Below are positions 1-64,000 of a stretch of DNA of 64,000 nt, in pieces. Source of the DNA: an uncultured Bradyrhizobium sp. Its GTDB lineage: Bacteria; Pseudomonadota; Alphaproteobacteria; Rhizobiales; Xanthobacteraceae. The translations under genes were made by a program, and so were the position numbers. The stretch spans positions 1 through 64,000 of the forward strand of contig NZ_CANSMR010000023.1 in the NCBI RefSeq assembly GCF_947648125.1, given 5' to 3'. The notes below the pieces were generated by a model that was not told the origin of the DNA, ran no database searches, and was given only the letters and a program-made list of their open reading frames with translations. The number at the start of each line of letters is the position of its first letter. Position 1 is the first letter of the stretch.

Positions 1-50
1 TCAAGGCCAAGACCGAGGCGGAATTCCGCGTCGCGCTGACGAACACCTGA
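1..50 (+). CDS. 3' end of an unidentified gene
   Basis: An open frame enters from the left edge and stops at TGA 48-50. The last residues read KAKTEAEFRVALTNT. This is too short to assign to a family. It may be the tail of a real gene or chance coding. Confidence 0.35.
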   Translation, partial: KAKTEAEFRVALTNT

Positions 51-116
51 GATGTGTGCGCGATGATCCGACGACGTGGGCTAAAGGCACGTGCAAATTA
101 AGCGGGAGGTCCAGCT

Positions 117-701
117 GTGAAGTTATCCAGGCGAGAAACTATGTTAGGCGGCGCCGGGGCCGCGATGATAGTGGCGGCAGAAACGTTCGCCGCAGCGTCG
201 TCTAACGCTCAAGGCGCCAGCAAATCGGTCGACATCACTGCGACGCCCGGAAAGGCCGAGGCGCTCATCAGACCGCAACAGCCAAAAGTGAACCACAAGA
301 ACGACCCCATCGCATGGGCACGAAGACTCCTGGCCGCATCTGATGCTGGCGACCGGGACATTATCTTTAGTTCTTTTGCGCCGAATGCCCGTTTCCGATT
401 CGGCAACGCCGCTCCAGTGTTTGGTATCGACGCGATTTCCAAAGAGACGGGTCGAGTTGTTGGAGAAGCCAAGAAAAGGCACCATGAGATTCAGGGCGTT
501 TGGACCGGCAAAGAAGGAGATCTCGACGTCGTCAGTATTGAAGCGGACGTCACCTACACTTTCCAAAACGATGCTGCGGTAACCGTGCCGGTGACCAGTA
601 CCATCCGCATCCGAGATGACGATTTAATCGCAGATTATAGGATCTTTATTGATCTCGCACCGTTTCGCGATGCAGTTGAACGAATGGCGGTGCGACGATA
701 G
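117..701 (+). CDS. Tat-exported SnoaL/NTF2-like protein
   Basis: The 194-aa product starts at GTG 117, six bases after a clear GGGAGGT ribosome site. The N terminus has a twin-arginine motif (SRRETML) and a Gly/Ala-rich hydrophobic stretch to about residue 32, as in Tat signal peptides. Residues about 65-185 resemble a SnoaL/NTF2-like fold: a helix with RRLLAASDAGDRD, then a beta-rich part, typical of small periplasmic binding or cyclase-like proteins. No catalytic residues can be named. It stands alone on the plus strand, and its link to the regulator downstream is unknown. The family call rests on overall pattern and is tentative; the export signal is the firmer part. Confidence 0.7.
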   Translation: MKLSRRETMLGGAGAAMIVAAETFAAASSNAQGASKSVDITATPGKAEALIRPQQPKVNHKNDPIAWARRLLAASDAGDRDIIFSSFAPNARFRFGNAAPVFGIDAISKETGRVVGEAKKRHHEIQGVWTGKEGDLDVVSIEADVTYTFQNDAAVTVPVTSTIRIRDDDLIADYRIFIDLAPFRDAVERMAVRR

Positions 702-1137
702 TCCCTTGGCGCGGGTTGCCGGACGCAAACCGTGCGATCGATCAGGCGATGCGGCTGAGCGGGAGAGCGACTGATGCCTCGCACCGAACGAGCAGGACAA
801 AGAGGCGCGGGTCCTTGAGCCACGTAGCTTCCGGTAGCGCGGGGCCGGCGGAGGCCTTGCACGTTCTCGAGATTCTTGACGAAGCAGTCTTCCAAGTTGC
901 CCGCCCACTTCTCGCGGTACGCCTGGACATCGGGATCTGCGGTACCGGTGGCGGCCGATCCAATCTTCGCTTTCTTTCTCGGGAAACCCAGGTATGCTAA
1001 CCTCTGGTTGAAGCAAGCATTACTTGTGGATGCGGGACAATTCCCGCTCGAATCTTGCGGCGAATTTTTGGCGCCGCGCGCTATGGAGATTTCTGGAACT
1101 AAATTGATCGATAGTCTTAGACATGCGCGGGGGACGC
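702..1137. other. Intergenic stretch without a supported gene
   Basis: About 435 bases separate the exported protein and the LuxR gene. Open frames exist on both strands, but none has a good ribosome site or recognisable domain. A minus-strand frame through about 840-1000 gives a hydrophilic protein-like stretch (AYREKWAGNLEDCF) that could be a decayed gene; I could not identify it. The promoter of the LuxR gene should lie in the last 100 bases. Confidence 0.5.
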
Positions 1138-1845
1138 ATGACATTTTTATTGGAAGATTTTATTTCCTCATCGCAGTCGGTTCGAGCCGCGCAGGATCTG
1201 CAGACGCTTTATCTCGATGCCGTGGAGCGTGAGGGCTTTCAGAACGCGGTCTTCGCAAAGGCGCGAGACCGGAGAATCATTGGGATTCCATGGCTTCGAT
1301 TTCCGGCGGGATATTCGGAAAGTTACGTAGCAAATGAGTGGGACAAGATCGATCCGGTTGTCCACCAGATCCACTCGGCACGACGACCGTTCGCGTGGAC
1401 AGAAGTTTGCGAGAGAACAAAGCTGACTACTAAGCAAAAGGCATTTCTCGCCGATTGCCGTGCCATGGGCGTTCATTCCGGAATAACGATTCCGCTGCAC
1501 GGTCCTGGAACCGACGTAGACCTCATCAGCCTAAGCCTCCGCGACGAGAAGTCCGTGCCAACGGACCGCCTACCACTGGTTTACGGTCTAACGGTGCAAT
1601 ACCGCCTTCGGCTCAGTGAGCTAAACGGCGAGACGCAGTACTCCGGAGAGGACCTCACTACTAAGGAGATCGAATGCCTCCAGTGGTGTAAGGAAGGCAA
1701 GACGAATTGGGAGATCGGCGAGATTCTCGCAATCTCTGAAAAGACGGTCGAATTTCACCTCTCGAATACGATCAGGAAGCTGGGGGTCAGCAACCGCATG
1801 ACCGCCGTGGTCAAGGCGATCCAGCGCGGTATCATCTCGATTTGA
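1138..1845 (+). CDS. LuxR-type quorum-sensing transcriptional regulator
   Basis: The 235-aa product has the two-domain layout of acyl-homoserine-lactone receptors. Residues about 1-160 form an autoinducer-binding domain, with family-like W and D positions in the WLRFPAGYSESYVANEWDKI region. Residues about 168-235 form a LuxR/GerE helix-turn-helix (LTTKEIECLQWCKEGKTNWE, then EKTVEFHLSNTIRKLG). Start ATG 1138 is chosen because GGGGGA lies just before it; an ATG at 1123 has no such site. It is not next to its likely partner, the luxI gene 7.5 kb away on the other strand, so pairing is inferred from both being in the same island block. It could regulate the plus-strand exported-protein genes that follow. 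Confidence 0.9.
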   Translation: MTFLLEDFISSSQSVRAAQDLQTLYLDAVEREGFQNAVFAKARDRRIIGIPWLRFPAGYSESYVANEWDKIDPVVHQIHSARRPFAWTEVCERTKLTTKQKAFLADCRAMGVHSGITIPLHGPGTDVDLISLSLRDEKSVPTDRLPLVYGLTVQYRLRLSELNGETQYSGEDLTTKEIECLQWCKEGKTNWEIGEILAISEKTVEFHLSNTIRKLGVSNRMTAVVKAIQRGIISI

Positions 1846-2339
1846 GTAAGGGTCGGCTTCAAGGCCATTATCGGATGACGGTTTCGCGCGAGATCCTCAA
1901 TTGCCCACCGTCGCTCCTGCTCCGTTTGGAATAGCAAGCTCGAATCCGTGCGTCTCGCGCCATACCTGCCTGCGCCCAGGCGGCGGTCACAGCGACGAAT
2001 TGCGCGCGACGACGACCTCGAGCTTGAGCCGATCGATTTGGCAGAGTTAACATCCTGGCTCGCGAGCCGGATTCAGAGCACGAACCCAATGCCCGTGCAC
2101 GGCTAGGCCCAGCGCAGCCCCTAGGACCTCCCCTAGTTCCTGCAGAGGACTGACCACTTCATACTCAGCGTCGAACCGATTCCACTTGGGCCGGTGTGTT
2201 GACGCGCAGCCCAGCGGGGCGTGGACTGGGATACGGGAGATCGCGGCGGGCCGCGAATTGGGGACGGGGATTGGAAACTCATTTCGATCAAAATAACGAT
2301 GCCCTTCGGGCAGTCGCCACTCCGACGCCGTTCGGATGC
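1846..2339. other. Intergenic stretch without a supported gene
   Basis: Nearly 500 bases follow the LuxR stop. I see no RNA gene, repeat or convincing open frame. Short frames on the minus strand lack ribosome sites. The promoter for the lipoprotein gene should be in the right half. Confidence 0.4.
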
Positions 2340-3176
2340 ATGCGCGCCGTTGCAATGGCGGCGACGATGACAGGTCTCTCCGCCTGTTCGGTCATTCCTG
2401 ATCTGCCCGACGAATTCGAGATGCCAGTACAAAGCATTCTGCACAATGCAGTTTGCGAATTGCACTGGGCATTTGAGGACCTCTCCGATCATCAGAAATT
2501 CCCGAATTTCAAAGCCGATCAGTGGGCCGCTGCCATATCGCTGGCTCCGAAGGTGGATGTCGAACTGTCCGCCCGCCTCGGCTACACCGGCAAGAGCACT
2601 ACGGACCCCAAGATCCTACGTTACGTCACATGGACTCTCGGGACGACACCTGGCCTCGAATACGACGTCAAAGGTCACCGGGACGGTTCGGTTTCATTCT
2701 CTTTGCACTCCTCTCAATTGCTCTTCCGTAACGGATTCAACCTGCAAAATTGCGATCGACCCGACGCGAACGCTTTCGTTTCCCAACAATACCTTGGGGT
2801 TCAGGCCTGGCTCGAAAGATTGATACCGCGCACCGGTAGCGGTCTCGAGATGCTCACCAACCCGGACAAGCCTGCATTCAATACGGAGATCATCATCAAG
2901 TACGACGGAGGCTACGGAGGTCCGACCTGGTTCGTTCCGAACGGTTCGACAATAAGCGCAACGTTCTTTGGATCGCGGATTCGGGACGAAACCCTTTCGA
3001 TCGCGTTCACCCCCGATCCGAAAAAGGTACCAGTCAACACCTTGCCGCTTGGCGCTCCCATCGTAAAACCCACCGCGGTCCCTGCCCCATCGCACGTGTC
3101 ACCTGGCGCCCAGCTCAGATTGGACCAGATCCAGCAGGAAGAAATCCTCCGCAATCTCCGGATACAAGGCCAATGA
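2340..3176 (+). CDS. Putative lipoprotein of unknown function
   Basis: The 278-aa product begins MRAVAMAATMTGLSACS, a short hydrophobic signal ending in a lipobox (LSAC), so it is probably anchored in a membrane after cleavage at Cys16. ATG 2340 is chosen because it places the lipobox correctly; the open frame runs further upstream without a plausible signal. The rest is soluble and ends in a Pro-rich linker and a Gln/Glu-rich helix (LDQIQQEEILRNLR). I recognise no domain. Its stop overlaps the next gene's start by four bases (ATGA), so the two are probably co-translated. Confidence 0.7.
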   Translation: MRAVAMAATMTGLSACSVIPDLPDEFEMPVQSILHNAVCELHWAFEDLSDHQKFPNFKADQWAAAISLAPKVDVELSARLGYTGKSTTDPKILRYVTWTLGTTPGLEYDVKGHRDGSVSFSLHSSQLLFRNGFNLQNCDRPDANAFVSQQYLGVQAWLERLIPRTGSGLEMLTNPDKPAFNTEIIIKYDGGYGGPTWFVPNGSTISATFFGSRIRDETLSIAFTPDPKKVPVNTLPLGAPIVKPTAVPAPSHVSPGAQLRLDQIQQEEILRNLRIQGQ

Positions 3177-3598
3177 GAAAAAGCCGATCGAATAAGGCGC
3201 TGTGGGTCCTCTCCTTTGCCCTGTTACTCTCCGGCACAATATTCGTCCGTACAGCGCACTCGGCAGGCAAATCTGCCTCCGCAAGCGCGCCCGAGGTTTG
3301 CACGGGTGCTTCGGGACCCCATGTGCTCTTCCTAATGTTCTTGAACGCACCGCCGCGCGTCAATGGTCCCGACTGGGTCCTCCAGACGACGGGTTCGATG
3401 GAGTTCGACACTTGCGACGCGTGCGCTGGTGCGGCTCAGTCGGTCGCGAATTCGATCGTTCGTACCCCAACGATCAATCTGGTCGGATGGTGCTTCCCCA
3501 AGGATCCCAACAACGCGAGCAATTTCCTGCGCAGCGAAAAGACCGGTCCCGGAAACATACCCTTGACTCCTCCACTCAATCTCCGGCCGCAACGCTAA
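3173..3598 (+). CDS. Small secreted or periplasmic protein, unknown
   Basis: The 141-aa product has a signal peptide (positive MRKSRSNK, hydrophobic WVLSFALLLSGTIFV, Ala-rich cleavage near residue 30). The mature part has several cysteines (EVCTGA, FDTCDACAGA, GWCFP) that could form disulfides outside the cytoplasm. Its ATG overlaps the lipoprotein stop (ATGA). I recognise no family. Position suggests it works with the lipoprotein and the secreted proteins after it. Confidence 0.65.
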   Translation: MRKSRSNKALWVLSFALLLSGTIFVRTAHSAGKSASASAPEVCTGASGPHVLFLMFLNAPPRVNGPDWVLQTTGSMEFDTCDACAGAAQSVANSIVRTPTINLVGWCFPKDPNNASNFLRSEKTGPGNIPLTPPLNLRPQR

Positions 3599-3773
3599 TC
3601 GAACCGGGTACGGGTCGAAGGCGGCTGCGCCGACCATCGTCCCGCGGTGACCGGCGTTTGCTCGTCGTCTCGGCGGACCTCCCCACGAGAGAGCTTGCCG
3701 CTAGGGACCCTCCCAGTTTCGGAAGACCGGCGCATTGGCTTGACTGGATCGCCGAACGTGGAGGAGGAGATTT

Positions 3774-4895
3774 ATGTCATTGCGATTCGCTTCGATGGTT
3801 TGCCTGGCGGCGGTAGCCGTGGCCACGGCACCCGCTCTCACCCATGCCGACGACGCGGAGTTGGCCCTTAATTCGCCCGACCAATTCAACTGGTCTCTCT
3901 TCGTGAAGGTGAATGCGCCGGCTCCCGACGGTAAAAATAGACTTTGGGAAACATGGGCCGACAACCCTACGACCTTTCCGAGCAGACCATCCCGAACCGA
4001 CAAGCCCAAGTTTCCCACGCAGGCGCCTCAGCGCGCGCTCGAGGCGGTGAGCCAACAGATCCTCCGAGCTGCCCTCATCGGCCGAAACCGGCTCAGGATT
4101 TCGCCTGACGGCTCGGAGGAAGTACGTCGTAACCAGGCCTCCTTCGACTTCATCGTGAACAACAATCTGTACTTCCGGGAAGGAATTGTAGACGCGGTGA
4201 AGGCCCAGAAGCCTCTCTCCTTTCCGCCGGAATCTATCGAACTCAAGGCAGTCTGGAAGCCGATGGATGGCTTGGCGCCGGCGCAACGAGCCCGCTATTA
4301 CGTGAACAAGACGCCCGACGGTCGAGAGTTCGGCCTCGTCGGGTTGCACATCATGACCAAAGCGGTGCCAAACTGGACTTGGGCCACCTTCGAACAAGCC
4401 GACAATGTGGCCCGCTGCGACATCATTGGATGCCGTGACCACTTCGGCACCGAGAAAGCCGACGTCAAACCAAATGACATGCCCAACAAGGGTTATCCGG
4501 AGTGCAAGCACACGGCGGCGCTCGACAAGATGTTCACCGATGCCGGCCTGCGTGAAGGATTCTGGGCCTTCTACTGCCTCAAGGGCTCTCAGATCGATTT
4601 CGCCGATCAAAGCGCGTGGGGCACGCGGCTGGCCAACTCAATTACGGAAGACGGATTCGTCGACACGTCGTCCTGCATGTCGTGCCATTCCCGTTCGGCC
4701 CTCAACACATCTGCAAAGTCAAAATTTTCTGGCGGCTTCAATCCCGATGGGACCGGTCCTCTCGGATATCCGGACCCAGGCACGTTCTTCGCAACGAAGC
4801 CGCCGTTCAAATTCACCGATCCGAGACCTCCCTACCAATTTCTGCCTATGGATTTCGTCTGGTCCTTCACGAAGGCGAGGAGTGCCGTTCAATGA
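3774..4895 (+). CDS. Secreted c-type cytochrome-like protein
   Basis: The 373-aa product starts after a strong GGAGGAGGAG ribosome site. It has a Sec signal peptide (cleavage likely after THA near residue 25). A single heme c attachment motif CMSCH lies at residues about 301-305 in a C-terminal domain; the larger N-terminal part is not a standard cytochrome fold and has its own cysteines (RCDIIGCRD, PECKH). It should be periplasmic. Proteins of this shape are often annotated only as cytochrome c family. Its stop overlaps the protease start by four bases (ATGA), so redox protein and protease are probably made together. Confidence 0.75.
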   Translation: MSLRFASMVCLAAVAVATAPALTHADDAELALNSPDQFNWSLFVKVNAPAPDGKNRLWETWADNPTTFPSRPSRTDKPKFPTQAPQRALEAVSQQILRAALIGRNRLRISPDGSEEVRRNQASFDFIVNNNLYFREGIVDAVKAQKPLSFPPESIELKAVWKPMDGLAPAQRARYYVNKTPDGREFGLVGLHIMTKAVPNWTWATFEQADNVARCDIIGCRDHFGTEKADVKPNDMPNKGYPECKHTAALDKMFTDAGLREGFWAFYCLKGSQIDFADQSAWGTRLANSITEDGFVDTSSCMSCHSRSALNTSAKSKFSGGFNPDGTGPLGYPDPGTFFATKPPFKFTDPRPPYQFLPMDFVWSFTKARSAVQ

Positions 4896-6091
4896 TCAGC
4901 TCAGGCTTCCGCTATTCTCGATTCTTTTTGGTATCGGCGGCCACGCTGTCGTGGTTTCTGGCTGATCCGGCCTGGGCTTTCGATCTAAAGTCTATCAACA
5001 ACTTGAACTCGATAGGCGCCGCGGCCAAACCCAATGTCATCATCGACCGGATAGGACCCGCAGGCATTCCCAAACGGTTGGATGCCGAACAGGTTCTTCC
5101 TGAAGTCAATCTGTCGAAGAAGATATCGGAAGCGAAGGATCAGCCTGTGGCAAAGGTCCTCCGCGACCTGGTGACGTCTTCTTCCAAGGCGGGATTCCAG
5201 ACGTCCCTGAACGCGGCGCTCGGAATAGATTATAAGTCGATCGAAGATCAACTGCCGGACCTATTCGGAACTCCTCCTACAGTCGAGAGCTCACCCGTCT
5301 TCGAACAGAACGTCACGTCGCTGGTCGCGAAGCAATCCGGTGAGCCCGGCTTCCTCAGGATTTGGCGCGGACAGAAGGTCGTCAAGCCCGATGTCTATCA
5401 GGATGTCGTACTCGTTTCGGGCAATGGCGGCTTGTGTACGGGGACACTCGTCGACCCGTTGCATGTCGTCACGGCCGCGCACTGCTACTGTGGCGGGATA
5501 AGCCACGAGGTAGCGGTAGGAACGAGCCTGCTTGACGTGACGACGAGAGCCGAAGTTGATGCTGAAAAATCGAAAAGCCATATCGACTGCGATCAAATGA
5601 CGCCCAAGAATGTCGCGGCGAACGTAGGCAAGGGAGATATCGCTCTCCTCACACTCAAGACCGCCTTGAACGGCGTGACACTGAGAAAGATTGCGACTGA
5701 GCCGGTTATCCGCGCCGCGGCTTCCGTCAGGGCAGTAGGTTTCGGCAAGACTGAGGATACGGGAGCCGGCACGAAATTTGTCGTGGACATCGTGGTCGCT
5801 TCTTACGATTGCAAGGGCGCGGCCGTGAGCGGCGGAGGCAAATACGGATGTACTGCAGATTCCGAAATGATCGCCGCGGGATTGAACCGCGACACCTGCA
5901 ACGGCGATAGTGGCGGTCCTATCTACATACTGGGTCAGGACATCAACCTCTATTTTGCAGCCGTTACATCTCGCTCGGTGGACCCGAGCGGAGCGTGCGG
6001 CAAAGGCGGCATCTACGCCAAACTTACGGTACCTCAAGTGAAGCAGTGGTTGCTCGACGGCGGAGTCGCGACAACGGCATTCGCGCAATGA
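4892..6091 (+). CDS. Secreted trypsin-like serine protease
   Basis: The 399-aa product starts at ATG 4892, overlapping the upstream stop. Residues 1-30 form a signal peptide ending WAFD. A propeptide-like region (about 30-140) precedes an S1 chymotrypsin-fold domain. The triad is visible: His197 in VVTAAHC, Asp249 in KGDIALL, Ser340 in CNGDSGGP. Paired cysteines around the active site fit an exported, disulfide-bonded enzyme. It is a different lineage from the cytoplasmic trypsin-like gene at 14562-15497. Substrate is unknown. It is the fourth gene of a compact plus-strand group behind the LuxR regulator. Confidence 0.9.
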   Translation: MISSGFRYSRFFLVSAATLSWFLADPAWAFDLKSINNLNSIGAAAKPNVIIDRIGPAGIPKRLDAEQVLPEVNLSKKISEAKDQPVAKVLRDLVTSSSKAGFQTSLNAALGIDYKSIEDQLPDLFGTPPTVESSPVFEQNVTSLVAKQSGEPGFLRIWRGQKVVKPDVYQDVVLVSGNGGLCTGTLVDPLHVVTAAHCYCGGISHEVAVGTSLLDVTTRAEVDAEKSKSHIDCDQMTPKNVAANVGKGDIALLTLKTALNGVTLRKIATEPVIRAAASVRAVGFGKTEDTGAGTKFVVDIVVASYDCKGAAVSGGGKYGCTADSEMIAAGLNRDTCNGDSGGPIYILGQDINLYFAAVTSRSVDPSGACGKGGIYAKLTVPQVKQWLLDGGVATTAFAQ

Positions 6092-6205
6092 CGCGACCAT
6101 TTGGCGATTGATGCAGAGAAACGCCCGATCGGACGCAATTTTGGTGATGAGACTGAGAGCGACGTTCCCGTCGCTCCAGACCGGATCAAGCCGGAGCATT
6201 CGAGC

Positions 6206-7072
6206 ATGCCGCCTGCAAGCCGCCTATTGACGTTCGGGCCTCGGGCCTTAGCGAACGAACGGTCGATCCTTATCGATGGGAACTCCGTCGCCTTCATACG
6301 TGCGGGTGGCCAAGGGGCAGCGGTATTGCTGATCCACGGAAATTCGGCCTGCAAGGAAGTATTCGAGCATCAGATCTCATTCCTTGCGGAATGCGGCCTC
6401 GACGTCATTGCCGCCGACCTCCCGGGCCACGGCGCATCGGACAACGCATCGGAGCCGCGCGAGACGTACAGCTTTCCAGGTTATGGCCGTGTGCTGCGAC
6501 GTCTAATGTCAGGGCTGGGCATCGATCAGTACCACGTCGTGGGATGGTCGCTGGGCGGACATATCGGGCTCGAAATGTGGTTCGAGGACGAGGCTGTACG
6601 CTCTCTGACGATTACGGGCACGCCTCCTGTCCGCTTGAGCCCGATTGGTGCATCGGAAGGATTTCTTCCTTCCACAGTGATGGACTTGGCCGGCAAGGAA
6701 AACTTTTCTCGTGCCGACGTCTCCGCTTACGGTAGCGCGATGCTTGGAGAGTCGATCGATCCGGATTCATGGTTCGGACGACGCGTGGCCAGGACAGACG
6801 GCACCGCCAGAAGCTTGATGCTGCAGAATGGTTTGGCCGGCCTTGGCCACGACGAGGAGAGCGCCGTCGCGCTTTGTCCGAAGCCACTCGCGATCCTGCA
6901 GGGAAGAAACGATCCCTTCGTCAACCTTTCGCATTTGGAACGCTTGGCTTATGGAAACTTGTGGCTCAACAGCCCCGTGATGATTGACGGCGGACATGCG
7001 CCGCACTGGACGCATCCGAGTGAATTCAACCGATGTCTAGTGAACTTCATCGCCGAGTCAGACGGCCCCTGA
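6206..7072 (+). CDS. Alpha/beta hydrolase
   Basis: The 288-aa product has the alpha/beta-hydrolase fold: LLIHGNSACKEVF oxyanion region, PGHGASDN, nucleophile Ser115 in GWSLGG, acid Asp in GRNDPFV, and catalytic His in GGHAPHWTHP. No signal peptide is seen, so it is cytoplasmic. The start is uncertain: ATG 6206 keeps the whole fold; TTG 6101 would add 35 residues. It converges on the luxI-linked aminotransferase gene. Hydrolases of this fold include AHL lactonases (AidH type), esterases and dehalogenase relatives, so a quorum-quenching role is possible from location alone and unproven. Confidence 0.85.
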   Translation: MPPASRLLTFGPRALANERSILIDGNSVAFIRAGGQGAAVLLIHGNSACKEVFEHQISFLAECGLDVIAADLPGHGASDNASEPRETYSFPGYGRVLRRLMSGLGIDQYHVVGWSLGGHIGLEMWFEDEAVRSLTITGTPPVRLSPIGASEGFLPSTVMDLAGKENFSRADVSAYGSAMLGESIDPDSWFGRRVARTDGTARSLMLQNGLAGLGHDEESAVALCPKPLAILQGRNDPFVNLSHLERLAYGNLWLNSPVMIDGGHAPHWTHPSEFNRCLVNFIAESDGP

Positions 7073-7130
7073 GCGGGGCGCGTGCGGCGCTCGGCAAGCA
7101 TCGCGCGCCTTGGCTCTCCCCTGATCCCCT

Positions 7131-8405
7131 TCAGGCCGCGCGCTGCTCGTTTCCGCAATGGACCTCGATCGCCTCGCCGAGCCTGCGCAGACCCTCGGCG
7201 AATATCTCCAGTTCGATATTGAGCGGGGCAAAAATCTTGATTACTTCGCCGCGCGGTCCGCAGTCCTCGATGAGAAGTCGCCGCCTGCGCGCGTCTTCAG
7301 CGACAGCTGCAGCGATATCTGGATCCCGGAACTGAAGCCCGGCCATCATTCCGATGCCTTTCGTCCGTTGCACAATGGTCGGGTGCTTGGCTGCAGCTGC
7401 CTCCAACCAGTGACCAAGCATCGCCGATCTGTCCTCTACTCCTTTCTGAAACGAACGATCTGACCAGATATCTATAGCGCCTGCCGCGGCGACAAAGGCC
7501 ATGTTGTTTCCCCGGAACGTGCCGTTGTGCTCTCCCGGTGTCCACGCATCGAACTGGGGAGCCACGAGGTTCAGGGCCATCGGGAGGCCGATTCCGCTGA
7601 TTGATTTCGAAAGACAAATAGCATCCGGTACGATGCCGGCGCGTTCGAAGCTGAAGAAAGAGCCGGTGCGTCCGCAGCCGGCCTGCACGTCGTCGACAAT
7701 CAGCAACGCCCCCGTTTTCGAGGCGATCTGCCTTAGCTTCCGAAGCCACGCTTCCGAAGCTACGTTCAATCCCCCTTCGCCTTGCACGGTTTCCACGATA
7801 ATTGCCGCGACCGGGTCTATCCCTCCCGAGGGATCGCCCAACATGGTCTCAAAGCGCTCGAGATCCTCCATGCCTGCGCCATGATAGCCGTCGTAAGGCA
7901 GCCTCACGACGCCGTCCATCGTTCCCTGTAGCCCCCGCCTCGCGTTCAGCGATCCGGTTGCCGCGAGAGCGCCCATCGACATCCCGTGAAAACCATTGGT
8001 GAAGGCCACCACGTTGTGTCTGCCAGTGTACTTGCGTGCGAGCTTCAACGATGCCTCCACGCAGTTGGCCCCCGTCGGGCCGGTGAATTGAAGGCGGTAG
8101 TCGAGCCCTCGCGGACCCAGAATTTGGGTCACGAACTTATCAATGAAATCACGCTTTGCTTTCGTATGGAAGTCGAGCGCGTTTCCGATACCGTCCCGAT
8201 CGAGGTAGTCGATGATGGCACGCTTCAGTGTTGGATGGTTGTGTCCAAGGTTCAGCGAACCGCACCCTGCGACGAAATCGATGAATTCGTTTCCATCCGC
8301 ATCCCGAACGATTGCACCTCGGGCAGTCACGAAAAGATTGGGGGTCTGTCTACAATAGTAGCGGACTCCGGATTCGAATTGATCGAAGATCGTTGAACTG
8401 GTCAA
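7131..8405 (-). CDS. Class III aminotransferase, EctB-like (diaminobutyrate type)
   Basis: The 424-aa PLP enzyme matches the EctB/DABA aminotransferase subgroup of class III: N terminus IFDQFESGVRYYCR, GHNHP, GPTGANCVEASLKLAR, VETVQGEGGL, DDVQAGCGRTG, and PLP lysine Lys267 in LSKSISG. EctB converts aspartate semialdehyde and glutamate to 2,4-diaminobutyrate. No ectA or ectC is in the window, so ectoine synthesis is not supported here. The start is TTG, overlapping the upstream stop as TTGA; the residues after it align with the EctB N terminus, which supports this start. It is the last gene of the luxI operon, so the product may be quorum-linked. Confidence 0.88.
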   Translation of the reverse strand: MTSSTIFDQFESGVRYYCRQTPNLFVTARGAIVRDADGNEFIDFVAGCGSLNLGHNHPTLKRAIIDYLDRDGIGNALDFHTKAKRDFIDKFVTQILGPRGLDYRLQFTGPTGANCVEASLKLARKYTGRHNVVAFTNGFHGMSMGALAATGSLNARRGLQGTMDGVVRLPYDGYHGAGMEDLERFETMLGDPSGGIDPVAAIIVETVQGEGGLNVASEAWLRKLRQIASKTGALLIVDDVQAGCGRTGSFFSFERAGIVPDAICLSKSISGIGLPMALNLVAPQFDAWTPGEHNGTFRGNNMAFVAAAGAIDIWSDRSFQKGVEDRSAMLGHWLEAAAAKHPTIVQRTKGIGMMAGLQFRDPDIAAAVAEDARRRRLLIEDCGPRGEVIKIFAPLNIELEIFAEGLRRLGEAIEVHCGNEQRAA

Positions 8406-8614
8406 GCTCGGATGTTCCTTCTTGCGCTCTTCTTCTCCGTGGCGGATACGGACTTTGCCGCCTGCTTCAATTTTCTCCGTATCGACAGCAGATCGCTTGA
8501 GATTGACTCGAGCCCTGCATCGTGTGCGACTCTACTGAGATATGCGAGAGCGTCGGCCATCCTCGCCGCAACAATTTCGGCGGGTTCTTCGGCGTCGACG
8601 GATTCCTCTTTCAT
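8402..8614 (-). CDS. Small protein between luxI and the aminotransferase
   Basis: The product is 70 aa, starting at ATG 8614 (MKEESVDAEEPAE), which overlaps the luxI stop by four bases (ATGA). Its own stop overlaps the aminotransferase TTG start (TTGA). The sequence is acidic then helical (AARMADALAYLSRVAHDAGL) with a basic tail (KKSARRNIRA). Small genes coupled to luxI are known in rhizobia (CinS behind CinI); size and position fit that idea, but I see no clear sequence match. A longer frame upstream exists but lies inside luxI. Confidence 0.7.
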   Translation of the reverse strand: MKEESVDAEEPAEIVAARMADALAYLSRVAHDAGLESISSDLLSIRRKLKQAAKSVSATEKKSARRNIRA

Positions 8615-9225
8615 GCAGCCATCTCCCCAAACTCGCCGCTGCGTAGTCTCACACGCTCGATGCCGTACTTTATGCAATGGTGCTGAGGTCGGATGAATTC
8701 CCGCGGCACGAAGAAGGCGCGCTCAATTTCTCCTTCGATAACATCTGGTTCACCCAGCCAACTCACGCCACGTTTGATGTAGTGGGATAGCAGGTGGGCC
8801 CGGGTTACGCCGACGATGCCGATGCCTGCTGTCAGATCGAGATGTCCCGCGACGGCACAAAGCAGTTCTGGTAGAATGGTCCGACGACAGAACGGATCCA
8901 CCGCCTTGTCGACGCAAACGCGGGTGATTTCCCAGATGTCGGCGGAGTGTGGAAGTTCGCCCCGAACGAGGTGAGGCCAATAGCTCTTCAGCATGTAGGG
9001 CCGGTCGGTACGAAGCATGCGGATAAGGCCACGCACGATCCGCTGTTCATCACGCCAAACCAGATATACGGCGGCAGGGGTATCAAATTCGTCGAATTCT
9101 AGATCGCAGTGATGCAAATGGGGCAGCCCCCGCTGCTGAACGAACACGCGATATCTCAGGCGAGCTTGGGAGGCCAATGCATCTTGGAAAAGATGGGCGG
9201 TGGACAACGAGAATGCTTCGATCAT
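8611..9225 (-). CDS. Acyl-homoserine-lactone synthase (LuxI family)
   Basis: The 204-aa product shows the conserved autoinducer-synthase residues: RYRVFVQQRGLP (Arg and Phe of the N-terminal pocket), CDLEFDEFDTPAAVYLV (acidic cluster), RGLIRMLRTDRPYML, and WEITRVCVD (Glu/Arg pair). Start ATG 9225 follows a GAGGGA ribosome site; the upstream frame has none. It makes an AHL-type signal from SAM and an acyl donor that cannot be predicted; rhizobial relatives use acyl-ACP, branched or aryl acyl-CoA. It heads an operon with a small protein and an EctB-like aminotransferase. The LuxR gene at 1138 is the only receptor candidate in the window. Confidence 0.92.
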   Translation of the reverse strand: MIEAFSLSTAHLFQDALASQARLRYRVFVQQRGLPHLHHCDLEFDEFDTPAAVYLVWRDEQRIVRGLIRMLRTDRPYMLKSYWPHLVRGELPHSADIWEITRVCVDKAVDPFCRRTILPELLCAVAGHLDLTAGIGIVGVTRAHLLSHYIKRGVSWLGEPDVIEGEIERAFFVPREFIRPQHHCIKYGIERVRLRSGEFGEMAA

Positions 9226-9319
9226 GCCGATCCCTCGCTCAAGGACCCGGAATACAAAGCAGTCCGCATCGATTCCCCCTACTGGGAACGTCCCTAGTAC
9301 GGGCAGCATTCTGTGTCGT

Positions 9320-9335
9320 CTTTCGTTCACGAAAG
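9320..9335. promoter_or_regulatory. Inverted repeat upstream of luxI, possible lux-box-like operator
   Basis: CTTTCGTTCACGAAAG is a perfect inverted repeat with 6-base arms and a 4-base spacer. It lies 95 bases before the luxI start codon in the short gap between luxI and the upstream gene. Position and size fit a LuxR-family site, but the bases do not match the classic lux box. Confidence 0.35.
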
Positions 9336-9400
9336 TGAGCGGGACGCAGCTATCGGCCGTCTTGACTGGCGTCCCCTCGCCGCGCCGGACCGAGCTGGAT

Positions 9401-10255
9401 CTAGATCAGTTTACTGTGAGACAGGACCCGTCGGTAAAGACCGACAAATTGGCTGACTAGTCCCCAGTTACGATGCGCCGGTTTGTTGTCCAGCAGTATC
9501 GCAAGCGCCCACAGCAGATCGCGATAGGCCACGGAAAATGAACCCTCGATGAGTTCGTCGAGCCGATCGGCCATCGCAGCGTAGCCTGCGTCCGTCGCAT
9601 ACAGGAGCGTATTGCGAAACTCGGCTCGCGCCGTGATGAACTGTCGAACGGTCATCCCGCTTTGCCTCGCAATCTCCACTTCGAAGTCGCGGAACAACGC
9701 CTCCACGACATCTTCGTGATCGAGATCGTCACAGGAGATGGAAACGTCGAGCGGGTTCAGCGCCACCAGTTCCTGACCATCTTCCTTGTGCATTCGCAAC
9801 TTGACGCGCCCCTCGTCAACCACCGGTTCGAGCCGCATGGTGATGAGGTTCTCCCAACCCGGAAATGTGATCCCGTTCCGGATCATGTCGCCCAGTATCC
9901 AGCGAAATTGAGAGAGTACCGGATGGAAGGAGAGCTTCACGTAATGGTTTTTGTACCGTCCGATGAAGTCTCCGTGCGCGGGAAGGTTTGCGGCGTTCAA
10001 TTTGAGCGCCTCAAAAATCGCGACTACAAGCTCCTCTTCGGCCGCAATGCAGCGGATGGCACCCATCTCCTCGTCGACGCCAGTGAGCTGAATGGCTTTG
10101 GAAAAGTGATCGAGGGCCTTCGAGACCCTGGAGGCCACTTTGCGCGGCGCCCTTTCGAAGATGAATTCGACGAACTCGGCGCCGATGAGGCGGACGAACG
10201 GCTCAAGTTTCTTTTCGGGATCGAGATCTACCTTGTTATTCAACTGAATGCTCAA
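9401..10255 (-). CDS. Conserved-looking protein of unknown function in protease cluster
   Basis: The 284-aa product is soluble and mostly helical, with no signal peptide or membrane segment. I recognise no domain. Features include an acidic N terminus (KVDLDPEKKLEPFVRLIG), a YKNHYVKLSFHP stretch, and a helical C-terminal third (LLWALAILLDNK). The start is unclear: TTG 10255 gives the stated length but has no ribosome site. It is the last gene of the minus-strand protease arm, 41 bases behind the papain/C39-like gene, so it is probably an accessory protein, sensor or substrate of that arm. Confidence 0.65.
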   Translation of the reverse strand: MSIQLNNKVDLDPEKKLEPFVRLIGAEFVEFIFERAPRKVASRVSKALDHFSKAIQLTGVDEEMGAIRCIAAEEELVVAIFEALKLNAANLPAHGDFIGRYKNHYVKLSFHPVLSQFRWILGDMIRNGITFPGWENLITMRLEPVVDEGRVKLRMHKEDGQELVALNPLDVSISCDDLDHEDVVEALFRDFEVEIARQSGMTVRQFITARAEFRNTLLYATDAGYAAMADRLDELIEGSFSVAYRDLLWALAILLDNKPAHRNWGLVSQFVGLYRRVLSHSKLI

Positions 10256-10296
10256 GCAGCAGGTCGGCGGACCGACCGAATGACTAGGAGGTTTTG

Positions 10297-11865
10297 CTAG
10301 TGGGACGCGGGCGTCGCTTTGTCAAAGCCGTTGGCATTTTCCGTGAACCAGTTGAGGGCCATCGCCATGACCCGGTTCGACGAACGCGAGAGGATGCCGC
10401 GCGGTACCCTCGCCAGCGAAGCGATCTTCATGCAGGTCTCCTTCGAATAGGGGATGCCGGTCGTGAAATGGCCGCCCTGCAGGAGATCTGTTGCGTCAAA
10501 CAGAAGATCGAACAGACGCGATCCCCCAACCTCCGCGCTCGCCCGCCACATATATCTCGGAAGATCTTCGAGCAACGCTTTGCGCCTGAACTCGCCCAGG
10601 ATCGCCCCGTTACCGTAAACCTCACGTTTCAAGTCAGCATTCGAGACGAGTTGAATGTCCCAGACCACGGGCTTGTCCAGCGGTACAACGATCGCCTGTC
10701 TGGTTGCCTCGACAAATCCGTTCAGCGCCGCGATCGCGGATATCACCGCTTCGACCGGTACCCTTATCTTGTGATAGAGGGGAACGAGCAATGTCTGCGG
10801 GCTGAAACGAATGCCCGTCCGCTCGGAGGCAGAAGACGACAATAGTCCGGGAAATTTGTTGCGGTCGACTATGAGTTTCGAGAAAGGGCCGAGCTGATCG
10901 TCGTGGGCATAGAGCCGCGTCGAGCCGGTCGCAGAGAAAAGCGTGGAGCCGTATTGCACCGGCTTGCCTTCCGGTCGCCCGTATCCGGCGAGTGCCACCG
11001 CATGCAGACCGAGCTCGACTGGCCTGGAGCGCTTGTTCTTCTGCCGGATTAGCGCACCCAAAAGAATTCCCGGAATTCCTGCCCGTAGGTAAGCGGTTGC
11101 GCTGATCAGCAGGAGGTCGATGTTTTCGGCTTTGATATAGCCGGGCTCGAGGCCCACGCTTCGGATGGCGTCGGCAATCTGCTCCGCCGTCAATCCCGAT
11201 CCGGCGGGCAGCGCCCGGCTCATGACTCGCCGGGATTCGGCCGCGGCATTGGTTATCTCCGCCGGCGAGGGAATGTTGTGTTGGAAGATGTGGCCGGTTT
11301 CGTTGAAGACCGACCATAGGGCGCTCGTGGCGCAGGCGGCGACGTCCCGGTCCTGTTCTTGGAACGGTAGTGATCTTACCGATAGTTCAATCCCAAAGAG
11401 GTGAACCTTGTATTCGCGTGTCGCCGGGTACTCCCGGCTCCCTTCCAATCGCGCGTAAGTGACGAGGCAGGTGCGGCCTATGACCGTCGAGGGCAGCGGC
11501 TTCACGACGATGAAGCCGAGGTAGTTGCCCTGCAATTGCGACACGCAGGTCTTGTCGCCGACAATGGCGCGGTCGATCAAGGCCTGGTCGAAGGAGCTGC
11601 TGAAGAAGTGGAGCCGGGAGCATCGCCGACCATATTGCTCGTGACAGCGGGCGTAATAGGCCGCGTAGTCTTCCAGATAGTCGCGATCGGTGTACGGCGT
11701 CTCGACGACAATCGTCCTGGCACCAATGTCCCGCAGATAGTCCTGAAGGTAGCTGAGGTGGGGCTTGGTCGTGGCATCGAGCGCTTGCTTGTGACTGAGC
11801 TCGTTAAGCAAGGTGCCCAGCACGGACGGGTTATAGGTCCGTACTTCGAGCCGCGCTATTGTCAT
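10297..11865 (-). CDS. Papain/C39-fold cysteine peptidase-like protein, copy A
   Basis: The 522-aa product has no signal peptide. A papain/C39-like core lies at about 165-330: oxyanion Gln171, then Cys178 in ACATSALW; His288 in LHAVALAGYG; Asp322/323 in HDDQLGPF. The same four elements occur in the same order in the plus-strand gene at 17709-19271, with the shared pattern C-A-x-S-x-L and H-D-D-x-L-G-P. The N-terminal 160 residues and C-terminal 190 are unassigned; the C-terminal part carries IPVEAVISAI-like segments found in neither standard C39 nor ABC transporters. No ABC or membrane domain is present, so it is not a bacteriocin exporter. It follows a 68-aa gene by 26 bases. Peptidase activity is inferred. 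Confidence 0.72.
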   Translation of the reverse strand: MTIARLEVRTYNPSVLGTLLNELSHKQALDATTKPHLSYLQDYLRDIGARTIVVETPYTDRDYLEDYAAYYARCHEQYGRRCSRLHFFSSSFDQALIDRAIVGDKTCVSQLQGNYLGFIVVKPLPSTVIGRTCLVTYARLEGSREYPATREYKVHLFGIELSVRSLPFQEQDRDVAACATSALWSVFNETGHIFQHNIPSPAEITNAAAESRRVMSRALPAGSGLTAEQIADAIRSVGLEPGYIKAENIDLLLISATAYLRAGIPGILLGALIRQKNKRSRPVELGLHAVALAGYGRPEGKPVQYGSTLFSATGSTRLYAHDDQLGPFSKLIVDRNKFPGLLSSSASERTGIRFSPQTLLVPLYHKIRVPVEAVISAIAALNGFVEATRQAIVVPLDKPVVWDIQLVSNADLKREVYGNGAILGEFRRKALLEDLPRYMWRASAEVGGSRLFDLLFDATDLLQGGHFTTGIPYSKETCMKIASLARVPRGILSRSSNRVMAMALNWFTENANGFDKATPASH

Positions 11866-11891
11866 GAGGATCGGCGTCGCCGTACGACCAA

Positions 11892-12098
11892 CTAGAGGGT
11901 GACTGCTCGGCGGAGTTGCTCGGGATCGACTTTAGCGTCCGACATAACTTGATCGGCCGCAGCTTGCGCGGCGCGCTCGGCGGCGTCCAGCTTTCGCTGA
12001 CCTTCGGGCGAGGACACCCACGCGGCCACCAGCCGGTCCATTTCTGCAAGCGTGATCTCGACTCTCAAGCTACTGAAACTCTTAGATTTTTTTGCCAT
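11892..12098 (-). CDS. 68-aa helical protein upstream of peptidase copy A
   Basis: ATG 12098 follows an excellent GGAGAGG site six bases away. The product begins basic (MAKKSKSFSSLRVEI) and continues as an amphipathic Ala-rich helix (LDAAERAAQAAADQVMSDA). It has no known domain. It sits directly before the papain/C39-like gene, as the 62-aa gene does before copy B, so it may be a partner, inhibitor or substrate. An open frame further upstream lacks a better start. Confidence 0.7.
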   Translation of the reverse strand: MAKKSKSFSSLRVEITLAEMDRLVAAWVSSPEGQRKLDAAERAAQAAADQVMSDAKVDPEQLRRAVTL

Positions 12099-12298
12099 CA
12101 ACCTCTCCAGAGCGCGGGCGCGACAAAATGCAGGCGCGTCGCGTGCCATGTCACTCTGCAAAGGATGGCTTAGACCAAAGAAAGGTAGAAGGCGAATCGC
12201 AACTTATCCGGTTTGCAGATTGACGGTCAATGGAGCGTCTCACGGTCACACCCATAAATTGCACTCCCGACAGGAGCCTGGTGCGGGGCCGCCGCCGG

Positions 12299-14551
12299 TC
12301 AATCGTAAGCTCCTCGCCAGGCGGTCCACGGACTGTTGTAGTCTATCGCGTTGGGCGAAAGCGGCATGCGACGCTCGTCGAAGGCCCGCAGCCCGTCCAG
12401 GAAGAGTGGGACCCCTTGAACAGGCGCAGCCGAGGGCGCGCCCGTGAGCTGCGCCAGCGCCATGCTGTCGGGCAGATCAGGGAAATAGGTACTCATGTTC
12501 TGGACCACGACCGACAGCTGGTCCAAGCGGCGCCGGCGGATGAATTCGTAGGCAACCATGGCCGCGGCGATTGGATCGACCCATTTGAGGTCCAGAACGT
12601 CGTAGAGAAAACGGTCCGGGACGCTACCTCGCAGAATATCGCGACGACTCCTAAAAGCCCGCTCAGCCTCGGCGAGCATTTTCAGATCCGCCAGTTGATT
12701 ACGCGCCTCAATCCGTTGCGCAACGAGGGGGTGCAGATAGTGCACCAGCCTACCGATCGGGAGCAGGTATTGCGAAATCACCGGGGTCCCGAACTCGTCG
12801 AGCGTGATGGTGACAAGCGTTGCACGGTTGGGCGAGGCGACCGAGGCGACCGTGTAGGACGTGCCCCCGTTCACCCGTAGCGACACAAGAATCGGACCTC
12901 CCATGTTCCGGAAAACGGCCTCCTTCAGGCCTGGCATTCCCGTCGGCTCGATCGTCGAGGACCACTGGATATGTGACTGATCGTACGAAACGGCGACATC
13001 CAGAAGCGAGCCCTGATCTTCCAGACCCGCCAGCACGTATACGGGCGAGGAGCCCGGTGGCTCGAGGGAAAAATCCTGCAGCGGAAGCTGTCTGATCTTC
13101 GAGTAATCCGTGTATGGCGTACCGGACATGATCCTTCCGCCACCTACTAGGGCCAGCCAGACGTTGAGGTCAGGATCGGACAAGGGACCCAAGGATTCAG
13201 AAAAATCGATGGCACCGTCGTGGACGTCGAACCGACGTGCGAGAGATTCATGGGGAGCGCTGCCCGACCAATCAGCGATCTTGACCGGCTCTTCCGCTTC
13301 GACCACAAGGTCGTGCGAATTCAGCACGCGATGGTCGCGATCGAATATGGTCGCGGCATAGCGACCTCGCGGCACGGCGATCTTTTCCATTCCACGGAAC
13401 AGCTCCCGTTTTCCCGTGGCGAGTTCTTCCAACTCGAGCGAGAGACTTTTGGGGATCGCGACGTCGCCCGTATTCGCCGCGGGGGTCGCGGTCGTCATGC
13501 CCGCGCCGGGCGGCTCGCAATGAAAGGTCAGCGTGGCGTCGTCGAATACAACGATCTCGCGATCGTTGTCGCGGACTTGGGCGCCCTCCACCTGGACGGA
13601 GACTGTGTACCGATCGGGCTTTAAATCCAAGGACGTCGCTTCTCCGGCTATTGCGGTGTCGGTGCGCGCTGGCGCTCGTTTGCCAGTTGAAACGATCGTG
13701 CCAACCGGAACGCCGCTACCGCCTTCGATTCGAACGGTAAACCGAGACGTCGGCGGGGGCCTAAGTCGAATGATGACACCATCAGTTTCGCCGTCGCTGC
13801 CGGCGACGTTGTTGTGAACGCGCTGCGGCTTCATTCTTTCCTTCACGAAGCCACGCAACGTATCAAACCTCACCATCATCGTGTCGTCGTCATCCTCGCC
13901 CCACATCTTCGCCGTGTTCTTTCCGTTCAACCCCGCGAGAAGCGAGGCCGCGAAGCGGCCATCGACGGCGGCGGTAGCAGCGGGGGCAGTCGACTGAAGC
14001 AGAAAGGTCGTAGCTTCGTCCGAGGTTTGAGGGTCGCTTGGCGGAACGATGCCGCCAGGGTTAATCCGTCGTCCGTCGAGGTCGTTCCGACACGCATCGA
14101 CGAAGTAGTACTGGTGTCCCGATCCCAAGTGTTGTCGAAGCCAATAGATGGCCTTGTCGAGCTGGAGGCAGGAACTCCCCGACAGATCCATCGACTTGTA
14201 GCTCGATGCGATCAAAACGTCGGACCGCGCATCGGGTTTGACGAATGAGAAGCCGTGACCGCTGAAATAGAAGAAGAACTCCTCGGTAGCGTTCTGCCCC
14301 TCCTTCCTCAGGTCCAACAATGCTTGCGTTATGTCTTCGGCTGCGGCGTGTCGGCCATCGGCGACCACCGGCTCCGAGCAGAAAATGATCTGCCTGTCGG
14401 CGGCCGCGACCCCTTCTGCATCCCACTTCGCCGATAGCCAGCGCTGGAAATCCTCAGCTGCTTTGAGAGTCCCTTCGAGCTTGGCCGCGATGCTGTTGTC
14501 GCTTACGTTGGCGTACTCTTCGATACCGATTATCAGCGCGCGCCGACCCAT
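12299..14551 (-). CDS. Caspase-like (peptidase C14) protein with C-terminal extensions
   Basis: The 750-aa product starts at ATG 14551 (MGRRALIIGIEEY), the standard beginning of a caspase/metacaspase fold. The catalytic dyad is clear: His99 in FYFSGHG and Cys154 in FVDACRND. The caspase domain covers about 1-260. Residues about 280-460 look like two beta-sandwich repeats (FTVRIEGGSGVPVG; YTVSVQVEGAQV). The C-terminal 200 residues are helical (QRIEARNQLADLKMLAEAERAF). ORF extension to 14704 would overlap the trypsin gene and is rejected. It lies 10 bases behind the trypsin-like gene, suggesting one operon. Bacterial caspases often act in programmed death or immune cascades after cleavage or activation by a partner. 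Confidence 0.9.
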   Translation of the reverse strand: MGRRALIIGIEEYANVSDNSIAAKLEGTLKAAEDFQRWLSAKWDAEGVAAADRQIIFCSEPVVADGRHAAAEDITQALLDLRKEGQNATEEFFFYFSGHGFSFVKPDARSDVLIASSYKSMDLSGSSCLQLDKAIYWLRQHLGSGHQYYFVDACRNDLDGRRINPGGIVPPSDPQTSDEATTFLLQSTAPAATAAVDGRFAASLLAGLNGKNTAKMWGEDDDDTMMVRFDTLRGFVKERMKPQRVHNNVAGSDGETDGVIIRLRPPPTSRFTVRIEGGSGVPVGTIVSTGKRAPARTDTAIAGEATSLDLKPDRYTVSVQVEGAQVRDNDREIVVFDDATLTFHCEPPGAGMTTATPAANTGDVAIPKSLSLELEELATGKRELFRGMEKIAVPRGRYAATIFDRDHRVLNSHDLVVEAEEPVKIADWSGSAPHESLARRFDVHDGAIDFSESLGPLSDPDLNVWLALVGGGRIMSGTPYTDYSKIRQLPLQDFSLEPPGSSPVYVLAGLEDQGSLLDVAVSYDQSHIQWSSTIEPTGMPGLKEAVFRNMGGPILVSLRVNGGTSYTVASVASPNRATLVTITLDEFGTPVISQYLLPIGRLVHYLHPLVAQRIEARNQLADLKMLAEAERAFRSRRDILRGSVPDRFLYDVLDLKWVDPIAAAMVAYEFIRRRRLDQLSVVVQNMSTYFPDLPDSMALAQLTGAPSAAPVQGVPLFLDGLRAFDERRMPLSPNAIDYNSPWTAWRGAYD

Positions 14552-14561
14552 AGCGACGACC

Positions 14562-15497
14562 TCAGAGAAGCGCTCGGATCTCGGCCGAGCTAACCGCTTC
14601 ATTCCGATACATGAAATACCCGGATCTGTGAATTCCAGTGACTTGGCCCGTGGAAACCACGAAGACAGGAGAGCCGGAATTTCCCTGCGTGGTCGAACAA
14701 TCATGAAAGATATCGCTCGCCGCAGTCCCGTCGAGGACCTCCCCCAGGGCGGCGCTCTTCACGCCGAACTTTCCGTCGAAGACGGAGGTAAGGAACAGCG
14801 GGTTGTTGGCCTCGTCCTTTCCGGGGAAGCCGATCGTAACGATGTTTGCACCTGCCGTAGGCACACCGTCCACGAAAGCGACTGGCATGCGAGCCGCCGT
14901 ATCTGCGCGCAGAATCACGATGTCCTTGACTGGATGGATCGCAACCACTTCGACCAGGGCGGCGATGTCGGCGGCCGAGTTCGTTGCAAGGTATTCCTGC
15001 TTGAAAACAATGCGGCCCGCTCCGGGAGCCAGCACCTCCGCACCGCTGCTCAAGACGGCGAGCACGTGCCGGTTCGTTGCTACAAGGCCGGCTCCGACAA
15101 CGAACCCGGTCCCGACATGACGGCTGCGAGCGTCCTCTATCCGACCGACCGAACCCACGTATTGCTTGGCGATCGTCTGAAACTTGCTCCAGGCATCCTT
15201 GAGCTCCACCGGTCTTAGGTCCCGATTAGTGGTCTCGGGAAGGTCGTCGAGTTGGCCGTTTCGGAGAAGCACGACCGGTCGCAATAACCGCACCACAATC
15301 TCAAGAGCCGTGAGCTGCTGCGGAGTGGGCGCCTCGCCGTTCCGCAGGGCCTCAAGCGCCGATTGGGCTTCGGCCTCACTATCGGGAATGTTCAGGGGAC
15401 CGATTATGGACCGGACCTTGCGCACCGCCTCTACAGGCGAATTGCCGGCCAACGCGCGTTCCGCCCGCGCCAACAGTGCGGCGTGATCAGCGGGCAC
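14562..15497 (-). CDS. Cytoplasmic trypsin-like serine protease with helical N-terminal domain
   Basis: The 311-aa product starts at GTG 15497, three bases after the phosphoesterase stop. Residues 1-85 form a helical domain (DHAALLARAERALAG; LTALEIVVRLLRP) like the effector-associated or death-like adaptor domains found on bacterial conflict proteases. Residues about 105-305 form a trypsin fold with His144 (ATNRHVLAV), Asp192 (VKDIVILR) and Ser274 (QGNSGSP). There is no signal peptide and few cysteines, unlike the secreted protease at 4892. Its place between a phosphoesterase and a caspase-like gene suggests it activates, or is activated by, the caspase. The N-terminal family call is an inference from pattern. 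Confidence 0.87.
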   Translation of the reverse strand: MPADHAALLARAERALAGNSPVEAVRKVRSIIGPLNIPDSEAEAQSALEALRNGEAPTPQQLTALEIVVRLLRPVVLLRNGQLDDLPETTNRDLRPVELKDAWSKFQTIAKQYVGSVGRIEDARSRHVGTGFVVGAGLVATNRHVLAVLSSGAEVLAPGAGRIVFKQEYLATNSAADIAALVEVVAIHPVKDIVILRADTAARMPVAFVDGVPTAGANIVTIGFPGKDEANNPLFLTSVFDGKFGVKSAALGEVLDGTAASDIFHDCSTTQGNSGSPVFVVSTGQVTGIHRSGYFMYRNEAVSSAEIRALL

Positions 15498-15500
15498 GGC

Positions 15501-16823
15501 CTAGACCAGTCGTTTGGAATAGATGACTTCGCCAGTCGCACTCCGTACTTCCTCCTCGAGATGGACGCCGTCGATATTCAGCACCGCGTATCCGTGCGGG
15601 GTGAATTTGTCCTCTTCACCAATGATGAATTCGTTGCGGCCCTCGAGCACTACCGCGCGCGGCAGGGGATTTCCTTCCACCGTGACGGCAGGACAGAACC
15701 TCCAGTCGGCTCGCTCATAGGCTGGACCGGTTGCCCGCGACAAGCCAATGGTCAGGTCGCGGCTTTGCGGCATACCGCTATGTCCGATGCATCGTGCCCA
15801 AATCCCGAAGTTGGTGTCCGGCGCCTCGTACACCGTGCATCGATGTTCATGTCCCCAATACCAGGCGAATATCCGCTTGCTGAGCAGCAACTCACCAAAA
15901 CCGGGATGCGACCACAGCTTGGCGCCCTGCTCCTTTTCGAGGTTCGAGTACAGCTGGTGATGTGAAAACAGCACGATCTTGCGGTCGCCGGCCTTGCGGA
16001 CGACCTCGGTGAGCCATCTCACCTGCTCGTCGTCGATGGCGTGATCCTTGTAGGCGACGTCCAGCCCGATCAGGGTCCATTGACTGTTCTGATACGCGAA
16101 GTAGCTGCCTTCCTGGCCGAATGCCGGCAGTGTCCGACCGAAATACGCATCGCCGCCGGAATACATCTCGTGATTGGAATTCAGAGCGCGGTTGATCGCC
16201 CCGCGACGCGTCGGCCAGATTTCGAGAAACCTCTGATCGACCTCCGAACTGGTGCCGGAGTAGTAGACGTCACCGAGATGCAGCAGGAGGTCGAACGGAT
16301 CGCGGTCCTGCCGGACCGCTGCGCCGATCTTCGGAGCGCCGTACAGACCAGTCCCCCAATCTCCCAAAACTGCAATGCGGCACTTGTCCGGAAGCGACGC
16401 AGCGACGTCCGTCTTAGGCCGCACCATCGGATGGGGAATGAGATGTTTCAGCTTTTCCCACACAACGGTCGCCCAGCCCGACCAATCGTTCGTATCGAAC
16501 ATGGCTTCCAGTCCACCGCTGGGCAACGCCGCATATCGGAGATTGGCGGCCTCCCCCGATGCGACCAGGCTCTGCAGTCGAGCCGCACGAGCATCATGCG
16601 GCGCGGTCAAGACCTTCGCGCCAGCGGTTCGCTCGGCGTCCTGGAGCATTCTGAGCACGTTGCCGACGCCGGCCATAATCGTCGCCTTCTGAACGGGATC
16701 GATCGTAGCGTCTCGCCCCGACGCTTCGCCAAGGTTCCCCATCGCCTCGTCGGAGCCGATCGCCTTCGAAATCTGCTCGAATGTGACGACGACTGGATCG
16801 GACGGCTTTGTTTGGGCACCCAT
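15501..16823 (-). CDS. Calcineurin-like metallophosphoesterase
   Basis: The 440-aa product carries the five metal-site blocks in order: GDWGTG, LHLGDVYYSG, SNHEMYSGG, FSHHQLYS and WGHEHR. This matches the calcineurin/purple-acid-phosphatase superfamily. Residues 1-145 are an extra N-terminal helical region (DPVQKATIMAGVGNVLRML) not part of the fold. ATG 16823 follows AGGAG. No signal peptide is seen, so it acts in the cytoplasm, unlike classical purple acid phosphatases. It is the first gene of the minus-strand protease arm. A role in making or removing a nucleotide signal or phosphate is possible; the substrate is unknown. Confidence 0.88.
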   Translation of the reverse strand: MGAQTKPSDPVVVTFEQISKAIGSDEAMGNLGEASGRDATIDPVQKATIMAGVGNVLRMLQDAERTAGAKVLTAPHDARAARLQSLVASGEAANLRYAALPSGGLEAMFDTNDWSGWATVVWEKLKHLIPHPMVRPKTDVAASLPDKCRIAVLGDWGTGLYGAPKIGAAVRQDRDPFDLLLHLGDVYYSGTSSEVDQRFLEIWPTRRGAINRALNSNHEMYSGGDAYFGRTLPAFGQEGSYFAYQNSQWTLIGLDVAYKDHAIDDEQVRWLTEVVRKAGDRKIVLFSHHQLYSNLEKEQGAKLWSHPGFGELLLSKRIFAWYWGHEHRCTVYEAPDTNFGIWARCIGHSGMPQSRDLTIGLSRATGPAYERADWRFCPAVTVEGNPLPRAVVLEGRNEFIIGEEDKFTPHGYAVLNIDGVHLEEEVRSATGEVIYSKRLV

Positions 16824-16900
16824 TCGATCGGCTCCTGCTGCTGTCGGCCAGCGACCGACGTGCTATCATGTCAATTCAGCCAGACAGAAAGGCATCTGAC

Positions 16901-16920
16901 ACCCTAGGCGATACCCTAGG
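16901..16920. promoter_or_regulatory. Tandem ACCCTAGG repeats in the divergent promoter region
   Basis: ACCCTAGG occurs at 16901-16908 and again at 16913-16920, each holding the palindrome CCTAGG, start to start 12 bases apart. They lie in the only gap between the two divergent arms of the protease cluster. A TTGACA on the minus strand (16874-16869) could be part of the phosphoesterase promoter. Operator function is inferred from position. Confidence 0.4.
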
Positions 16921-16929
16921 TTTGACTGC

Positions 16930-17262
16930 TTGCTAAACTTAGCCACGCTCGACCGACTCGGTTTCGTCGCCGACGCCGGCGCGGTCGCCGACAGATGGGC
17001 CGAACTCGTTCAGGTCTCCGAACCGTCCGTACCGCCCGAATTCCGCCGCTGCTACCCTCCCGCACTCCTCAAATCCTGCGTCGCGAGGGCAGTCGAAGCC
17101 ACGGCGGCGATCGGGTGTGATCTTGCGGCCCCGTCGATGCCAGGAAGAATTCGGCTGGTGCCGAACGACGCCTGGACCGAGCTCTGGGCTCGGCCCACGG
17201 GCTATTTGGACTGGGAAAGGGGGATGGTGGACGACCTACGGTCAGCCTACAGCCCCAAGTAG
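16930..17262 (+). CDS. Possible small protein heading the plus-strand protease arm
   Basis: The 110-aa frame starts at TTG 16930 with no clear ribosome site. The sequence has a protein-like composition: VPPEFRRCYPPALLKSCVAR, RIRLVPNDAWTELW, then a C-terminal WERGMVDDLRSAY. The upstream frame is closed by a stop at 16897, so TTG is the only early start. It might instead be a leaky remnant. I recognise no family. Confidence 0.45.
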   Translation: MLNLATLDRLGFVADAGAVADRWAELVQVSEPSVPPEFRRCYPPALLKSCVARAVEATAAIGCDLAAPSMPGRIRLVPNDAWTELWARPTGYLDWERGMVDDLRSAYSPK

Positions 17263-17516
17263 CAGCCATTGGGGCCGCGCCGGCGCCCACAGGAGCGATT
17301 TTCCGTGTATTTCGGGCCGAACGGCCTCCCGAAATGCACGAATCAGGCATAGATTCGGGGTTCCATAACCAATTCCGGGCTAAATCGACCCAAAATGAGC
17401 CCCTAGCGGATCCGATTCGGCAATCTGGCGTTGAGGAATGGTTCCGAGCATGGTAATGCGTCGCGGACCCATCTAGTTCAGCCGTCGTCGGCCGCGCTAT
17501 TCAGGATCGCTTACCC

Positions 17517-17705
17517 ATGGCCGAGAATAACAGCACAAAGCGAGAGGGGTCGCCTGCTCAGACGCAGCAGACGCCGGCTCCGACATTCAGAATTCCTCCC
17601 CTTACTCAGGACCAGAAGCAGTACCTGAGCCGTATCCGCACGTCCGAAGAAAATCCCGATCTCGGCATCCCGCTGGGCGGACCGCGCAACACGCCTGCCC
17701 TGTAG
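17517..17705 (+). CDS. 62-aa protein upstream of peptidase copy B
   Basis: ATG 17517 starts a 62-aa product that is Thr/Gln/Pro-rich at first (SPAQTQQTPAPTFRIPP), then polar (LTQDQKQYLSRIRTSEENPD), and ends LGIPLGGPRNTPAL. The stop is three bases before the start of the papain/C39-like gene, so the pair is tightly coupled. The Gly-Gly seven residues from the end would be a natural cut site for a C39-like peptidase, which cleaves after Gly-Gly; this is an idea only. Confidence 0.65.
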   Translation: MAENNSTKREGSPAQTQQTPAPTFRIPPLTQDQKQYLSRIRTSEENPDLGIPLGGPRNTPAL

Positions 17706-17708
17706 TTC

Positions 17709-19271
17709 ATGGCAAGGTGGAGCGCGGCGCCGGTCGAGGCGGCCGAGTTGCCAGATCAGTGGCTGTGCTCCGCTCCGTTCTCGTTTTTCTCTGACGTCAT
17801 CGAGCAGTTTTTCGCTGCGACCACTAACCGCGCACCGATACATCGGATCTGCACACTAATGCGACAGCAGGGTGCCAACCTGCTCGTCGCTGAATCCGTG
17901 CTGTCACGACCCGACGTGATCGAAGAGATCACGGCCTTGGACGCGCGGTACAACGGCGGAGGCGACGCTCAAGCCATCGCGCTCTCGTTCTTCAAGGTCG
18001 CCCAAGGCGTCAAGAAGCTCGACGATGCCAGCGCGCCTCGGCTGCTGGCGCATGCGGTTCTCATCAACTATCGAGCCAAGGGCTATTCAAACTTCACCCA
18101 CTCCTACGTCTACGAGGCCATTCTGCCTCCCCCTGGTAGGACGCTCGGCCGCCCCCTCGATTTCCCCAGAACCCTTGTGTTGCCCTTGCAGGAATTCAAC
18201 TGCACGGTCCTCGACCGCACGTTCGGTGTCCAGGGCGTGTTGTACTGCCAGCAGAACGACACCTTGCATGTGTGTGCTCATTCCTGCCTCCGCATGGCGA
18301 TCGGCTCGTCGCAGCACTCCACGGGCAAGATCAGCAGCAACAGAATCAATCGGCTCCTCGGCATCAGAGAGCAGGTCGGCTCGCTGGATTCCGGCCAGAT
18401 TGCCGAGATCATCGACGCCTGCGGACTAAAGGCTGCGGTCAGGACGAAGCTCCAGCCCGACGAATACCTGTCCGAACTCGCCGCGCTGATCGATTCTGGA
18501 TACATGGCCCTCCTCGGCTTCACCACGAAGCAGGAGAAGGGAAGGCCCATCATGGGTCACGTCGTCACGGCGTTCGGCCACTCGCGCAACGCCAATCAGT
18601 GGCACGCGCAGGCCATGCAGACATACTCCGGCCCTCGATCATCGCCATATCTACCGAGTAGTTCCTGGATCGACAACTTCATCATCCACGACGACAACCT
18701 GGGTCCCTATCTTTCCCTCAGCGCCCGTTCATTCATGCGTAATCCGGTGATGAGGTTGAACTGCGTCATCGGTCTGCTCCCGGAGTCTGCGATCAGCAGC
18801 AACCACGCGGAGCTGATCGCGGCGGGCGTGCTTAGTCATCTGCTTCCGCTTGTCCGCGAGGACAGCACAAACTACTGGATTCGGTATCTGACCGAGCAGC
18901 GCGACGTCCCAATTCTTAGGTCCGTCTTGATGACCAAAGCTGAATACATGGAACATTTGAAGTGCGCCAAGGCGCACGACCGAACACGGATGGACGCCTT
19001 CGCTCTGTCGAAATTGGATTCGCTCGATGGATCCTTCTGGATGGTCGAATTTAGCCTTCCGCCTCTGTACACGGGCAACGGCTCCAAGCTGGGCGAGGTG
19101 CTGGTAAGCGCGAGAGAAGGCGTTGCCGGAGGCGGCGGCAAGGTTCTCGCCGTCAGATTGCCCGGCAGCGTCCTGTCGCTGGTGGGTGACGACATTCTCG
19201 AACTGGACAGCTGCAAGCTCGCCTCGCATTCAGCTATCTACGAGAAGGCAATGGTCGGGGGACTGCGGTGA
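17709..19271 (+). CDS. Papain/C39-fold cysteine peptidase-like protein, copy B
   Basis: The 520-aa product is a distant homologue of the protein at 10297-11865. Shared elements in order are Gln182, Cys189 in VCAHSCLRMA, His284 in GHVVTAFG and Asp328/329 in HDDNLGPY. It has no signal peptide, membrane segment or ABC domain. The N-terminal 165 residues include an alpha-helical region (YNGGGDAQAIALSFFKVAQG); the C-terminal 180 are unassigned. It starts three bases after the 62-aa gene and is followed by a subtilase gene. Because both copies keep the full Cys-His-Asp set, both are probably active. Substrate is unknown. Confidence 0.72.
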   Translation: MARWSAAPVEAAELPDQWLCSAPFSFFSDVIEQFFAATTNRAPIHRICTLMRQQGANLLVAESVLSRPDVIEEITALDARYNGGGDAQAIALSFFKVAQGVKKLDDASAPRLLAHAVLINYRAKGYSNFTHSYVYEAILPPPGRTLGRPLDFPRTLVLPLQEFNCTVLDRTFGVQGVLYCQQNDTLHVCAHSCLRMAIGSSQHSTGKISSNRINRLLGIREQVGSLDSGQIAEIIDACGLKAAVRTKLQPDEYLSELAALIDSGYMALLGFTTKQEKGRPIMGHVVTAFGHSRNANQWHAQAMQTYSGPRSSPYLPSSSWIDNFIIHDDNLGPYLSLSARSFMRNPVMRLNCVIGLLPESAISSNHAELIAAGVLSHLLPLVREDSTNYWIRYLTEQRDVPILRSVLMTKAEYMEHLKCAKAHDRTRMDAFALSKLDSLDGSFWMVEFSLPPLYTGNGSKLGEVLVSAREGVAGGGGKVLAVRLPGSVLSLVGDDILELDSCKLASHSAIYEKAMVGGLR

Positions 19272-19368
19272 TCTCCTAGGCACTTCCCCAGTTGCGGGCA
19301 GCCGGGCGAGAGAGAAATCGTCCGTGCACGCTTGTCCAGGCGCAGCACCTTGCGAGGAGACTTCGGAA

Positions 19369-21426
19369 ATGGCGAAAAAGACGTCTGTTAAACCGGGGCG
19401 CGGGCCTGCTCGCTCCCGAGCGAGGAAGAAGACCTCTCGAAAACGGACTGCTGCCACCGTCGAGGCGGCTCGTCCCCTCCTGTACGGGTTCAGCCCTCCT
19501 CCCGGTTTCGAACTGCAGCCGGACGGGCTGGGATTCTCCCTGCTTCCGAACGTGATGACGAGCTTCCTGCCGAGTGCCGCCGTGTCTCCGGATGGGCTCG
19601 AAACGCGTCTGTCGCCAATCCCCATCCACGCGGCCAGCGACCTCAAACGACTGTCACTTGGCCTCGAGCGTGGCCTGGATCCTCGCCTGCAACTCGCCGT
19701 CGCGAACTTCCGTATGGGCAAGACTGGCCCGGAGCTTGCTTCTACCGCAGGCGACGAGGTGGCCGTGATCGCGCGTGTGAATTCGGTCGAAACTTGGGAA
19801 GAGATGGCCGACGTCGATCCCGGCGTCGTCCTTGGCACCACCCGCGACGGCAAATCGTGGATCGTCACCGGCCGCGTTCCGATCAAACGTGTCGAGGCTG
19901 TTGGCCGCGGCGAAGGCGTCGTCGCTCTGACGGCTTCGCAGACGGTTCAGCCTAGTTTGGCGGCTACGACGACGGCTATGGAGGTAGTGCCGAGCGCGCT
20001 TCCGAAGAAGAGCGCTCCCGACGGCGGCGAAGGCGTCGTCGTCGGCATCGTCGACTTCGGTTGTGATTTCGCGCACCGAAACTTCCGACTGAAGAACGGC
20101 AAAACGCGCCTCTTGTCGATCTGGCACCAGAGCGGAAAGACGCGGCCAGGCAGTTCGGTCAAGTACGGCAGCGTCTATTCGCGCGCTGAGATCGACAACG
20201 CTCTCTTGGAGGCCAATCCGTATTTGGCTCTCGGCTACGGACCACGGAGCGACCGGGGCGGTACGCATGGCACGCACGTCATGGATATTGCGGTGGGAAA
20301 TGGGAACGGCACGCGCGTTCCGGGCGTCGCGCCGAATGCAGATATCGTATTCGTCGAAGCAGCCGTGACCGACATCGCATGGCATGGTCATGCGACTGTC
20401 GACAGCAGCTTCGGAGATTCGGTCCAGCTCCTCGAAGCCGTGAGGTTTATCTTCGACACGGCCGGTGATCGTCCTTGCGTTTGCAACATCAGCCTCGGCA
20501 CCAACGGCGGACCACACGACGGGACCACGTTGGTCGAGCAAGCGCTCGATGCGATCGTCAGAGAAGCGCCCAACAGAGCGATCGTGATCGCCGCCGGAAA
20601 TGCTCAGGCAGACAACATTCATACCCAGGGCGCCATCGGCAAGGAAGAAACGCACGTCATTGAATGGCGGCAGCAAGCGGCCGGCGGCGGCGAGTTCGAA
20701 TTGTGGTACCCGGGATCCCGCCGTCTGGAAGTCACTCTCGTCGCACCCGATGGCACGAAGTTCGATCCCGTGGCGCCGAACGACTATTTGGCCATGGGTA
20801 GCGGTAGTCAAATGGCCGCTTTCATCAGCAGCCGGCTCAACGATCCCAACAACCGCGACAACATGATCGGGATCTGGATCGCCGAAGGATTGTCGGACGA
20901 GAACTTCAAAGTTGAATTGAGGATCCTGGACGATATTGATGAGGATCTCGAGTACCACGCCTGGATTGAACGCGACGACCGCAAGCAAGGCAGCTTCGTG
21001 AACGCGGTAGCCACGCACACGCTGGGGTCGATCTCTACTGGTCATGACACGCTGGTCATTGGCAGCTACGACGGTCACAAGAAGCATTTTCCCAACGCAT
21101 CCACCTCGAGTGCAGGTCCGACGAGAGATGGCAGGGACAAGCCGGAGCTATCGGCCCCCGGCCAATTCGTACTGGCTGCCATGTCAGGAACGCGAGATGG
21201 CGTTGTGAAGAAGTCCGGGACGAGCATGGCCGCACCAGCGGTGACCGGCCTCGTCGCGTTGCTGTTTGCCGAAGCCAAGCGGCAGCGGAAGGATATTTCC
21301 ATTGGAGACCTGCGAGAGAAACTTATCGCCGGCGTTTCGGTGGCACCGCCTAATTTAACATCAAAGCGGGAATGGCATCCGATCTACGGGTATGGCCGCG
21401 CCAACGGTCGCAGCATTAAACTGTAG
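19369..21426 (+). CDS. Subtilisin-like serine protease (S8), cytoplasmic
   Basis: The 685-aa product starts at ATG 19369 after GAGGAGA; the longer frame to 19123 overlaps the upstream gene and is rejected. The N terminus is Lys/Arg-rich (KKTSVKPGRGPARSRARKK), not a signal peptide. Residues about 125-215 resemble an I9-type propeptide region ending before the catalytic domain. Catalytic blocks are visible: Asp in GIVDFGCDFAH, His in GGTHGTHVMD, oxyanion Asn in VIAAGNAQ and Ser in SGTSMAAPAVTG. A beta-rich insert sits between Asn and Ser blocks. It is probably held inactive until its own or a trans-acting prodomain is removed. A small I9-like gene follows. Confidence 0.92.
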   Translation: MAKKTSVKPGRGPARSRARKKTSRKRTAATVEAARPLLYGFSPPPGFELQPDGLGFSLLPNVMTSFLPSAAVSPDGLETRLSPIPIHAASDLKRLSLGLERGLDPRLQLAVANFRMGKTGPELASTAGDEVAVIARVNSVETWEEMADVDPGVVLGTTRDGKSWIVTGRVPIKRVEAVGRGEGVVALTASQTVQPSLAATTTAMEVVPSALPKKSAPDGGEGVVVGIVDFGCDFAHRNFRLKNGKTRLLSIWHQSGKTRPGSSVKYGSVYSRAEIDNALLEANPYLALGYGPRSDRGGTHGTHVMDIAVGNGNGTRVPGVAPNADIVFVEAAVTDIAWHGHATVDSSFGDSVQLLEAVRFIFDTAGDRPCVCNISLGTNGGPHDGTTLVEQALDAIVREAPNRAIVIAAGNAQADNIHTQGAIGKEETHVIEWRQQAAGGGEFELWYPGSRRLEVTLVAPDGTKFDPVAPNDYLAMGSGSQMAAFISSRLNDPNNRDNMIGIWIAEGLSDENFKVELRILDDIDEDLEYHAWIERDDRKQGSFVNAVATHTLGSISTGHDTLVIGSYDGHKKHFPNASTSSAGPTRDGRDKPELSAPGQFVLAAMSGTRDGVVKKSGTSMAAPAVTGLVALLFAEAKRQRKDISIGDLREKLIAGVSVAPPNLTSKREWHPIYGYGRANGRSIKL

Positions 21427-21539
21427 TAAGGATGCCACGCGCACCGACTTTTGATGCGACGCGACGCCGCCCCCCCGTTAACGTTTCTTGCACCGTTCTC
21501 GGATAGCTCTTAGCTTAAGGGAGCACTAGGCGGACCGCC

Positions 21540-21803
21540 ATGCCCATTGATTTCAAGTCGCTCCACAAATTGGAATCGGTGCCGGGCTCCTTGTCTTCTC
21601 GGACGCGGAGCGCGAACGAGACCGTTCAGGTGCTCGTCAAGCTCCGCAAGGGCGCCAAGCGGCCGTCGTTCATCAAGCCGCGGACGCAGATTACATCCCG
21701 CATCTTTTCGGCCGAAATCACCTTCGGCGACATGCAGCGTCTTGAGGCCGATCCTGCCGTTGAATCGATGTCGCTCAACCGACGCATGCCGGGGATCAAG
21801 TAA
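21540..21803 (+). CDS. Free-standing I9-like subtilase propeptide/inhibitor
   Basis: The 87-aa product starts at ATG 21540 after a GGGAGC/AGGCGGA region. The core (TVQVLVKLRKGA ... SAEITFGDMQRLEADPAVES) has the layout of the inhibitor I9/subtilisin propeptide fold: a strand, helix, strand, then a helix and the strand with DPAVES before the end. No signal peptide or protease domain is attached. Single-domain I9 proteins such as POIA1 inhibit subtilases. It lies 113 bases behind the subtilase gene, the likely target. The fold call is by pattern. Confidence 0.7.
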   Translation: MPIDFKSLHKLESVPGSLSSRTRSANETVQVLVKLRKGAKRPSFIKPRTQITSRIFSAEITFGDMQRLEADPAVESMSLNRRMPGIK

Positions 21804-22030
21804 CATCGAGTGCCGTCGAATTGTTGGCGCGAAGCGATCTGCTGTTTCGCCGGCACTTGCTCATCACTGTCGTGGCGTTCGGAACTTCAAATTCTCGGGA
21901 CCCTCGCTAGGAGTTGAAGAACTTGGCGCACCACGCAAGTTTGGAGCACAACGGCCGGAGGTAAATCATATGCGCCACCGCTTAGCCGTACGAGTATCCG
22001 AGGCCAGCGTTTGGTCACGATGAAAAGTGA

Positions 22031-22885
22031 TCAAAAAGGATGTGCCGCCTTGAGGTACGCCACAATACACTCTGCGGCCTTGTGCCTTTCGGGGTCATTA
22101 GATTGATAGGACCAGACAGCTGTACACAGCTTACGCATGTAGTGGAGTGTCGAAACTAGCTCGCGGTTGACCGACCCAAACACGGTGAAGTCTATTTTAT
22201 CGTAAAACCAGCAAATATCCCACTCGCGCGGACCGAGACAGGCATCTTCAAAATCGTCCCAAAACGCGCCTTCCGCTGTGATGAATACATTTCCGAGGTG
22301 CGCGTCGCCGTGGATTGGTCTCATGTCGCTCAGCGGGACGGCCGCTAAAGCGCGTAGGCGATCGAACGCTTTTAGCAGGAAGCTGCGATCTTGCTCGCTC
22401 AGCGCAACTATTTGCGTTTCATCCACTAGCGAACGACGACATCGGTCAATTGGGCACCAGAAGTCCTTCAGGCTCCGGAAATCTGTGAACCCGTCGTGGA
22501 CGCGTCGTAGCGCGTTCGCCGCTAGTGAAACGTGCTCCACGTTGTGGTTGTCGGCATTCGAGTGCTTGACGAATTCCCAGAACGTGAAAACAAAGCCGCT
22601 CTCGACGTATGGTCTCGCCGGCAATTCGGCGCTGGGACGAACAACCGGAGCCCCATTTCGGACGAGGTGATGTACAACGTTTAACTCCAACGTCATCGAG
22701 TTTACGGCTGCGGTATCGCTGGAAATGGCTCGCGCGACAAGATGAGGCGTAAGTTGTATAGTGATGCGCCTTTGAGCATTCAGAATTATGGGACAGATAC
22801 CACCGATGCCAAGGCGGCAACCTAGCCGAATGATGGCTTCCGCCGCGGCGGCCTCTCGTGGAGCAAGTGGCGGCGATTTACCCAT
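22031..22885 (-). CDS. APH-family phosphotransferase
   Basis: The 284-aa product has the kinase-like phosphotransferase C-lobe: HGDAHLGN at about 191-198 (catalytic Asp and Asn) and WDDFEDA at about 207-213 (metal Asp). The N-lobe includes ATP-contact-like segments (LELNVVHHLVRNG). Start ATG 22885 follows GGAAAAAG. Relatives phosphorylate aminoglycosides, choline, homoserine or other small molecules; nothing here tells the substrate. Local base composition looks less GC-rich than neighbours. It lies between the protease cluster and the defence block and could belong to neither. Confidence 0.85.
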   Translation of the reverse strand: MGKSPPLAPREAAAAEAIIRLGCRLGIGGICPIILNAQRRITIQLTPHLVARAISSDTAAVNSMTLELNVVHHLVRNGAPVVRPSAELPARPYVESGFVFTFWEFVKHSNADNHNVEHVSLAANALRRVHDGFTDFRSLKDFWCPIDRCRRSLVDETQIVALSEQDRSFLLKAFDRLRALAAVPLSDMRPIHGDAHLGNVFITAEGAFWDDFEDACLGPREWDICWFYDKIDFTVFGSVNRELVSTLHYMRKLCTAVWSYQSNDPERHKAAECIVAYLKAAHPF

Positions 22886-22909
22886 CTTTTTCCAGCGCGA
22901 CCAGTGATC

Positions 22910-23080
22910 TCAGTCCTGTCGTTCGGTTCCGGCTTTGGCGTCAGATACCGTGCGGCTTTCCGCCATCGCTTCGACCACCTCGACAACGTGAAGCCTTACC
23001 GCTCGATCTTTGATTGAGCGGAACGCGCGCAGTAGCCGAAATATCGCCGCCGCGTTCTTGGCGAGTTCTTCCTTCGTCAA
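22910..23080 (-). CDS. Short helical regulator-tail-like protein
   Basis: The frame gives a 56-aa product from TTG 23080, which follows GAGGGAACGG; an earlier TTG at 23146 has no ribosome site. The middle (AAIFRLLRAFRSIKDRAVRLHVVEVVEAMAE) looks like the C-terminal helix pair of many rhizobial XRE-family regulators, but no helix-turn-helix is attached. It sits 24 bases upstream of the APH gene. It may be a decayed regulator or a real small protein. Confidence 0.5.
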   Translation of the reverse strand: MTKEELAKNAAAIFRLLRAFRSIKDRAVRLHVVEVVEAMAESRTVSDAKAGTERQD

Positions 23081-23483
23081 TGTCCGTTCCCTCAACCCGG
23101 GGACCTGGCAAGTCCCAAGGTCGCGGAAATCGATCCTAGCGTTCAAGGGAACTGCTTCAATGCCGGAGAATTGCGGGCTCGATCACGCATCGGTTTGTTC
23201 TGGCGCCCGATGCGGCTTGTAGAGCAGGCTCTGAAGCTCATGCAGCAGGCGTGTTGGGCCACCGGCTTGGCCGCTCCAACTGTTGACGTAAGCAATGCCC
23301 GCGGCGTTGTCTGCAACGGGCCATCAGCAGCCATTGCCGCAGTCGAGATGAGGATCGGCGCCTCCGTTCGAATGCTTTCTGGCGCGCTTATTTGACGCGA
23401 ATTCTCTGACAGACTGAATCGCCATCGACGACGCGATCTATGGGAGGCAGGGTCGCCCTGCCCAGGTAACCGTCTCCTTACGT
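23081..23483. other. Intergenic stretch without a supported gene
   Basis: About 400 bases lie between the short regulator-like gene and the end of the giant helicase gene. Short frames run through it (for example plus 23171-23395), but none has a ribosome site or recognisable domain. No repeat or RNA gene is seen. Confidence 0.4.
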
Positions 23484-26400
23484 CTAGCTCCTCGCTGATG
23501 ACGGACTGACCTCCGACTGGGGTCGCGAGACTAGGCGTCCTTCCAGACGCAAATGACCGACATCGAGCAGATCTGCGAGCGAGTCTTCTACAACTTGCCG
23601 CAACTGGGCGCTGGTGGCTGCAAAGCCGAACAAGCGCGCTACGGCCTGAACGAGTTGATCCTGCTCAGCTCCGAAATTCTCCTCCACGACCCTACTAATG
23701 GCCAACTTAACTTCTTCTGGCGGCAAATACTCCGGTTTGCGCAACGTGTTGGAGTCGACGTTACTTCGATCTCTGATAACGACTGGCTGGTTGGGCAACG
23801 AATAGAACGGGCCACCGACTACCTCACCCTTCCGTTTAGCGGCTTTCACCGCGGCTACGACCGCATCGCGGATACGGTTTCCCGCTCGAGCAAGTCCCCA
23901 CAATGATCGAATCCGCACGACGATTTCGGATTCATGGATCGGACCTTCTGCAGAAATCACACGAACTACATACTGCAGCATTTCAGGAAGCGGAGCTTCG
24001 TGCGGCTCGTGTCGGCGATTGACTGAAAACTTGGCCATCTCGTAGTGCGGGACGTCGGGTTTTTCATTCGTGATCTCCGCCACGACGACATCGACATCAC
24101 CCTCCTCGTGTGCGGTAAAGCGAATGGGGACAGCTGAGACGGAATCAGCCGCACGTTCATCTGTTTCGCGCCAGTGCATTTTCGCCGCCTCGATCGCCTG
24201 TACGACCTTTGCCGTCTCCTCGTCCGGTCGAAGGAACCAGTCGGTCGACCAGATACGGTGCAGGATCCAACCATGGGCCTCGAGAACGTTTTGCCTGAGC
24301 CGATCCCTATCCCTGGCAGACCGCGACGAGTGGTATTGCGCGCCGTCACACTCAATTCCCAGGACGAAGCGCCCAGGCTTTTCGGGATCCGAAACGGCAA
24401 GATCCAGAAAGAACCCGGCCGTCCCGATCTGGTTCTTCACGTCGTAACCCAAATTTGCCAGTGTGGCAGCGACCTGCTCTTCAAAGATCGAGTCAGCATC
24501 TCGGCCGGTTTCCTCGGCGAGACCGAGTCTCCCCGTCTGGGCAAACGAAAGAAACATCTTGAGGGCCGCGACACCCCGTCCCTTTGCGCGTGAAAGGTCA
24601 ATGTCGTCACCCGTAATCGACGAGAAGACCTCGCATCGCAACTTGGCGCGAGAGATCAGGACATTCAGGCGCCGCTCGCCGCCGTCCGAGTTCAAGGGGC
24701 CGAAGCTCATCGAAATGAACCCCTCCTTTGTTCGGCCGTATCCAAGCGAGATGAAGATAACGTCGCGCTCATCACCCTGAATGTTCTCGAGATTCTTCAC
24801 AAAGAATGGCTCGCTGGTGCCGCGCCCGAAGAACTCCTCGGTGTCTAAATGTTCGCGCCTCAAGACCTCCAATTCGTTCTGGATCGCCTGGCGTTGCGCC
24901 ACGGAGAATGTAGCGACGCCCAGACTTCTGTTCGGAGCCTCGCGCGCATGCCGGATTACCGCCTCGGCAACGATCCGAGCCTCTTTTGGATTCGCGCGAC
25001 TGTTTCCGCGATCATAGTGAGCCTCAGGATTGTAGTTAAACTTCAGCCCCATTCCGGCGACTGCGTCATACGGGCTCGGCACAATGAAAAGGCGGTTATC
25101 GTAAAACTGCTTGTTGGACACCGCGATAAGGGACTGATGCTTGCTGCGGTAATGCCAATTCAGCATCCGATGTGGGAGCCCCTTGGCGAGACAAAGGTCT
25201 AGGATGCTCTCTGCATCCTTCGCCTGGAACGTCACCTCGTCGTCTTCGTCCCTGTCGTCATCATTGCCTGTTAGTTTAGCAAAGAACCGCGTCGGCGGAA
25301 GTTGCCGCTCGTCACCCACCACAACCATCTGCCGGCACCGCGCGACCGCGCCAAGTGCATCCACCGGTTCAATCTGCGACGCCTCGTCCACGACCAGGAG
25401 ATCAAATGAGATCGAACCTGGCTTCAAGAATTGGGCCACGGAAAGCGGGCTCATCAAGAAAATCGGCTTGATCTGCTGGATTACAGGAGCAGCGCGTTCG
25501 AGCAGCTGCCTGATAGGAAGGTGATTTCGCTTCTTTGCGATCTCGCCGTTCAGCACACCTAGCGGGCCAATACCTCCTCCATTCCGCGGCAGGCGAGAGG
25601 CATGCTCGTAAGCGATCTGATCACGCGCGAGCCGCATTCGTTCGATGTCCAACTTGCGAAAGCTATCGACAAGACGTCCGTGCACTTCACCATCAAAACG
25701 CCTGAGTTCAGGATGATCTGCAAAAATTACCCCCCGCATGGCTTCGAAGTACGACCGCTTGAAGGTAGCGACCAGCGAGGCTCCTGAGAGAGATCCGTTG
25801 AGGAGCCCATTCGCCAATGAGCCGAGACCGCTGTCTCGCGCCATGCGGATACGATCTGTGAATGCGATCCATCGCGTGATGCGTTCGGGAGATTTTCGCC
25901 AACCTGTCACAGTTTCAATAATCCCACCGACCGACGTGCCGACGTCTGGATTGAGCGGGATGCGTCGCAAGTCGAGTTGCAACGAATCAATCAAATGAGC
26001 GAAAATAGACTTGGCGGTCTCTAGACTTTCTCGAAAGGAAGCGAATGATCGTCTGTCGTCTGCTGTCAGGGTCAACCTAGCGAGACGCTCGCGCACATCC
26101 TCAGGAAGTCCTTCTTTCGGGAAAGCAGACCACCAAGACGTAAGAGCACCAAGCCTCGTCCAGTCGGACTTATCCTTACGCCAATCAGTACCAAATGCGG
26201 CGCGGCCGGATTCCTGCAGATCTTCGAACGACCGCTTCGCGGCTTGCGCCGAAATAAGGCCATCGACCAGCAGAAGACGTTGTTCCGCGCTCTTCGGCAG
26301 AGGAACTTTGAGATATGACTTCAACAGGGACAGTTGCTCGCGGTACCGAGAGCTGAGCCACCGAAACCACGACCGTCCCTTTGCGGCGATGGTAGCGCGG

Positions 26401-28214
26401 CATTCATCGAGGGATGCGGCCCAGGCAGATTCGACGAATGCCGAATCGAAGGTGCGGCGTAGTGTCGAGAAGCGCTCACCTTTCTCTACGATCTCGGCAA
26501 CATCACCAGCGTTCGTCCAAGCCGGGCCAATGAAGGCCTGGCGATCACATTCCGGCATGATCGCTGCTGCCTCGGCGATCCCGAGCAACCTTTCCATTTC
26601 GCCGAAGGTTTCCGGAAAAGAGAGCCCGAACATACTGCAAGCGTGCTCCCCACAAACGACCAAGTTGAGGAGGTTCTCAGCGAGGCCGTCGATTGCGTCA
26701 CGCAGACCCTGCATCTCGCTTGGATCAAGGGCATCTCGTTCGACTCCGCGCCATGGGTGTTGGTTTGGAGGCCCATCTGACGCGATCCTTTCGGAAAGCT
26801 CTTCAACGAGTTCTTGCCGTCTTTCATATTCGAGCGGTGTCCACGCCTCAGGAGCATCCAGAGAGTAGCCTGGCTCTCCTGCGGTATCCCGCGAACCAAC
26901 AAGGTGCCCCAATAGCCGGAACGGAGTAAGCTCACTCGGCTCGTGAGGCCGATGCATCATATCGGCGTGCGCATTCAACTTGTCGCGGTTATCGGTCAAC
27001 CTTTGCACCAATGTGGCTTCCCCTCTGGGAGCCGGCGCAGATCCGCTTCGTGCACGCTTCAACTCTTCGAGCAGGGCGCGCTTGTTCGCTTTGCTTGAGT
27101 GAAGCTCCAAGGCAAGCGACGATAGACCCGCATCCCGCAAGCGACGATGCACGACGTCGAGCGCGGCCATCTTCTCGGCAACGAACAACACTGTACGGCC
27201 TTGCGCGGCCGCAGCGGCAATAATGTTCGTAATCGTTTGGGATTTACCTGTCCCTGGCGGCCCCTTGATGACCAGATGACGACCACGAGCAACTTCCTCG
27301 ATTGCGACGGTTTGGGAGGAGTCAGCGTCGATGACGTGGTTCATGGCAACGGGGTGAATGATCGGATCAATCTTGCCGTGGTCCGCGACAATTGGTTCGG
27401 GGGCTTCGAAACCGTCCTGCAGCAGCCCCTTGATCGAAGGATGCCGGTCCAGCGATCCGTCGGTTGGCCAGTTCTCCGGATCTAGATCCCGATACATAAG
27501 GAATTTGGAGAACGAGAAGAAGCCGAGAACCATGGCGTCCGGCCGGACCTCCCATCGCGATTTGCTCGCGACGGTCTCGGCGACACCGGACAGGTAACTG
27601 GCGATGTCAACGTCATCCTCGTCCCCGAAGTCCTCGATCTTGAGACCGAATTCCCCATCGATTTTCGCCTGTAACGACAAATTGGGCGAAGGCGGCTCTG
27701 ATCGCGACACCAGATGGAACCGATCAGCGGCACTGCTGCGTTCCAGGCGCACTGGCAGCAAGACGAGAGGTGCGAGGCGCTCAACATCGGACTTTTCGTC
27801 CTCGAACCACTTAAGCAGCCCGAGAGCGAGATAGAGAATATTGACGCCCTGCTCCTCCTCGAGCGTTCGCGCATCGTACCAGATATCCAAGAGGCGCTTT
27901 TGCAGTCCCTCGGGCGAAAGCTTGGTTTGAAGGCGCTTGTCGAGATGACGCGCTTGCGGACCAGTCTCAACGGGCTGCTGCAGCTCGCTCTGAGATGCAA
28001 CGGCATCCTCGTCCGAGTTCTCTGCGTCGGCCGGAAGAAAGGTCAGGCGCTTTCCTTCTCCGAGGAGCCGAAACACCTCAGGCGTCTTTTCATCGACAAT
28101 TTCGATGGCCCGGATACTCTTCGTCCTGAGCGGGATGTTGATCAGCCGATTTCGCGTGCCCAGGTCGAGCAGCGCCTTTCGATCGGCGAGAAGCCTATCC
28201 CTAAGCGACGTCAA
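23484..28214 (-). CDS. DUF4011-helicase-Vsr-like nuclease protein (putative defence)
   Basis: The 1576-aa product has the following order: DUF4011 N-terminal domain (RKALLDLGTRNRLIN); SF1 helicase with Walker A GPPGTGKSQ at about 318, Walker B VVDEASQIEP at about 940 and VGDERQLPP; helicase C-terminal blocks (GRTKEGFISMSFGPLN, LNVLISRAKL); a Vsr/MTES_1575-type nuclease at about 1240-1340 (FEEQVAATLANLGYDV, GIECDGAQYH); and a DUF3320-like end (SEIVVRIRSLWGLARAG). This single-gene layout is, as I recall, listed as an antiphage candidate (hhe in PADLOC). It probably unwinds and cuts invading DNA. No partner gene is next to it, so it can act alone. Confidence 0.88.
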   Translation of the reverse strand: MTSLRDRLLADRKALLDLGTRNRLINIPLRTKSIRAIEIVDEKTPEVFRLLGEGKRLTFLPADAENSDEDAVASQSELQQPVETGPQARHLDKRLQTKLSPEGLQKRLLDIWYDARTLEEEQGVNILYLALGLLKWFEDEKSDVERLAPLVLLPVRLERSSAADRFHLVSRSEPPSPNLSLQAKIDGEFGLKIEDFGDEDDVDIASYLSGVAETVASKSRWEVRPDAMVLGFFSFSKFLMYRDLDPENWPTDGSLDRHPSIKGLLQDGFEAPEPIVADHGKIDPIIHPVAMNHVIDADSSQTVAIEEVARGRHLVIKGPPGTGKSQTITNIIAAAAAQGRTVLFVAEKMAALDVVHRRLRDAGLSSLALELHSSKANKRALLEELKRARSGSAPAPRGEATLVQRLTDNRDKLNAHADMMHRPHEPSELTPFRLLGHLVGSRDTAGEPGYSLDAPEAWTPLEYERRQELVEELSERIASDGPPNQHPWRGVERDALDPSEMQGLRDAIDGLAENLLNLVVCGEHACSMFGLSFPETFGEMERLLGIAEAAAIMPECDRQAFIGPAWTNAGDVAEIVEKGERFSTLRRTFDSAFVESAWAASLDECRATIAAKGRSWFRWLSSRYREQLSLLKSYLKVPLPKSAEQRLLLVDGLISAQAAKRSFEDLQESGRAAFGTDWRKDKSDWTRLGALTSWWSAFPKEGLPEDVRERLARLTLTADDRRSFASFRESLETAKSIFAHLIDSLQLDLRRIPLNPDVGTSVGGIIETVTGWRKSPERITRWIAFTDRIRMARDSGLGSLANGLLNGSLSGASLVATFKRSYFEAMRGVIFADHPELRRFDGEVHGRLVDSFRKLDIERMRLARDQIAYEHASRLPRNGGGIGPLGVLNGEIAKKRNHLPIRQLLERAAPVIQQIKPIFLMSPLSVAQFLKPGSISFDLLVVDEASQIEPVDALGAVARCRQMVVVGDERQLPPTRFFAKLTGNDDDRDEDDEVTFQAKDAESILDLCLAKGLPHRMLNWHYRSKHQSLIAVSNKQFYDNRLFIVPSPYDAVAGMGLKFNYNPEAHYDRGNSRANPKEARIVAEAVIRHAREAPNRSLGVATFSVAQRQAIQNELEVLRREHLDTEEFFGRGTSEPFFVKNLENIQGDERDVIFISLGYGRTKEGFISMSFGPLNSDGGERRLNVLISRAKLRCEVFSSITGDDIDLSRAKGRGVAALKMFLSFAQTGRLGLAEETGRDADSIFEEQVAATLANLGYDVKNQIGTAGFFLDLAVSDPEKPGRFVLGIECDGAQYHSSRSARDRDRLRQNVLEAHGWILHRIWSTDWFLRPDEETAKVVQAIEAAKMHWRETDERAADSVSAVPIRFTAHEEGDVDVVVAEITNEKPDVPHYEMAKFSVNRRHEPHEAPLPEMLQYVVRVISAEGPIHESEIVVRIRSLWGLARAGNRIRDAVVAAVKAAKRKGEVVGGPFYSLPNQPVVIRDRSNVDSNTLRKPEYLPPEEVKLAISRVVEENFGAEQDQLVQAVARLFGFAATSAQLRQVVEDSLADLLDVGHLRLEGRLVSRPQSEVSPSSARS

Positions 28215-28460
28215 TGAAACCCCCGCAACTTAAAACCGCAGATTGCAGGACCGTGTAACGGTTGGTCAAGCAGGGATGTAAGTGCTCTCGCACGGCCCCC
28301 AGCGCCTCCCGCGGAGATCCCTGGGGTGGAAGTTATCCGCTGCCAGACGTCGCTTGAGCAGAATCCAGGCTTTGCTTCTCATCCTTTCGTCGAAGCCTAT
28401 TTAAAAGCCCCGCGGGGTGCGGACGATGCGAACAACCTGAACATCAGTTCGACGGGTACC

Positions 28461-31400
28461 TCAGTCTGGTAGGCACTCCGGGCATGCGTCGCCCATACCG
28501 TTCAGGATCTCTCCGATCGCCGCGACCGCCTCTCGACCGGTAAGCCCAACCATCGGATCCCGACGCGCGATCTCCAAGGCTCTTTCGCGCGCATGGGGAT
28601 CAGCACGGTCCTGCATCCAGCCATGCTCTTCGCATTCGCGGATCGCGCCGGCTTCATGCAGGACCGAGATCGCCCATTTTCTCGACGACTCCGTTTCCAA
28701 CGTATGAACCCGAATGGACGGCTCGACAACTTTTGCAATTTCGCAGAGATGGCGGTGATGAGTGAAGTAGACTATCTGGCCCTTCGTGGCCATTGCGGCA
28801 AGCAAGCGGAAGGCTTCTTCCGCTCGGAAATCGTCAAACGTCTCCATGATGTCATCGGCAAGGAACGGCGCTGGAGCGCGGGCCCTGGCGAACTCGTGAT
28901 AGCCCGCCACCCGCAACGCTAGGTACAGTTGGAATCTAGTTCCTTTTGATAGTTCGGAAGCGATCTTCGAACTGCCGTTAGATCCCTTCGCGATCAGGAG
29001 TTCGCTTCCGTTCGAAGGCTGGGTAACCAGCTCTGAGTACGCACCCCGACTGATCAATGCGAATGCCTCCGAAGCACGCGCCATCATCGAACTTCGATGA
29101 TGGTCGCGGTAGATCCGTAGCGCCCTGTCAGCCGCCGCCACGCCAAGCTTCAGCTTCAGAAACTCTAGCGCTTTGTCTTCAATCGTGAGCAATATTGTGC
29201 GCCGCTTCGAATCTATGATCGCGACCGCGGCGTCGCCACCAACAGCGGCTATCCGGTCCTCCGCCTTGTTGCGTGCAGCGAACAGGTCGCGGCTCCGGCT
29301 GTCCTCGTCCTCGAATCGTCTTTTCAGCTCAATCAGTTCGGCCTCCAGCGAGCCGCGGTCGATCGCGTCGAGTGTCCCTTCGGCTTGCTCGATAGTTTCG
29401 ACCTGCAATCCTTCGAGTATTTCGTCGCGCGACTGTATCAGACGCGCCTCAAGTTCCGACCTACGACCGAGCGATCGCAGGCAGCCGTCGACTTCTGCCA
29501 GGGAACCAACTCCGAAGCGGTCCATCATGAGGCTCGCTTGGGCCTGCACTTCCGTCGTCTCTTCTGCAAGCGATCGAGCCTTGTCCTGCTCGGCGGTGAG
29601 CCGAGCTTCGACCTCTTGCCGACGATCGAGCGTCTTCGTTGCGGACGCGACACCGACCACGACAGCCTCGCAAAGCGCGAGAAGGTCCGAAGGACTCGGA
29701 GGCGCCCCAATCACAGCTGCAAGCGCATCGACCTCGGCCCGAAATCGAGCTTGATCGCGCTCCATCTTTGCGATGCGATCCGTCAATTCCGCTTTGTTGT
29801 CCAGCGCCAAACTCAATTCGGCAAGCGCTTCCAATATCTCCCGCACGGCGCCCGTTGTAGGTTCGACGTTGCGTTCGCCGAGCCAACAGGCCGCGCAAGC
29901 CTTTCGCCAGGCCGTGCTCCAAGCTTGCTCAGCCAGCCGGGCATCCCCGAGTTTCTTCTCGCGAGACTTCAGGTCGCGTCGACGATCGTCGACGGCCGTG
30001 CGCAAATTCCTCGCTTCGACGGCGCGGTTTAGAGCCGCTTGGCCGGCTGCCAACATTACAGCGATATCGTCGTTCCGCGAGACCTCAACTCCGGCCGCTT
30101 GCATCGTTTCAGCGATCCGCTCACGCGAATCGGCGGCATCGACCTGCGTTCGCCGCCATTCTCGTTCGGCCGCCGTCAGCTTTCCTTGTGCCTCGATTGC
30201 CCGGTCGCGCTTCTGTACCCACAGATTCAGGCCGGCAACACCGATAGTATCGTCGAGACCGATGACGCGGAGAGATTTCTCGATCTCCTTGGCCGTCATC
30301 GCGCGCCTCTGAAGGGTCTCTTGCAACTGTGACCGCGCCTGTTCTAAGGCTGCTCGAACTTCAGCCCTGTCCAGGAGCGCACGGTTTAGGTCCGCGATTC
30401 CAGCGGCGTGAGTGGATCGCCGCTCCGTAATCAGATCTAGCTTCCGCATCGCGGTCTCGAACTCAGCGGCCGTGATTGCGTCGAGCGCAGACTTGTGGAC
30501 GGCCCAGGCGGCTTCGCGGGCGGACCTGGCCTCGCCGGCTTCCAGATCACTGATAGTGCCTGCGGCGGAGCGAAGCGCCTCGATCCTTGCTTCGAGACGT
30601 CCTGCCTCGGCGTCGAAGCGATCAAATTCGCTTTGCCGCATAGCGACGTTGCGAGAAAGATTCGCTTCCGCCGATGCCCAATGCTGAAGTTGTTCCAGCG
30701 TCGGCACCGAAACGACTAGGAGTTCATCCCTACCTCCGCCCCAAGGAAGCAATTCGATCAAGCGGTCGTCGAGTTCGTCCGCACGCTCCCGGTGCAAGCG
30801 GTCAGCTAAACGCAACCGACCTACGTCATCCGACTGGCGAGCGCTCGTGATGACCGCGGTCAAAATGGCCGCCGTCGCTTCGTCCAGCCCTTCGCCACGT
30901 TCTCCGATCCTCGCTTCTGCCTCCGACAGGGCATCGCCTGCCTTTTCGATCTCTGTTTCGGCTGCGGCGAGGGCCGCTTCAATACCCGATCGCTGCTCCA
31001 TCAGGTCGCGAAGGGGCCCTGTGACACCAGTCGACAGGATGAGCCGTGCAGGATCCTGCTCAGAGCCGTGATCGATGCGGGTCAGAACACGTGCGACCGT
31101 TTGCTCGGCGAGCCCTAGGCGGAGGCGACGATCGGGTAGATCCTTCTCCGCCGTGATGTACCGCGCCCGCAGGTCCACAAGCAATTCGATGCGGCTTTTC
31201 AACCCGCAAGCGGCGGTGTTCACGATGAGCCCTTCGAGCTCGCACCGCAGATCGGCGATAGTTTCGGCAACCGCTTGTGTCTGCGTCGACAACCTCGTCT
31301 GCTGGGTCGTCAAGCCCGGGAGATCCTGATTCCACGCTGACGGAGCTTCGGGTAACGACGCGAGAGGAACAAGCTCCGCACGGAGCGCGCGAAACGTTTG

Positions 31401-32147
31401 CAGTCGCGGCAGGGCGTTGATAAGGCGTTGTACTTTGTCGATTCGTGCCTGCGTGCGGCCCCGTTGAGCGAGGGCTTCGGTGTAGGCCGCGGCCGCTTCA
31501 TCGCGCTCGATGACGAAGCGCGAATATTCGGTCGCGAGCGTATCGATCCTCTCTCTCTCCTCCCTGAGCGTCGACAGATTCTTCTTGAGGTCGGCGAGGA
31601 TTCCCGACCGCTTTCCGGGCCGGAAGAAGGCCTCCGCCTCCGCTTGCGCAGAGCCGAGCCGATCACTCAGATCGGCCAGCCCGGCGGTCGCGGAGAATAG
31701 CAAATGGCCAAGATCGCCCTTGCTGGCTAGGATGCTTTCTCCACCGGCCTCAAGCGTCTCATCGTCGAGACAGAACATCGTCTGGTAGGCGCCCCGATCG
31801 AGACCTCCGAGTTCGCCGAGAAGCATGGTGTCGGGAACGGGATTGCCAGCATCGTCCAGCAGGCTGTTCTGAAGCCGTTTGATTCGGGCAAAGCTGCGAA
31901 TCCCCCCTAACGTTTCGAGCTCAGCCTCGATTCGCATGGTCGGATAAGGGTGAAGAAAGTTGAACTTGCTCTGCGGGGCGATGCCGTAGAGCAGTTCCGT
32001 GCACGCCGACATCGCGGTTGATTTGCCGGCCTCGTTGGGCCCATAGACGATGTGCAGGTCGGGACTACCGACGACCCGCTCGCCAAAATCGATGAACGCG
32101 TCCGTAAACTTGCCATAGCGACGGAGTCCGAGCTTGCGGATGCGCAT
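28461..32147 (-). CDS. YhaN/SbcC-like SMC-type ATPase
   Basis: The 1228-aa product starts at ATG 32147, sharing one base with the upstream stop (TGATG). The N terminus MRIRKLGLRRYGKFTDAFID and Walker A GPNEAGKST are typical of Rad50/SbcC/YhaN ATPases. Long coiled-coil segments fill the middle (many E/R/A heptads). The C-terminal ATPase half has signature LSKGTRFQLYLALR and Walker B FLADDIMETFDD. A CAAC in the middle is probably not a zinc hook (see rejected list). It should form a DNA-end-processing complex with the phosphoesterase gene upstream. It may act in repair or as a nuclease defence module. Confidence 0.88.
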   Translation of the reverse strand: MRIRKLGLRRYGKFTDAFIDFGERVVGSPDLHIVYGPNEAGKSTAMSACTELLYGIAPQSKFNFLHPYPTMRIEAELETLGGIRSFARIKRLQNSLLDDAGNPVPDTMLLGELGGLDRGAYQTMFCLDDETLEAGGESILASKGDLGHLLFSATAGLADLSDRLGSAQAEAEAFFRPGKRSGILADLKKNLSTLREERERIDTLATEYSRFVIERDEAAAAYTEALAQRGRTQARIDKVQRLINALPRLQTFRALRAELVPLASLPEAPSAWNQDLPGLTTQQTRLSTQTQAVAETIADLRCELEGLIVNTAACGLKSRIELLVDLRARYITAEKDLPDRRLRLGLAEQTVARVLTRIDHGSEQDPARLILSTGVTGPLRDLMEQRSGIEAALAAAETEIEKAGDALSEAEARIGERGEGLDEATAAILTAVITSARQSDDVGRLRLADRLHRERADELDDRLIELLPWGGGRDELLVVSVPTLEQLQHWASAEANLSRNVAMRQSEFDRFDAEAGRLEARIEALRSAAGTISDLEAGEARSAREAAWAVHKSALDAITAAEFETAMRKLDLITERRSTHAAGIADLNRALLDRAEVRAALEQARSQLQETLQRRAMTAKEIEKSLRVIGLDDTIGVAGLNLWVQKRDRAIEAQGKLTAAEREWRRTQVDAADSRERIAETMQAAGVEVSRNDDIAVMLAAGQAALNRAVEARNLRTAVDDRRRDLKSREKKLGDARLAEQAWSTAWRKACAACWLGERNVEPTTGAVREILEALAELSLALDNKAELTDRIAKMERDQARFRAEVDALAAVIGAPPSPSDLLALCEAVVVGVASATKTLDRRQEVEARLTAEQDKARSLAEETTEVQAQASLMMDRFGVGSLAEVDGCLRSLGRRSELEARLIQSRDEILEGLQVETIEQAEGTLDAIDRGSLEAELIELKRRFEDEDSRSRDLFAARNKAEDRIAAVGGDAAVAIIDSKRRTILLTIEDKALEFLKLKLGVAAADRALRIYRDHHRSSMMARASEAFALISRGAYSELVTQPSNGSELLIAKGSNGSSKIASELSKGTRFQLYLALRVAGYHEFARARAPAPFLADDIMETFDDFRAEEAFRLLAAMATKGQIVYFTHHRHLCEIAKVVEPSIRVHTLETESSRKWAISVLHEAGAIRECEEHGWMQDRADPHARERALEIARRDPMVGLTGREAVAAIGEILNGMGDACPECLPD

Positions 32148-33424
32148 CAACGTTCTCCATCCGCGTTGCCCGCGGCGAGTCGTGCAAGCACCTCTTCCGA
32201 CCCCTCCCCGGCCAGTCGCCCCACGAGCAGGCTGAGGCCGGTGTCGTCTGGAGCGATGCTTCGTCGGCATTCCGGCGGCAATTGTGCGAGCAGGTCGTTG
32301 ACGATGTTGTTGGCCTCGGCCCGGAAGGCTTCGGATCCGACGATTTCGTCATTCATCATCCTTCGAAGCGCGAAGACGGGGTCCGCATTTTCCACCGCGC
32401 CGGCGCCAAGCCGTCGGCAGTCGATGTCCAGCTTCTCGATCCATACGTTACCAATCGCCTCCGCCCGGGCCTCGGCTTCGGTCCGCAAAAGATCCGCGTC
32501 GCGCCGGATATTCCAAGCCATCGTCGTCGTTCCTGAAACCGCGAGGCGCGCAACGAGGTGGTCGGAGGCGGACCGGGCGGTAGCGTCGCGAAGCGTAGTC
32601 TCGATCCTGGCAACCAGATCGGACCACGAGACCTCTCCGGAAGCGTCGACTCCGATACGCTCGAACTGCGCTAAGCTGACGATCCGCTCGTCGAGGACAA
32701 TGGATCCGTCGTCCAGAACGCTCGCCAGCGTCACGGATTTTGGGCCGCTTTCGCCGATATCCCGCCCTTGCGGGATCCCTGGCATCACGATGGCGCAGGC
32801 TCCTTCGGTCGTCGAACGCTTATGGATGTGCCCGAGCGCCCAGTAACGGAAGCCGGAGTTGAGAAGGTCCCCCGTGCTGCACGGCGCGTAGATGTCATGA
32901 TTGGGCGAACCACCCAAACTGGTATGCATCAATCCGATGTTGACGGCGCCATCGACGGGAGGCCGGTATTTGGCCAGAAGGCTTTCCGTTGCCTGCGGCT
33001 TCGCGAAGCTGAGGCCGTGCATCACGATCGATCGTTCTCCACGATCCCGCGAGATTTCAATGGCTTCGGCACGTCCACCGAACAGGTGCACGTTCTCCGG
33101 AAAGACAAGCTCTTTCGTGATTTTCGACAGAGCGTCGTGATTGCCCCGAATGATGAAGACACTGATGCCCACGGCATCCAGCCGTCGGAGCTGCTCGCCG
33201 AGAAAACGTGCAGTCTTCATCGAAGTCTGCTCGCCATCATAGAGGTCGCCGGCGAGCAAGAGCGCTTGCACTTGCTCCTCCAGACAGAGGTCGATGATGC
33301 GCGCGAAAACCTGTCGGCTGGCGTTGCCAATGAACTCGGCCAGCCTCGGATCGCGCAGGGCGAGCGAACGCAACGGTGAGTCGAGGTGGATATCGGCCGC
33401 ATGGACAAAACGGTAGGCAGTCAT
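32147..33424 (-). CDS. YhaO/SbcD-like DNA exonuclease (metallophosphoesterase)
   Basis: The 425-aa product has Mre11/SbcD blocks: AADIHLDSPL, LLAGDLYDG, RGNHDAL, IGLMHTSLGG and LGHIHKR. Start ATG 33424 is used; TTG 33433 in the same frame is slightly nearer the AAGTGAG sequence and cannot be excluded. It is the nuclease half of a two-gene complex with the SMC-type ATPase, whose start overlaps its stop. It differs from the calcineurin-like gene at 15501 in sequence and context. The pair is typical of DNA repair but here lies inside a mobile island between two defence-like units. Confidence 0.9.
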   Translation of the reverse strand: MTAYRFVHAADIHLDSPLRSLALRDPRLAEFIGNASRQVFARIIDLCLEEQVQALLLAGDLYDGEQTSMKTARFLGEQLRRLDAVGISVFIIRGNHDALSKITKELVFPENVHLFGGRAEAIEISRDRGERSIVMHGLSFAKPQATESLLAKYRPPVDGAVNIGLMHTSLGGSPNHDIYAPCSTGDLLNSGFRYWALGHIHKRSTTEGACAIVMPGIPQGRDIGESGPKSVTLASVLDDGSIVLDERIVSLAQFERIGVDASGEVSWSDLVARIETTLRDATARSASDHLVARLAVSGTTTMAWNIRRDADLLRTEAEARAEAIGNVWIEKLDIDCRRLGAGAVENADPVFALRRMMNDEIVGSEAFRAEANNIVNDLLAQLPPECRRSIAPDDTGLSLLVGRLAGEGSEEVLARLAAGNADGER

Positions 33425-33635
33425 CGTAGGCAACTCACTTTCATCGAATCAGCGAAGTTTACCGGACGTGACAATCGTCAGTTTGTTTCCGGAAACGACC
33501 TGCGGTCGCCATCCTCGATATCCCCAGCGGATTGCGGTGGCCTCCTGAGCCTCGGATCGGAATTCCCATTGACTTCATCGCTTTCGTGAAGTGCAGGTCG
33601 CCCTTTCTACTCGGGCGGCCGGCACGCTTTGTTCG

Positions 33636-34085
33636 TCAACGACTTCCGATGGCGGACCTGAACCTCGCCATCGCCCGAGCGAGGCACGACGGTTCGACCG
33701 GCTTCTCGATCGACCCGGAAACATTGGCCATGGAGGATGCGCCGGCGAGGTACTTCGTACGCGCGTCCTTGTCTCGACGCCGGCCGGCTTCGATTTGCTT
33801 CTTCGTCCACTTCGGCGCATCGATCACGCGGCTGTCCCTGATCACGTAGTGGGAACGACAACGCAGATTCCAGTTGCCGATCGAGGGATGCAGCGAGACC
33901 GCGTCCCCGTTGAACGACATCTGCCACTGCGCGGGACTGAATGGCGTGACGACCTCCTCGCCACAACCGCAGCAACACCGATGAGCCGCCGTCGCATACT
34001 CCATCGAGACGTACAAGACGCCGGGCTCGATGCTGTCGGGTATGGTCTCGACGAAGCGGTGCCGAAGCTGCCCAATCTTGATCAT
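33636..34085 (-). CDS. DUF6527 zinc-ribbon-like protein of Ubl operon
   Basis: The 149-aa product starts at ATG 34085, overlapping the ThiF gene stop by four bases (ATGA). The conserved pattern is VSMEYATAAHRCCCGCGEEV, then SPAQWQM and LRCRSHYVI: a cysteine cluster and a W/SHY motif typical of DUF6527. In recent work on bacterial ubiquitin-like (Bub) operons, as I recall, this family is treated as a peptidase or deconjugating enzyme; I cannot show activity from sequence. It is the last gene of the operon. The C terminus is basic and Ser-rich. Confidence 0.85.
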   Translation of the reverse strand: MIKIGQLRHRFVETIPDSIEPGVLYVSMEYATAAHRCCCGCGEEVVTPFSPAQWQMSFNGDAVSLHPSIGNWNLRCRSHYVIRDSRVIDAPKWTKKQIEAGRRRDKDARTKYLAGASSMANVSGSIEKPVEPSCLARAMARFRSAIGSR

Positions 34086-35257
34086 GACTGGTCGCCGTTC
34101 AGCAACATGTTGCCATCGGTCGTGTAGGTGGAATGATGCTCCCGCTCCAAATCGCGATAGAAGCCGCGGATCTTCTTCCACTTCACGACCGCCATCGCCG
34201 CGTTGAGCGCGTTCAGGTCTGCCACCTGGATGTTGGTGGCATACAGGTCGTTCTCATCGTCTGCACTGCCGAACGAGATGCGGCCGCCGTGAACGTGTGC
34301 CCTCATGTCGAGCGTGCTCGCCGTCACCCGCAAGATGCCGCCGAGCGATCCGTCGACGAGTTCGAGGCCCATGCCGACGTCGACGAACGGAATGCCCATC
34401 TCTTCGCACTTCCGCACCACGAGCTTCTTGGCCTCCCCGGCGTCCATACTGATGAAAGCAAAGGTCGCGCCGTCGAGCAGGTAGAGGTTGCTCTGATCCA
34501 GCGCGACCGCGTGCGGAACAATGTTCCTGTGCATCTTGGAATAGATACCGGCAAGGTAGTGGACCTTCTTCTGCACCTGCCGCAGTTCGTCCAGTGACGG
34601 CGCGCCAGGGGTACGGAAGGCGTTGTGCGTGAGGAAGTCGTCGCCGTCGATCAACCGGATCTCCGCGACCGGCGTCTTGGCGACGAGGTCGAAAGCGTAG
34701 GCGCCGGTGCCGCCGAGGCCGATGAACGCCACCCGTTCGTTCTTGAGCCGCGCCGTCAAGGCTCCGATGCCGGCGCGATCGGAGGCCGTCTCGGTGTAGT
34801 TGAAGACGGTGTCGTCCTCCGGCTCGGGCACCGCATAGGAGCGGAGCTTGAGCTCCGGCTTAGCGGCGGCCGCGGGGCCGGCGATGACGCCGGCGTAGGT
34901 GGTCATTTTCGCGTGGTAGTCCGCGTACCCCTCGGGCGGCTTGCAGGAGAACATATACTTGGCGGCCAGCCCGCCCCCGAGGTCGACGGCGGCGTTGCTG
35001 TGGCGCAGCGGCTCGATCTCCTCGCCGCCGGTGTTGCAGGGATAGTCACCGTCCCAGTGTACCGTGTGCGAGTCGGGGCGCTGCGTGACGTCGCCAGCCA
35101 AGGTGAGGGACGAGATCAGGCGTCCCAGCCTGACCCCGCCCTTCGCGTCGACGTACGGCACGTCCATGACGAGAAAGCCGCCGCGGATCTGCACCGCATA
35201 GCCGTCCTCGCGCAGCTTGCCGAGGTCCGGGTTACGATCGAATAGCTTTTGTGACAT
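34082..35257 (-). CDS. ThiF/E1-like ubiquitin-activating protein with N-terminal extra domain
   Basis: The 391-aa product has two parts. Residues about 1-130 are a distinct domain (DVPYVDAKGGVRLGR; DGDYPCNTGG; MFSCKPPEGYADYHAKMTTY) with two conserved-looking cysteines; it may be E2-like or DUF6791-type. Residues about 170-360 are a ThiF/E1 adenylating fold: VAFIGLGGTGAYAFDLVAKT nucleotide loop, IRLIDGDDFLTHNAFRTPGA, and ISMDAGEAKKLVV. It should adenylate the C terminus of the ubiquitin-like protein encoded just upstream; the genes overlap by 26 bases. Start ATG 35257 follows GGAAGGGA. Confidence 0.88.
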   Translation of the reverse strand: MSQKLFDRNPDLGKLREDGYAVQIRGGFLVMDVPYVDAKGGVRLGRLISSLTLAGDVTQRPDSHTVHWDGDYPCNTGGEEIEPLRHSNAAVDLGGGLAAKYMFSCKPPEGYADYHAKMTTYAGVIAGPAAAAKPELKLRSYAVPEPEDDTVFNYTETASDRAGIGALTARLKNERVAFIGLGGTGAYAFDLVAKTPVAEIRLIDGDDFLTHNAFRTPGAPSLDELRQVQKKVHYLAGIYSKMHRNIVPHAVALDQSNLYLLDGATFAFISMDAGEAKKLVVRKCEEMGIPFVDVGMGLELVDGSLGGILRVTASTLDMRAHVHGGRISFGSADDENDLYATNIQVADLNALNAAMAVVKWKKIRGFYRDLEREHHSTYTTDGNMLLNGDQS

Positions 35258-35639
35258 TGAAGATCGTCCCTTCCTTCTTGACCTTGACGTGCCCGCCGGG
35301 GCCGAGTTCTCCAGCGTGCGGCTCCGATGCGGCGTGGCGATACGTCATCGAGAACGCCACGTTGGGATCGTGGGCGCCGGGAAAGGCGAGTTGCACGACC
35401 TCTTCGAAGCTGACGACGTCGCCCTTCACGGTGCGCTTGCGCGCGTTCACGATGATCTCGGACTCGCGCGGATGGAGCGCTTCCTCGAGCTCATGTTCGG
35501 CATCGGCCAGCTCACGCTCGGCGCGCTGTTCTTGCTGGTGGGCCTCTTCGAGGTCCTGTTCGGCGTGGTGGATGTGATCCAGAGCACGTTCCACCGGATC
35601 ACCGTGCTCCGGCGGGGAAGAGGGGTCGTTGATTGTCAT
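35232..35639 (-). CDS. Multiubiquitin-family ubiquitin-like protein
   Basis: The 135-aa product starts at ATG 35639 after AGGTG. Residues about 15-65 are an acidic coiled-coil region (HHAEQDLEEAHQQEQRAERE). Residues about 68-135 are the multiubiquitin-type beta-grasp: EIIVNARKRTV, VSFEEVVQLAFP, FSMTYRHA, LGPGGHVKVKKEGTIFNVTK, ending AIRS. There is no terminal Gly-Gly; the end is Ser, so it may need processing or a non-canonical linkage. It is adjacent to the E1-like gene, which should activate it. Confidence 0.87.
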   Translation of the reverse strand: MTINDPSSPPEHGDPVERALDHIHHAEQDLEEAHQQEQRAERELADAEHELEEALHPRESEIIVNARKRTVKGDVVSFEEVVQLAFPGAHDPNVAFSMTYRHAASEPHAGELGPGGHVKVKKEGTIFNVTKAIRS

Positions 35640-35714
35640 ATCTGCACCTATTGGTTGGGTGAGCCTTGCGGCCCTCACCCCACTAATCGGTGCGGCAAAC
35701 CTCGACCGGTAATC

Positions 35715-38700
35715 TCATGCGAACTTTTTTTGGAATGAGCCGGCGGGCACCGGCCCACAAACGAAGAAGGCCGGGCAGTTCGGGCAGGTGAACAAGGAGA
35801 CGTTGGGGGCAAACGCGCCTTCGCGAACGCCGGAAAGGGCCTCTTCGAGATGTTTTCTCTTTGTTTTCAGAGACTTGTCCGTGAACGAGATGTCAGACGT
35901 CTCGCGGTCTGATAAGTGCAGCACCTGCACCTGAGTGCCAGGTGCGTTCTGCTGCACGGCGATGGCGAACGCCCCGGCTTCGATCTCCTTGACGTCGTCT
36001 TCCCGGTAATGGCCGGTTTGGATTCTCCGGAACAACTGTCTGCCGCCCTTCATGACGAGCACGTCGTCCGGCGTGACGACAATTTCGCCGGCGTCGATGG
36101 GAAATCGCAGCGGCACCGGCGCTGTCGCGGTGAGATCAGCGCGTTGGGTCAAAAAGTAGCCGATCATGTCCGACGCCATCGCGCGGAATTCCTGGACGTA
36201 ACCCTGTTCGGTCAACTTCCGCTCCGCGAAGGCCTGGTCAACCAGGCTCGCTACCTGGCCGGAGTCGAGAGCCGGGCCCTTCTGCGAGATGATCTCCTTG
36301 ATCACGGCGCGGACCGCGTCGTGTAACTGCAGGAATGGCGTCAGTGTCCGACGGCCACCGACGTTCAGGACATGCGTGTAGAAGAAGCGGCGCTGGCAAG
36401 ACTTGTAGAGACCGATCTGGAATCCGCTCACGCTTAAGGTCCCGTCAATCTCGATCGGGATCGGTTCCTTCTCCGGCGGCACGGGACAGTCCGCCAGGCC
36501 GTCCAAATGCCGCGCGGCGAGCCCGATGCGCTTCACGAATTCCGAAGGTTCGCGTCGGTATCCCCTCACATCCTGCGTCGCGGCGTAGATGAAGAGTCGA
36601 TCTTCGGCCCTCGACAAGGCCACATAGAAAAGACACTCCTGCTCCTCGACCTGCCCCGACCGGAAGACGTCGAGCGCTGTGCCGCTCGCCTCCTTGATCA
36701 TCCCGTCCGGTGGCAGACAGGGCGGAGCCGGTACTGTTCGCGGCAGAACGTTCACGTTCATGCCCGGCAGGTGGATGACGCGGAATTCCAGCCCCTTTGA
36801 TCCGTGGATAGTCATCAGACGCACCGCGTCGATGCCTTGCGCCGCCGCGGGTAGCTGGCGCAGATCCCGGTCGTCTCCCAGCCGGAGAAGTCTTCGGACG
36901 CGATCCAGGAGCCGCCGGACCGGCAGGCCTTGTGCTGCGGGCTGAACCCGCACGAAATTCATGAATTGCCAGATCGCGATCGCGGCCGAGCGGTCGGCGA
37001 CCGAGGTGGACGAGGCTAGGCGTGCGGCGATACGCGTTCGGTCCAAGAGCAGTCTGGCTAGAACGTCCCATGGACCGGATTTGCTTTCGAACCCCTTGAG
37101 CGCCGTCGTCAGTCTCGCGACCGCGTCGCGGCCCTGTGTTGACACGCTGCTCGAGATGACTGGATCTCGGAGACCCGCCAGCGGCTCCCACTTGTCCTCG
37201 CGCAGCGCGGCGAACAAAGCTGCGACGTCGGCCATGGCCATCTCGAACTCCGGCCAGCATCCGATGCGCAACAAGCCCATCGCCCGGCGGTCAATCAGGA
37301 GAGACAGGAAGGCCAGCAGGTCCTTCACTTCCGGACGCTCGAAGAGGCTTCCGAGGAATAACACCGGGATTCCGAGCCGCTCGAGCTCCCGGCCGGTCTC
37401 AGACAATTTCTCGTTGCCCGTGCACAAGACGGCCTGATCCCCGAAGGCATGACCGAGAGCCGCCATCTCGCGGATGGCGCCTGCTAGGGCCGCCGGCTGG
37501 TGGGCGGCGGTGGTAACGGTGAGGAATTCGGGCGCGGCGCCGATCGACTTGCGGGTCGCGTCCAGGGCACTGCCTTCGCCACCGGCGATCATCTGCCTCG
37601 CGAACGTCGAACAGACATTCACGATCTCCGGCGTGGACCGGTAGTTCTTCTTCAGCCGACCTCTTTTGCCGCCAGGAAAATCCTCGCGGCCGAAGCGCCG
37701 CATGTTGAAGGAAGACGCGCCCCGGAAGCGATAGATCGATTGTTTGGCATCGCCCACGACCCAAAGGTTGCGGCCGTCACCGCAAAGTGCCTTCAAAAGC
37801 AGAACGCTACTGCGGTTCACGTCTTGATACTCGTCGACCAGCACATGGTCGTACGCCTGTCGCAGATGCTCCCGGACGGCGGCGTTCTCTCGCAGGAGGC
37901 GGACCGGCAAAGAAACAAGGTCGCCGAAGTCCACGCATTGTGCACTCTGCTTCAGCCTCTCGTAGCAGCGATAGACCTCCGCGACCTCGAGCGTCTTGTC
38001 GGCCTCCTCCGCGCGAGCCGCGGGAACGCTGTCCCGCATCGCCCTTGCCAGGCGACCGTACTTTTCGGCATCGACCACCTCATCCTTGGCCCGCGAGATG
38101 GCAGCTAGAATGTCGGCGATCTTTTGCGTCGGATCGTACAGATTGCGGTAGTGCTGCAGCCCCAGCTTGGGAAACTCGTTCTCGATCAGCTCTACCGCTT
38201 CGGTCTTGTCCATGAGCCGAGGGTCGGGAGGCAGCCCAAGCTCCACGTGGAAGCGGCGGATGATGTCCAGGCCGAACGCGTGGAACGTACCGATCCACAT
38301 CGCCGAGGCTTCCACCGGACGCTTGCGCGCGAGTCTGCCGGCCATCTCGCCTGCGGCCTTGTTCGAGAACGTCAGGACGAGAATGCGGCGCGGGTCGACC
38401 CCGTCGGCCAGAAGCGACTCGATCCTGGCGGTCAGTGTCTGTGTCTTGCCGGTGCCCGGACCGGCCTCGAGCATGTAGGCGTCGCCACGATGCGCGGCGG
38501 CGTCCGCCTGCTCCTTGTTGAGGGGTCTGGCGGCTTCGTTCTTTTCCGCCGGAGGCGCGATCGCCGGCAGAAGGACCGCATCAAGGAGCTGCTGCGCCAC
38601 CACGTCGAAAGGCGCGCCCAGACGTGCCGCGATATCCGAAGCCGTCATTCCCCCGTCGACGTGGAGCTTTTTGGCGACCGGGCGGGGAAGGAGAAATTCC

Positions 38701-39110
38701 CGAGCGAACAGGTCCATCTGGACTTCGCGCCGCTGCCGCCGGCCGTAATCAACGACGCGATCGACGCCGGTCGGCGACGGCTCCGCGGGGCGCGTCGGAT
38801 CGATTTCGGGCGTGCCCTCTTCGTCGGTCGCGTCGCCGAGTTCTGCGTGCGCGACCTCGTGCATCACTAGGAAAGCTTGCTCGAATGGGCTTCCGGTATC
38901 TTCGTGCACGATCAGGCGATGCGCCGCAACGAGGGTCGCTCGGCTTCCATCGAGGACGGTAGCGCCCACGGATGTCGGTTCGACATCGAAGCCTCGCCGG
39001 TTGGCTTCCGCCACCGCGAAGTCGTAAGGGCGCCATGGATCGTTGCCGAGTTCCACGGCCCGCTTGTGAAGATCGGCCGCCCTCTGCCTTCCGAGTTCGA
39101 CCGCATCCAC
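35715..39110 (-). CDS. ImmA/IrrE peptidase-UvrD helicase-RecB-like fusion
   Basis: The 1131-aa product starts at GTG 39110 after GGAGGA. Residues about 1-170 hold an ImmA/IrrE zinc-peptidase domain (HEVAH at about 82-86). A UvrD SF1A helicase follows: EAGPGTGKTQT at about 212, VDEYQDVN, VGDAKQSIYRFRG, MTIHGSKGLEF, YVALSRAEDR. The C-terminal part resembles an AddB/RecB Fe-S nuclease domain: SCQRRFF early and a Cys cluster TCPNCPAFFVC near the end, but the nuclease D-x-K site reads RIQTG, so cutting is doubtful. The peptidase may cleave the neighbouring regulator. It is third in a six-gene operon. Confidence 0.9.
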   Translation of the reverse strand: MDAVELGRQRAADLHKRAVELGNDPWRPYDFAVAEANRRGFDVEPTSVGATVLDGSRATLVAAHRLIVHEDTGSPFEQAFLVMHEVAHAELGDATDEEGTPEIDPTRPAEPSPTGVDRVVDYGRRQRREVQMDLFAREFLLPRPVAKKLHVDGGMTASDIAARLGAPFDVVAQQLLDAVLLPAIAPPAEKNEAARPLNKEQADAAAHRGDAYMLEAGPGTGKTQTLTARIESLLADGVDPRRILVLTFSNKAAGEMAGRLARKRPVEASAMWIGTFHAFGLDIIRRFHVELGLPPDPRLMDKTEAVELIENEFPKLGLQHYRNLYDPTQKIADILAAISRAKDEVVDAEKYGRLARAMRDSVPAARAEEADKTLEVAEVYRCYERLKQSAQCVDFGDLVSLPVRLLRENAAVREHLRQAYDHVLVDEYQDVNRSSVLLLKALCGDGRNLWVVGDAKQSIYRFRGASSFNMRRFGREDFPGGKRGRLKKNYRSTPEIVNVCSTFARQMIAGGEGSALDATRKSIGAAPEFLTVTTAAHQPAALAGAIREMAALGHAFGDQAVLCTGNEKLSETGRELERLGIPVLFLGSLFERPEVKDLLAFLSLLIDRRAMGLLRIGCWPEFEMAMADVAALFAALREDKWEPLAGLRDPVISSSVSTQGRDAVARLTTALKGFESKSGPWDVLARLLLDRTRIAARLASSTSVADRSAAIAIWQFMNFVRVQPAAQGLPVRRLLDRVRRLLRLGDDRDLRQLPAAAQGIDAVRLMTIHGSKGLEFRVIHLPGMNVNVLPRTVPAPPCLPPDGMIKEASGTALDVFRSGQVEEQECLFYVALSRAEDRLFIYAATQDVRGYRREPSEFVKRIGLAARHLDGLADCPVPPEKEPIPIEIDGTLSVSGFQIGLYKSCQRRFFYTHVLNVGGRRTLTPFLQLHDAVRAVIKEIISQKGPALDSGQVASLVDQAFAERKLTEQGYVQEFRAMASDMIGYFLTQRADLTATAPVPLRFPIDAGEIVVTPDDVLVMKGGRQLFRRIQTGHYREDDVKEIEAGAFAIAVQQNAPGTQVQVLHLSDRETSDISFTDKSLKTKRKHLEEALSGVREGAFAPNVSLFTCPNCPAFFVCGPVPAGSFQKKFA

Positions 39111-39112
39111 GT

Positions 39113-39670
39113 TCAGTCTTCCTCCGAAACGAGATCGGAGATGACATCCTCCGAAACCTTGGCCTCGCGTAGAGCTTGCTCGAGACTGACCTTCTCGTCG
39201 GTCGAGGGGCGGCCATCCGCCTTGTAACTCCGCGAAGCGGCCATCTGCGGCCCCGAAAGTGCTTGAACGAGGCCGTCGACGGTCGCGTCGAACAGAAGCG
39301 CCAATCGCCGACGGGTGCGCGACGAAATCGTCTCGATTGCGACCTTGCACTCGAGAATCGCCGTGATGATCTGGCGCGGTACGCGAAGCTCCTTCGCGGC
39401 CGCGCGCTGTTGCTCAACCGTTGGGGTCGCAAAAGGGGCGGACGTCGGATCTCCGGAATACCTGCGCACGGCTTCGTCGATCCAGGCAATCTCCCGTTTG
39501 GAGAGAGGTTCGTCTTGCCCGATCTCGCGGGACAACTCGCGCGAAAGGTCGACGAGCGCCTCCGCGTACTGAGGATAATCCTTCAGATACCTCTTGAAGG
39601 TAGCGGCGTCGTGGCTTGGCTCGGCGGCGAAGGCATCGAGCACGTCTTCTTCGCGTGGAACGGATTTCAT
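39113..39670 (-). CDS. Regulatory protein coupled to sigma-like factor
   Basis: The 185-aa product starts at ATG 39670 after AAGGAGA, overlapping the sigma-like gene stop (ATGA). The N-terminal half (EDVLDAFAAEPSHDAATFKRYLKDYP; ALVDLSRELSREIG) resembles anti-sigma or helix-turn-helix partner proteins; the middle holds VPRQIITAILECKVAIETIS. I recognise no named family. It lies directly before the ImmA/IrrE fusion, so it is a good candidate substrate for that peptidase, as CI-like repressors are for ImmA. Confidence 0.7.
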   Translation of the reverse strand: MKSVPREEDVLDAFAAEPSHDAATFKRYLKDYPQYAEALVDLSRELSREIGQDEPLSKREIAWIDEAVRRYSGDPTSAPFATPTVEQQRAAAKELRVPRQIITAILECKVAIETISSRTRRRLALLFDATVDGLVQALSGPQMAASRSYKADGRPSTDEKVSLEQALREAKVSEDVISDLVSEED

Positions 39671-40461
39671 CTCTGATCTCCTTCCAGGATGCGTCTCAAA
39701 ACGGCGTATGCCTTGTCCCGGTTGAGCCTGATCGTCTTTTCGACCTTGCCCAGCGTCTTCGAGATGGTCACGGCGTACTGGTCGCTGGTCGAATCGATGG
39801 GGACTTCCTTTCGGAGCATTTGGACGATCCTCTGCTGTAGGGGTGGCAGAGTATCAATCGCACTGTCCAGTCTCGACCGGTAATCTCGGTCCTCGATTTT
39901 CCCGGTTTCGAACGGATTATAGTTCCCTATCGCCTTGACCACGTCGTTGGATAGTTCGCCAGTCTCTTCGTCATGGAGGGAGGCTTCCCGCTTCTGCTGG
40001 CGTCCGACCTTCCTCAGCGCATCGGTGCGGAGCCTGGCAATCCCCTTGTCGAATCGGATCTCGAAGAAGTCGAGCTGCTCCGAATACACGTTCCGGTCGG
40101 AGCAGATGAGCACGTTGAGACGATGCAGGACGAGATCGTTGGCTTCGGCCCGGCTCGACGAGACATGTTGTTCGCTTCCCGACCGGGGCAGACGGCGCGT
40201 CGCACGTTCGAGCAGAATGCCGTATAGGGCGGAGAACCGGGCTTGGCTGTTGTCCCGGTGGCTGGCTCGCAAGTAATGCAGAACGCACTCGCTGCGCACG
40301 TAGTCCAGGTCCGACTCGTCCGTGATCCGGCACCTCCGCAGAAGCTCGTCGCGCGACACCTGCTCCAGGGCAGTTAATTGTGCCTGCACCTCCGCGGGAC
40401 GATGATATGGCGATCCGTCGAGTGATTGTTTTCGGAGCGGGGACGGCAAATTGGCCTTCAA
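39667..40461 (-). CDS. Sigma-70-like RNA polymerase factor
   Basis: The 264-aa product carries a sigma-70 region-4 pattern near its end: LDSAIDTLPPLQQRIVQMLR, then TISKTLGKVEKTIRLNRDKAYAVLR as the recognition helix. The N-terminal half resembles region 2 only weakly (LDFFEIRFDKGIARLRTDALRK). The start is uncertain: TTG 40461 is used, with no ribosome site; GTG codons downstream are possible. It is the first gene of the Ubl operon and could turn it on. Whether it is a true sigma factor or a relative that lost function cannot be decided here. Confidence 0.75.
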   Translation of the reverse strand: MKANLPSPLRKQSLDGSPYHRPAEVQAQLTALEQVSRDELLRRCRITDESDLDYVRSECVLHYLRASHRDNSQARFSALYGILLERATRRLPRSGSEQHVSSSRAEANDLVLHRLNVLICSDRNVYSEQLDFFEIRFDKGIARLRTDALRKVGRQQKREASLHDEETGELSNDVVKAIGNYNPFETGKIEDRDYRSRLDSAIDTLPPLQQRIVQMLRKEVPIDSTSDQYAVTISKTLGKVEKTIRLNRDKAYAVLRRILEGDQR

Positions 40462-40519
40462 ATAGTTGAAAAAAAGTGATTCCGCAACCTAAGGGAAGGA
40501 TTCGATCTTGGGAACCTAA

Positions 40520-40780
40520 ACTTTAGACGGCCGCTTTCGGCGCTCGTCTGAGATCTATGCTGGCAGCGACCCGTTCGCAAAGCGAGAGATATTATTGGCA
40601 GCGAGCGCGTGCGACGCGACGGACTGGCTTCGCGAATTCAAGGAAGACTTCGAAGGCATGGATGCCTAGCAGAAACGCGCTTTCCTATTTTGCGCCCGAT
40701 CATTTCCTGCCGACGAGCGCAAGTTCTTTATCAACAGGTGGAACTACCCACGCCCGTTTGACGCCATCGTAGCGAAGTGA
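40520..40780 (+). pseudogene. C-terminal remnant of a reverse-transcriptase-like gene
   Basis: In one plus-strand frame the sequence reads SEIYAGSDPFAKREILLAA, then DATDWLREFKEDFEGMDA, a TAG at 40667-40669, then QKRAFLFCARSFPADERKFF and a TGA at 40778. This looks like the C-terminal tail of bacterial reverse transcriptases (defence RTs), where the TAG stands at the place of a conserved Trp (TGG to TAG). A TAA just upstream (40517) ends the frame, so no polymerase domain remains. It sits between the Ubl operon and the integrase. Family call is from memory of tail motifs. Confidence 0.5.
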
Positions 40781-40855
40781 GCAAAGAAGGGTCCCTAGAC
40801 CGGGGAGAATTGTCCGCGTTCAAGCGATTCTGCGAGGAAGGGCTTCCACTTCCTG

Positions 40856-42424
40856 TTACGCTCCTAGATCATATTTTGGGATCTTCATGATCTCGCGATA
40901 GGCAGTCTCGATCCAGGCATCGCCGTAGTCGGACGCGACTTTGTCACCGGCGTGGCCCTGGATGATGTTCTGGACATCGATGTGCATGTCCACATGGCGC
41001 GCGAGCGACGAGAAGCGGTGCCGCCAACCGTGGTTGGGAGCTACCTTCTTATCGGTGACGCCCACCTCCTCGCTCCTGATCCACTCGCCGAGGCGTTCGC
41101 CGGTCTTCCGGAAATGCTTGCCAGCATCCCTGCCTCCACGAGAACGACCGGGATCGTAGAAGAGCGGCTTCCCTTTGCGGGAATCCTTGTATGCGAGCAG
41201 CCCTTCTTTGATGAGATGGTCATGCAGCGGCACTTCGCGATACTCACCCATCTTTGCCGCGTCGGCGTCGATCCGGATGTAACGGATACCCTTCTTGGTC
41301 TGGAAGTCGGAAGGCAGCAACTGGGTGATCTCGTTCACGCGGGCGCCCGTATAGGCGCAGATCCATGGCACCCAGCGTCTTGCCTTTGCATGCTCCTCAG
41401 ACATGTTGGAGGGTGCCGGCGCCAACGTCGCCTGGAGAATCAGCAACGCTTCTTCTTCGGTAAAGCCTTTCTCACGCTGCTTTACCTTCTTTCTCACTCT
41501 GACCGTGACTTCCTTCGCCACGTTCTGCGACAACTTCCTCTGCTGCTTCGCATACTTAAGCGTGGCTTTGACAGCCGCGAGATACGAATTCTTGATTGTC
41601 CTGGGGTCGAGCGTCTCCTCGGGCTTTTTTGCCTCCCTGTCCTTCTTCGATTGCTTTTTCTTCGTTATGAGCAGCTTGTCCTTCCAAGCGATCAGGTCAT
41701 CTTCCGTCAGACGTGCGAGATCGTCATGGCCTACGAAGGTCGTCAACGACTTGATCTTCGCGCTCCATGACCGTCGGGTCTTGTCGTCGATCTGAGCCTC
41801 GTCCGCGTAGCGATCGAACATGTCCATGGCGCCGACCTTGCCATCGCTAACGAGGACCTCCGGCTTGGCAAAGTCGTCGGCCTTGGGATCCTCCTTCCAA
41901 TCCTTCGAGGCATTGCGCCGAAGCTGCTCGGCCGCAAGGTGCTTGGCGTGTACGAACTCGTCGATGAACTGATTGAAGGTGTCGCCGACGAGATGGTAAC
42001 CCTTACGATCAAGGAAGGATCGGGCTTCTGCTCCGAACGAGAACCGCATGTGGCTGCGCCCCGGAAACCGCCGCGCAATCTTCTCGCGGTCCCGCTTGAG
42101 CATCAGCTCCCAGTCGAACGGCGAGCCCGGATTGTCGCGATGCTTCGCGACCATCTCCCTGTAGAACTCGCCCGACAATGCTGAGAGTTGGCGTTGCGAG
42201 AGCTGCACGGACTGGCGCCCGTGCAGATGCTCATGCCACATCCGCTCGAGCTTGGCGGTCTCCTCCACGAAGCGAAGCCCCGCCAGTTCCGGATCGGCCG
42301 TACCAAGCGAGAACTTGATCTCGCGTTTGCCCATGAAACCAACCAGCCGCGCAGGAACGCGTCGCCTGAACCAGAAATTGTCGCTGCGTGGGTTTTTCCA
42401 AGGTTTCGTCATTTTGAACGCCAT
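40856..42424 (-). CDS. Tyrosine recombinase (island integrase)
   Basis: The 522-aa product is a phage-type integrase. It has an N-terminal DNA-binding part (FWFRRRVPARL), a SAM-like core-binding domain (about 190-300), and a catalytic domain with Arg in YTGARVNEI, HxxR in NHGWRHRF, His in QGHAGDK and a likely nucleophile Tyr in SDYGDAW at about residue 500. Start ATG 42424 sits 88 bases from the 3' end of tRNA-Ser, the usual arrangement for site-specific islands. It should excise and insert the island at that tRNA. Confidence 0.93.
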   Translation of the reverse strand: MAFKMTKPWKNPRSDNFWFRRRVPARLVGFMGKREIKFSLGTADPELAGLRFVEETAKLERMWHEHLHGRQSVQLSQRQLSALSGEFYREMVAKHRDNPGSPFDWELMLKRDREKIARRFPGRSHMRFSFGAEARSFLDRKGYHLVGDTFNQFIDEFVHAKHLAAEQLRRNASKDWKEDPKADDFAKPEVLVSDGKVGAMDMFDRYADEAQIDDKTRRSWSAKIKSLTTFVGHDDLARLTEDDLIAWKDKLLITKKKQSKKDREAKKPEETLDPRTIKNSYLAAVKATLKYAKQQRKLSQNVAKEVTVRVRKKVKQREKGFTEEEALLILQATLAPAPSNMSEEHAKARRWVPWICAYTGARVNEITQLLPSDFQTKKGIRYIRIDADAAKMGEYREVPLHDHLIKEGLLAYKDSRKGKPLFYDPGRSRGGRDAGKHFRKTGERLGEWIRSEEVGVTDKKVAPNHGWRHRFSSLARHVDMHIDVQNIIQGHAGDKVASDYGDAWIETAYREIMKIPKYDLGA

Positions 42425-42512
42425 CGTGGTCCACCTTTGTGTACCACCGGGCGTTTGCAGAAAGCCTTATTCTACCGATCGAATTTGAATTATTGGCGTT
42501 TTTGGGAGGGAC

Positions 42513-42602
42513 TGGCGGAGAGAGTGGGATTCGAACCCACGGTACGGTTTCCCGCACACACGCTTTCCAAGCGTGCGCCTTAAGCCACTCGGCCATCTCT
42601 CC
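42513..42602 (-). tRNA. tRNA-Ser (anticodon GGA)
   Basis: The minus strand begins GGAGAGATGGCCGAGTGG and pairs its 3' TCTCTCC, followed by discriminator G and an encoded CCA. The anticodon loop CTTGGAAAG gives anticodon GGA. A long variable arm and T-loop GGTTCGAATCC are present. The integrase gene lies on its 3' side, so its 3' half is the likely attachment site. Confidence 0.97.
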
Positions 42603-43324
42603 GGGAGGCCTCTCTTGAAGGGCTGAGGCGGATTTTGCAAGGGCCGCGCGGCCGGGGCGCGAAATTTCCCCAATGGATTGAAAATATTGGGTAAATTGGC
42701 GGCGACATCAACTGCGCCTTGCGGCCTCGGTTGCCGCCGTGCGCGATTCTGGCCGCTGGCCGGTCAAAGAACCGCGCAAATCAGGCCATGCAATCGGTCG
42801 GCCGTTCCTCGTCACGCCCAGGTGCGTAATTGCATACCCCGGCGCATGCGGCTTCACCCCCGAGCTTTCCACCTTTGCTCGGGGGCCCATGGGTGCGATC
42901 GGCACCCGGCTTTCCCTGCGTCCTCTGTTCAAGAGAGGGCGAAGCAAGATGCAAGACTGGGACAATCATGTCGCGAGAATGCGAATGCATGGCCTCCCGA
43001 CCGTGCCACAACTTCGGTGTCGTCCTGGCGAAAGCCAGGAGCCATAACCACAGACGGTTATCTTGAAAGACGGTGGAACGACGAGTCCCGTTCACGACAC
43101 AGGCCGCGGAGTATGGGTCCCTGCTTTCGCAGGGACGACGCCCGGAAGAAGCCGCGACATCTCAAGAACAGGCGTCTCTGGAATACTGGATCACCCGCAT
43201 GCGCATGCGCGGGTGATGACACCGAAGATGCTGTTTGACATTTTGAATCGGAAGACACGATACACGACGATGGGCCAGCGCTGGTGTGCCCATCCTCGCT
43301 GTACGCTGGCGAGCCCGTGCTCGC
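42603..43324. other. Intergenic region with REP-like element
   Basis: About 720 bases lie between the tRNA and otsA. I see no gene. It holds a REP-like inverted repeat (43018-43140) and a scrambled GC-rich stretch at 42840-42960 that looks like decayed repeat. Confidence 0.5.
43018..43140. repeat. REP-like inverted element, copy 1
   Basis: Left end GTCGTCCTGGCGAAAGCCAG at 43019 and right end CTTTCGCAGGGACGAC to 43139 form opposed imperfect copies with the shared flank CCATA/TATGG. Two similar elements occur at 47513 and 62808. Confidence 0.7.
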
Positions 43325-44776
43325 TCAGTGATATCGCGCGGCAAAATCCGCCGTGCGGCGCGGCCACAGGCTCGGTGGCTCCGGCAGCGCCGCTGTACCC
43401 GCACTGTGCGTATCCTGCAGCGCCTCGATGAAATCGGCAAACCATTGCTGGATGGTGCCGCTGTTGAGCTTCTCCATCATGGCTTCCCAGCGCATCCGCC
43501 GCTCGGTCAGCGGCATCGCGAGCGCCGTCGCCAAAGTGCGCGCCATGCCGTCGATGTCATGCGGATTGACTAGCAACGCGGCGTCGAGCTCGTTCGCCGC
43601 ACCGGCGAATTTCGACAGCACCAGCACGCCGGGGTCGGCCGGATTTTGAGCGGCGACATACTCCTTGGCGACAAGGTTCATGCCGTCCTGCAACGGCGTC
43701 ACCACACCGACCTGCGCGGTACGGTAGAGCCCCGCGAGCACGCCCTGGCCAAAGCCCTTGTTGAGGTAGCGGATCGGCGTCCAATCGACCTCGCCATGCA
43801 CGCCGTTGACGTCGGTGACGAGCTTTGCGACCTCGCTCGCGAGATTGCCATAGGCCTCGATCGCACCGCGCGACGGCGTTGCGATCTGCAGCAGCGACAC
43901 CGAACGCTTCAAGTTCGGATGCAGCGACCACATCCGGTCGAACGCCTTGATGCGGTTAACCAGACCCTTGGAATAGTCGAGCCGGTCGACGCCGATCGCG
44001 AGCTTCTCGCCGTTGAGGCTGCGTCGCAACCTCGTCACGTCGGGATGCATCATCGCCTTGGTTGCCTGCTGCGCGAATTTTCCGGGATCGATGCCGATCG
44101 GAAACACCGCAGCGCGCGTGCGGCCGAACGACGAATTGATCACGCCGTCGCGCACCCCGAAATCGAGATCGTTCTGCACATAACTCAGGAAGTTCTCGCA
44201 GTCCTCATCGGTCTGGAAGCCGATCAGGTCATAGGACAGCATCGCTTCGATCAGCTCGCGATGATTGGGCACGCCGGCGATCACCGCGCGCGCCGGCCAC
44301 GGCGTATGCAGGAAGAAGCCGACCGGCTGCGTGACGCCGAGATCGCGCAACTCGGCACCGAGCGCGAGGAAATGATAGTCCTGGATCCAGAACACGGAAT
44401 CAGGCTTGCGGAAGCGCAGCAACGCGCGCGCCATGAACGCGTTCACTTCGCGATAGCTCTTATAGTCTTCGTGCGACGCACGTATCAGATCGGCGCGCGA
44501 ATGCATCGCGGGCCACAGCGCCGAATTGGCAAAGCCTTCGTAGTAGCCGCCGTAGTGCGCGGCCGGCAGATCGAGCATCGCCAGCGCGCCGGCGCCGAGA
44601 GCTTCGACTTCTGCAAAAGGTTCCTTCAAGTTCCCGTCGCGAACACGCCCACTGGAACCAACCCAGATTGCCCCTGTCTTTTCCACCACCGGCAACAAGG
44701 CCGCAGCCAGCCCCCCCGTCATGGGTTCATTGGGTTTTCCGCGCGAGACGCGGTTCGATACGACGACGAGGTTCAC
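43325..44776 (-). CDS. otsA: Trehalose-6-phosphate synthase
   Basis: The 483-aa GT20 enzyme joins UDP-glucose and glucose-6-phosphate. It shows VVVSNRVSRG, GGLAAAL, WIQDYHFLALG, FFLHTPWP, DRLDYSKGLVNRI and the C-terminal DGMNLVAKEYVAAQ block. Start GTG 44776 follows AGGAGGGG. It lies 200 bases behind otsB on the same strand, and the two make and dephosphorylate trehalose-6-phosphate for osmotic protection. The length is normal for the family. Confidence 0.95.
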   Translation of the reverse strand: MNLVVVSNRVSRGKPNEPMTGGLAAALLPVVEKTGAIWVGSSGRVRDGNLKEPFAEVEALGAGALAMLDLPAAHYGGYYEGFANSALWPAMHSRADLIRASHEDYKSYREVNAFMARALLRFRKPDSVFWIQDYHFLALGAELRDLGVTQPVGFFLHTPWPARAVIAGVPNHRELIEAMLSYDLIGFQTDEDCENFLSYVQNDLDFGVRDGVINSSFGRTRAAVFPIGIDPGKFAQQATKAMMHPDVTRLRRSLNGEKLAIGVDRLDYSKGLVNRIKAFDRMWSLHPNLKRSVSLLQIATPSRGAIEAYGNLASEVAKLVTDVNGVHGEVDWTPIRYLNKGFGQGVLAGLYRTAQVGVVTPLQDGMNLVAKEYVAAQNPADPGVLVLSKFAGAANELDAALLVNPHDIDGMARTLATALAMPLTERRMRWEAMMEKLNSGTIQQWFADFIEALQDTHSAGTAALPEPPSLWPRRTADFAARYH

Positions 44777-44977
44777 CCGGTCCCCTCCTGTTGGTCAACT
44801 CGCGTATTAACAACCATTCATCAAGATGGTTCCTGATCAAGGAATCTCCCAAATGAAACCAAATTCTGGCGAAGACGCATGGAACTCACGGGAACTCGCG
44901 AAAAGAAAAATTCATGCGAGGTCGCTCACACGACGCAAAAGCACCGCATTCGAATCGGCTGTGATGAATCTGACTCG

Positions 44978-45811
44978 TTAGGACAGGCCCACGGCCCTAT
45001 CATCGTCGAGCAGCTGCGCGAGAAACTCGCGCACGTCACTCGGCCCATCGAAATGTCCGGCGACGCCGGTGGCGCGGCGGCCGACGGAGAATGCGAGACC
45101 GTTGAAATCGGGCATGATCGCGAACACGGTCTCGTCGGTGACGTCATCACCGATGAAGAACGGGCGGCGTCCCTTGAACGGTTCATGCGTCATCAGCTCG
45201 CGCACGCCGGTGGCCTTGGTGAAGCCGGAATGCTTGATCTCGCAGACGCTCTTGCCCGGCAACACCTCGATCGGCGCATTCGGCAGCTCGGCGCGGATCA
45301 GCGACACCGCTTCATAGATCGCCCTCTCCGCCTGCGGCGCCAGCCGATAGTGCAGCGCCAGCGAATAGCCCTTGTCCTCGAGCAGAATGCCGGGGCTGAG
45401 CTTGGCAATCGCGGCGAGGCGGCGCTTCAATTCCTTGTCGAGCGGCGGCGCGTGCGCGGCGACCGCCTCGCTGTCCGGTTGCAGCCGCATCTCCGCGCCA
45501 TGGCCGCCGACTGCGGGAAACTGCTCCGGCGCGAAGATCAGATCGATATCGTTGAGCGAACGGCCGCTGACCAGCGCCAGCGCGCCTTGGGTGCGCTCAT
45601 GCAACTGCTTCAGCGTCGTCGCGAGCTCCGGCGGCACCCAGACCTCGCGCGGCGTCGCGGCGAAATCGAGCAAGGTGCCGTCGATGTCGAGCAACACCGC
45701 GGTGCGATCCAGCGGCGGAATCAGTGATGCCGGCGCCGGCGCGCTGCCGGTCGTAGCATTGGGGGTGATGTCGTCTTCCTGGGGCATTTCGGCCACGTCA
45801 TGCTTCGTCAT
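44978..45811 (-). CDS. otsB: Trehalose-6-phosphate phosphatase
   Basis: The 277-aa HAD-family enzyme removes phosphate from trehalose-6-phosphate. It has DIDGTLLDF (catalytic Asp), LVSGRSLNDID, GHGAEMR and FIGDDVTDETVF. Start ATG 45811 is three bases after the MFS stop, so it probably shares a transcript with that gene. Confidence 0.95.
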   Translation of the reverse strand: MTKHDVAEMPQEDDITPNATTGSAPAPASLIPPLDRTAVLLDIDGTLLDFAATPREVWVPPELATTLKQLHERTQGALALVSGRSLNDIDLIFAPEQFPAVGGHGAEMRLQPDSEAVAAHAPPLDKELKRRLAAIAKLSPGILLEDKGYSLALHYRLAPQAERAIYEAVSLIRAELPNAPIEVLPGKSVCEIKHSGFTKATGVRELMTHEPFKGRRPFFIGDDVTDETVFAIMPDFNGLAFSVGRRATGVAGHFDGPSDVREFLAQLLDDDRAVGLS

Positions 45812-45814
45812 AGT

Positions 45815-47305
45815 CTACTCCACAAATGCCAACGGCCGCGCGACGGATTCGAGCGGTTTTCGCTCGGCCGCGACGGCATAGCGCCATGCGACCGCGGCGG
45901 CGACCATCATCAGTGCCGACCCCAGCAGGTAGCCGGCGAAGACGCTGTTGCGCGACCCGGTGTCGATCAGCACGCCGAACAGTGCCGGTCCAATCACGCC
46001 ACCGATCCCGGTGCCGACAGCATAGAAGATGGCGATCGCGAGTGCGCGAACCTCGAGCGGAAACGTCTCGCTGACGGTCAGATAGGCGGCGCTCGCGGCC
46101 GGCGAGGCGAAGAAGAAGATCACCATCCAGGCGATGGTCTGGGTCTGCGCGCTGAACACGCCGATCGAGAACAGATAGCCGGACAACGCCAGCAGCACGC
46201 CCGAGATGCCATAGGTCAGCGCGATCATGGTGCGGCGGCCAAGCGTGTCGAACAGGCGGCCGAGCAGCAGCGGCCCAAGAAAATTGCCGGCAGCGAACGG
46301 CAGGATGTACCAGCCGACATTGCTGGCGGCGATGCCGAAGAAATCGGTCAGGATCAGTGCGAAGGTGAAGAAGATCGCGTTGTAGAAGAACGCCTGCGCG
46401 GCCATCAGCGTCAGTCCGACCAGCGAGCGCTGCCGGTAGGTCGAAAACAGCGTCACCGCGACCTCGCGCAGCGGCGTGTGATCGCGCATCCGGAGCTTGA
46501 TCTTCTCGAAGCCCTCGCCCGGCTGTTCGTGACCGAGCACGGAAGTCTCGATATCGGCGACGATCCTGTGGGCCTCTTCGGGGCGTCCATGGATCATCAG
46601 CCAGCGCGGGCTTTCCGGAATCCACATCCGCATCAACAGCACGACGAGGCCGAGCACCGCACCGGTAAAATAGGCGATCCGCCAGCCGTGATCCGGCGCA
46701 AGCAACGCAGGATCGAGCAGCACGATGGCGCTCAACGCACCGATCGCAGCGCCGATCCAGAAGCTGCCGTTGATGACGAGATCGGTCCAGCCGCGATAGC
46801 GCGCCGGCACCAGCTCCTGGATGGTCGAATTGATCGCAGTGTATTCGCCGCCGATGCCGGCACCGGTGAGAAAGCGAAACAGTGCGTAGCTCGCGACGTT
46901 CCACGACAGCGCGGTCGCAGCCGTCGCCGAGAGATAGAACGCGAGCGTGATGAAGAACAGCTTCTTGCGGCCGATCCGGTCGGTGAGCCAGCCGAAGCCA
47001 AGCGCGCCGAGCACGGCGCCGGCGAGATAGGCGCTGCTGGCAAGCCCGACATCGGCGTTGGAGAAGCTCATCGTCGGGCTCTCCTTCAGCGCTCCCGACA
47101 GCGCACCGGCGAGCGTCACTTCGAGCCCGTCGAGAATCCAGGTGATGCCGAGCGCCAGCACGACGCGGGTGTGGAAACCGCTCCAGCTCAGATTGTCGAG
47201 GCGAAGCGGAATTGAGGTCTCGATGATGCGGCCGTCATTTGGCGTGTCTGGAGCCACGCCCTCGTGCGTCGTCGCCGAGCTCAACTGTGTCCGCTGCAGT
47301 GTCAT
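45815..47305 (-). CDS. MFS transporter, sugar/metabolite:H+ symporter type
   Basis: The 496-aa product starts at ATG 47305; the longer frame to 47587 covers the REP-like element and is rejected. Twelve membrane helices fit, with MFS motif LGFGWLTDRIGRKK after helix 2 and RPEEAH in the loop region. The segment GAGIGGEYTAINSTIQELVP is typical of the metabolite:H+ symporter group. Its stop is three bases from otsB, suggesting a shared transcript with otsB/otsA. Substrate is not predicted. Confidence 0.88.
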   Translation of the reverse strand: MTLQRTQLSSATTHEGVAPDTPNDGRIIETSIPLRLDNLSWSGFHTRVVLALGITWILDGLEVTLAGALSGALKESPTMSFSNADVGLASSAYLAGAVLGALGFGWLTDRIGRKKLFFITLAFYLSATAATALSWNVASYALFRFLTGAGIGGEYTAINSTIQELVPARYRGWTDLVINGSFWIGAAIGALSAIVLLDPALLAPDHGWRIAYFTGAVLGLVVLLMRMWIPESPRWLMIHGRPEEAHRIVADIETSVLGHEQPGEGFEKIKLRMRDHTPLREVAVTLFSTYRQRSLVGLTLMAAQAFFYNAIFFTFALILTDFFGIAASNVGWYILPFAAGNFLGPLLLGRLFDTLGRRTMIALTYGISGVLLALSGYLFSIGVFSAQTQTIAWMVIFFFASPAASAAYLTVSETFPLEVRALAIAIFYAVGTGIGGVIGPALFGVLIDTGSRNSVFAGYLLGSALMMVAAAVAWRYAVAAERKPLESVARPLAFVE

Positions 47306-47512
47306 CAGAACCGGCCAATGAGAAAAGCCCCGGAACGCTGTGTTCCAAGGTTCTCTTTCCCAGGATTGCGGCAAACGGAGTGCCCGCCACGCGACGTCAA
47401 CGCCGCAGCCCGGCAAGGGTTCCGCAATGCGGGAGAGCGAGGAAAATCGCCGTATTGCTGACAACGGTTCGAAAGAAATGATCCCGTCGCCCCGGCGAAA
47501 ACAATTGTTTCC

Positions 47513-47630
47513 GTCGTCCTGGCGAAAGCCAGGACCCATACGCCGCGGCCATGGCAATGGGCACGCAGCGAATTGCACGTATAACAATAACGATTGGTGG
47601 TTATGGGTCCCGGCCTGCGCCGGTACGACG
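47513..47630. repeat. REP-like inverted element, copy 2
   Basis: GTCGTCCTGGCGAAAGCCAG at 47514 is opposed by GTCCCGGCCTGCGCCGGTAC near 47607-47626, the same family as at 43018. It sits between the MFS gene and the chemoreceptor gene. Confidence 0.7.
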
Positions 47631-47650
47631 ATAATCGATAGACCTGCGCC

Positions 47651-49684
47651 CTACGCCGCGCGGATGTTCGCCATGAAGCGGTCGAGCTCCTCGCGCAGCC
47701 GCGAGCTCTCGACCGACAGCGAGCGGGCCGAGTTCAGCACCTCTTCGGAGGCGGCTCCCGTCTCGGTGGCGCCGCGGTTAACCTGGGTGACGCTGGAGGC
47801 GGCTTCCTGGGTGCCCTGCGCGACGTTCTGCACGCTGCGCGCGATCTCCTGCGTTGCCGCGCTCTGCTGCTCGACCGAGCTCGCGATGTTGGTCGCGATC
47901 CCGGAGATCTGTCCGATCGTGCCGCCGATCTCCTTGATCGCGGCGACCGATTCCTGCGTCGCGGCCTGCATGCCCGAGATGTGGGTGGAGATCTCGTCGG
48001 TGGCTCTCGCGGTCTGGCTCGCCAGCGACTTCACTTCCGATGCAACCACAGCGAAGCCGCGGCCCGCATCACCAGCACGCGCGGCCTCGATGGTGGCGTT
48101 CAGAGCCAGGAGGTTGGTCTGCTCGGCGATCGCCGTGATCAGCTTGACCACATCGCCGATCTCCTGCGCGGCGCGCGAGAGCTTGCCGATCCGGGCATCG
48201 GTCTGCTCGGCCTGGCGCACGGCGGAATCGGCGATCTGGCTGGATTCCTTGGCACGGCGGCCGATCTCGTCGACCGAGGCTGACAACTCCTCGGTCGCGG
48301 ACGCGACCGACTGCATGTTGCTGGAGGCCTCCTCGGAGGCGCCGGCGACCTGGCTCGACAGGTTCTGCGTGGTCTCGGCCGTGCGGGTCAACGTACCGGC
48401 CGCGGATTCGAGCTGGACGGCGGACGCCGATACGTTGGAGACGATCGAGCCAACGGCCGATTCGAATTCATCGGCAAAACGAATGAGCTCGGCGCGCCGC
48501 GCGGTGGCGCTCGCCTTGTTCTGCGCTTCCTGGGTCGCGGCGTCGCGCTCGGCCTTGGCGACCGCCTGGACCTTGAACTCTTCCACAGCGCCGGCCATCT
48601 CGCCAAGCTCGTCGCGACGACCGAGGCCCGGCAGCACCACGTCGAAATTGCCGGCCGCAAGCTCGCGCATCGCCGCGCACATCGCCGCGATCGGGCGCGA
48701 AATGCCCTTGCCGAGCAGGAACGCCCACACCAGCCCGAGCACGAAGCTGCCTGCGGCAAGCATCAGGATCAGCTGCTCGGTCTCGCCGATCATGGAATGC
48801 GATTCGGTCTCGAGCCGCTTCTGGTCGGCGAGCAGGTCGGACTTCATCGCCGCCGCACCCTGGCTGATGGCGGCAGCCGATTCCGTCATCTCGACGGTCA
48901 ATTCGTCGATCGACTTCGCATTCGCGATCAGCTTGGCCAGCGCCTCGCGGTACTCTTCAAGCAGTCCGGTGATGTCCTTCACGCCCTGGGTGATCCGCTC
49001 GTTCTTCGAGGTGATCCCCTTCACGAGATTGTCGGCGAATTTCAGCCGGGCGAGCGCGCTGGAGGCGACCGTCTTGTCGCCGTTGACGACGAACGTGTTG
49101 ACGGCGCCGGTGATCGACTGCAACTGATCGGAAACTTTCTTGGCGCCGAACTGAATCGACTGCAGCTCGGAATCGTCGGCGTTGCTCGGCAGATCGTCGA
49201 GCTTATAGCGCATCGAAGTCGCACTGCGGACCAGCTTGTTCTGCGCGGTCTGCGCGCTCTCGTCCTTGGTGCGGACGATCTCGGCAAAGATCTTGGTGAA
49301 GGCGCGGAATTCGCGCTCCAGCTTGGTGACCTGCTCGAGCCGGGCCGGATTGGTGGTGCCCTTCATCGACGCCAGGATGGCGTCCTTCAGGCTGGCCTCG
49401 GCAGCGAGCGCGGCCTTGGCGTCGTCCTCCTTGCCGGTCGCGACGTAGTAGCGCGCCAGCGAACGGTAGGAGATCAATTCGCGATCGATGTTGCGGGCGA
49501 GGTCGGCTTCCGCGACGCTCTGGCGGTAGGAGCCGACGCCGGCGGAGACCCGCTCGAAGCCCATATAGGCAAAGCCCATAGTGGCCGCCGACAGCGCCAG
49601 CGTGACGGCAAAGCCGAGCATGATCTTGGCTTGAAATCTGAGGGTTGGGAACCTGATCGACAGCGATCGCTTGAGTCCCGGCAT
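47651..49684 (-). CDS. Methyl-accepting chemotaxis protein with HBM-like sensor
   Basis: The 677-aa product starts at ATG 49684 after GGGGG; a 10-residue longer start is possible. It has a TM helix near 22-42 ([19 protein letters not shown]), a long helical periplasmic sensor (about 45-305) of the HBM type, TM2 near 310-330 ([20 protein letters not shown]), a HAMP domain, and a signalling domain with the hairpin tip [20 protein letters not shown]. It should report a periplasmic ligand to CheA/CheW encoded elsewhere. Confidence 0.93.
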
Positions 49685-49936
49685 TCCAACCCCCGTCTTC
49701 ATTCTGAAAACCACGCAGGGTCCGGCAGCAACCCGCCCCAGCCCCCGGAGGGCAAAACTAAGGCAGAATCAATAAGGCCCGGTAAATGGGCAACAGGTCA
49801 GCCAATTCGGTGCGCTACTACCTTGGTCGGGCTCGGAGGGTGGGCAAGGTGATTGACGCGCGGGTCCCGCCCGATAGTTTAGAACCGATCAAACCTGTCC
49901 CTGCCCGGGCCGGGAGAACACATCGGGAGGTGTCCC

Positions 49937-50029
49937 ATGTCATCGCGTCGAGCGGCGCCGTTGGCGCTTGCGGCGGGCGCAGCTGCCGGCGAAGTCGCCC
50001 GGCCAATGACATTTCCCCTCACGACCTAG
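49937..50029 (+). CDS. Possible 30-aa protein
   Basis: ATG 49937 follows a strong GGGAGGTG site. The product reads SSRRAAPLALAAGAAAGEV then RPMTFPLTT before a TAG. It might be a short membrane-active peptide or leader. It is not PqqA: the Glu-x-x-x-Tyr pair is absent. Without comparison it may be chance. Confidence 0.28.
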   Translation: MSSRRAAPLALAAGAAAGEVARPMTFPLTT

Positions 50030-50144
50030 AACCGGCGGGCCTGACCGCAACCGATCGCGGCATGGCCCGTATGCCCTTTCGACCCGCGCTGTCACGACAG
50101 GCCGCGCCAAGAAAAACAAAAAATTCTGGTCAGGGAGAACGCCT

Positions 50145-51317
50145 TTGGCGAAGCAGAACGGCAGCGCCACCGACAGCATCGTCGTGGTGCAGGCAAAGAC
50201 CGACGGGCCGCGGCAAGCAGCCGACGAGATCGCGCGCCAATTGGCAGCGGCTGATCTCGCCATGCTCGTCGTGTTCGTGTCGCCGTTCTATGACCCGAAG
50301 GAATTTATTGCCGAGCTGTCGAGGCAGATGGGCGACGTTCCGATCTTCGGCTGCACCACGGCCGGCGAACTGTCGCCCGGCGGCTGGGACGAGGACAGCG
50401 TGGTCGCGATGGGCTTCAACGCCGCCGATTTCGTCATCGCGGCCCGGCCGCTGTTCGATCTCGCGACGTTCCGGGTCGATCATGGCCGCTCGATGTGCAC
50501 CGAGTTGCAGAGCGAATTCGCGCAACGCACCGAGCATTGCGACCACACCGAGGATGCCTTCGGGCTGCTCTTCATCGATGGCATGTGCCAGCGTGAGGAA
50601 ACCATCATGTCGGCGATCTATGCATCGCTCGGCGACATTCCGGTGGTCGGCGGCTCCGCCGGCGACGGCCTGCGCTTCGAGAAGTCGTGGGTGTTCTACG
50701 GCGGCGAAGCCTTTACCGACGCTGCCGTCCTGATCCTGATCCGGACGCGGCTGCCGTTCCGCACGTTCAAATGCGACCATTTCGAGCCGACCTCGACCAA
50801 GATGGTGGTGACCGAGGCCGACATCGAGCACCGCATCGTCAAGGAATTGAATGCCGAGCCAGCCGCGCTGGAATATTCCCGCGCCGTCGGCCTCAGCGAC
50901 AGCAAGCTCGAACTGTTCTCCTTTGCCGCGCATCCGGTCCTGGTGCGCGTCGGCGGCGCCTATTACGCACGGTCGATCCAGCGAACGAATCCCGACGGGT
51001 CGCTGCAATTCTTCTGCGCGATCGACGAGGGCATGGTGCTGACGGTGGCGCGCGAGCGTGACCCGATCGACGTGACTAGCCGCCTGCTCAAGGAGCTGAC
51101 CGAGGATCTCGGCGAGGTCTCGATGTTCATCGGCTTCGAATGCGTGCTGCGCCGGCTCGATGTCGAGCAACGCCAGCTGTCGCGGGAGATGTCGGAGCTC
51201 TATCGCCGCAACAAAGTGATTGGCTTTCAGACCTATGGCGAGCAGTATCGCTCCATGCATGTCAACCAGACACTGACCGGCATCGCCATCGGCAAGCGGG
51301 CTGTCGCGCCGCAATGA
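50145..51317 (+). CDS. FIST-domain sensory protein
   Basis: The 390-aa product starts at TTG 50145 after GGGAGA. FIST_N covers about 30-220 (VFVSPFYDPKEFIAEL; FGCTTAGELSPGG; GGSAGDGLRFEKSWVF) and FIST_C about 230-370 (LFSFAAHPVLVRVGG; GFECVLRRLDVEQR). FIST proteins bind small molecules and often feed a neighbouring kinase. Its stop overlaps the kinase start (ATGA). No membrane segment is seen, so it senses in the cytoplasm. Confidence 0.9.
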   Translation: MAKQNGSATDSIVVVQAKTDGPRQAADEIARQLAAADLAMLVVFVSPFYDPKEFIAELSRQMGDVPIFGCTTAGELSPGGWDEDSVVAMGFNAADFVIAARPLFDLATFRVDHGRSMCTELQSEFAQRTEHCDHTEDAFGLLFIDGMCQREETIMSAIYASLGDIPVVGGSAGDGLRFEKSWVFYGGEAFTDAAVLILIRTRLPFRTFKCDHFEPTSTKMVVTEADIEHRIVKELNAEPAALEYSRAVGLSDSKLELFSFAAHPVLVRVGGAYYARSIQRTNPDGSLQFFCAIDEGMVLTVARERDPIDVTSRLLKELTEDLGEVSMFIGFECVLRRLDVEQRQLSREMSELYRRNKVIGFQTYGEQYRSMHVNQTLTGIAIGKRAVAPQ

Positions 51318-52687
51318 CCGACAGCAAGACCACGCGCATTGCGGCCCTCGAACGCGAAACCGAGAAGCTGCGCAAGATCAACGCGGCGCTGATGTCGCGC
51401 GTCGAACGCTCGACCGACCAGCAGCTCAACGCCTTTTCCCTGTTCGAGACCGCGATTGCGCTGGATCAGCAGGTGCGCGACCGCACCCAGCAACTCAAGC
51501 AGGCGCTGCAATCGCTGGAGAAAACCAACGGACGCCTGCTGCAAGCCAAGCAGCAGGCCGAGGCAGCGAGCTCGCTGAAATCATCGGTGCTGGTTTCAGT
51601 GACGCACGACCTGTTGCAGCCGCTCAATGCGGCACGGCTGACACTGTCCGCGCTGACCGAGATGGCCAACGAGCCCAAGAGCGTCGCGCTGACCGACCAG
51701 ATCGACCGTTCGCTGGCGACGCTGGAAGACATGCTGCGGACGCTGCTCGACATCTCGAAGCTCGATGCCGGCGTGCTCAGGCCCGAATTCGGTCCGGTCG
51801 CGATCGCCTCGCTGTTCGAGCCGCTGGAGCACGAGTTTGTGGCGACCGCCGCCAAGCGCAACCTCGGATTCCGGATCGTGCCAACGTCGGCGGTGGTTCG
51901 CTCCGATCCGCTGATGCTGCGCCGGATCCTGCAGAACCTCTTGGCCAACGCGCTACGCTACACCCAGCGCGGCACCGTGCTGATGGGATGCCGCCTCAAG
52001 GGCGACGACATCTGCATTGAGGTGCATGACACCGGGCCTGGCATCCCGGAAGCCCAGCGCGAAGCCATCTTCGTCGAGTTTCAGCGCGGCGACGCCGGCG
52101 CCAGCGACAAGGCAGGCATCGGGCTTGGCCTTTCGATCGTGCGCCGGTTTGCCGACCTGCTCGGCCACAACATCAGGCTGAGTTCGCGCGCCGGCAAAGG
52201 CTCGGTGTTCTCGGTCACCGTGCCGCGCACCTTCGATCCGGTTGCGATCCCGGTGCGCGAACAGGCCAGCGTCGACTATCGCTATGGCGGCATGGAAGGC
52301 GCCAAGATCCTGCTGATCGAGAACGACCTCTCGAGCGCCGAGGGCCTCGCCCATCTGCTGGAAAAATGGGGCTGCGACGTCGCCGTGACGATCTCCAAGA
52401 CCGAGGCGCTCGAGCGCATCCACGCGCTGGACGGCATTCCCGACGCCATCATCGCCGACCTGCACCTCGACAATGGCGAGACCGGCATCCAGGCCGTCGA
52501 CGTGATCCGCGGCGAAATCAACGCCAAGGTTCCTGCGATCATCGTGACCGCCGACTACTCGGCCAAGGCCGCCTCCGACGTCTCGGCCTTTGGACACGAA
52601 TTGCTGAAGAAGCCGATCAAGCCCGCCGAGATGCGCTCGCTGTTGTCGTTCCTGCTGGCGGCGGAGCAGTCGGGTGCGCGGTTATGA
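51314..52687 (+). CDS. Hybrid sensor histidine kinase with C-terminal receiver
   Basis: The 457-aa product starts at ATG 51314, inside the FIST stop. Residues 1-90 are a coiled coil. HisKA has SVTHDLLQPLNAAR with His98; HATPase has NLLANALRY, DTGPGIPE and GIGLGLSIV. The receiver (about 330-455) has LLIEND and phospho-acceptor Asp in IIADLHLDNG. No input domain is attached, so the FIST protein is the likely sensor. It may signal to the two LuxR-type regulators on the other strand. Confidence 0.9.
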   Translation: MTDSKTTRIAALERETEKLRKINAALMSRVERSTDQQLNAFSLFETAIALDQQVRDRTQQLKQALQSLEKTNGRLLQAKQQAEAASSLKSSVLVSVTHDLLQPLNAARLTLSALTEMANEPKSVALTDQIDRSLATLEDMLRTLLDISKLDAGVLRPEFGPVAIASLFEPLEHEFVATAAKRNLGFRIVPTSAVVRSDPLMLRRILQNLLANALRYTQRGTVLMGCRLKGDDICIEVHDTGPGIPEAQREAIFVEFQRGDAGASDKAGIGLGLSIVRRFADLLGHNIRLSSRAGKGSVFSVTVPRTFDPVAIPVREQASVDYRYGGMEGAKILLIENDLSSAEGLAHLLEKWGCDVAVTISKTEALERIHALDGIPDAIIADLHLDNGETGIQAVDVIRGEINAKVPAIIVTADYSAKAASDVSAFGHELLKKPIKPAEMRSLLSFLLAAEQSGARL

Positions 52688-53425
52688 TTCCGCGCTATGC
52701 GGCGGCGAGGCCGTCACCGGCGCGTGGTCGTGCTTGCCGAAATCCAGTTTCGACAGCGCGATGATGGCCTCGGTCCGGCTGCGCACGCCGAGCTTCCGCA
52801 GGATCTCCGAGACGTGCACCTTCACGGTGGTGACCGAGATATCGAGCTGGTAGGCGATGTGCTTGTTCTGCAGCCCGCGGCAGATCATGTCGAGCACGCG
52901 AAGCTGCTGCGCGGTGAACTGGCCGAGCTGCTGCACCAATTGCTTGGTGTCGGCCTGCCCCTTCCGTGCGGCAGCCGAATCGCGGAAACGGGTCGGCAGG
53001 CACACCTCGCCTTCGAGAATGCCGCGCAGCAGGCGCGCCAGCTCGAGCTTCGGCGTCGACTTCGGAATGAATCCGGAAATGCCGAGCGAGATGGCGCCGC
53101 CGATGATCCGGGAATCGTCATGCGCCGACACGATCACGAGCGCGCTGCGCGGCGCCGCGGCACGCACCCGGTAGGCGCCGAGCAGGCCAGTTGTTCCCGG
53201 CATCGACAGATCGAGCAGGATCAGATCGAGGCCGTCGCGCGCGGCGATCACGTCGAGCGCGCCATCGATCGAGGTCGCCTGCAGCACCTCGGCGTCGGGA
53301 AACTCGGCCCCGATCACACCGATCAAGGCAGCACGGAACAGCGGGTGATCCTCGACGATCAGCAGTCGAGGCGCACCCGCTCTATCGACCGGCGGCTCGT
53401 CCGCCAGGGGCGCGGTCGTGGTCAA
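52682..53425 (-). CDS. NarL/LuxR-type response regulator 1
   Basis: The 247-aa product has a receiver (LLIVEDHPLFRA, phospho-Asp in LILLDLSMPG, PKST) and a GerE helix-turn-helix (FTAQQLRVLDMICRGLQNKH; VTTVKVHVSEILRKLG). TTG 53425 is used after GGGAGGA. Its end overlaps the kinase end on the other strand by six bases. It is a candidate partner of that kinase and a regulator of the alcohol dehydrogenase operon. Confidence 0.92.
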   Translation of the reverse strand: MTTTAPLADEPPVDRAGAPRLLIVEDHPLFRAALIGVIGAEFPDAEVLQATSIDGALDVIAARDGLDLILLDLSMPGTTGLLGAYRVRAAAPRSALVIVSAHDDSRIIGGAISLGISGFIPKSTPKLELARLLRGILEGEVCLPTRFRDSAAARKGQADTKQLVQQLGQFTAQQLRVLDMICRGLQNKHIAYQLDISVTTVKVHVSEILRKLGVRSRTEAIIALSKLDFGKHDHAPVTASPPHSAES

Positions 53426-53543
53426 TGCTGCGCCGTCCTCCCTCGAATGCTCATGACAGCTATCGTTGGCATGACGTTATCTCAAAGCCGATCGTCAGCC
53501 TATAGGCGGATAGTCAATGCGCCCGCCTCGCAGTGCAGCAAGG

Positions 53544-54224
53544 CTAGGGTGCCTTCTCCGCCTTGGCTCCCGCGCAGGCGTCGGGGACCGGCAGCGGAAT
53601 CTTGCCGAGCTCGATGATCGCCTTGTTGCGGCTGAACAGCTTCAGCTTGCGCAGGATCTCGGTCACATGTGCCTTCACCGTGGATTCCGCGAGCTTGAGC
53701 TCGGAGGCGATCTCGCGGTTCTGCAATCCGCGGATGATCAGGTGAAGTACGCGGATTTGCTGCGGCGTCAGCTTCTGGATCCGCTCGCGCAGCGTCCGCG
53801 CGGTCTCGGACTGATCCAGTGCGCCGACCGCGACGAAATCCCGCGGCGCCGAGACCGACCCGCTCAGCACGCGGGCGATCGCCTGCGACAGCTCGCCGAG
53901 CGAGGTCGACTTCGGCAGATACCCGACCGCACCCATTTCCAGGGCCTCGCGGATGGTGTGCTTGTCCTCTTCACTGGAGACGATGGCGATCGGCAGCCGC
54001 GGATAGCGATCCCTGATCTTCTGGAAGCCGGAGAAGCCGACGACGTCGGGCAGCAGCAGATCGAGCAGCGCGAGGTCGATATTCGGCTCGCTGGCGAGGA
54101 TGCCAAGGGCCTCCTTGATCGAGGTCGCTTCATAGATCCGGGCATCGGGATGCGAGATGCGGATGGCGTTGCCAAGCGCCTCCCCAAACAGGGGGTGATC
54201 GTCGATGATCAGGAACCCCATCAT
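53544..54224 (-). CDS. NarL/LuxR-type response regulator 2
   Basis: The 226-aa product has a receiver (LIIDDHPLFGE, phospho-Asp in LALLDLLLPD, PKST) and a C-terminal helix-turn-helix (LTPQQIRVLHLIIRGLQNRE; ESTVKAHVTEILRKL). It is a paralogue of the regulator at 52682. ATG 54224 follows GAGGGT; 54221 is an alternative. Confidence 0.9.
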   Translation of the reverse strand: MMGFLIIDDHPLFGEALGNAIRISHPDARIYEATSIKEALGILASEPNIDLALLDLLLPDVVGFSGFQKIRDRYPRLPIAIVSSEEDKHTIREALEMGAVGYLPKSTSLGELSQAIARVLSGSVSAPRDFVAVGALDQSETARTLRERIQKLTPQQIRVLHLIIRGLQNREIASELKLAESTVKAHVTEILRKLKLFSRNKAIIELGKIPLPVPDACAGAKAEKAP

Positions 54225-54362
54225 GAGGACCCTCGCACTGCTCGAGCCGTTTCCGTTCCGATTGAATCGGAACGGGGCTCTAGATTCTTGTTTTGACGCG
54301 TTTTCCTCACGCGAACCGGTATCCACTTCGCTCGAAAACGCTTCTATTGCGGATCGCGGCAG

Positions 54363-55571
54363 CTAGTTCGACCCGCCGGTATCCTGCACACTCTGCAGAT
54401 AGGCATATACGTTTCTGAGCTCGTCGTCGCTGAAGACGTCCTTCCAGGCCGGCATGCCCTTGGCCGGCCGCCCGTCATGGACCGTCTTCCAGAATGTCGC
54501 TTCCATGTCGTCAGCATAGCGCTTCTTGAGCAGCCTGAGATCGATCTTTCGCTCGGCCTGCACCGCGTCCGGACCGTGGCAATGGGCGCAGGTGCCGTTG
54601 AAGACCTCCCGCCCCGCATTGGCGTCCCCTTTGGCATCCCCGGCGGTTGCGGCGGTCTGGACCGGTTTCTCGACCGCGGCCGCCTGCCCGACCGTGACGG
54701 GTTCGCTGGCCCCAACCGACGACGTCGTTGCCCGATCCGCCTGGCCGAACTTCACCGGGGCGCCGTTTGGCACGCCGTATTTGGCGAACAGGGCGGAAAT
54801 CTCCGGCGCCAGCGACGGCAGCACGCCGTCGACCTCATCGCGCAGCGCGCCGGACGCCTTGGCGAAGCCGATCGCGGTCGGCCAGAGCAGGCCGTCGCCC
54901 TCGGTGGACACGATCTGATACTTGTCGCCGTAGCTGGTCTTGTTCAGCCAACCCGCCACCGGCGCCCAGATGAAGGCGATGTCCACCTTGCCCTGTTCGA
55001 GGGCCGCCATGCCCTCCTCCGGGCTGAGCACTGTGACCTTCTGAATGTCGTCACGCAGGGCCAGCAGGTTCTGCGGCGTCGATTGATACTGCACCGCAAC
55101 CCGCAATCCCTTGAGGTCGTCGATGCCGGTGAGCTTGCGCTCCCTGGCGCCGACCAGCGCGTAGCCTTCGTGAGCGATCGGCTTCGAGAAGATCACCGCC
55201 GGGCCCATGAAATCGTCGATCAGCGGCAGGCCGACCATGGCGTCGCACTGCTTGCTGAGCAGCGTCTCCCGCACGGTGCGCTTGCCGAAATAGGACTTGT
55301 ACCAGTTGGTGCTCGCCGTCCGGCCGAGCTTCTGCGCCACGGCCTGGCCGATCTCGAGATAGAGGCCGGGCTTGCCCGGTTGGTCGCTCGAGAACGGCAG
55401 GTTGGTCGGGTCGGCACAGAGCCGCAGCGGCGGTTTTGCCTCGTCGGCGCCGGCCGCCAGGGCCGGCACCATAAGCAGGGCGGAAAGCAGCACGGTCCGG
55501 ATTGCATGTTCCAACCGCGTGTTGCGCGAGGGGGTGCGCAGTTCGTTTCGGGCGATGCAGGACACGGACAA
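54363..55571 (-). CDS. Substrate-binding protein fused to cytochrome c
   Basis: The 402-aa product has a signal peptide (TVLLSALLMVPALAAGA), a family-3 solute-binding fold (about 48-270; LRLCADPTNLPFSSDQ) as in MoxJ/XoxJ, a linker, and a cytochrome c domain with CAHCH at 328-332 and Met in GRPAKGMPAW. Start TTG 55571 follows AGGAGG at 5 bases. It is 21 bases behind the PQQ dehydrogenase, so it probably accepts its electrons or helps it mature. In methylotrophs the two functions are normally separate genes. Confidence 0.9.
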   Translation of the reverse strand: MSVSCIARNELRTPSRNTRLEHAIRTVLLSALLMVPALAAGADEAKPPLRLCADPTNLPFSSDQPGKPGLYLEIGQAVAQKLGRTASTNWYKSYFGKRTVRETLLSKQCDAMVGLPLIDDFMGPAVIFSKPIAHEGYALVGARERKLTGIDDLKGLRVAVQYQSTPQNLLALRDDIQKVTVLSPEEGMAALEQGKVDIAFIWAPVAGWLNKTSYGDKYQIVSTEGDGLLWPTAIGFAKASGALRDEVDGVLPSLAPEISALFAKYGVPNGAPVKFGQADRATTSSVGASEPVTVGQAAAVEKPVQTAATAGDAKGDANAGREVFNGTCAHCHGPDAVQAERKIDLRLLKKRYADDMEATFWKTVHDGRPAKGMPAWKDVFSDDELRNVYAYLQSVQDTGGSN

Positions 55572-55592
55572 TGCTGCCTCCTAGACGATTGT

Positions 55593-57308
55593 TTACTGCA
55601 GGGCGAACACGAACAGCGAGCCGCCTTCGGGCGCCGCGGCGACCATCTTCTTGCCGATGTCGCCGAGGAAGGCCGGCAGCGCCGCGGTGCGTCCGACCAC
55701 GATCGCGACATACTGCTTGCCGTCGACCGAATAGGTCACGGGACCGGCGCCGATGCCGCTGCCGAGGTTCTTGCTCCACAGCACCTTGCCGTTCTTGGCA
55801 TCGATGGCGCGGAAGTCGCCGTGCAGATTGCCGGAGAACACGAGGTTGCCGCCCGTCGTCAGCGTCCCGCCGTTGAAGGGCAGGTCTTCCTTGATGCTCC
55901 ATACTTTCTTGTTGGCGATCGGATCCCAGGCCACGAGTTCGCCGAGGAAGCCGCCGGGGCCCGGCTTGGTCGGGAATTCGGCGCCGAGATAGAACACGCC
56001 GCGCTTGTAGTTTACGTCGCTAACCGACCAATCCATGCAGACGTTGTTGCTCGGAATGTAGACAAGGCCGGTCTGCGGGTTGAACGACATCGGCTGCCAG
56101 TTCTTGCCGCCGATCAGGTTCGGGCAGATATCCTTGGCGGGATGGCCGGGGCCGGGACGCTTGTCCGGATCCTCTTCCGCCCGCATCGTGTTGATGTCCC
56201 ACTTCTTGGCCCAGTTGGCGAAGACGTATTTCTCGGCCGAGATCACCTTGCCGGTTTCCCGGTTGGCCACGAAGAAGAAGCCGTTGCGATCCGCCTTCAT
56301 CAGAACCGGCGTCTCGGCGCCCTTGATCTTGAGGTCGGCGAGCAGCAGCTCGTTGACGCCGTCATAGTCCCAGGCGTCGGCCGGCGTGCCCTGGATGTGC
56401 CACTTGATCTTGCCGGTGTTAGGATCGATCGCCAGCGTCGAGGCGGTGTAGAGGTTGGTCAGCTTGCCGAAATTGCCGTCGCCGGTGGAGCGCACACCGG
56501 TGTTCCACGGTCCCGGATTGCTGGTACCCCAGTAGACGGTGTCGGACTTGGTGTCGTAGGAGCCGACCAGCCAGGCGGCGCCGCCGCCATGTAGCCCGGT
56601 GTCGCCCTTCCAGGTGTCGCTGCCGGGTTCGCCCGGTGCCGGCACCGTGAAGGTCTGCCAGAGCAGCTTGCCGTCCTTGAGATTGAAGGCCTGCAACGAG
56701 CCGCGGACGCCATATTCGCCGCCGCCGAACCCGGTGATGACCTTGTCGCGGACGATCAGCGGCGGCGAGGTGATGACCGAGCCCTGCTTGTAGTCGACCA
56801 CGGTCGAGGTCCAGAGCTCCTTGCCGGTCTCGGCATCGAGCGCGGTCAGCTTGCCGTCGAGCCGGCCGACGAAGATCTTGCCGTCGGCATAGGACACGCC
56901 GCGGTTATTGACGTCGCAGCAGGCATATTGAAGCACGTCGTCCGGAATGTCGGGCTGCCAGGTCCATTTGCGCGCACCGGTCGCGGCATCGACCGCATAG
57001 ACGTATTTAGGCCCCCACGACGTCGACACATACAGCGTCTTGCCGATCACCAGCGGCGACGACTCGTTGGAGCGCAGCGAGGCCAGCGACAGCGAATAGA
57101 CCAGCTGCAGCTTGCCGGCATTCTCGGAATTGATCTGCTTCAGGGGGCTGAAGCGCGTATTGCCGTAGTCGTGGCCGGCGATCGCCCATCCGTTCGGATC
57201 GGACGCCGCCTTCACGACAGAATCATTCGCTTTCGACGCGCCAATGCTTGCCATCACCATGGCGACCAGCGACACACCGGCAAAGAAAATCCCGCTCCTC
57301 AGCTTCAT
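55593..57308 (-). CDS. PQQ-dependent alcohol dehydrogenase, lanthanide-type active site
   Basis: The 571-aa periplasmic beta-propeller has a signal peptide, the adjacent disulfide Cys130-Cys131 (QYACCDV), Glu198 in GGGEYG, Asn264 in TSNPGPWN and Asp314 with Asp316 in DAWDYDG. The second Asp is the mark of lanthanide-dependent (XoxF/ExaF) enzymes. The Glu-to-Asn spacing (66) is shorter than in XoxF (about 84), so it is a different subgroup. It should oxidise a primary alcohol and pass electrons to the cytochrome fusion. Confidence 0.9.
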   Translation of the reverse strand: MKLRSGIFFAGVSLVAMVMASIGASKANDSVVKAASDPNGWAIAGHDYGNTRFSPLKQINSENAGKLQLVYSLSLASLRSNESSPLVIGKTLYVSTSWGPKYVYAVDAATGARKWTWQPDIPDDVLQYACCDVNNRGVSYADGKIFVGRLDGKLTALDAETGKELWTSTVVDYKQGSVITSPPLIVRDKVITGFGGGEYGVRGSLQAFNLKDGKLLWQTFTVPAPGEPGSDTWKGDTGLHGGGAAWLVGSYDTKSDTVYWGTSNPGPWNTGVRSTGDGNFGKLTNLYTASTLAIDPNTGKIKWHIQGTPADAWDYDGVNELLLADLKIKGAETPVLMKADRNGFFFVANRETGKVISAEKYVFANWAKKWDINTMRAEEDPDKRPGPGHPAKDICPNLIGGKNWQPMSFNPQTGLVYIPSNNVCMDWSVSDVNYKRGVFYLGAEFPTKPGPGGFLGELVAWDPIANKKVWSIKEDLPFNGGTLTTGGNLVFSGNLHGDFRAIDAKNGKVLWSKNLGSGIGAGPVTYSVDGKQYVAIVVGRTAALPAFLGDIGKKMVAAAPEGGSLFVFALQ

Positions 57309-57712
57309 TGGCTTCCTCCAATATGGTTTCGTTGCCGCGATGGATGCATCGCGCGCGCGGATCGATACCCAATTTCATGAACCAGCGATCTTCCGTCGCT
57401 GCGTCGACGATGAAAATGACAGCAACGCTATTGCGTCGTTATAGGCGGAAGGTAGTAGCATTCGCGGCGGCGATTTTCGGCGCGCCGTAGCACCGTCAGC
57501 CTGCCGAAAACCGCTTGCACTGCGGTGTGATTTCGTCGCGCCGGAGCATGCTCCCGGCAGCTTGCAAATTGCCCCTCGAACGGCTGCCTGCTAGGATCGG
57601 ACGTACAGCCCGGCGCCTTCACGACAGGGCCGCACCTACGACTTTGATCGCGGTTACGTCCCATATGAAGCGTGGTCTACTGGGCCCATAACGAAGCTAT
57701 TGGGAGAAACGC
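57309..57712. other. Divergent promoter region
   Basis: About 400 bases between the PQQ dehydrogenase and coxS-like starts. I see no gene or clear hairpin. Promoters for both directions should be here. Confidence 0.5.
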
Positions 57713-58198
<486 letters not shown>

Positions 58199-58288
58199 CC
58201 GGCCCACGCACTACACACAATCAAGCTCATCACCGCCGGTCTCGATGGAAACGGCGGCAAATCGAATCTCCGTCGGGAGGACTAGACT

Positions 58289-60628
58289 ATGGGTGTTGAA
58301 GGCATTGGCGCACGTGTCGTGCGCAAGGAAGATCGCCGGTTCATTACCGGCCAGGGCCGTTACGTCGACGACGTTAAAATGGTCGGCATGAGCTATGCTC
58401 ACTTCATCCGCAGCCCGCATGCACATGCCAAGGTCAAGGGCATCAACTCCGCCGAGGCGATGAAGATGCCTGGCGTGATCGCGGTGCTGACCGGACAGCA
58501 GATCGTCGACGACAAGGTCGGCAATCTGATCTGCGGCTGGGCCATCACCTCGAAAGATGGCTCGCCGATGAAAATGGGCGCGTGGCCGGCGATGGCGCCG
58601 GAGACCGTGCGCTTTGTCGGACAGGCGGTCGCGGTCGTGATCGCCGAGACCAAGAACCAGGCCAGGGACGCGGCGGAAGCCGTCGTCGTCGACTACGAAG
58701 AGCTTCCCGCGGTGGCCGACGTCAGGGCCGCGATCAAGTCGGGCGCTCCGCAACTGCATCCCGAAGCCCCCGGCAACATCGTCTATGACTGGCATATCGG
58801 CGACGAAGCCGCGGTCGGCGACGCCTTCAGCAAGGCCGCCAATGTGGTGACACTCGAGCTCACCAACAACCGCCTGGTGCCGAATGCGATGGAGCCGCGC
58901 GCGGCGGTTGCGCATTACGATCAGGCCGAAGAGCACTACACGCTCTACACGACCTCGCAGAATCCGCACGTCGCCCGCCTCGTGCTGTCGGCATTCTACA
59001 ACATCGCGCCCGAGCACAAGCTGCGCGTGATCGCGCCCGATGTCGGCGGCGGCTTCGGCTCCAAGATCTACATCTACCCGGAAGAGATGGTGGCGCTGTG
59101 GGCCTCGAAGAAGGTCAACCGCCCGGTGAAATGGACCGGTGATCGCTCGGAGGCCTTCCTCACCGACGCGCATGGCCGCGACCATGTCTCGAAGGCGGAG
59201 ATGGCGTTCGACAAGGACAACAAGATCCTTGGCCTGCGGGTGAAGACCCACGCCAATTTCGGCGCCTATATGTCGCTGTTCTCCTCGGCAGTCCCGACCT
59301 ATCTCTACGCGACGCTGCTGTCGGGCCAGTATGTGATCCCCTCGATCTACGCCGAGGTGATCGGCGTCTACACCAACACCACGCCGGTCGACGCCTATCG
59401 CGGCGCCGGCCGTCCCGAGGCGAGCTATCTGCTCGAGCGGATGATGGAGACGGCGGCTCGGCAGCTGAAGGTCGATCCGACCGAGCTGCGCAAGACAAAC
59501 TTCATCAACGCGTTCCCATATCAGACGCCCGTGATCATGGCCTATGATGTCGGCGACTTCCACGCCTCGATCGATGCGGCGATGAAGGCGATCGACTATG
59601 CCGGCTTCCCGGCCCGCAAGGCCAAGGCGAAAGCCGACGGCAAGCTGCGCGGCATCGGCGTCTCCTGCTACATCGAGGCCTGCGGCATCGCGCCGTCGAA
59701 GGCGGTAGGCAGTCTCGGGGCCGGCGTCGGCCTGTGGGAATCGGCGGAGATCCGCGTCAATCCGGTCGGCACCATCGAGGTGCTCACCGGCTCGCACAGC
59801 CACGGCCAGGGCCACGAGACGACGTTCTGCCAGATCATCGCCGAGCGGCTCGGCGTGCCGATCAGCCAGGTCTCGATCGTACACGGCGACACCGACAAGG
59901 TTCAGTTCGGCATGGGTACCTATGGCTCGCGCTCGATCGCGGTCGGCGGTGCGGCGATCGTGAAGGCGATGGAGAAGGTGGAAGCCAAGGCCAAGAAGAT
60001 CGCGGCGCATGCGCTCGAGGCGTCCGAGAGCGACATCGTGATCGAGAACGGCGAGTTCAAGGTCACCGGCACCGACAAGGCGATCGCGCTGCCGATGGTC
60101 GCGCTCGCGGCCTACACCGCGCACAACCTGCCTGACGGCATGGAGCCCGGCCTGAAGGAGACGGCGTTCTACGACCCGACCAACTTCACCTTCCCGGCTG
60201 GCGCCTATATCTGCGAGCTCGAGATCGATCCCGGCACCGGCAAGACCTCCTTCGTCAACTTCGTGGCAGCGGACGATTTCGGCCGGCTGATCAACCCGAT
60301 GATTGTCGAGGGCCAGGTCCATGGCGGCCTCGCGCAGGGCATCGGCCAGGCGCTCCTCGAGGGCGCGGTCTATGACGACACCGGTCAGCTCGTGACCGCG
60401 TCGTTCATGGATTACACCATGCCGCGCGCCGACGACCTGCCGTCGTTCCAGCTCTCCCACACCACGACGCTGTGTCCGGGCAACCCGCTCGGCGTCAAGG
60501 GCTGCGGCGAAGCCGGCGCGATCGGCGCCTCTGCTGCCGTGATCAACGCGATCACGGACGCCATCGGCAACAACAAGCTGGAAATGCCGGCGACGCCCGA
60601 TCGCGTCTGGCACGCCATTCACGGTTGA
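58289..60628 (+). CDS. coxL: Form II CO dehydrogenase-like large subunit (Mo hydroxylase)
   Basis: The 779-aa subunit binds the molybdopterin cofactor. Blocks include [15 protein letters not shown] and the active-site loop AYRGAGRPE, which is form II; true CO-oxidising form I has AYx[14 protein letters not shown] and [10 protein letters not shown] follow. Form II enzymes may not use CO. It is followed by coxM-like with 13 bases. Confidence 0.92.
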
Positions 60629-60641
60629 GGGAGGAAGAGCC

Positions 60642-61442
60642 ATGTACGAGACAAATTATCACCGTGCTTCCTCGGTCGCCGACGCCGCAGCCACGTTCGC
60701 CAAGGGCACGGAATCAAAATTCCTTGCCGGCGGACAAACCCTGCTCCCCGTGATGAAGCAGCGCCTCGCCGCCCCGTCCGACGTGATCGACCTTTCCAAG
60801 GTGCAGGAGATGATCGGCATCGAGGTTTCGGGCGACACCGTCACCATCAAGGCAGCGACGCCGCATTACGATGTAGCGCAAAGCGATGCGGTCAAGAAAG
60901 CAATCCCCGCACTGGCCAATCTGGCGTCGATGATCGGCGACCCCGCCGTGCGCTATCGCGGCACGATCGGCGGCTCGCTCGCCAACAACGACCCGGCGGC
61001 GGATTATCCGGCGGCGGTGCTGGCGCTCGGCGCGACGATCAAGACCAACAAGCGGTCGATCGCGGCGGATGATTTCTTCAAGGGCCTGTTCACGACGGCA
61101 CTCGAGGATGGCGAGATCATCACACAGGTCGCGTTCCCGATTCCGGCCAAGGCGGGTTATGCCAAGTTTCCGAACCCGGCCTCGCGCTTCGCGCTGACCG
61201 GCGTGTTCGTCGCCAAGACCAAGTCGGGTGACGTCCGCGTCACCGCGACCGGTGCATCGCAGAGCGGCGTCATGCGGGTGGCGCCGATCGAGCAGGCGCT
61301 GAAGGCAAACTGGGCGGCCTCGGCGCTCGACAGCGTCACGATTCCGGCGAGCGGTCTGCTCGCCGACATCCACGGCTCGGCGGACTACCGCGCCAATCTG
61401 GTCAAGGTGATGGGACAGCGGGCGGTGACTGCCGCCGGCTGA
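60642..61442 (+). CDS. coxM: CO dehydrogenase-like FAD subunit
   Basis: The 266-aa product has FAD-binding loops AGGQTLLPVMK and TIGGSLANNDPAADYPAA and the CO_deh_flav_C tail (SRFALTGVFVAK; IHGSADYRANL). It completes the S-L-M set; it passes electrons from the iron-sulfur subunit to an acceptor. A terminator-like hairpin follows 26 bases later. Confidence 0.93.
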   Translation: MYETNYHRASSVADAAATFAKGTESKFLAGGQTLLPVMKQRLAAPSDVIDLSKVQEMIGIEVSGDTVTIKAATPHYDVAQSDAVKKAIPALANLASMIGDPAVRYRGTIGGSLANNDPAADYPAAVLALGATIKTNKRSIAADDFFKGLFTTALEDGEIITQVAFPIPAKAGYAKFPNPASRFALTGVFVAKTKSGDVRVTATGASQSGVMRVAPIEQALKANWAASALDSVTIPASGLLADIHGSADYRANLVKVMGQRAVTAAG

Positions 61443-61468
61443 TAGCGCCTAAACACAAGTCGAGCGGC

Positions 61469-61500
61469 GGCGCGCAGCGATGCGCGCCGTTCGCGTTTTA
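61469..61500 (+). terminator. Rho-independent terminator-like hairpin after coxM
   Basis: CGGCGCGCA (61469-61477) and TGCGCGCCG (61482-61490) form a perfect 9-base stem with loop GCGA, followed by TTCGCGTTTT. The T-run is imperfect but position after the operon fits. Confidence 0.6.
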
Positions 61501-61690
61501 CCGCGCCTCGTTTTACCGGCGCTTCGAGGCAAAAGACGCTTGCCTCATCGCGCGTTCGGCGAGACAATTTAGCTAATCAGCTAATTAAAAATACCGTCCC
61601 ACGGGCGGCTGGGAGAACGCACGACATTCGGCGCCAAGCCTGCCGTAAGCACCTCAGCCGCTTAACGCCCCACAACCAACGGATAACAAC

Positions 61691-62803
61691 GTGCTCGATA
61701 AACCCGCCTCCCAAACCGCCGCTCGCACCTCGGGCCCGCTCGCCGGCTTCCGCATCGTCGAATTCGCCGGCATCGGCCCCGGCCCGTTCGCCTGCATGCT
61801 GCTCGCCGACATGGGCGCCGAGGTCATCACCCTCGATCGGATCGGCGCGGGCAAGAATTTGAAGGCGGTGGCAACCCGCGGCCGCAAGGTCATCGAGCTC
61901 GACCTCAAGAACAAGGCGGCGATCGCTGAAGTGCTCGACCTGCTCAGCCATGCCGACGCGCTGATCGAAGGCTTCCGCCCCGGTGTCATGGAGCGTCTCG
62001 GTCTCGGCCCGGACGTCGTGCTCGCGCGCAATCCCAAGCTGGTTTTTGGCCGCATGACCGGCTGGGGCCAGGAAGGCCCGCTGGCGAACGCCGCCGGTCA
62101 CGACATCAACTACATCTCGATCACAGGCGCTCTGGCCGCGATCGGCACCAAGGAGAAGCCGGTGCCGCCGCTCAACCTGGTCGGCGATTTCGGGGGCGGC
62201 GCACTCTATCTCGTGGTCGGCGTGCTCGCAGCGCTGCTGGAAGCGCAGAAGTCCGGAAAGGGCCAGGTGGTCGATACCGCGATGTGCGACGGCGCGGCCT
62301 CGCTGATGTCGATGTTCTACGACATGCGCGCGCAGGGCCGCTGGAGCGGCGGCCGCGACCAGAACTTCCTGGACGGCGGCGCACATTTCTACGGCGTCTA
62401 CGAATGCTCCTGCGGCAACTTCATCTCGATCGGCTCGATCGAACCGCAGTTCTATGCGCTGCTGCGCAAGCATGCCGACCTGACCGATGCCGACTTCGAC
62501 GCCCAGATGGACCGCAAGGCCTGGCCGGCGCTGAAGGCGAAGCTGGAAAAGGTGTTCAAGAGCAAGTCGCGCGCGGACTGGTGCACAATCATGGAAGGCA
62601 CCGACATCTGCTTTGCGCCGATCCTCACCATGGAAGAGGCCCCGAAGCATCCGCATATGGCAGCACGCCAGGTGTTCGTCGAGCGCCACGGCGTCACCCA
62701 GCCCGCCCCCGCACCGCGCTTCTCGCGGACACCGTCGGCGATCCGCGAGCCGGAGCTGGCAAGCATTGGCGACGTGACCAGCGCGTGGAAGGCGGGGAAA
62801 TAG
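61691..62803 (+). CDS. CaiB/BaiF-family CoA-transferase or alpha-methylacyl-CoA racemase
   Basis: The 370-aa product has the family III CoA-transferase layout: [51 protein letters not shown] and [13 protein letters not shown]. Conserved His/Asp of the AMACR subgroup are in AGHDINY. Start GTG 61691. It sits alone between the cox-like operon and hpd. Whether it racemises or transfers CoA is not clear. Confidence 0.9.
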
Positions 62804-62807
62804 AACC

Positions 62808-62954
62808 GTCGTCCCGGCCTAGTGCGCAATTGCGCACGGGGGCCGGGACCCATAACCCCGGAACGCAGTTGTTGCGCACAACCGTTCCGCGGGACTCCCA
62901 CCTGGCAAACTCGATCGATTCCGCGGTATGGGTCCCGGCGTTCGCCGGGACGAC
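62808..62954. repeat. REP-like inverted element, copy 3
   Basis: GTCGTCCCGGCC at 62808 is opposed by GTCCCGGCGTTCGCCGGGAC near 62932-62951. The left part contains a perfect 16-base palindrome GTGCGCAATTGCGCAC (62822-62837). Same family as at 43018 and 47513. Confidence 0.7.
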
Positions 62955-62995
62955 ACCTTTTGGCTGTGCGCTAGCGTAGCACCCCTGAGACGGCT

Positions 62996-64000
62996 TCAAG
63001 CCGCGTGATCGACCTTCAGCACGCCGCGGCGGATCTGGTCTTCCTCGATCGATTCGAACAGCGCCTTGAAGTTGCCTTCGCCGAAACCGTCGTCGCCCTT
63101 GCGCTGGATGAACTCGAAGAAGATCGGCCCGATTGCGTTCGCCGAGAAGATCTGCAGCAGCACCTTGGTCTGGCCGCCGTCCACCACACCCTCGCCGTCG
63201 ATCAGGATGCCGTTGGTCTTGAGCCGCGCCACGTCCTCGCCATGCTGCGGCAGGCGGGCATCGATCCGCTCGAAATAGGTGTCGGGCGGTGACGGCATGA
63301 ACGGCAGGCCGTCCGCGCGCAGCGTCTCGACGGTGCGGTAGATGTCGCGCGCGCCGCAAGCGATGTGCTGGATGCCCTCGCCGTGATAGATGTTGAGATA
63401 TTCCTCGATCTGCCCGGAATCGCCGGCATCCTCGTTGATCGGAATCCGGATCTTGCCGTCCGGGCTGGTCAGCGCGCGGGAGAACAGGCCGGACGCGCGG
63501 CCCTCGATGTCGAAGAAGCGGATCTGGCGGAAGTTGAACAGCTTGGCATAGAAGCCGGTCCAGACATCCATCCGACCGCGATGGACGTTGTGGGTGAGGT
63601 GATCGACGTAATACAGGCCCGAGCCCGCGGGACGCGGATTCTCCTCTCCTAACCACTCGAACTCGGCACCATAGGCGGAGCCCTTGGCGCCGTAGCGATC
63701 GACGAAATACAGCAGGCTGCCGCCGATGCCCTTGATCGCGGGCACATCCAGCGTCTTCTCGGCGGACGACACATCCGCCGGCTCTGCGCCGAGCGCGATC
63801 GCGCGCTCATAGGCGCGCTTCGCATCGACCACGCGGAACGCCATCGACGGCGCGCAGGGGCCGTGCGCGGCGACGAAATTGAAGCCGTGGGTGCCCGGCT
63901 CCTCATTGACGAGATAGTTGATGTCGCCCTGACGATAGACCGTGATGCTCTTGGTCTTGTGGCGGGCGACCGCGACAAAGCCCATCAACTTGAACAAGGC
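62996..64000 (-). CDS. hpd: 4-Hydroxyphenylpyruvate dioxygenase (5' end outside window)
   Basis: This tyrosine-degradation enzyme makes homogentisate. The visible 334 codons carry the vicinal-oxygen-chelate fold with iron ligands: His in YVDHLTHNVHRG, His in QHIACGARD, Glu in FFEFIQRKGD, and the C-terminal gate GFGEGNFKALFESIE. The first about 30 residues lie beyond the right edge; the Met at 63997 is internal. Confidence 0.93.
   Translation of the reverse strand, partial: ALFKLMGFVAVARHKTKSITVYRQGDINYLVNEEPGTHGFNFVAAHGPCAPSMAFRVVDAKRAYERAIALGAEPADVSSAEKTLDVPAIKGIGGSLLYFVDRYGAKGSAYGAEFEWLGEENPRPAGSGLYYVDHLTHNVHRGRMDVWTGFYAKLFNFRQIRFFDIEGRASGLFSRALTSPDGKIRIPINEDAGDSGQIEEYLNIYHGEGIQHIACGARDIYRTVETLRADGLPFMPSPPDTYFERIDARLPQHGEDVARLKTNGILIDGEGVVDGGQTKVLLQIFSANAIGPIFFEFIQRKGDDGFGEGNFKALFESIEEDQIRRGVLKVDHAA

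Follow-up and report, generated by a model that had tools for sequence, protein, structure and literature searches.

Several described systems resemble the protease cluster presented here, and related protease systems have been reported to be antiviral or lytic (PMC12799240, PMC13236601). The NucA-trypsin 'System 3' (Kaur et al. 2020, PMC7159879) is alphaproteobacterial and carries several peptidases, trypsin and subtilisin, per locus; its core is a trypsin-Endonuclease_NS fusion, EAD1 is fused to components in a subset of its operons, and the section of that paper devoted to it does not mention quorum sensing. The CARD-NLR/LypABC type is characterised by an NLR-like STAND ATPase and by a CARD-like helical bundle carried on the trypsin; in Caulobacter, gene transfer agents are released by a lysis for which LypABC is required (PMC13236601). 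The nuclease-protease pairs and canu encode a trypsin or caspase next to a hydrolase, with a metallo-beta-lactamase-fold nuclease as effector (PMC12799240), and their activation of a pro-effector by a protease is the model adopted below. That phage defence may be tied to cell density has, in general terms, already been discussed in print.

The divergent two-arm protease cluster examined here belongs to a Bradyrhizobium genome and lies in a 64,000-nucleotide stretch of DNA (the window). Its operon includes a trypsin-like peptidase, as in System 3, and two relatives of its plus-strand arm, in Bradyrhizobium sp. Gha (G141) and in G016, are accompanied by the trypsin-Endonuclease_NS fusion itself; in the window, however, no NucA gene was found, and a phosphoesterase, a caspase and a pair of papain-like genes stand in its place. 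The same fusions resemble LypC, a trypsin-endonuclease, and the trypsin protein of G099, with a weak AAA_16 match below the cut-off, has an outline like that of LypA (PMC13236601). Unlike LypABC/CARD-NLR systems, the window cluster has no ATPase/NLR and no LypC-like gene, and it adds caspase, papain-like and subtilase genes. Where the nuclease-protease pairs have their nuclease, the neighbour in the window is a calcineurin-like phosphoesterase. As in LuxI/LuxR regulons, luxI and luxR are present and most of the target start codons checked have a palindromic box 55-85 nt upstream, but the cassette adds an aminotransferase and a hydrolase, and intracellular proteases are among its predicted targets. 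In other genomes, the same small and papain-like gene pair adjoins ubiquitin-like conjugation operons (Multi_ubiq, ThiF, JAB and a weak Prok-E2 match).

Overall, we lean slightly towards reading this locus as an intracellular protease system that is modular, under quorum-sensing control and probably carried by a genomic island. From its sequence we infer a quorum-primed relative of the trypsin-NucA/CARD-NLR conflict systems, with a probable antiviral or lytic role.

Two protease arms and an adjoining quorum-sensing cassette

The initial annotation described two divergent arms carrying five proteases of four families, and both arms are present with all the genes it listed (Table 1). The minus-strand arm runs MPE-trypsin-caspase-small (m4)-papain-like (m5)-unknown (m6), and the plus-strand arm small (p2)-papain-like (p3)-subtilase-I9-like. 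The count of families also holds, with Pfam matches for the caspase, trypsin and subtilase and a C39 class drawn from a motif and a weak profile; judged only by eye, the cluster proteases appear to carry no signal peptides. That annotation had overlooked the quorum-sensing cassette into which the neighbourhood extends on the left (1123-9330), the box-like sites ahead of both arms, and the two-gene module discussed below.

Table 1. Genes and lux-box-like sites of the cluster and its left-hand neighbourhood
Feature	Position	Strand	Remarks
LuxR-family regulator	1123..1845	+	Pfam Autoind_bind 3.8e-16, GerE 3.7e-21
Lux-box-like palindrome upstream of 2196 gene	2121..2136	.	PWM score 17.1
Putative lipoprotein (by eye), predicted target	2196..3176	+	No Pfam match; relative in G188 (locus L075) also preceded by a box
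141-aa protein, likely signal peptide (by eye)	3173..3598	+	76% identical copy in L075 (G188)
Lux-box-like palindrome, 57 nt upstream of 3774 gene	3701..3716	.	PWM score 16.1
Signal peptide + CxxCH protein (both by eye)	3774..4895	+	L075 (G188) has a box and a copy at 75% identity
Trypsin-family protein, probably exported (by eye)	4616..6091	+	Pfam Trypsin 1.1e-21; real start further downstream
Alpha/beta-hydrolase-like gene (class by eye), cassette	6101..7072	+	
Class III aminotransferase, cassette	7131..8405	-	Pfam 1.3e-77
LuxI-like autoinducer synthase	8611..9225	-	Pfam Autoind_synth 3.8e-9; ORF to 9330, likely ATG 9225
Lux-box-like palindrome, 56 nt upstream of luxI	9282..9297	.	PWM score 18.9, but member of the training set
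m6, unknown 284-aa protein, final gene of left operon	9401..10255	-	
m5, papain/C39-like	10297..11865	-	Triad conserved; 60% identical relative in G015
m4, small 68-aa partner	11892..12098	-	ORF open to 12161; corrected likely start ~12098; 45% identity to gene preceding the m5 relative in G015
Caspase-family protein	12299..14551	-	Pfam Peptidase_C14 4.4e-10; PADLOC caspase 1.7e-14; 54% identity to G141; likely start ATG 14551 (corrected)
Trypsin-like protease	14562..15497	-	Pfam Trypsin_2 1.6e-14; 65% identity to G141
MPE, calcineurin-like phosphoesterase	15501..16823	-	Pfam Metallophos 1.3e-8; 72% identity to G141, 64% to G035
Lux-box-like palindrome, divergent promoter, 80 nt before MPE	16904..16919	.	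PWM score 19.0
110-aa ORF (p1), doubtful gene	16930..17262	+	Starts 10 bp past a lux-box-like site
p2, small 62-aa partner, GGP near C-terminus	17517..17705	+	Relatives precede p3 homologues
p3, papain/C39-like	17709..19271	+	Relatives 57, 49, 40 and 29% identical
Lux-box-like palindrome, 77 nt upstream of subtilase	19276..19291	.	PWM score 18.9
Subtilase (S8)	19369..21426	+	Pfam Peptidase_S8 8.4e-26; 60-62% identity in G016 and G141; likely start ATG 19369 (corrected)
87-aa I9-like candidate inhibitor	21540..21803	+	61-62% identity in G016 and G141

Among the cluster genes, Pfam and PADLOC revealed no STAND/NLR sensor or ATPase, and Pfam no transporter and no metallo-beta-lactamase-fold nuclease; the window cluster also holds no ubiquitin-like or E1 gene. 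No NucA/Endonuclease_NS was found in the window by tblastn of three fusions: at E below 0.01 they match only at the trypsin gene. With no match at p1, its reading as a remnant of a trypsin-NucA gene was rejected; none of the loci compared holds a relative of p1 at E <= 1e-3, and with a start so close behind a regulatory box it may be no gene. PDB searches with MPE and the caspase gave no match, an EACC1-type caspase was rejected (NF047832, 13.3 bits against a cut-off of 140), and m6 matched nothing in Pfam, PADLOC or NCBIfam. The 87-aa protein has a strand/helix pattern that looks I9-like by eye, has no Pfam match, I9 included, at E <= 0.01, and is a candidate inhibitor of the subtilase; homology to the subtilase's own N-terminal region found no match and was rejected (hhalign probability 0.1%, with 3-sequence profiles each).

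Copies of the luxR gene, 50-68% identical and accompanied by luxI, occur in five other genomes. A LuxI-like gene is present in 6 of 190 genomes, this one included, and all three genomes with the subtilase arm carry one, on the same contig each time. On its own the cassette does not mark the cluster: in G188, G036 and G139, no cluster gene was found in the 40 kb of sequence examined on its flanks.

Distribution of the arms and of the small-partner module

Both core arms were found in one of the 189 other sampled congeners, G141, at 46-72% identity, in the same divergent order and with the same box on both. The proposal that the arms belong together is borne out only in part: G141 lacks the left papain-like module (m4-m5-m6), and the arms also occur singly. 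G035 has MPE-trypsin-caspase alone, G016 has small-papain-subtilase-I9 without the MPE arm, and G181 and G015 have a small-papain pair; the set is therefore modular. Elsewhere, the G125 locus holds trypsin and STAND genes. A class-wide search with the m5 profile found 3 of 337 genomes, this one included. The contig scan with p3 yielded three loci; because it used short peptide patterns, the distribution counts apply only to the genomes sampled.

The papain-like proteins m5 and p3 are homologous to each other, as distant paralogues (hhalign E 1.8e-20). Neither matches Pfam at E <= 1, a threshold at which Peptidase_C39_2 is matched by 7 of the family's 25 members (best 3.9e-5). Of the 25 sequences, 24 retain Cys178 and His288, the G125 member lacking both catalytic residues; all 25 retain Asp322, and at least 90% retain Gln171; their C39 class is accordingly a putative one, based on the motif and weak profile matches. 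PDB profile searches with both papain-like families gave nothing credible, and PHROGs had no match for eight papain-like proteins.

A plausible small gene directly precedes 17 of the 21 papain-like genes examined, a count made by eye where chance ORFs are frequent. All five aligned p2-type partners have GGP near the C-terminus, with the GG 4-9 residues from the end; m4-type partners have no GG. Judged from these sequences, the small and papain-like pair is a recurrent two-gene module. It stands next to ubiquitin-like conjugation genes, for example in G015, G142 and Mesorhizobium, and in a P2-like phage it sits between the GPA and portal genes, a locus described as an antiviral hotspot (Rousset et al. 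2022, PMC9122126). Papain-like genes occur on plasmids and phage contigs too; a plasmid search and a viral-contig search with p3 itself returned no match.

Lux-box-like palindromes at the protease promoters

A palindrome with the consensus CTAGGGAATTCCCTAG precedes luxI and the subtilase and sits in the divergent protease promoter. CTNGGN6CCNAG occurs five times in the window against 0.96 expected, a number reached by none of 100 shuffles, and CTAGGN6CCNAG has 11 distinct places in the 8.57 Mb genome, five of them at 2121-19291, within 17 kb; both search patterns were fixed only after the sites had been seen. The scores in Table 1 come from a 16-mer PWM built on 21 training boxes, none from protease promoters and most picked by a strict pattern, whose background maximum is 14.1 in 397,294 bases. 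It scores 21.6 and 18.0 at the protease promoters of G141, 17.3 at the subtilase gap of G016, and 21.0 and 17.8 in G125. The divergent-promoter site of G016 has one mismatch, scores 14.2 against that background maximum and lies at least 98 nt from either gene; some sites scoring 14-15 fall within genes, and the luxI sites of G016 and G141 score low (11.9 and 12.6). Such boxes recur at matching promoters in both subtilase-arm relatives, weakly in one. Taken by themselves, the box counts of the relatives' stretches are modest, being reached by 15 of 200 shuffles for G141 and 7 of 200 for G016.

An earlier 18-mer PWM, made from six luxI sites, was replaced by the 16-mer because it gave weak significance; under it the 19276 site, at 16.3, was matched by 5 of 20 shuffled windows (best shuffle 20.0), and the 16904 site fell outside the top ten. 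In G125 and G099, boxes are present without a LuxI match. For G035, with its MPE-trypsin-caspase set and an assembly only 80% complete, LuxR gave no match, and box scores in the 19.9 kb examined do not exceed 11.1.

Proposed mechanism and competing explanations

The LuxI/LuxR cassette adjoins the cluster, and lux-box-like palindromes precede luxI, both protease operons and nearby, apparently exported proteins. In the mechanism we propose, LuxR bound to its autoinducer at high cell density would raise expression of MPE-trypsin-caspase-(m4-m5-m6) and of subtilase-I9, and cells would become stocked with inactive proteases. A trigger, most likely infection, would then set off cleavage, and trypsin and caspase may end the autoinhibition of the phosphoesterase and/or the papain-like enzymes, or detach them from their small partners, a release proposed by analogy with the published nuclease-protease pairs and LypABC. 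Its own N-terminal region, together with the I9-like protein, would keep the subtilase in check, and the cell would die or be arrested, which would protect the clone. The phosphoesterase signalling and the built-in brake of the initial annotation would be putative steps; its conflict-system reading is still the best one, given that the G141 and G016 fusions are the core of System 3, and its interpretation as a whole is partly supported.

In its most far-reaching form, the hypothesis is a density-gated death or immune relay: an island LuxI/LuxR pair would specifically arm a cascade that joins caspase, trypsin and subtilase with both papain-like enzymes, with a small-plus-papain-like switch module common to ubiquitin-like systems and phage-borne loci, such that crowded infected cells die and sparse cells stay unarmed; in G125 and G099, decay of the circuit would have left a LuxR DNA-binding fragment close to similar boxes. 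We put this specific version forward tentatively, as a possibility somewhat short of even.

The same control might instead serve programmed lysis that releases particles, proteins or DNA, or the killing of neighbours. We consider such a lysis or competition module unlikely, though it has several observations behind it: the same boxes stand ahead of apparently exported proteins and, in G016, 126 nt from a Tle1-like phospholipase gene, and LypC, with trypsin and endonuclease domains like the G141 and G016 fusions, belongs to a set that is lytic in Caulobacter (PMC13236601). Against it, the cluster proteases appear by eye to lack export signals, the small and papain-like pair is found on phage contigs and once at an antiviral hotspot, and the G016 trypsin-nuclease gene has a Pycsar operon ~9 kb away. 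A patchwork, in which the arms are separate defence systems on one island, brought under one LuxR by promoter capture and with no relay between them, would explain why the parts also occur apart (G035; G016; G181 and G015; plasmids and phage contigs), but G141 retains both arms in the same arrangement under the same box, and we regard this explanation as quite unlikely. Very improbable, in our view, is a role in peptide maturation, wherein the C39-like enzymes would cut precursors encoded by the small genes to yield a peptide under quorum control. The frequent small gene ahead of papain-like genes and the GGP of p2-type partners would suit it; the GG, however, does not follow a leader but lies close to the C-terminus and is missing from m4-type partners, no transporter is found among the cluster genes, and several relatives sit within ubiquitin-like operons.

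If the density-gated relay is real, it would provide a compact natural case in which cell density decides the arming of a suicidal protease cascade. The question of when altruistic immunity pays would then become directly testable, with one regulator, five boxes and two operons in a culturable genus. A caspase/trypsin relay run by its own adjacent circuit would be new as far as the literature searched shows: among the papers listed, a coverage in which a published mention may have been missed, we found neither quorum control of a caspase/trypsin conflict system nor a description of the small-plus-papain-like pair. A unit of a small protein and a C39-like enzyme whose neighbours include caspases and ubiquitin-like conjugation genes, and which also occupies an antiviral hotspot in a phage, would be of interest in itself. 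Separately, a DUF6791-ThiF gene lies 12 kb away from the cluster.

Layout and conservation of the two arms

The cluster belongs to an 8.57-Mb genome of the genus Bradyrhizobium and consists of two divergent arms (see table), some of whose genes were assigned to protein families by Pfam; PADLOC matches the caspase (1.7e-14) and the subtilase (4.1e-23). G+C is about 0.56-0.62 over the first 34 kb versus 0.61-0.66 past the tRNA, a modest contrast that would fit an island extending leftward past the contig edge. The right half of this putative island (23484-42424) encodes a DUF4011/MTES_1575 helicase-nuclease, an AAA_27 ATPase with a phosphoesterase, a DUF6791-ThiF E1-like protein, a UvrD-M78-PDDEXK protein and a DUF6538-bearing integrase adjoining tRNA-Ser(GGA), which look like more defence-type cargo.

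Features of the window and of related stretches
Feature	Location	Strand	Remarks
Minus arm	leftward from 16823	-	MPE (calcineurin-like phosphoesterase), trypsin-like, caspase, small m4, papain-like m5, unknown m6, in that order
Plus arm		+	small p2, papain-like p3, subtilase, 87-aa I9-like gene, in that order
Integrase and tRNA-Ser	40856-42602 (window)
LuxR, hydrolase, aminotransferase, LuxI-like genes	LuxR 1123, LuxI-like 8611		one cassette
Isolated LuxR DNA-binding fragment	L029:8829-9011 (G125)		64% identical to window LuxR C-terminus; 0.4 kb from inactive papain-like gene
Pycsar cyclase, E1-E2 and JAB-like third gene (by eye)	L080:4680-8708 (G016)		~9 kb from trypsin-nuclease gene
61-aa and 701-aa papain-like cassette	L068:7745-10064		P2-like phage contig, between GPA replication gene and portal gene

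Counting the source genome, relatives occur in 5/190 sampled congeners for p3, 10/190 for MPE (E <= 1e-20) and 10/195 for m5. The initial annotation took the arms as parts of one possible system; the core arms are kept together in G141 (Bradyrhizobium sp. Gha), where they are again divergent, with a trypsin-Endonuclease_NS gene between them. There, MPE, trypsin and caspase are 72, 65 and 54% identical to their window counterparts, and the other arm runs p2-p3-two unknowns-subtilase-I9 (p2, p3, subtilase and I9 at 46, 50, 62 and 62%). Elsewhere the parts are found separately: in genome G016 the plus arm is accompanied by a trypsin-Endonuclease_NS gene of its own and by an integrase that shares 55% identity with the window's; G035 has MPE-trypsin-caspase plus a second caspase, with no plus arm in the 19.9 kb that were read (the contig is 30.7 kb long); G147 has MPE-trypsin; and in G015 m4-m5 adjoins Multi_ubiq, JAB and ThiF genes. 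Judged by this distribution, two genomes conserve the core arms as a pair, the parts are modular, and m4-m5-m6 were probably acquired separately.

Lux-box-like palindromes and the quorum-sensing cassette

The cassette is also present in five other congeners, and a LuxI-like match (E <= 1e-30) was found in 6 of 190 genomes, the source genome included. All three subtilase-arm genomes are among these carriers, each with LuxI on the arm's own contig (hypergeometric P, computed from genome counts, 1.8e-5 with the source genome and 5.6e-4 without it); in G016, p3 is ~44 kb away from LuxI, and in G141 the caspase is ~11 kb away from it. In the window, 2196-6091 encodes a trypsin and proteins which, by eye, are lipoprotein-like or bear a signal peptide or a CxxCH motif; two of these genes have a box. 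In G188, the closest cassette relative, their counterparts lie near the cassette, not within it; this set (stretch L075) includes the boxes.

An imperfect palindrome is common to the sequence preceding luxI in six genomes. With a first position weight matrix, an 18-mer built from these six luxI sites, the best scores in 20 shuffled windows ranged from 9.9 to 20.0, five of them at least 16.3, the score of site 19276, and site 16904 fell outside the top ten. The symmetric pattern CTNGGN6CCNAG, drawn up after the luxI sites were seen, has 179 matches genome-wide and five in the window against 0.96 expected, a number reached in 0/100 shuffles; the cluster stretches of G141 and G016 hold two each, reached by 15/200 and 7/200 shuffles, respectively. 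The strict form, CTAGGN6CCNAG, occurs at 11 distinct places genome-wide, of which 2121, 3701, 9282, 16904 and 19276 are the five in the window. Strict sites crowd around luxI in other cassette genomes too, with 5/10 distinct places near it in G188, 5/12 in G036, 10/14 in G139, 5/12 in G016 and 4/13 in G141; at the cluster itself, the counts are 1/6 in G125, 1/4 in G099 and 0/4 in G035.

A second matrix, a 16-mer, was trained on 21 boxes, none from any protease cluster: the luxI sites of the window, G188, G036 and G139, and further near-luxI boxes of the latter three genomes, most picked by the strict pattern. Against a background maximum of 14.1 (397,294 bases), the divergent and subtilase promoters score 19.0 and 18.9 in the window and 21.6 and 18.0 at the matching positions of G141. 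In G016, the subtilase gap reaches 17.3 and the divergent promoter only 14.2, with one mismatch; at luxI, the sites score 12.6 in G141 and 11.9 in G016. The window boxes lie 56-80 nt ahead of the likely start codons of luxI, the gene at 3774, MPE and the subtilase. In G035, an assembly 80% complete, LuxR has no match at E <= 1e-15, and the score never exceeds 11.1 in the stretch read.

Near boxes and luxI in G139 (L079:7614-18748) are a giant beta-propeller/Roc/phosphoesterase protein and a RelA/SpoT-TPR protein, which suggests that other conflict-type genes there may be governed by the same circuit. One G141 protein (L030:15236-16936) matches both AAA_18 and adenylosuccinate synthetase, and its gene is directly preceded by a box; stretch L027 begins with a PurB-like fragment (by eye).

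Proposed mechanism and known systems

Gene content, box positions and conservation are established from the sequence. In the model we propose, LuxR would switch on both operons at quorum, and the proteases would be made and held inactive until an infection-like trigger set off cleavage, with MPE and the papain-like enzymes as likely executors. The model draws on LypABC (PMC13236601) and on published cases in which trypsin-like or caspase partners activate a pro-nuclease (PMC12799240).

None of the families tested matches all of the cluster's features. System 3, the NucA-trypsin systems (PMC7159879), has NucA, CARD-NLR systems (PMC13236601) have an NLR and canu (PMC12799240) an MBL nuclease; none of the three was found among the cluster genes. 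We rate the cluster as a probable variant form among bacterial protease conflict systems, its putative new elements being predicted quorum control and the small-papain-like module.

Papain-like pair, small partners and wider relatives

By BLASTP, m5 and p3 align weakly; by profile, the match is firm (probability 99.3%, E 1.8e-20, 410 columns). Of 25 aligned sequences, 24 retain the Cys and His of a papain-like triad (the G125 copy has lost both) and all retain the Asp; seven of the 25 match Peptidase_C39_2 at E <= 1. A plausible small ORF lies directly upstream of 17/21 papain-like genes (by eye, chance ORFs of that size being common), the exceptions being those of stretches L017, L018, L019 and L029. 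All five aligned p2-type partners keep GGP, with 4-9 residues following GG; in its place, m4-type partners have short, similar C-terminal tails, for instance (R/K)x(Y/V/C)(S/T)L or KFALR.

In both genomes G125 and G099, an MPE relative is accompanied by a trypsin-nuclease protein (54-55% identity with the one in G016) and by two more trypsin-like genes; some of these genes are named by similarity only. The G125 stretch also has a gene of the STAND type, as well as the inactive papain-like copy. The gene set is alike in outline to LypABC. Two strong boxes occupy the divergent promoter in both genomes. No LuxI match was reported for either (E <= 1e-30, 190 genomes); their closest LuxR match (65-68% identity) spans the DNA-binding part only, and a full-length LuxR, 32% identical, is >100 kb off. 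In G016, a strong box sits between a 135-aa gene and the Pycsar cyclase-E1/E2 operon; its spacing favours the 135-aa gene as the probable target, and we therefore do not claim Pycsar control.

Several genomes and plasmids have the m5-type pair next to multiubiquitin/ThiF genes; in Hymenobacter it adjoins a caspase, and it is also present on phage contigs. Rousset et al. (PMC9122126) place the P2 antiviral hotspot at the GPA-portal position, and the small and papain-like genes of the P2-like contig are a candidate stand-alone antiviral pair.
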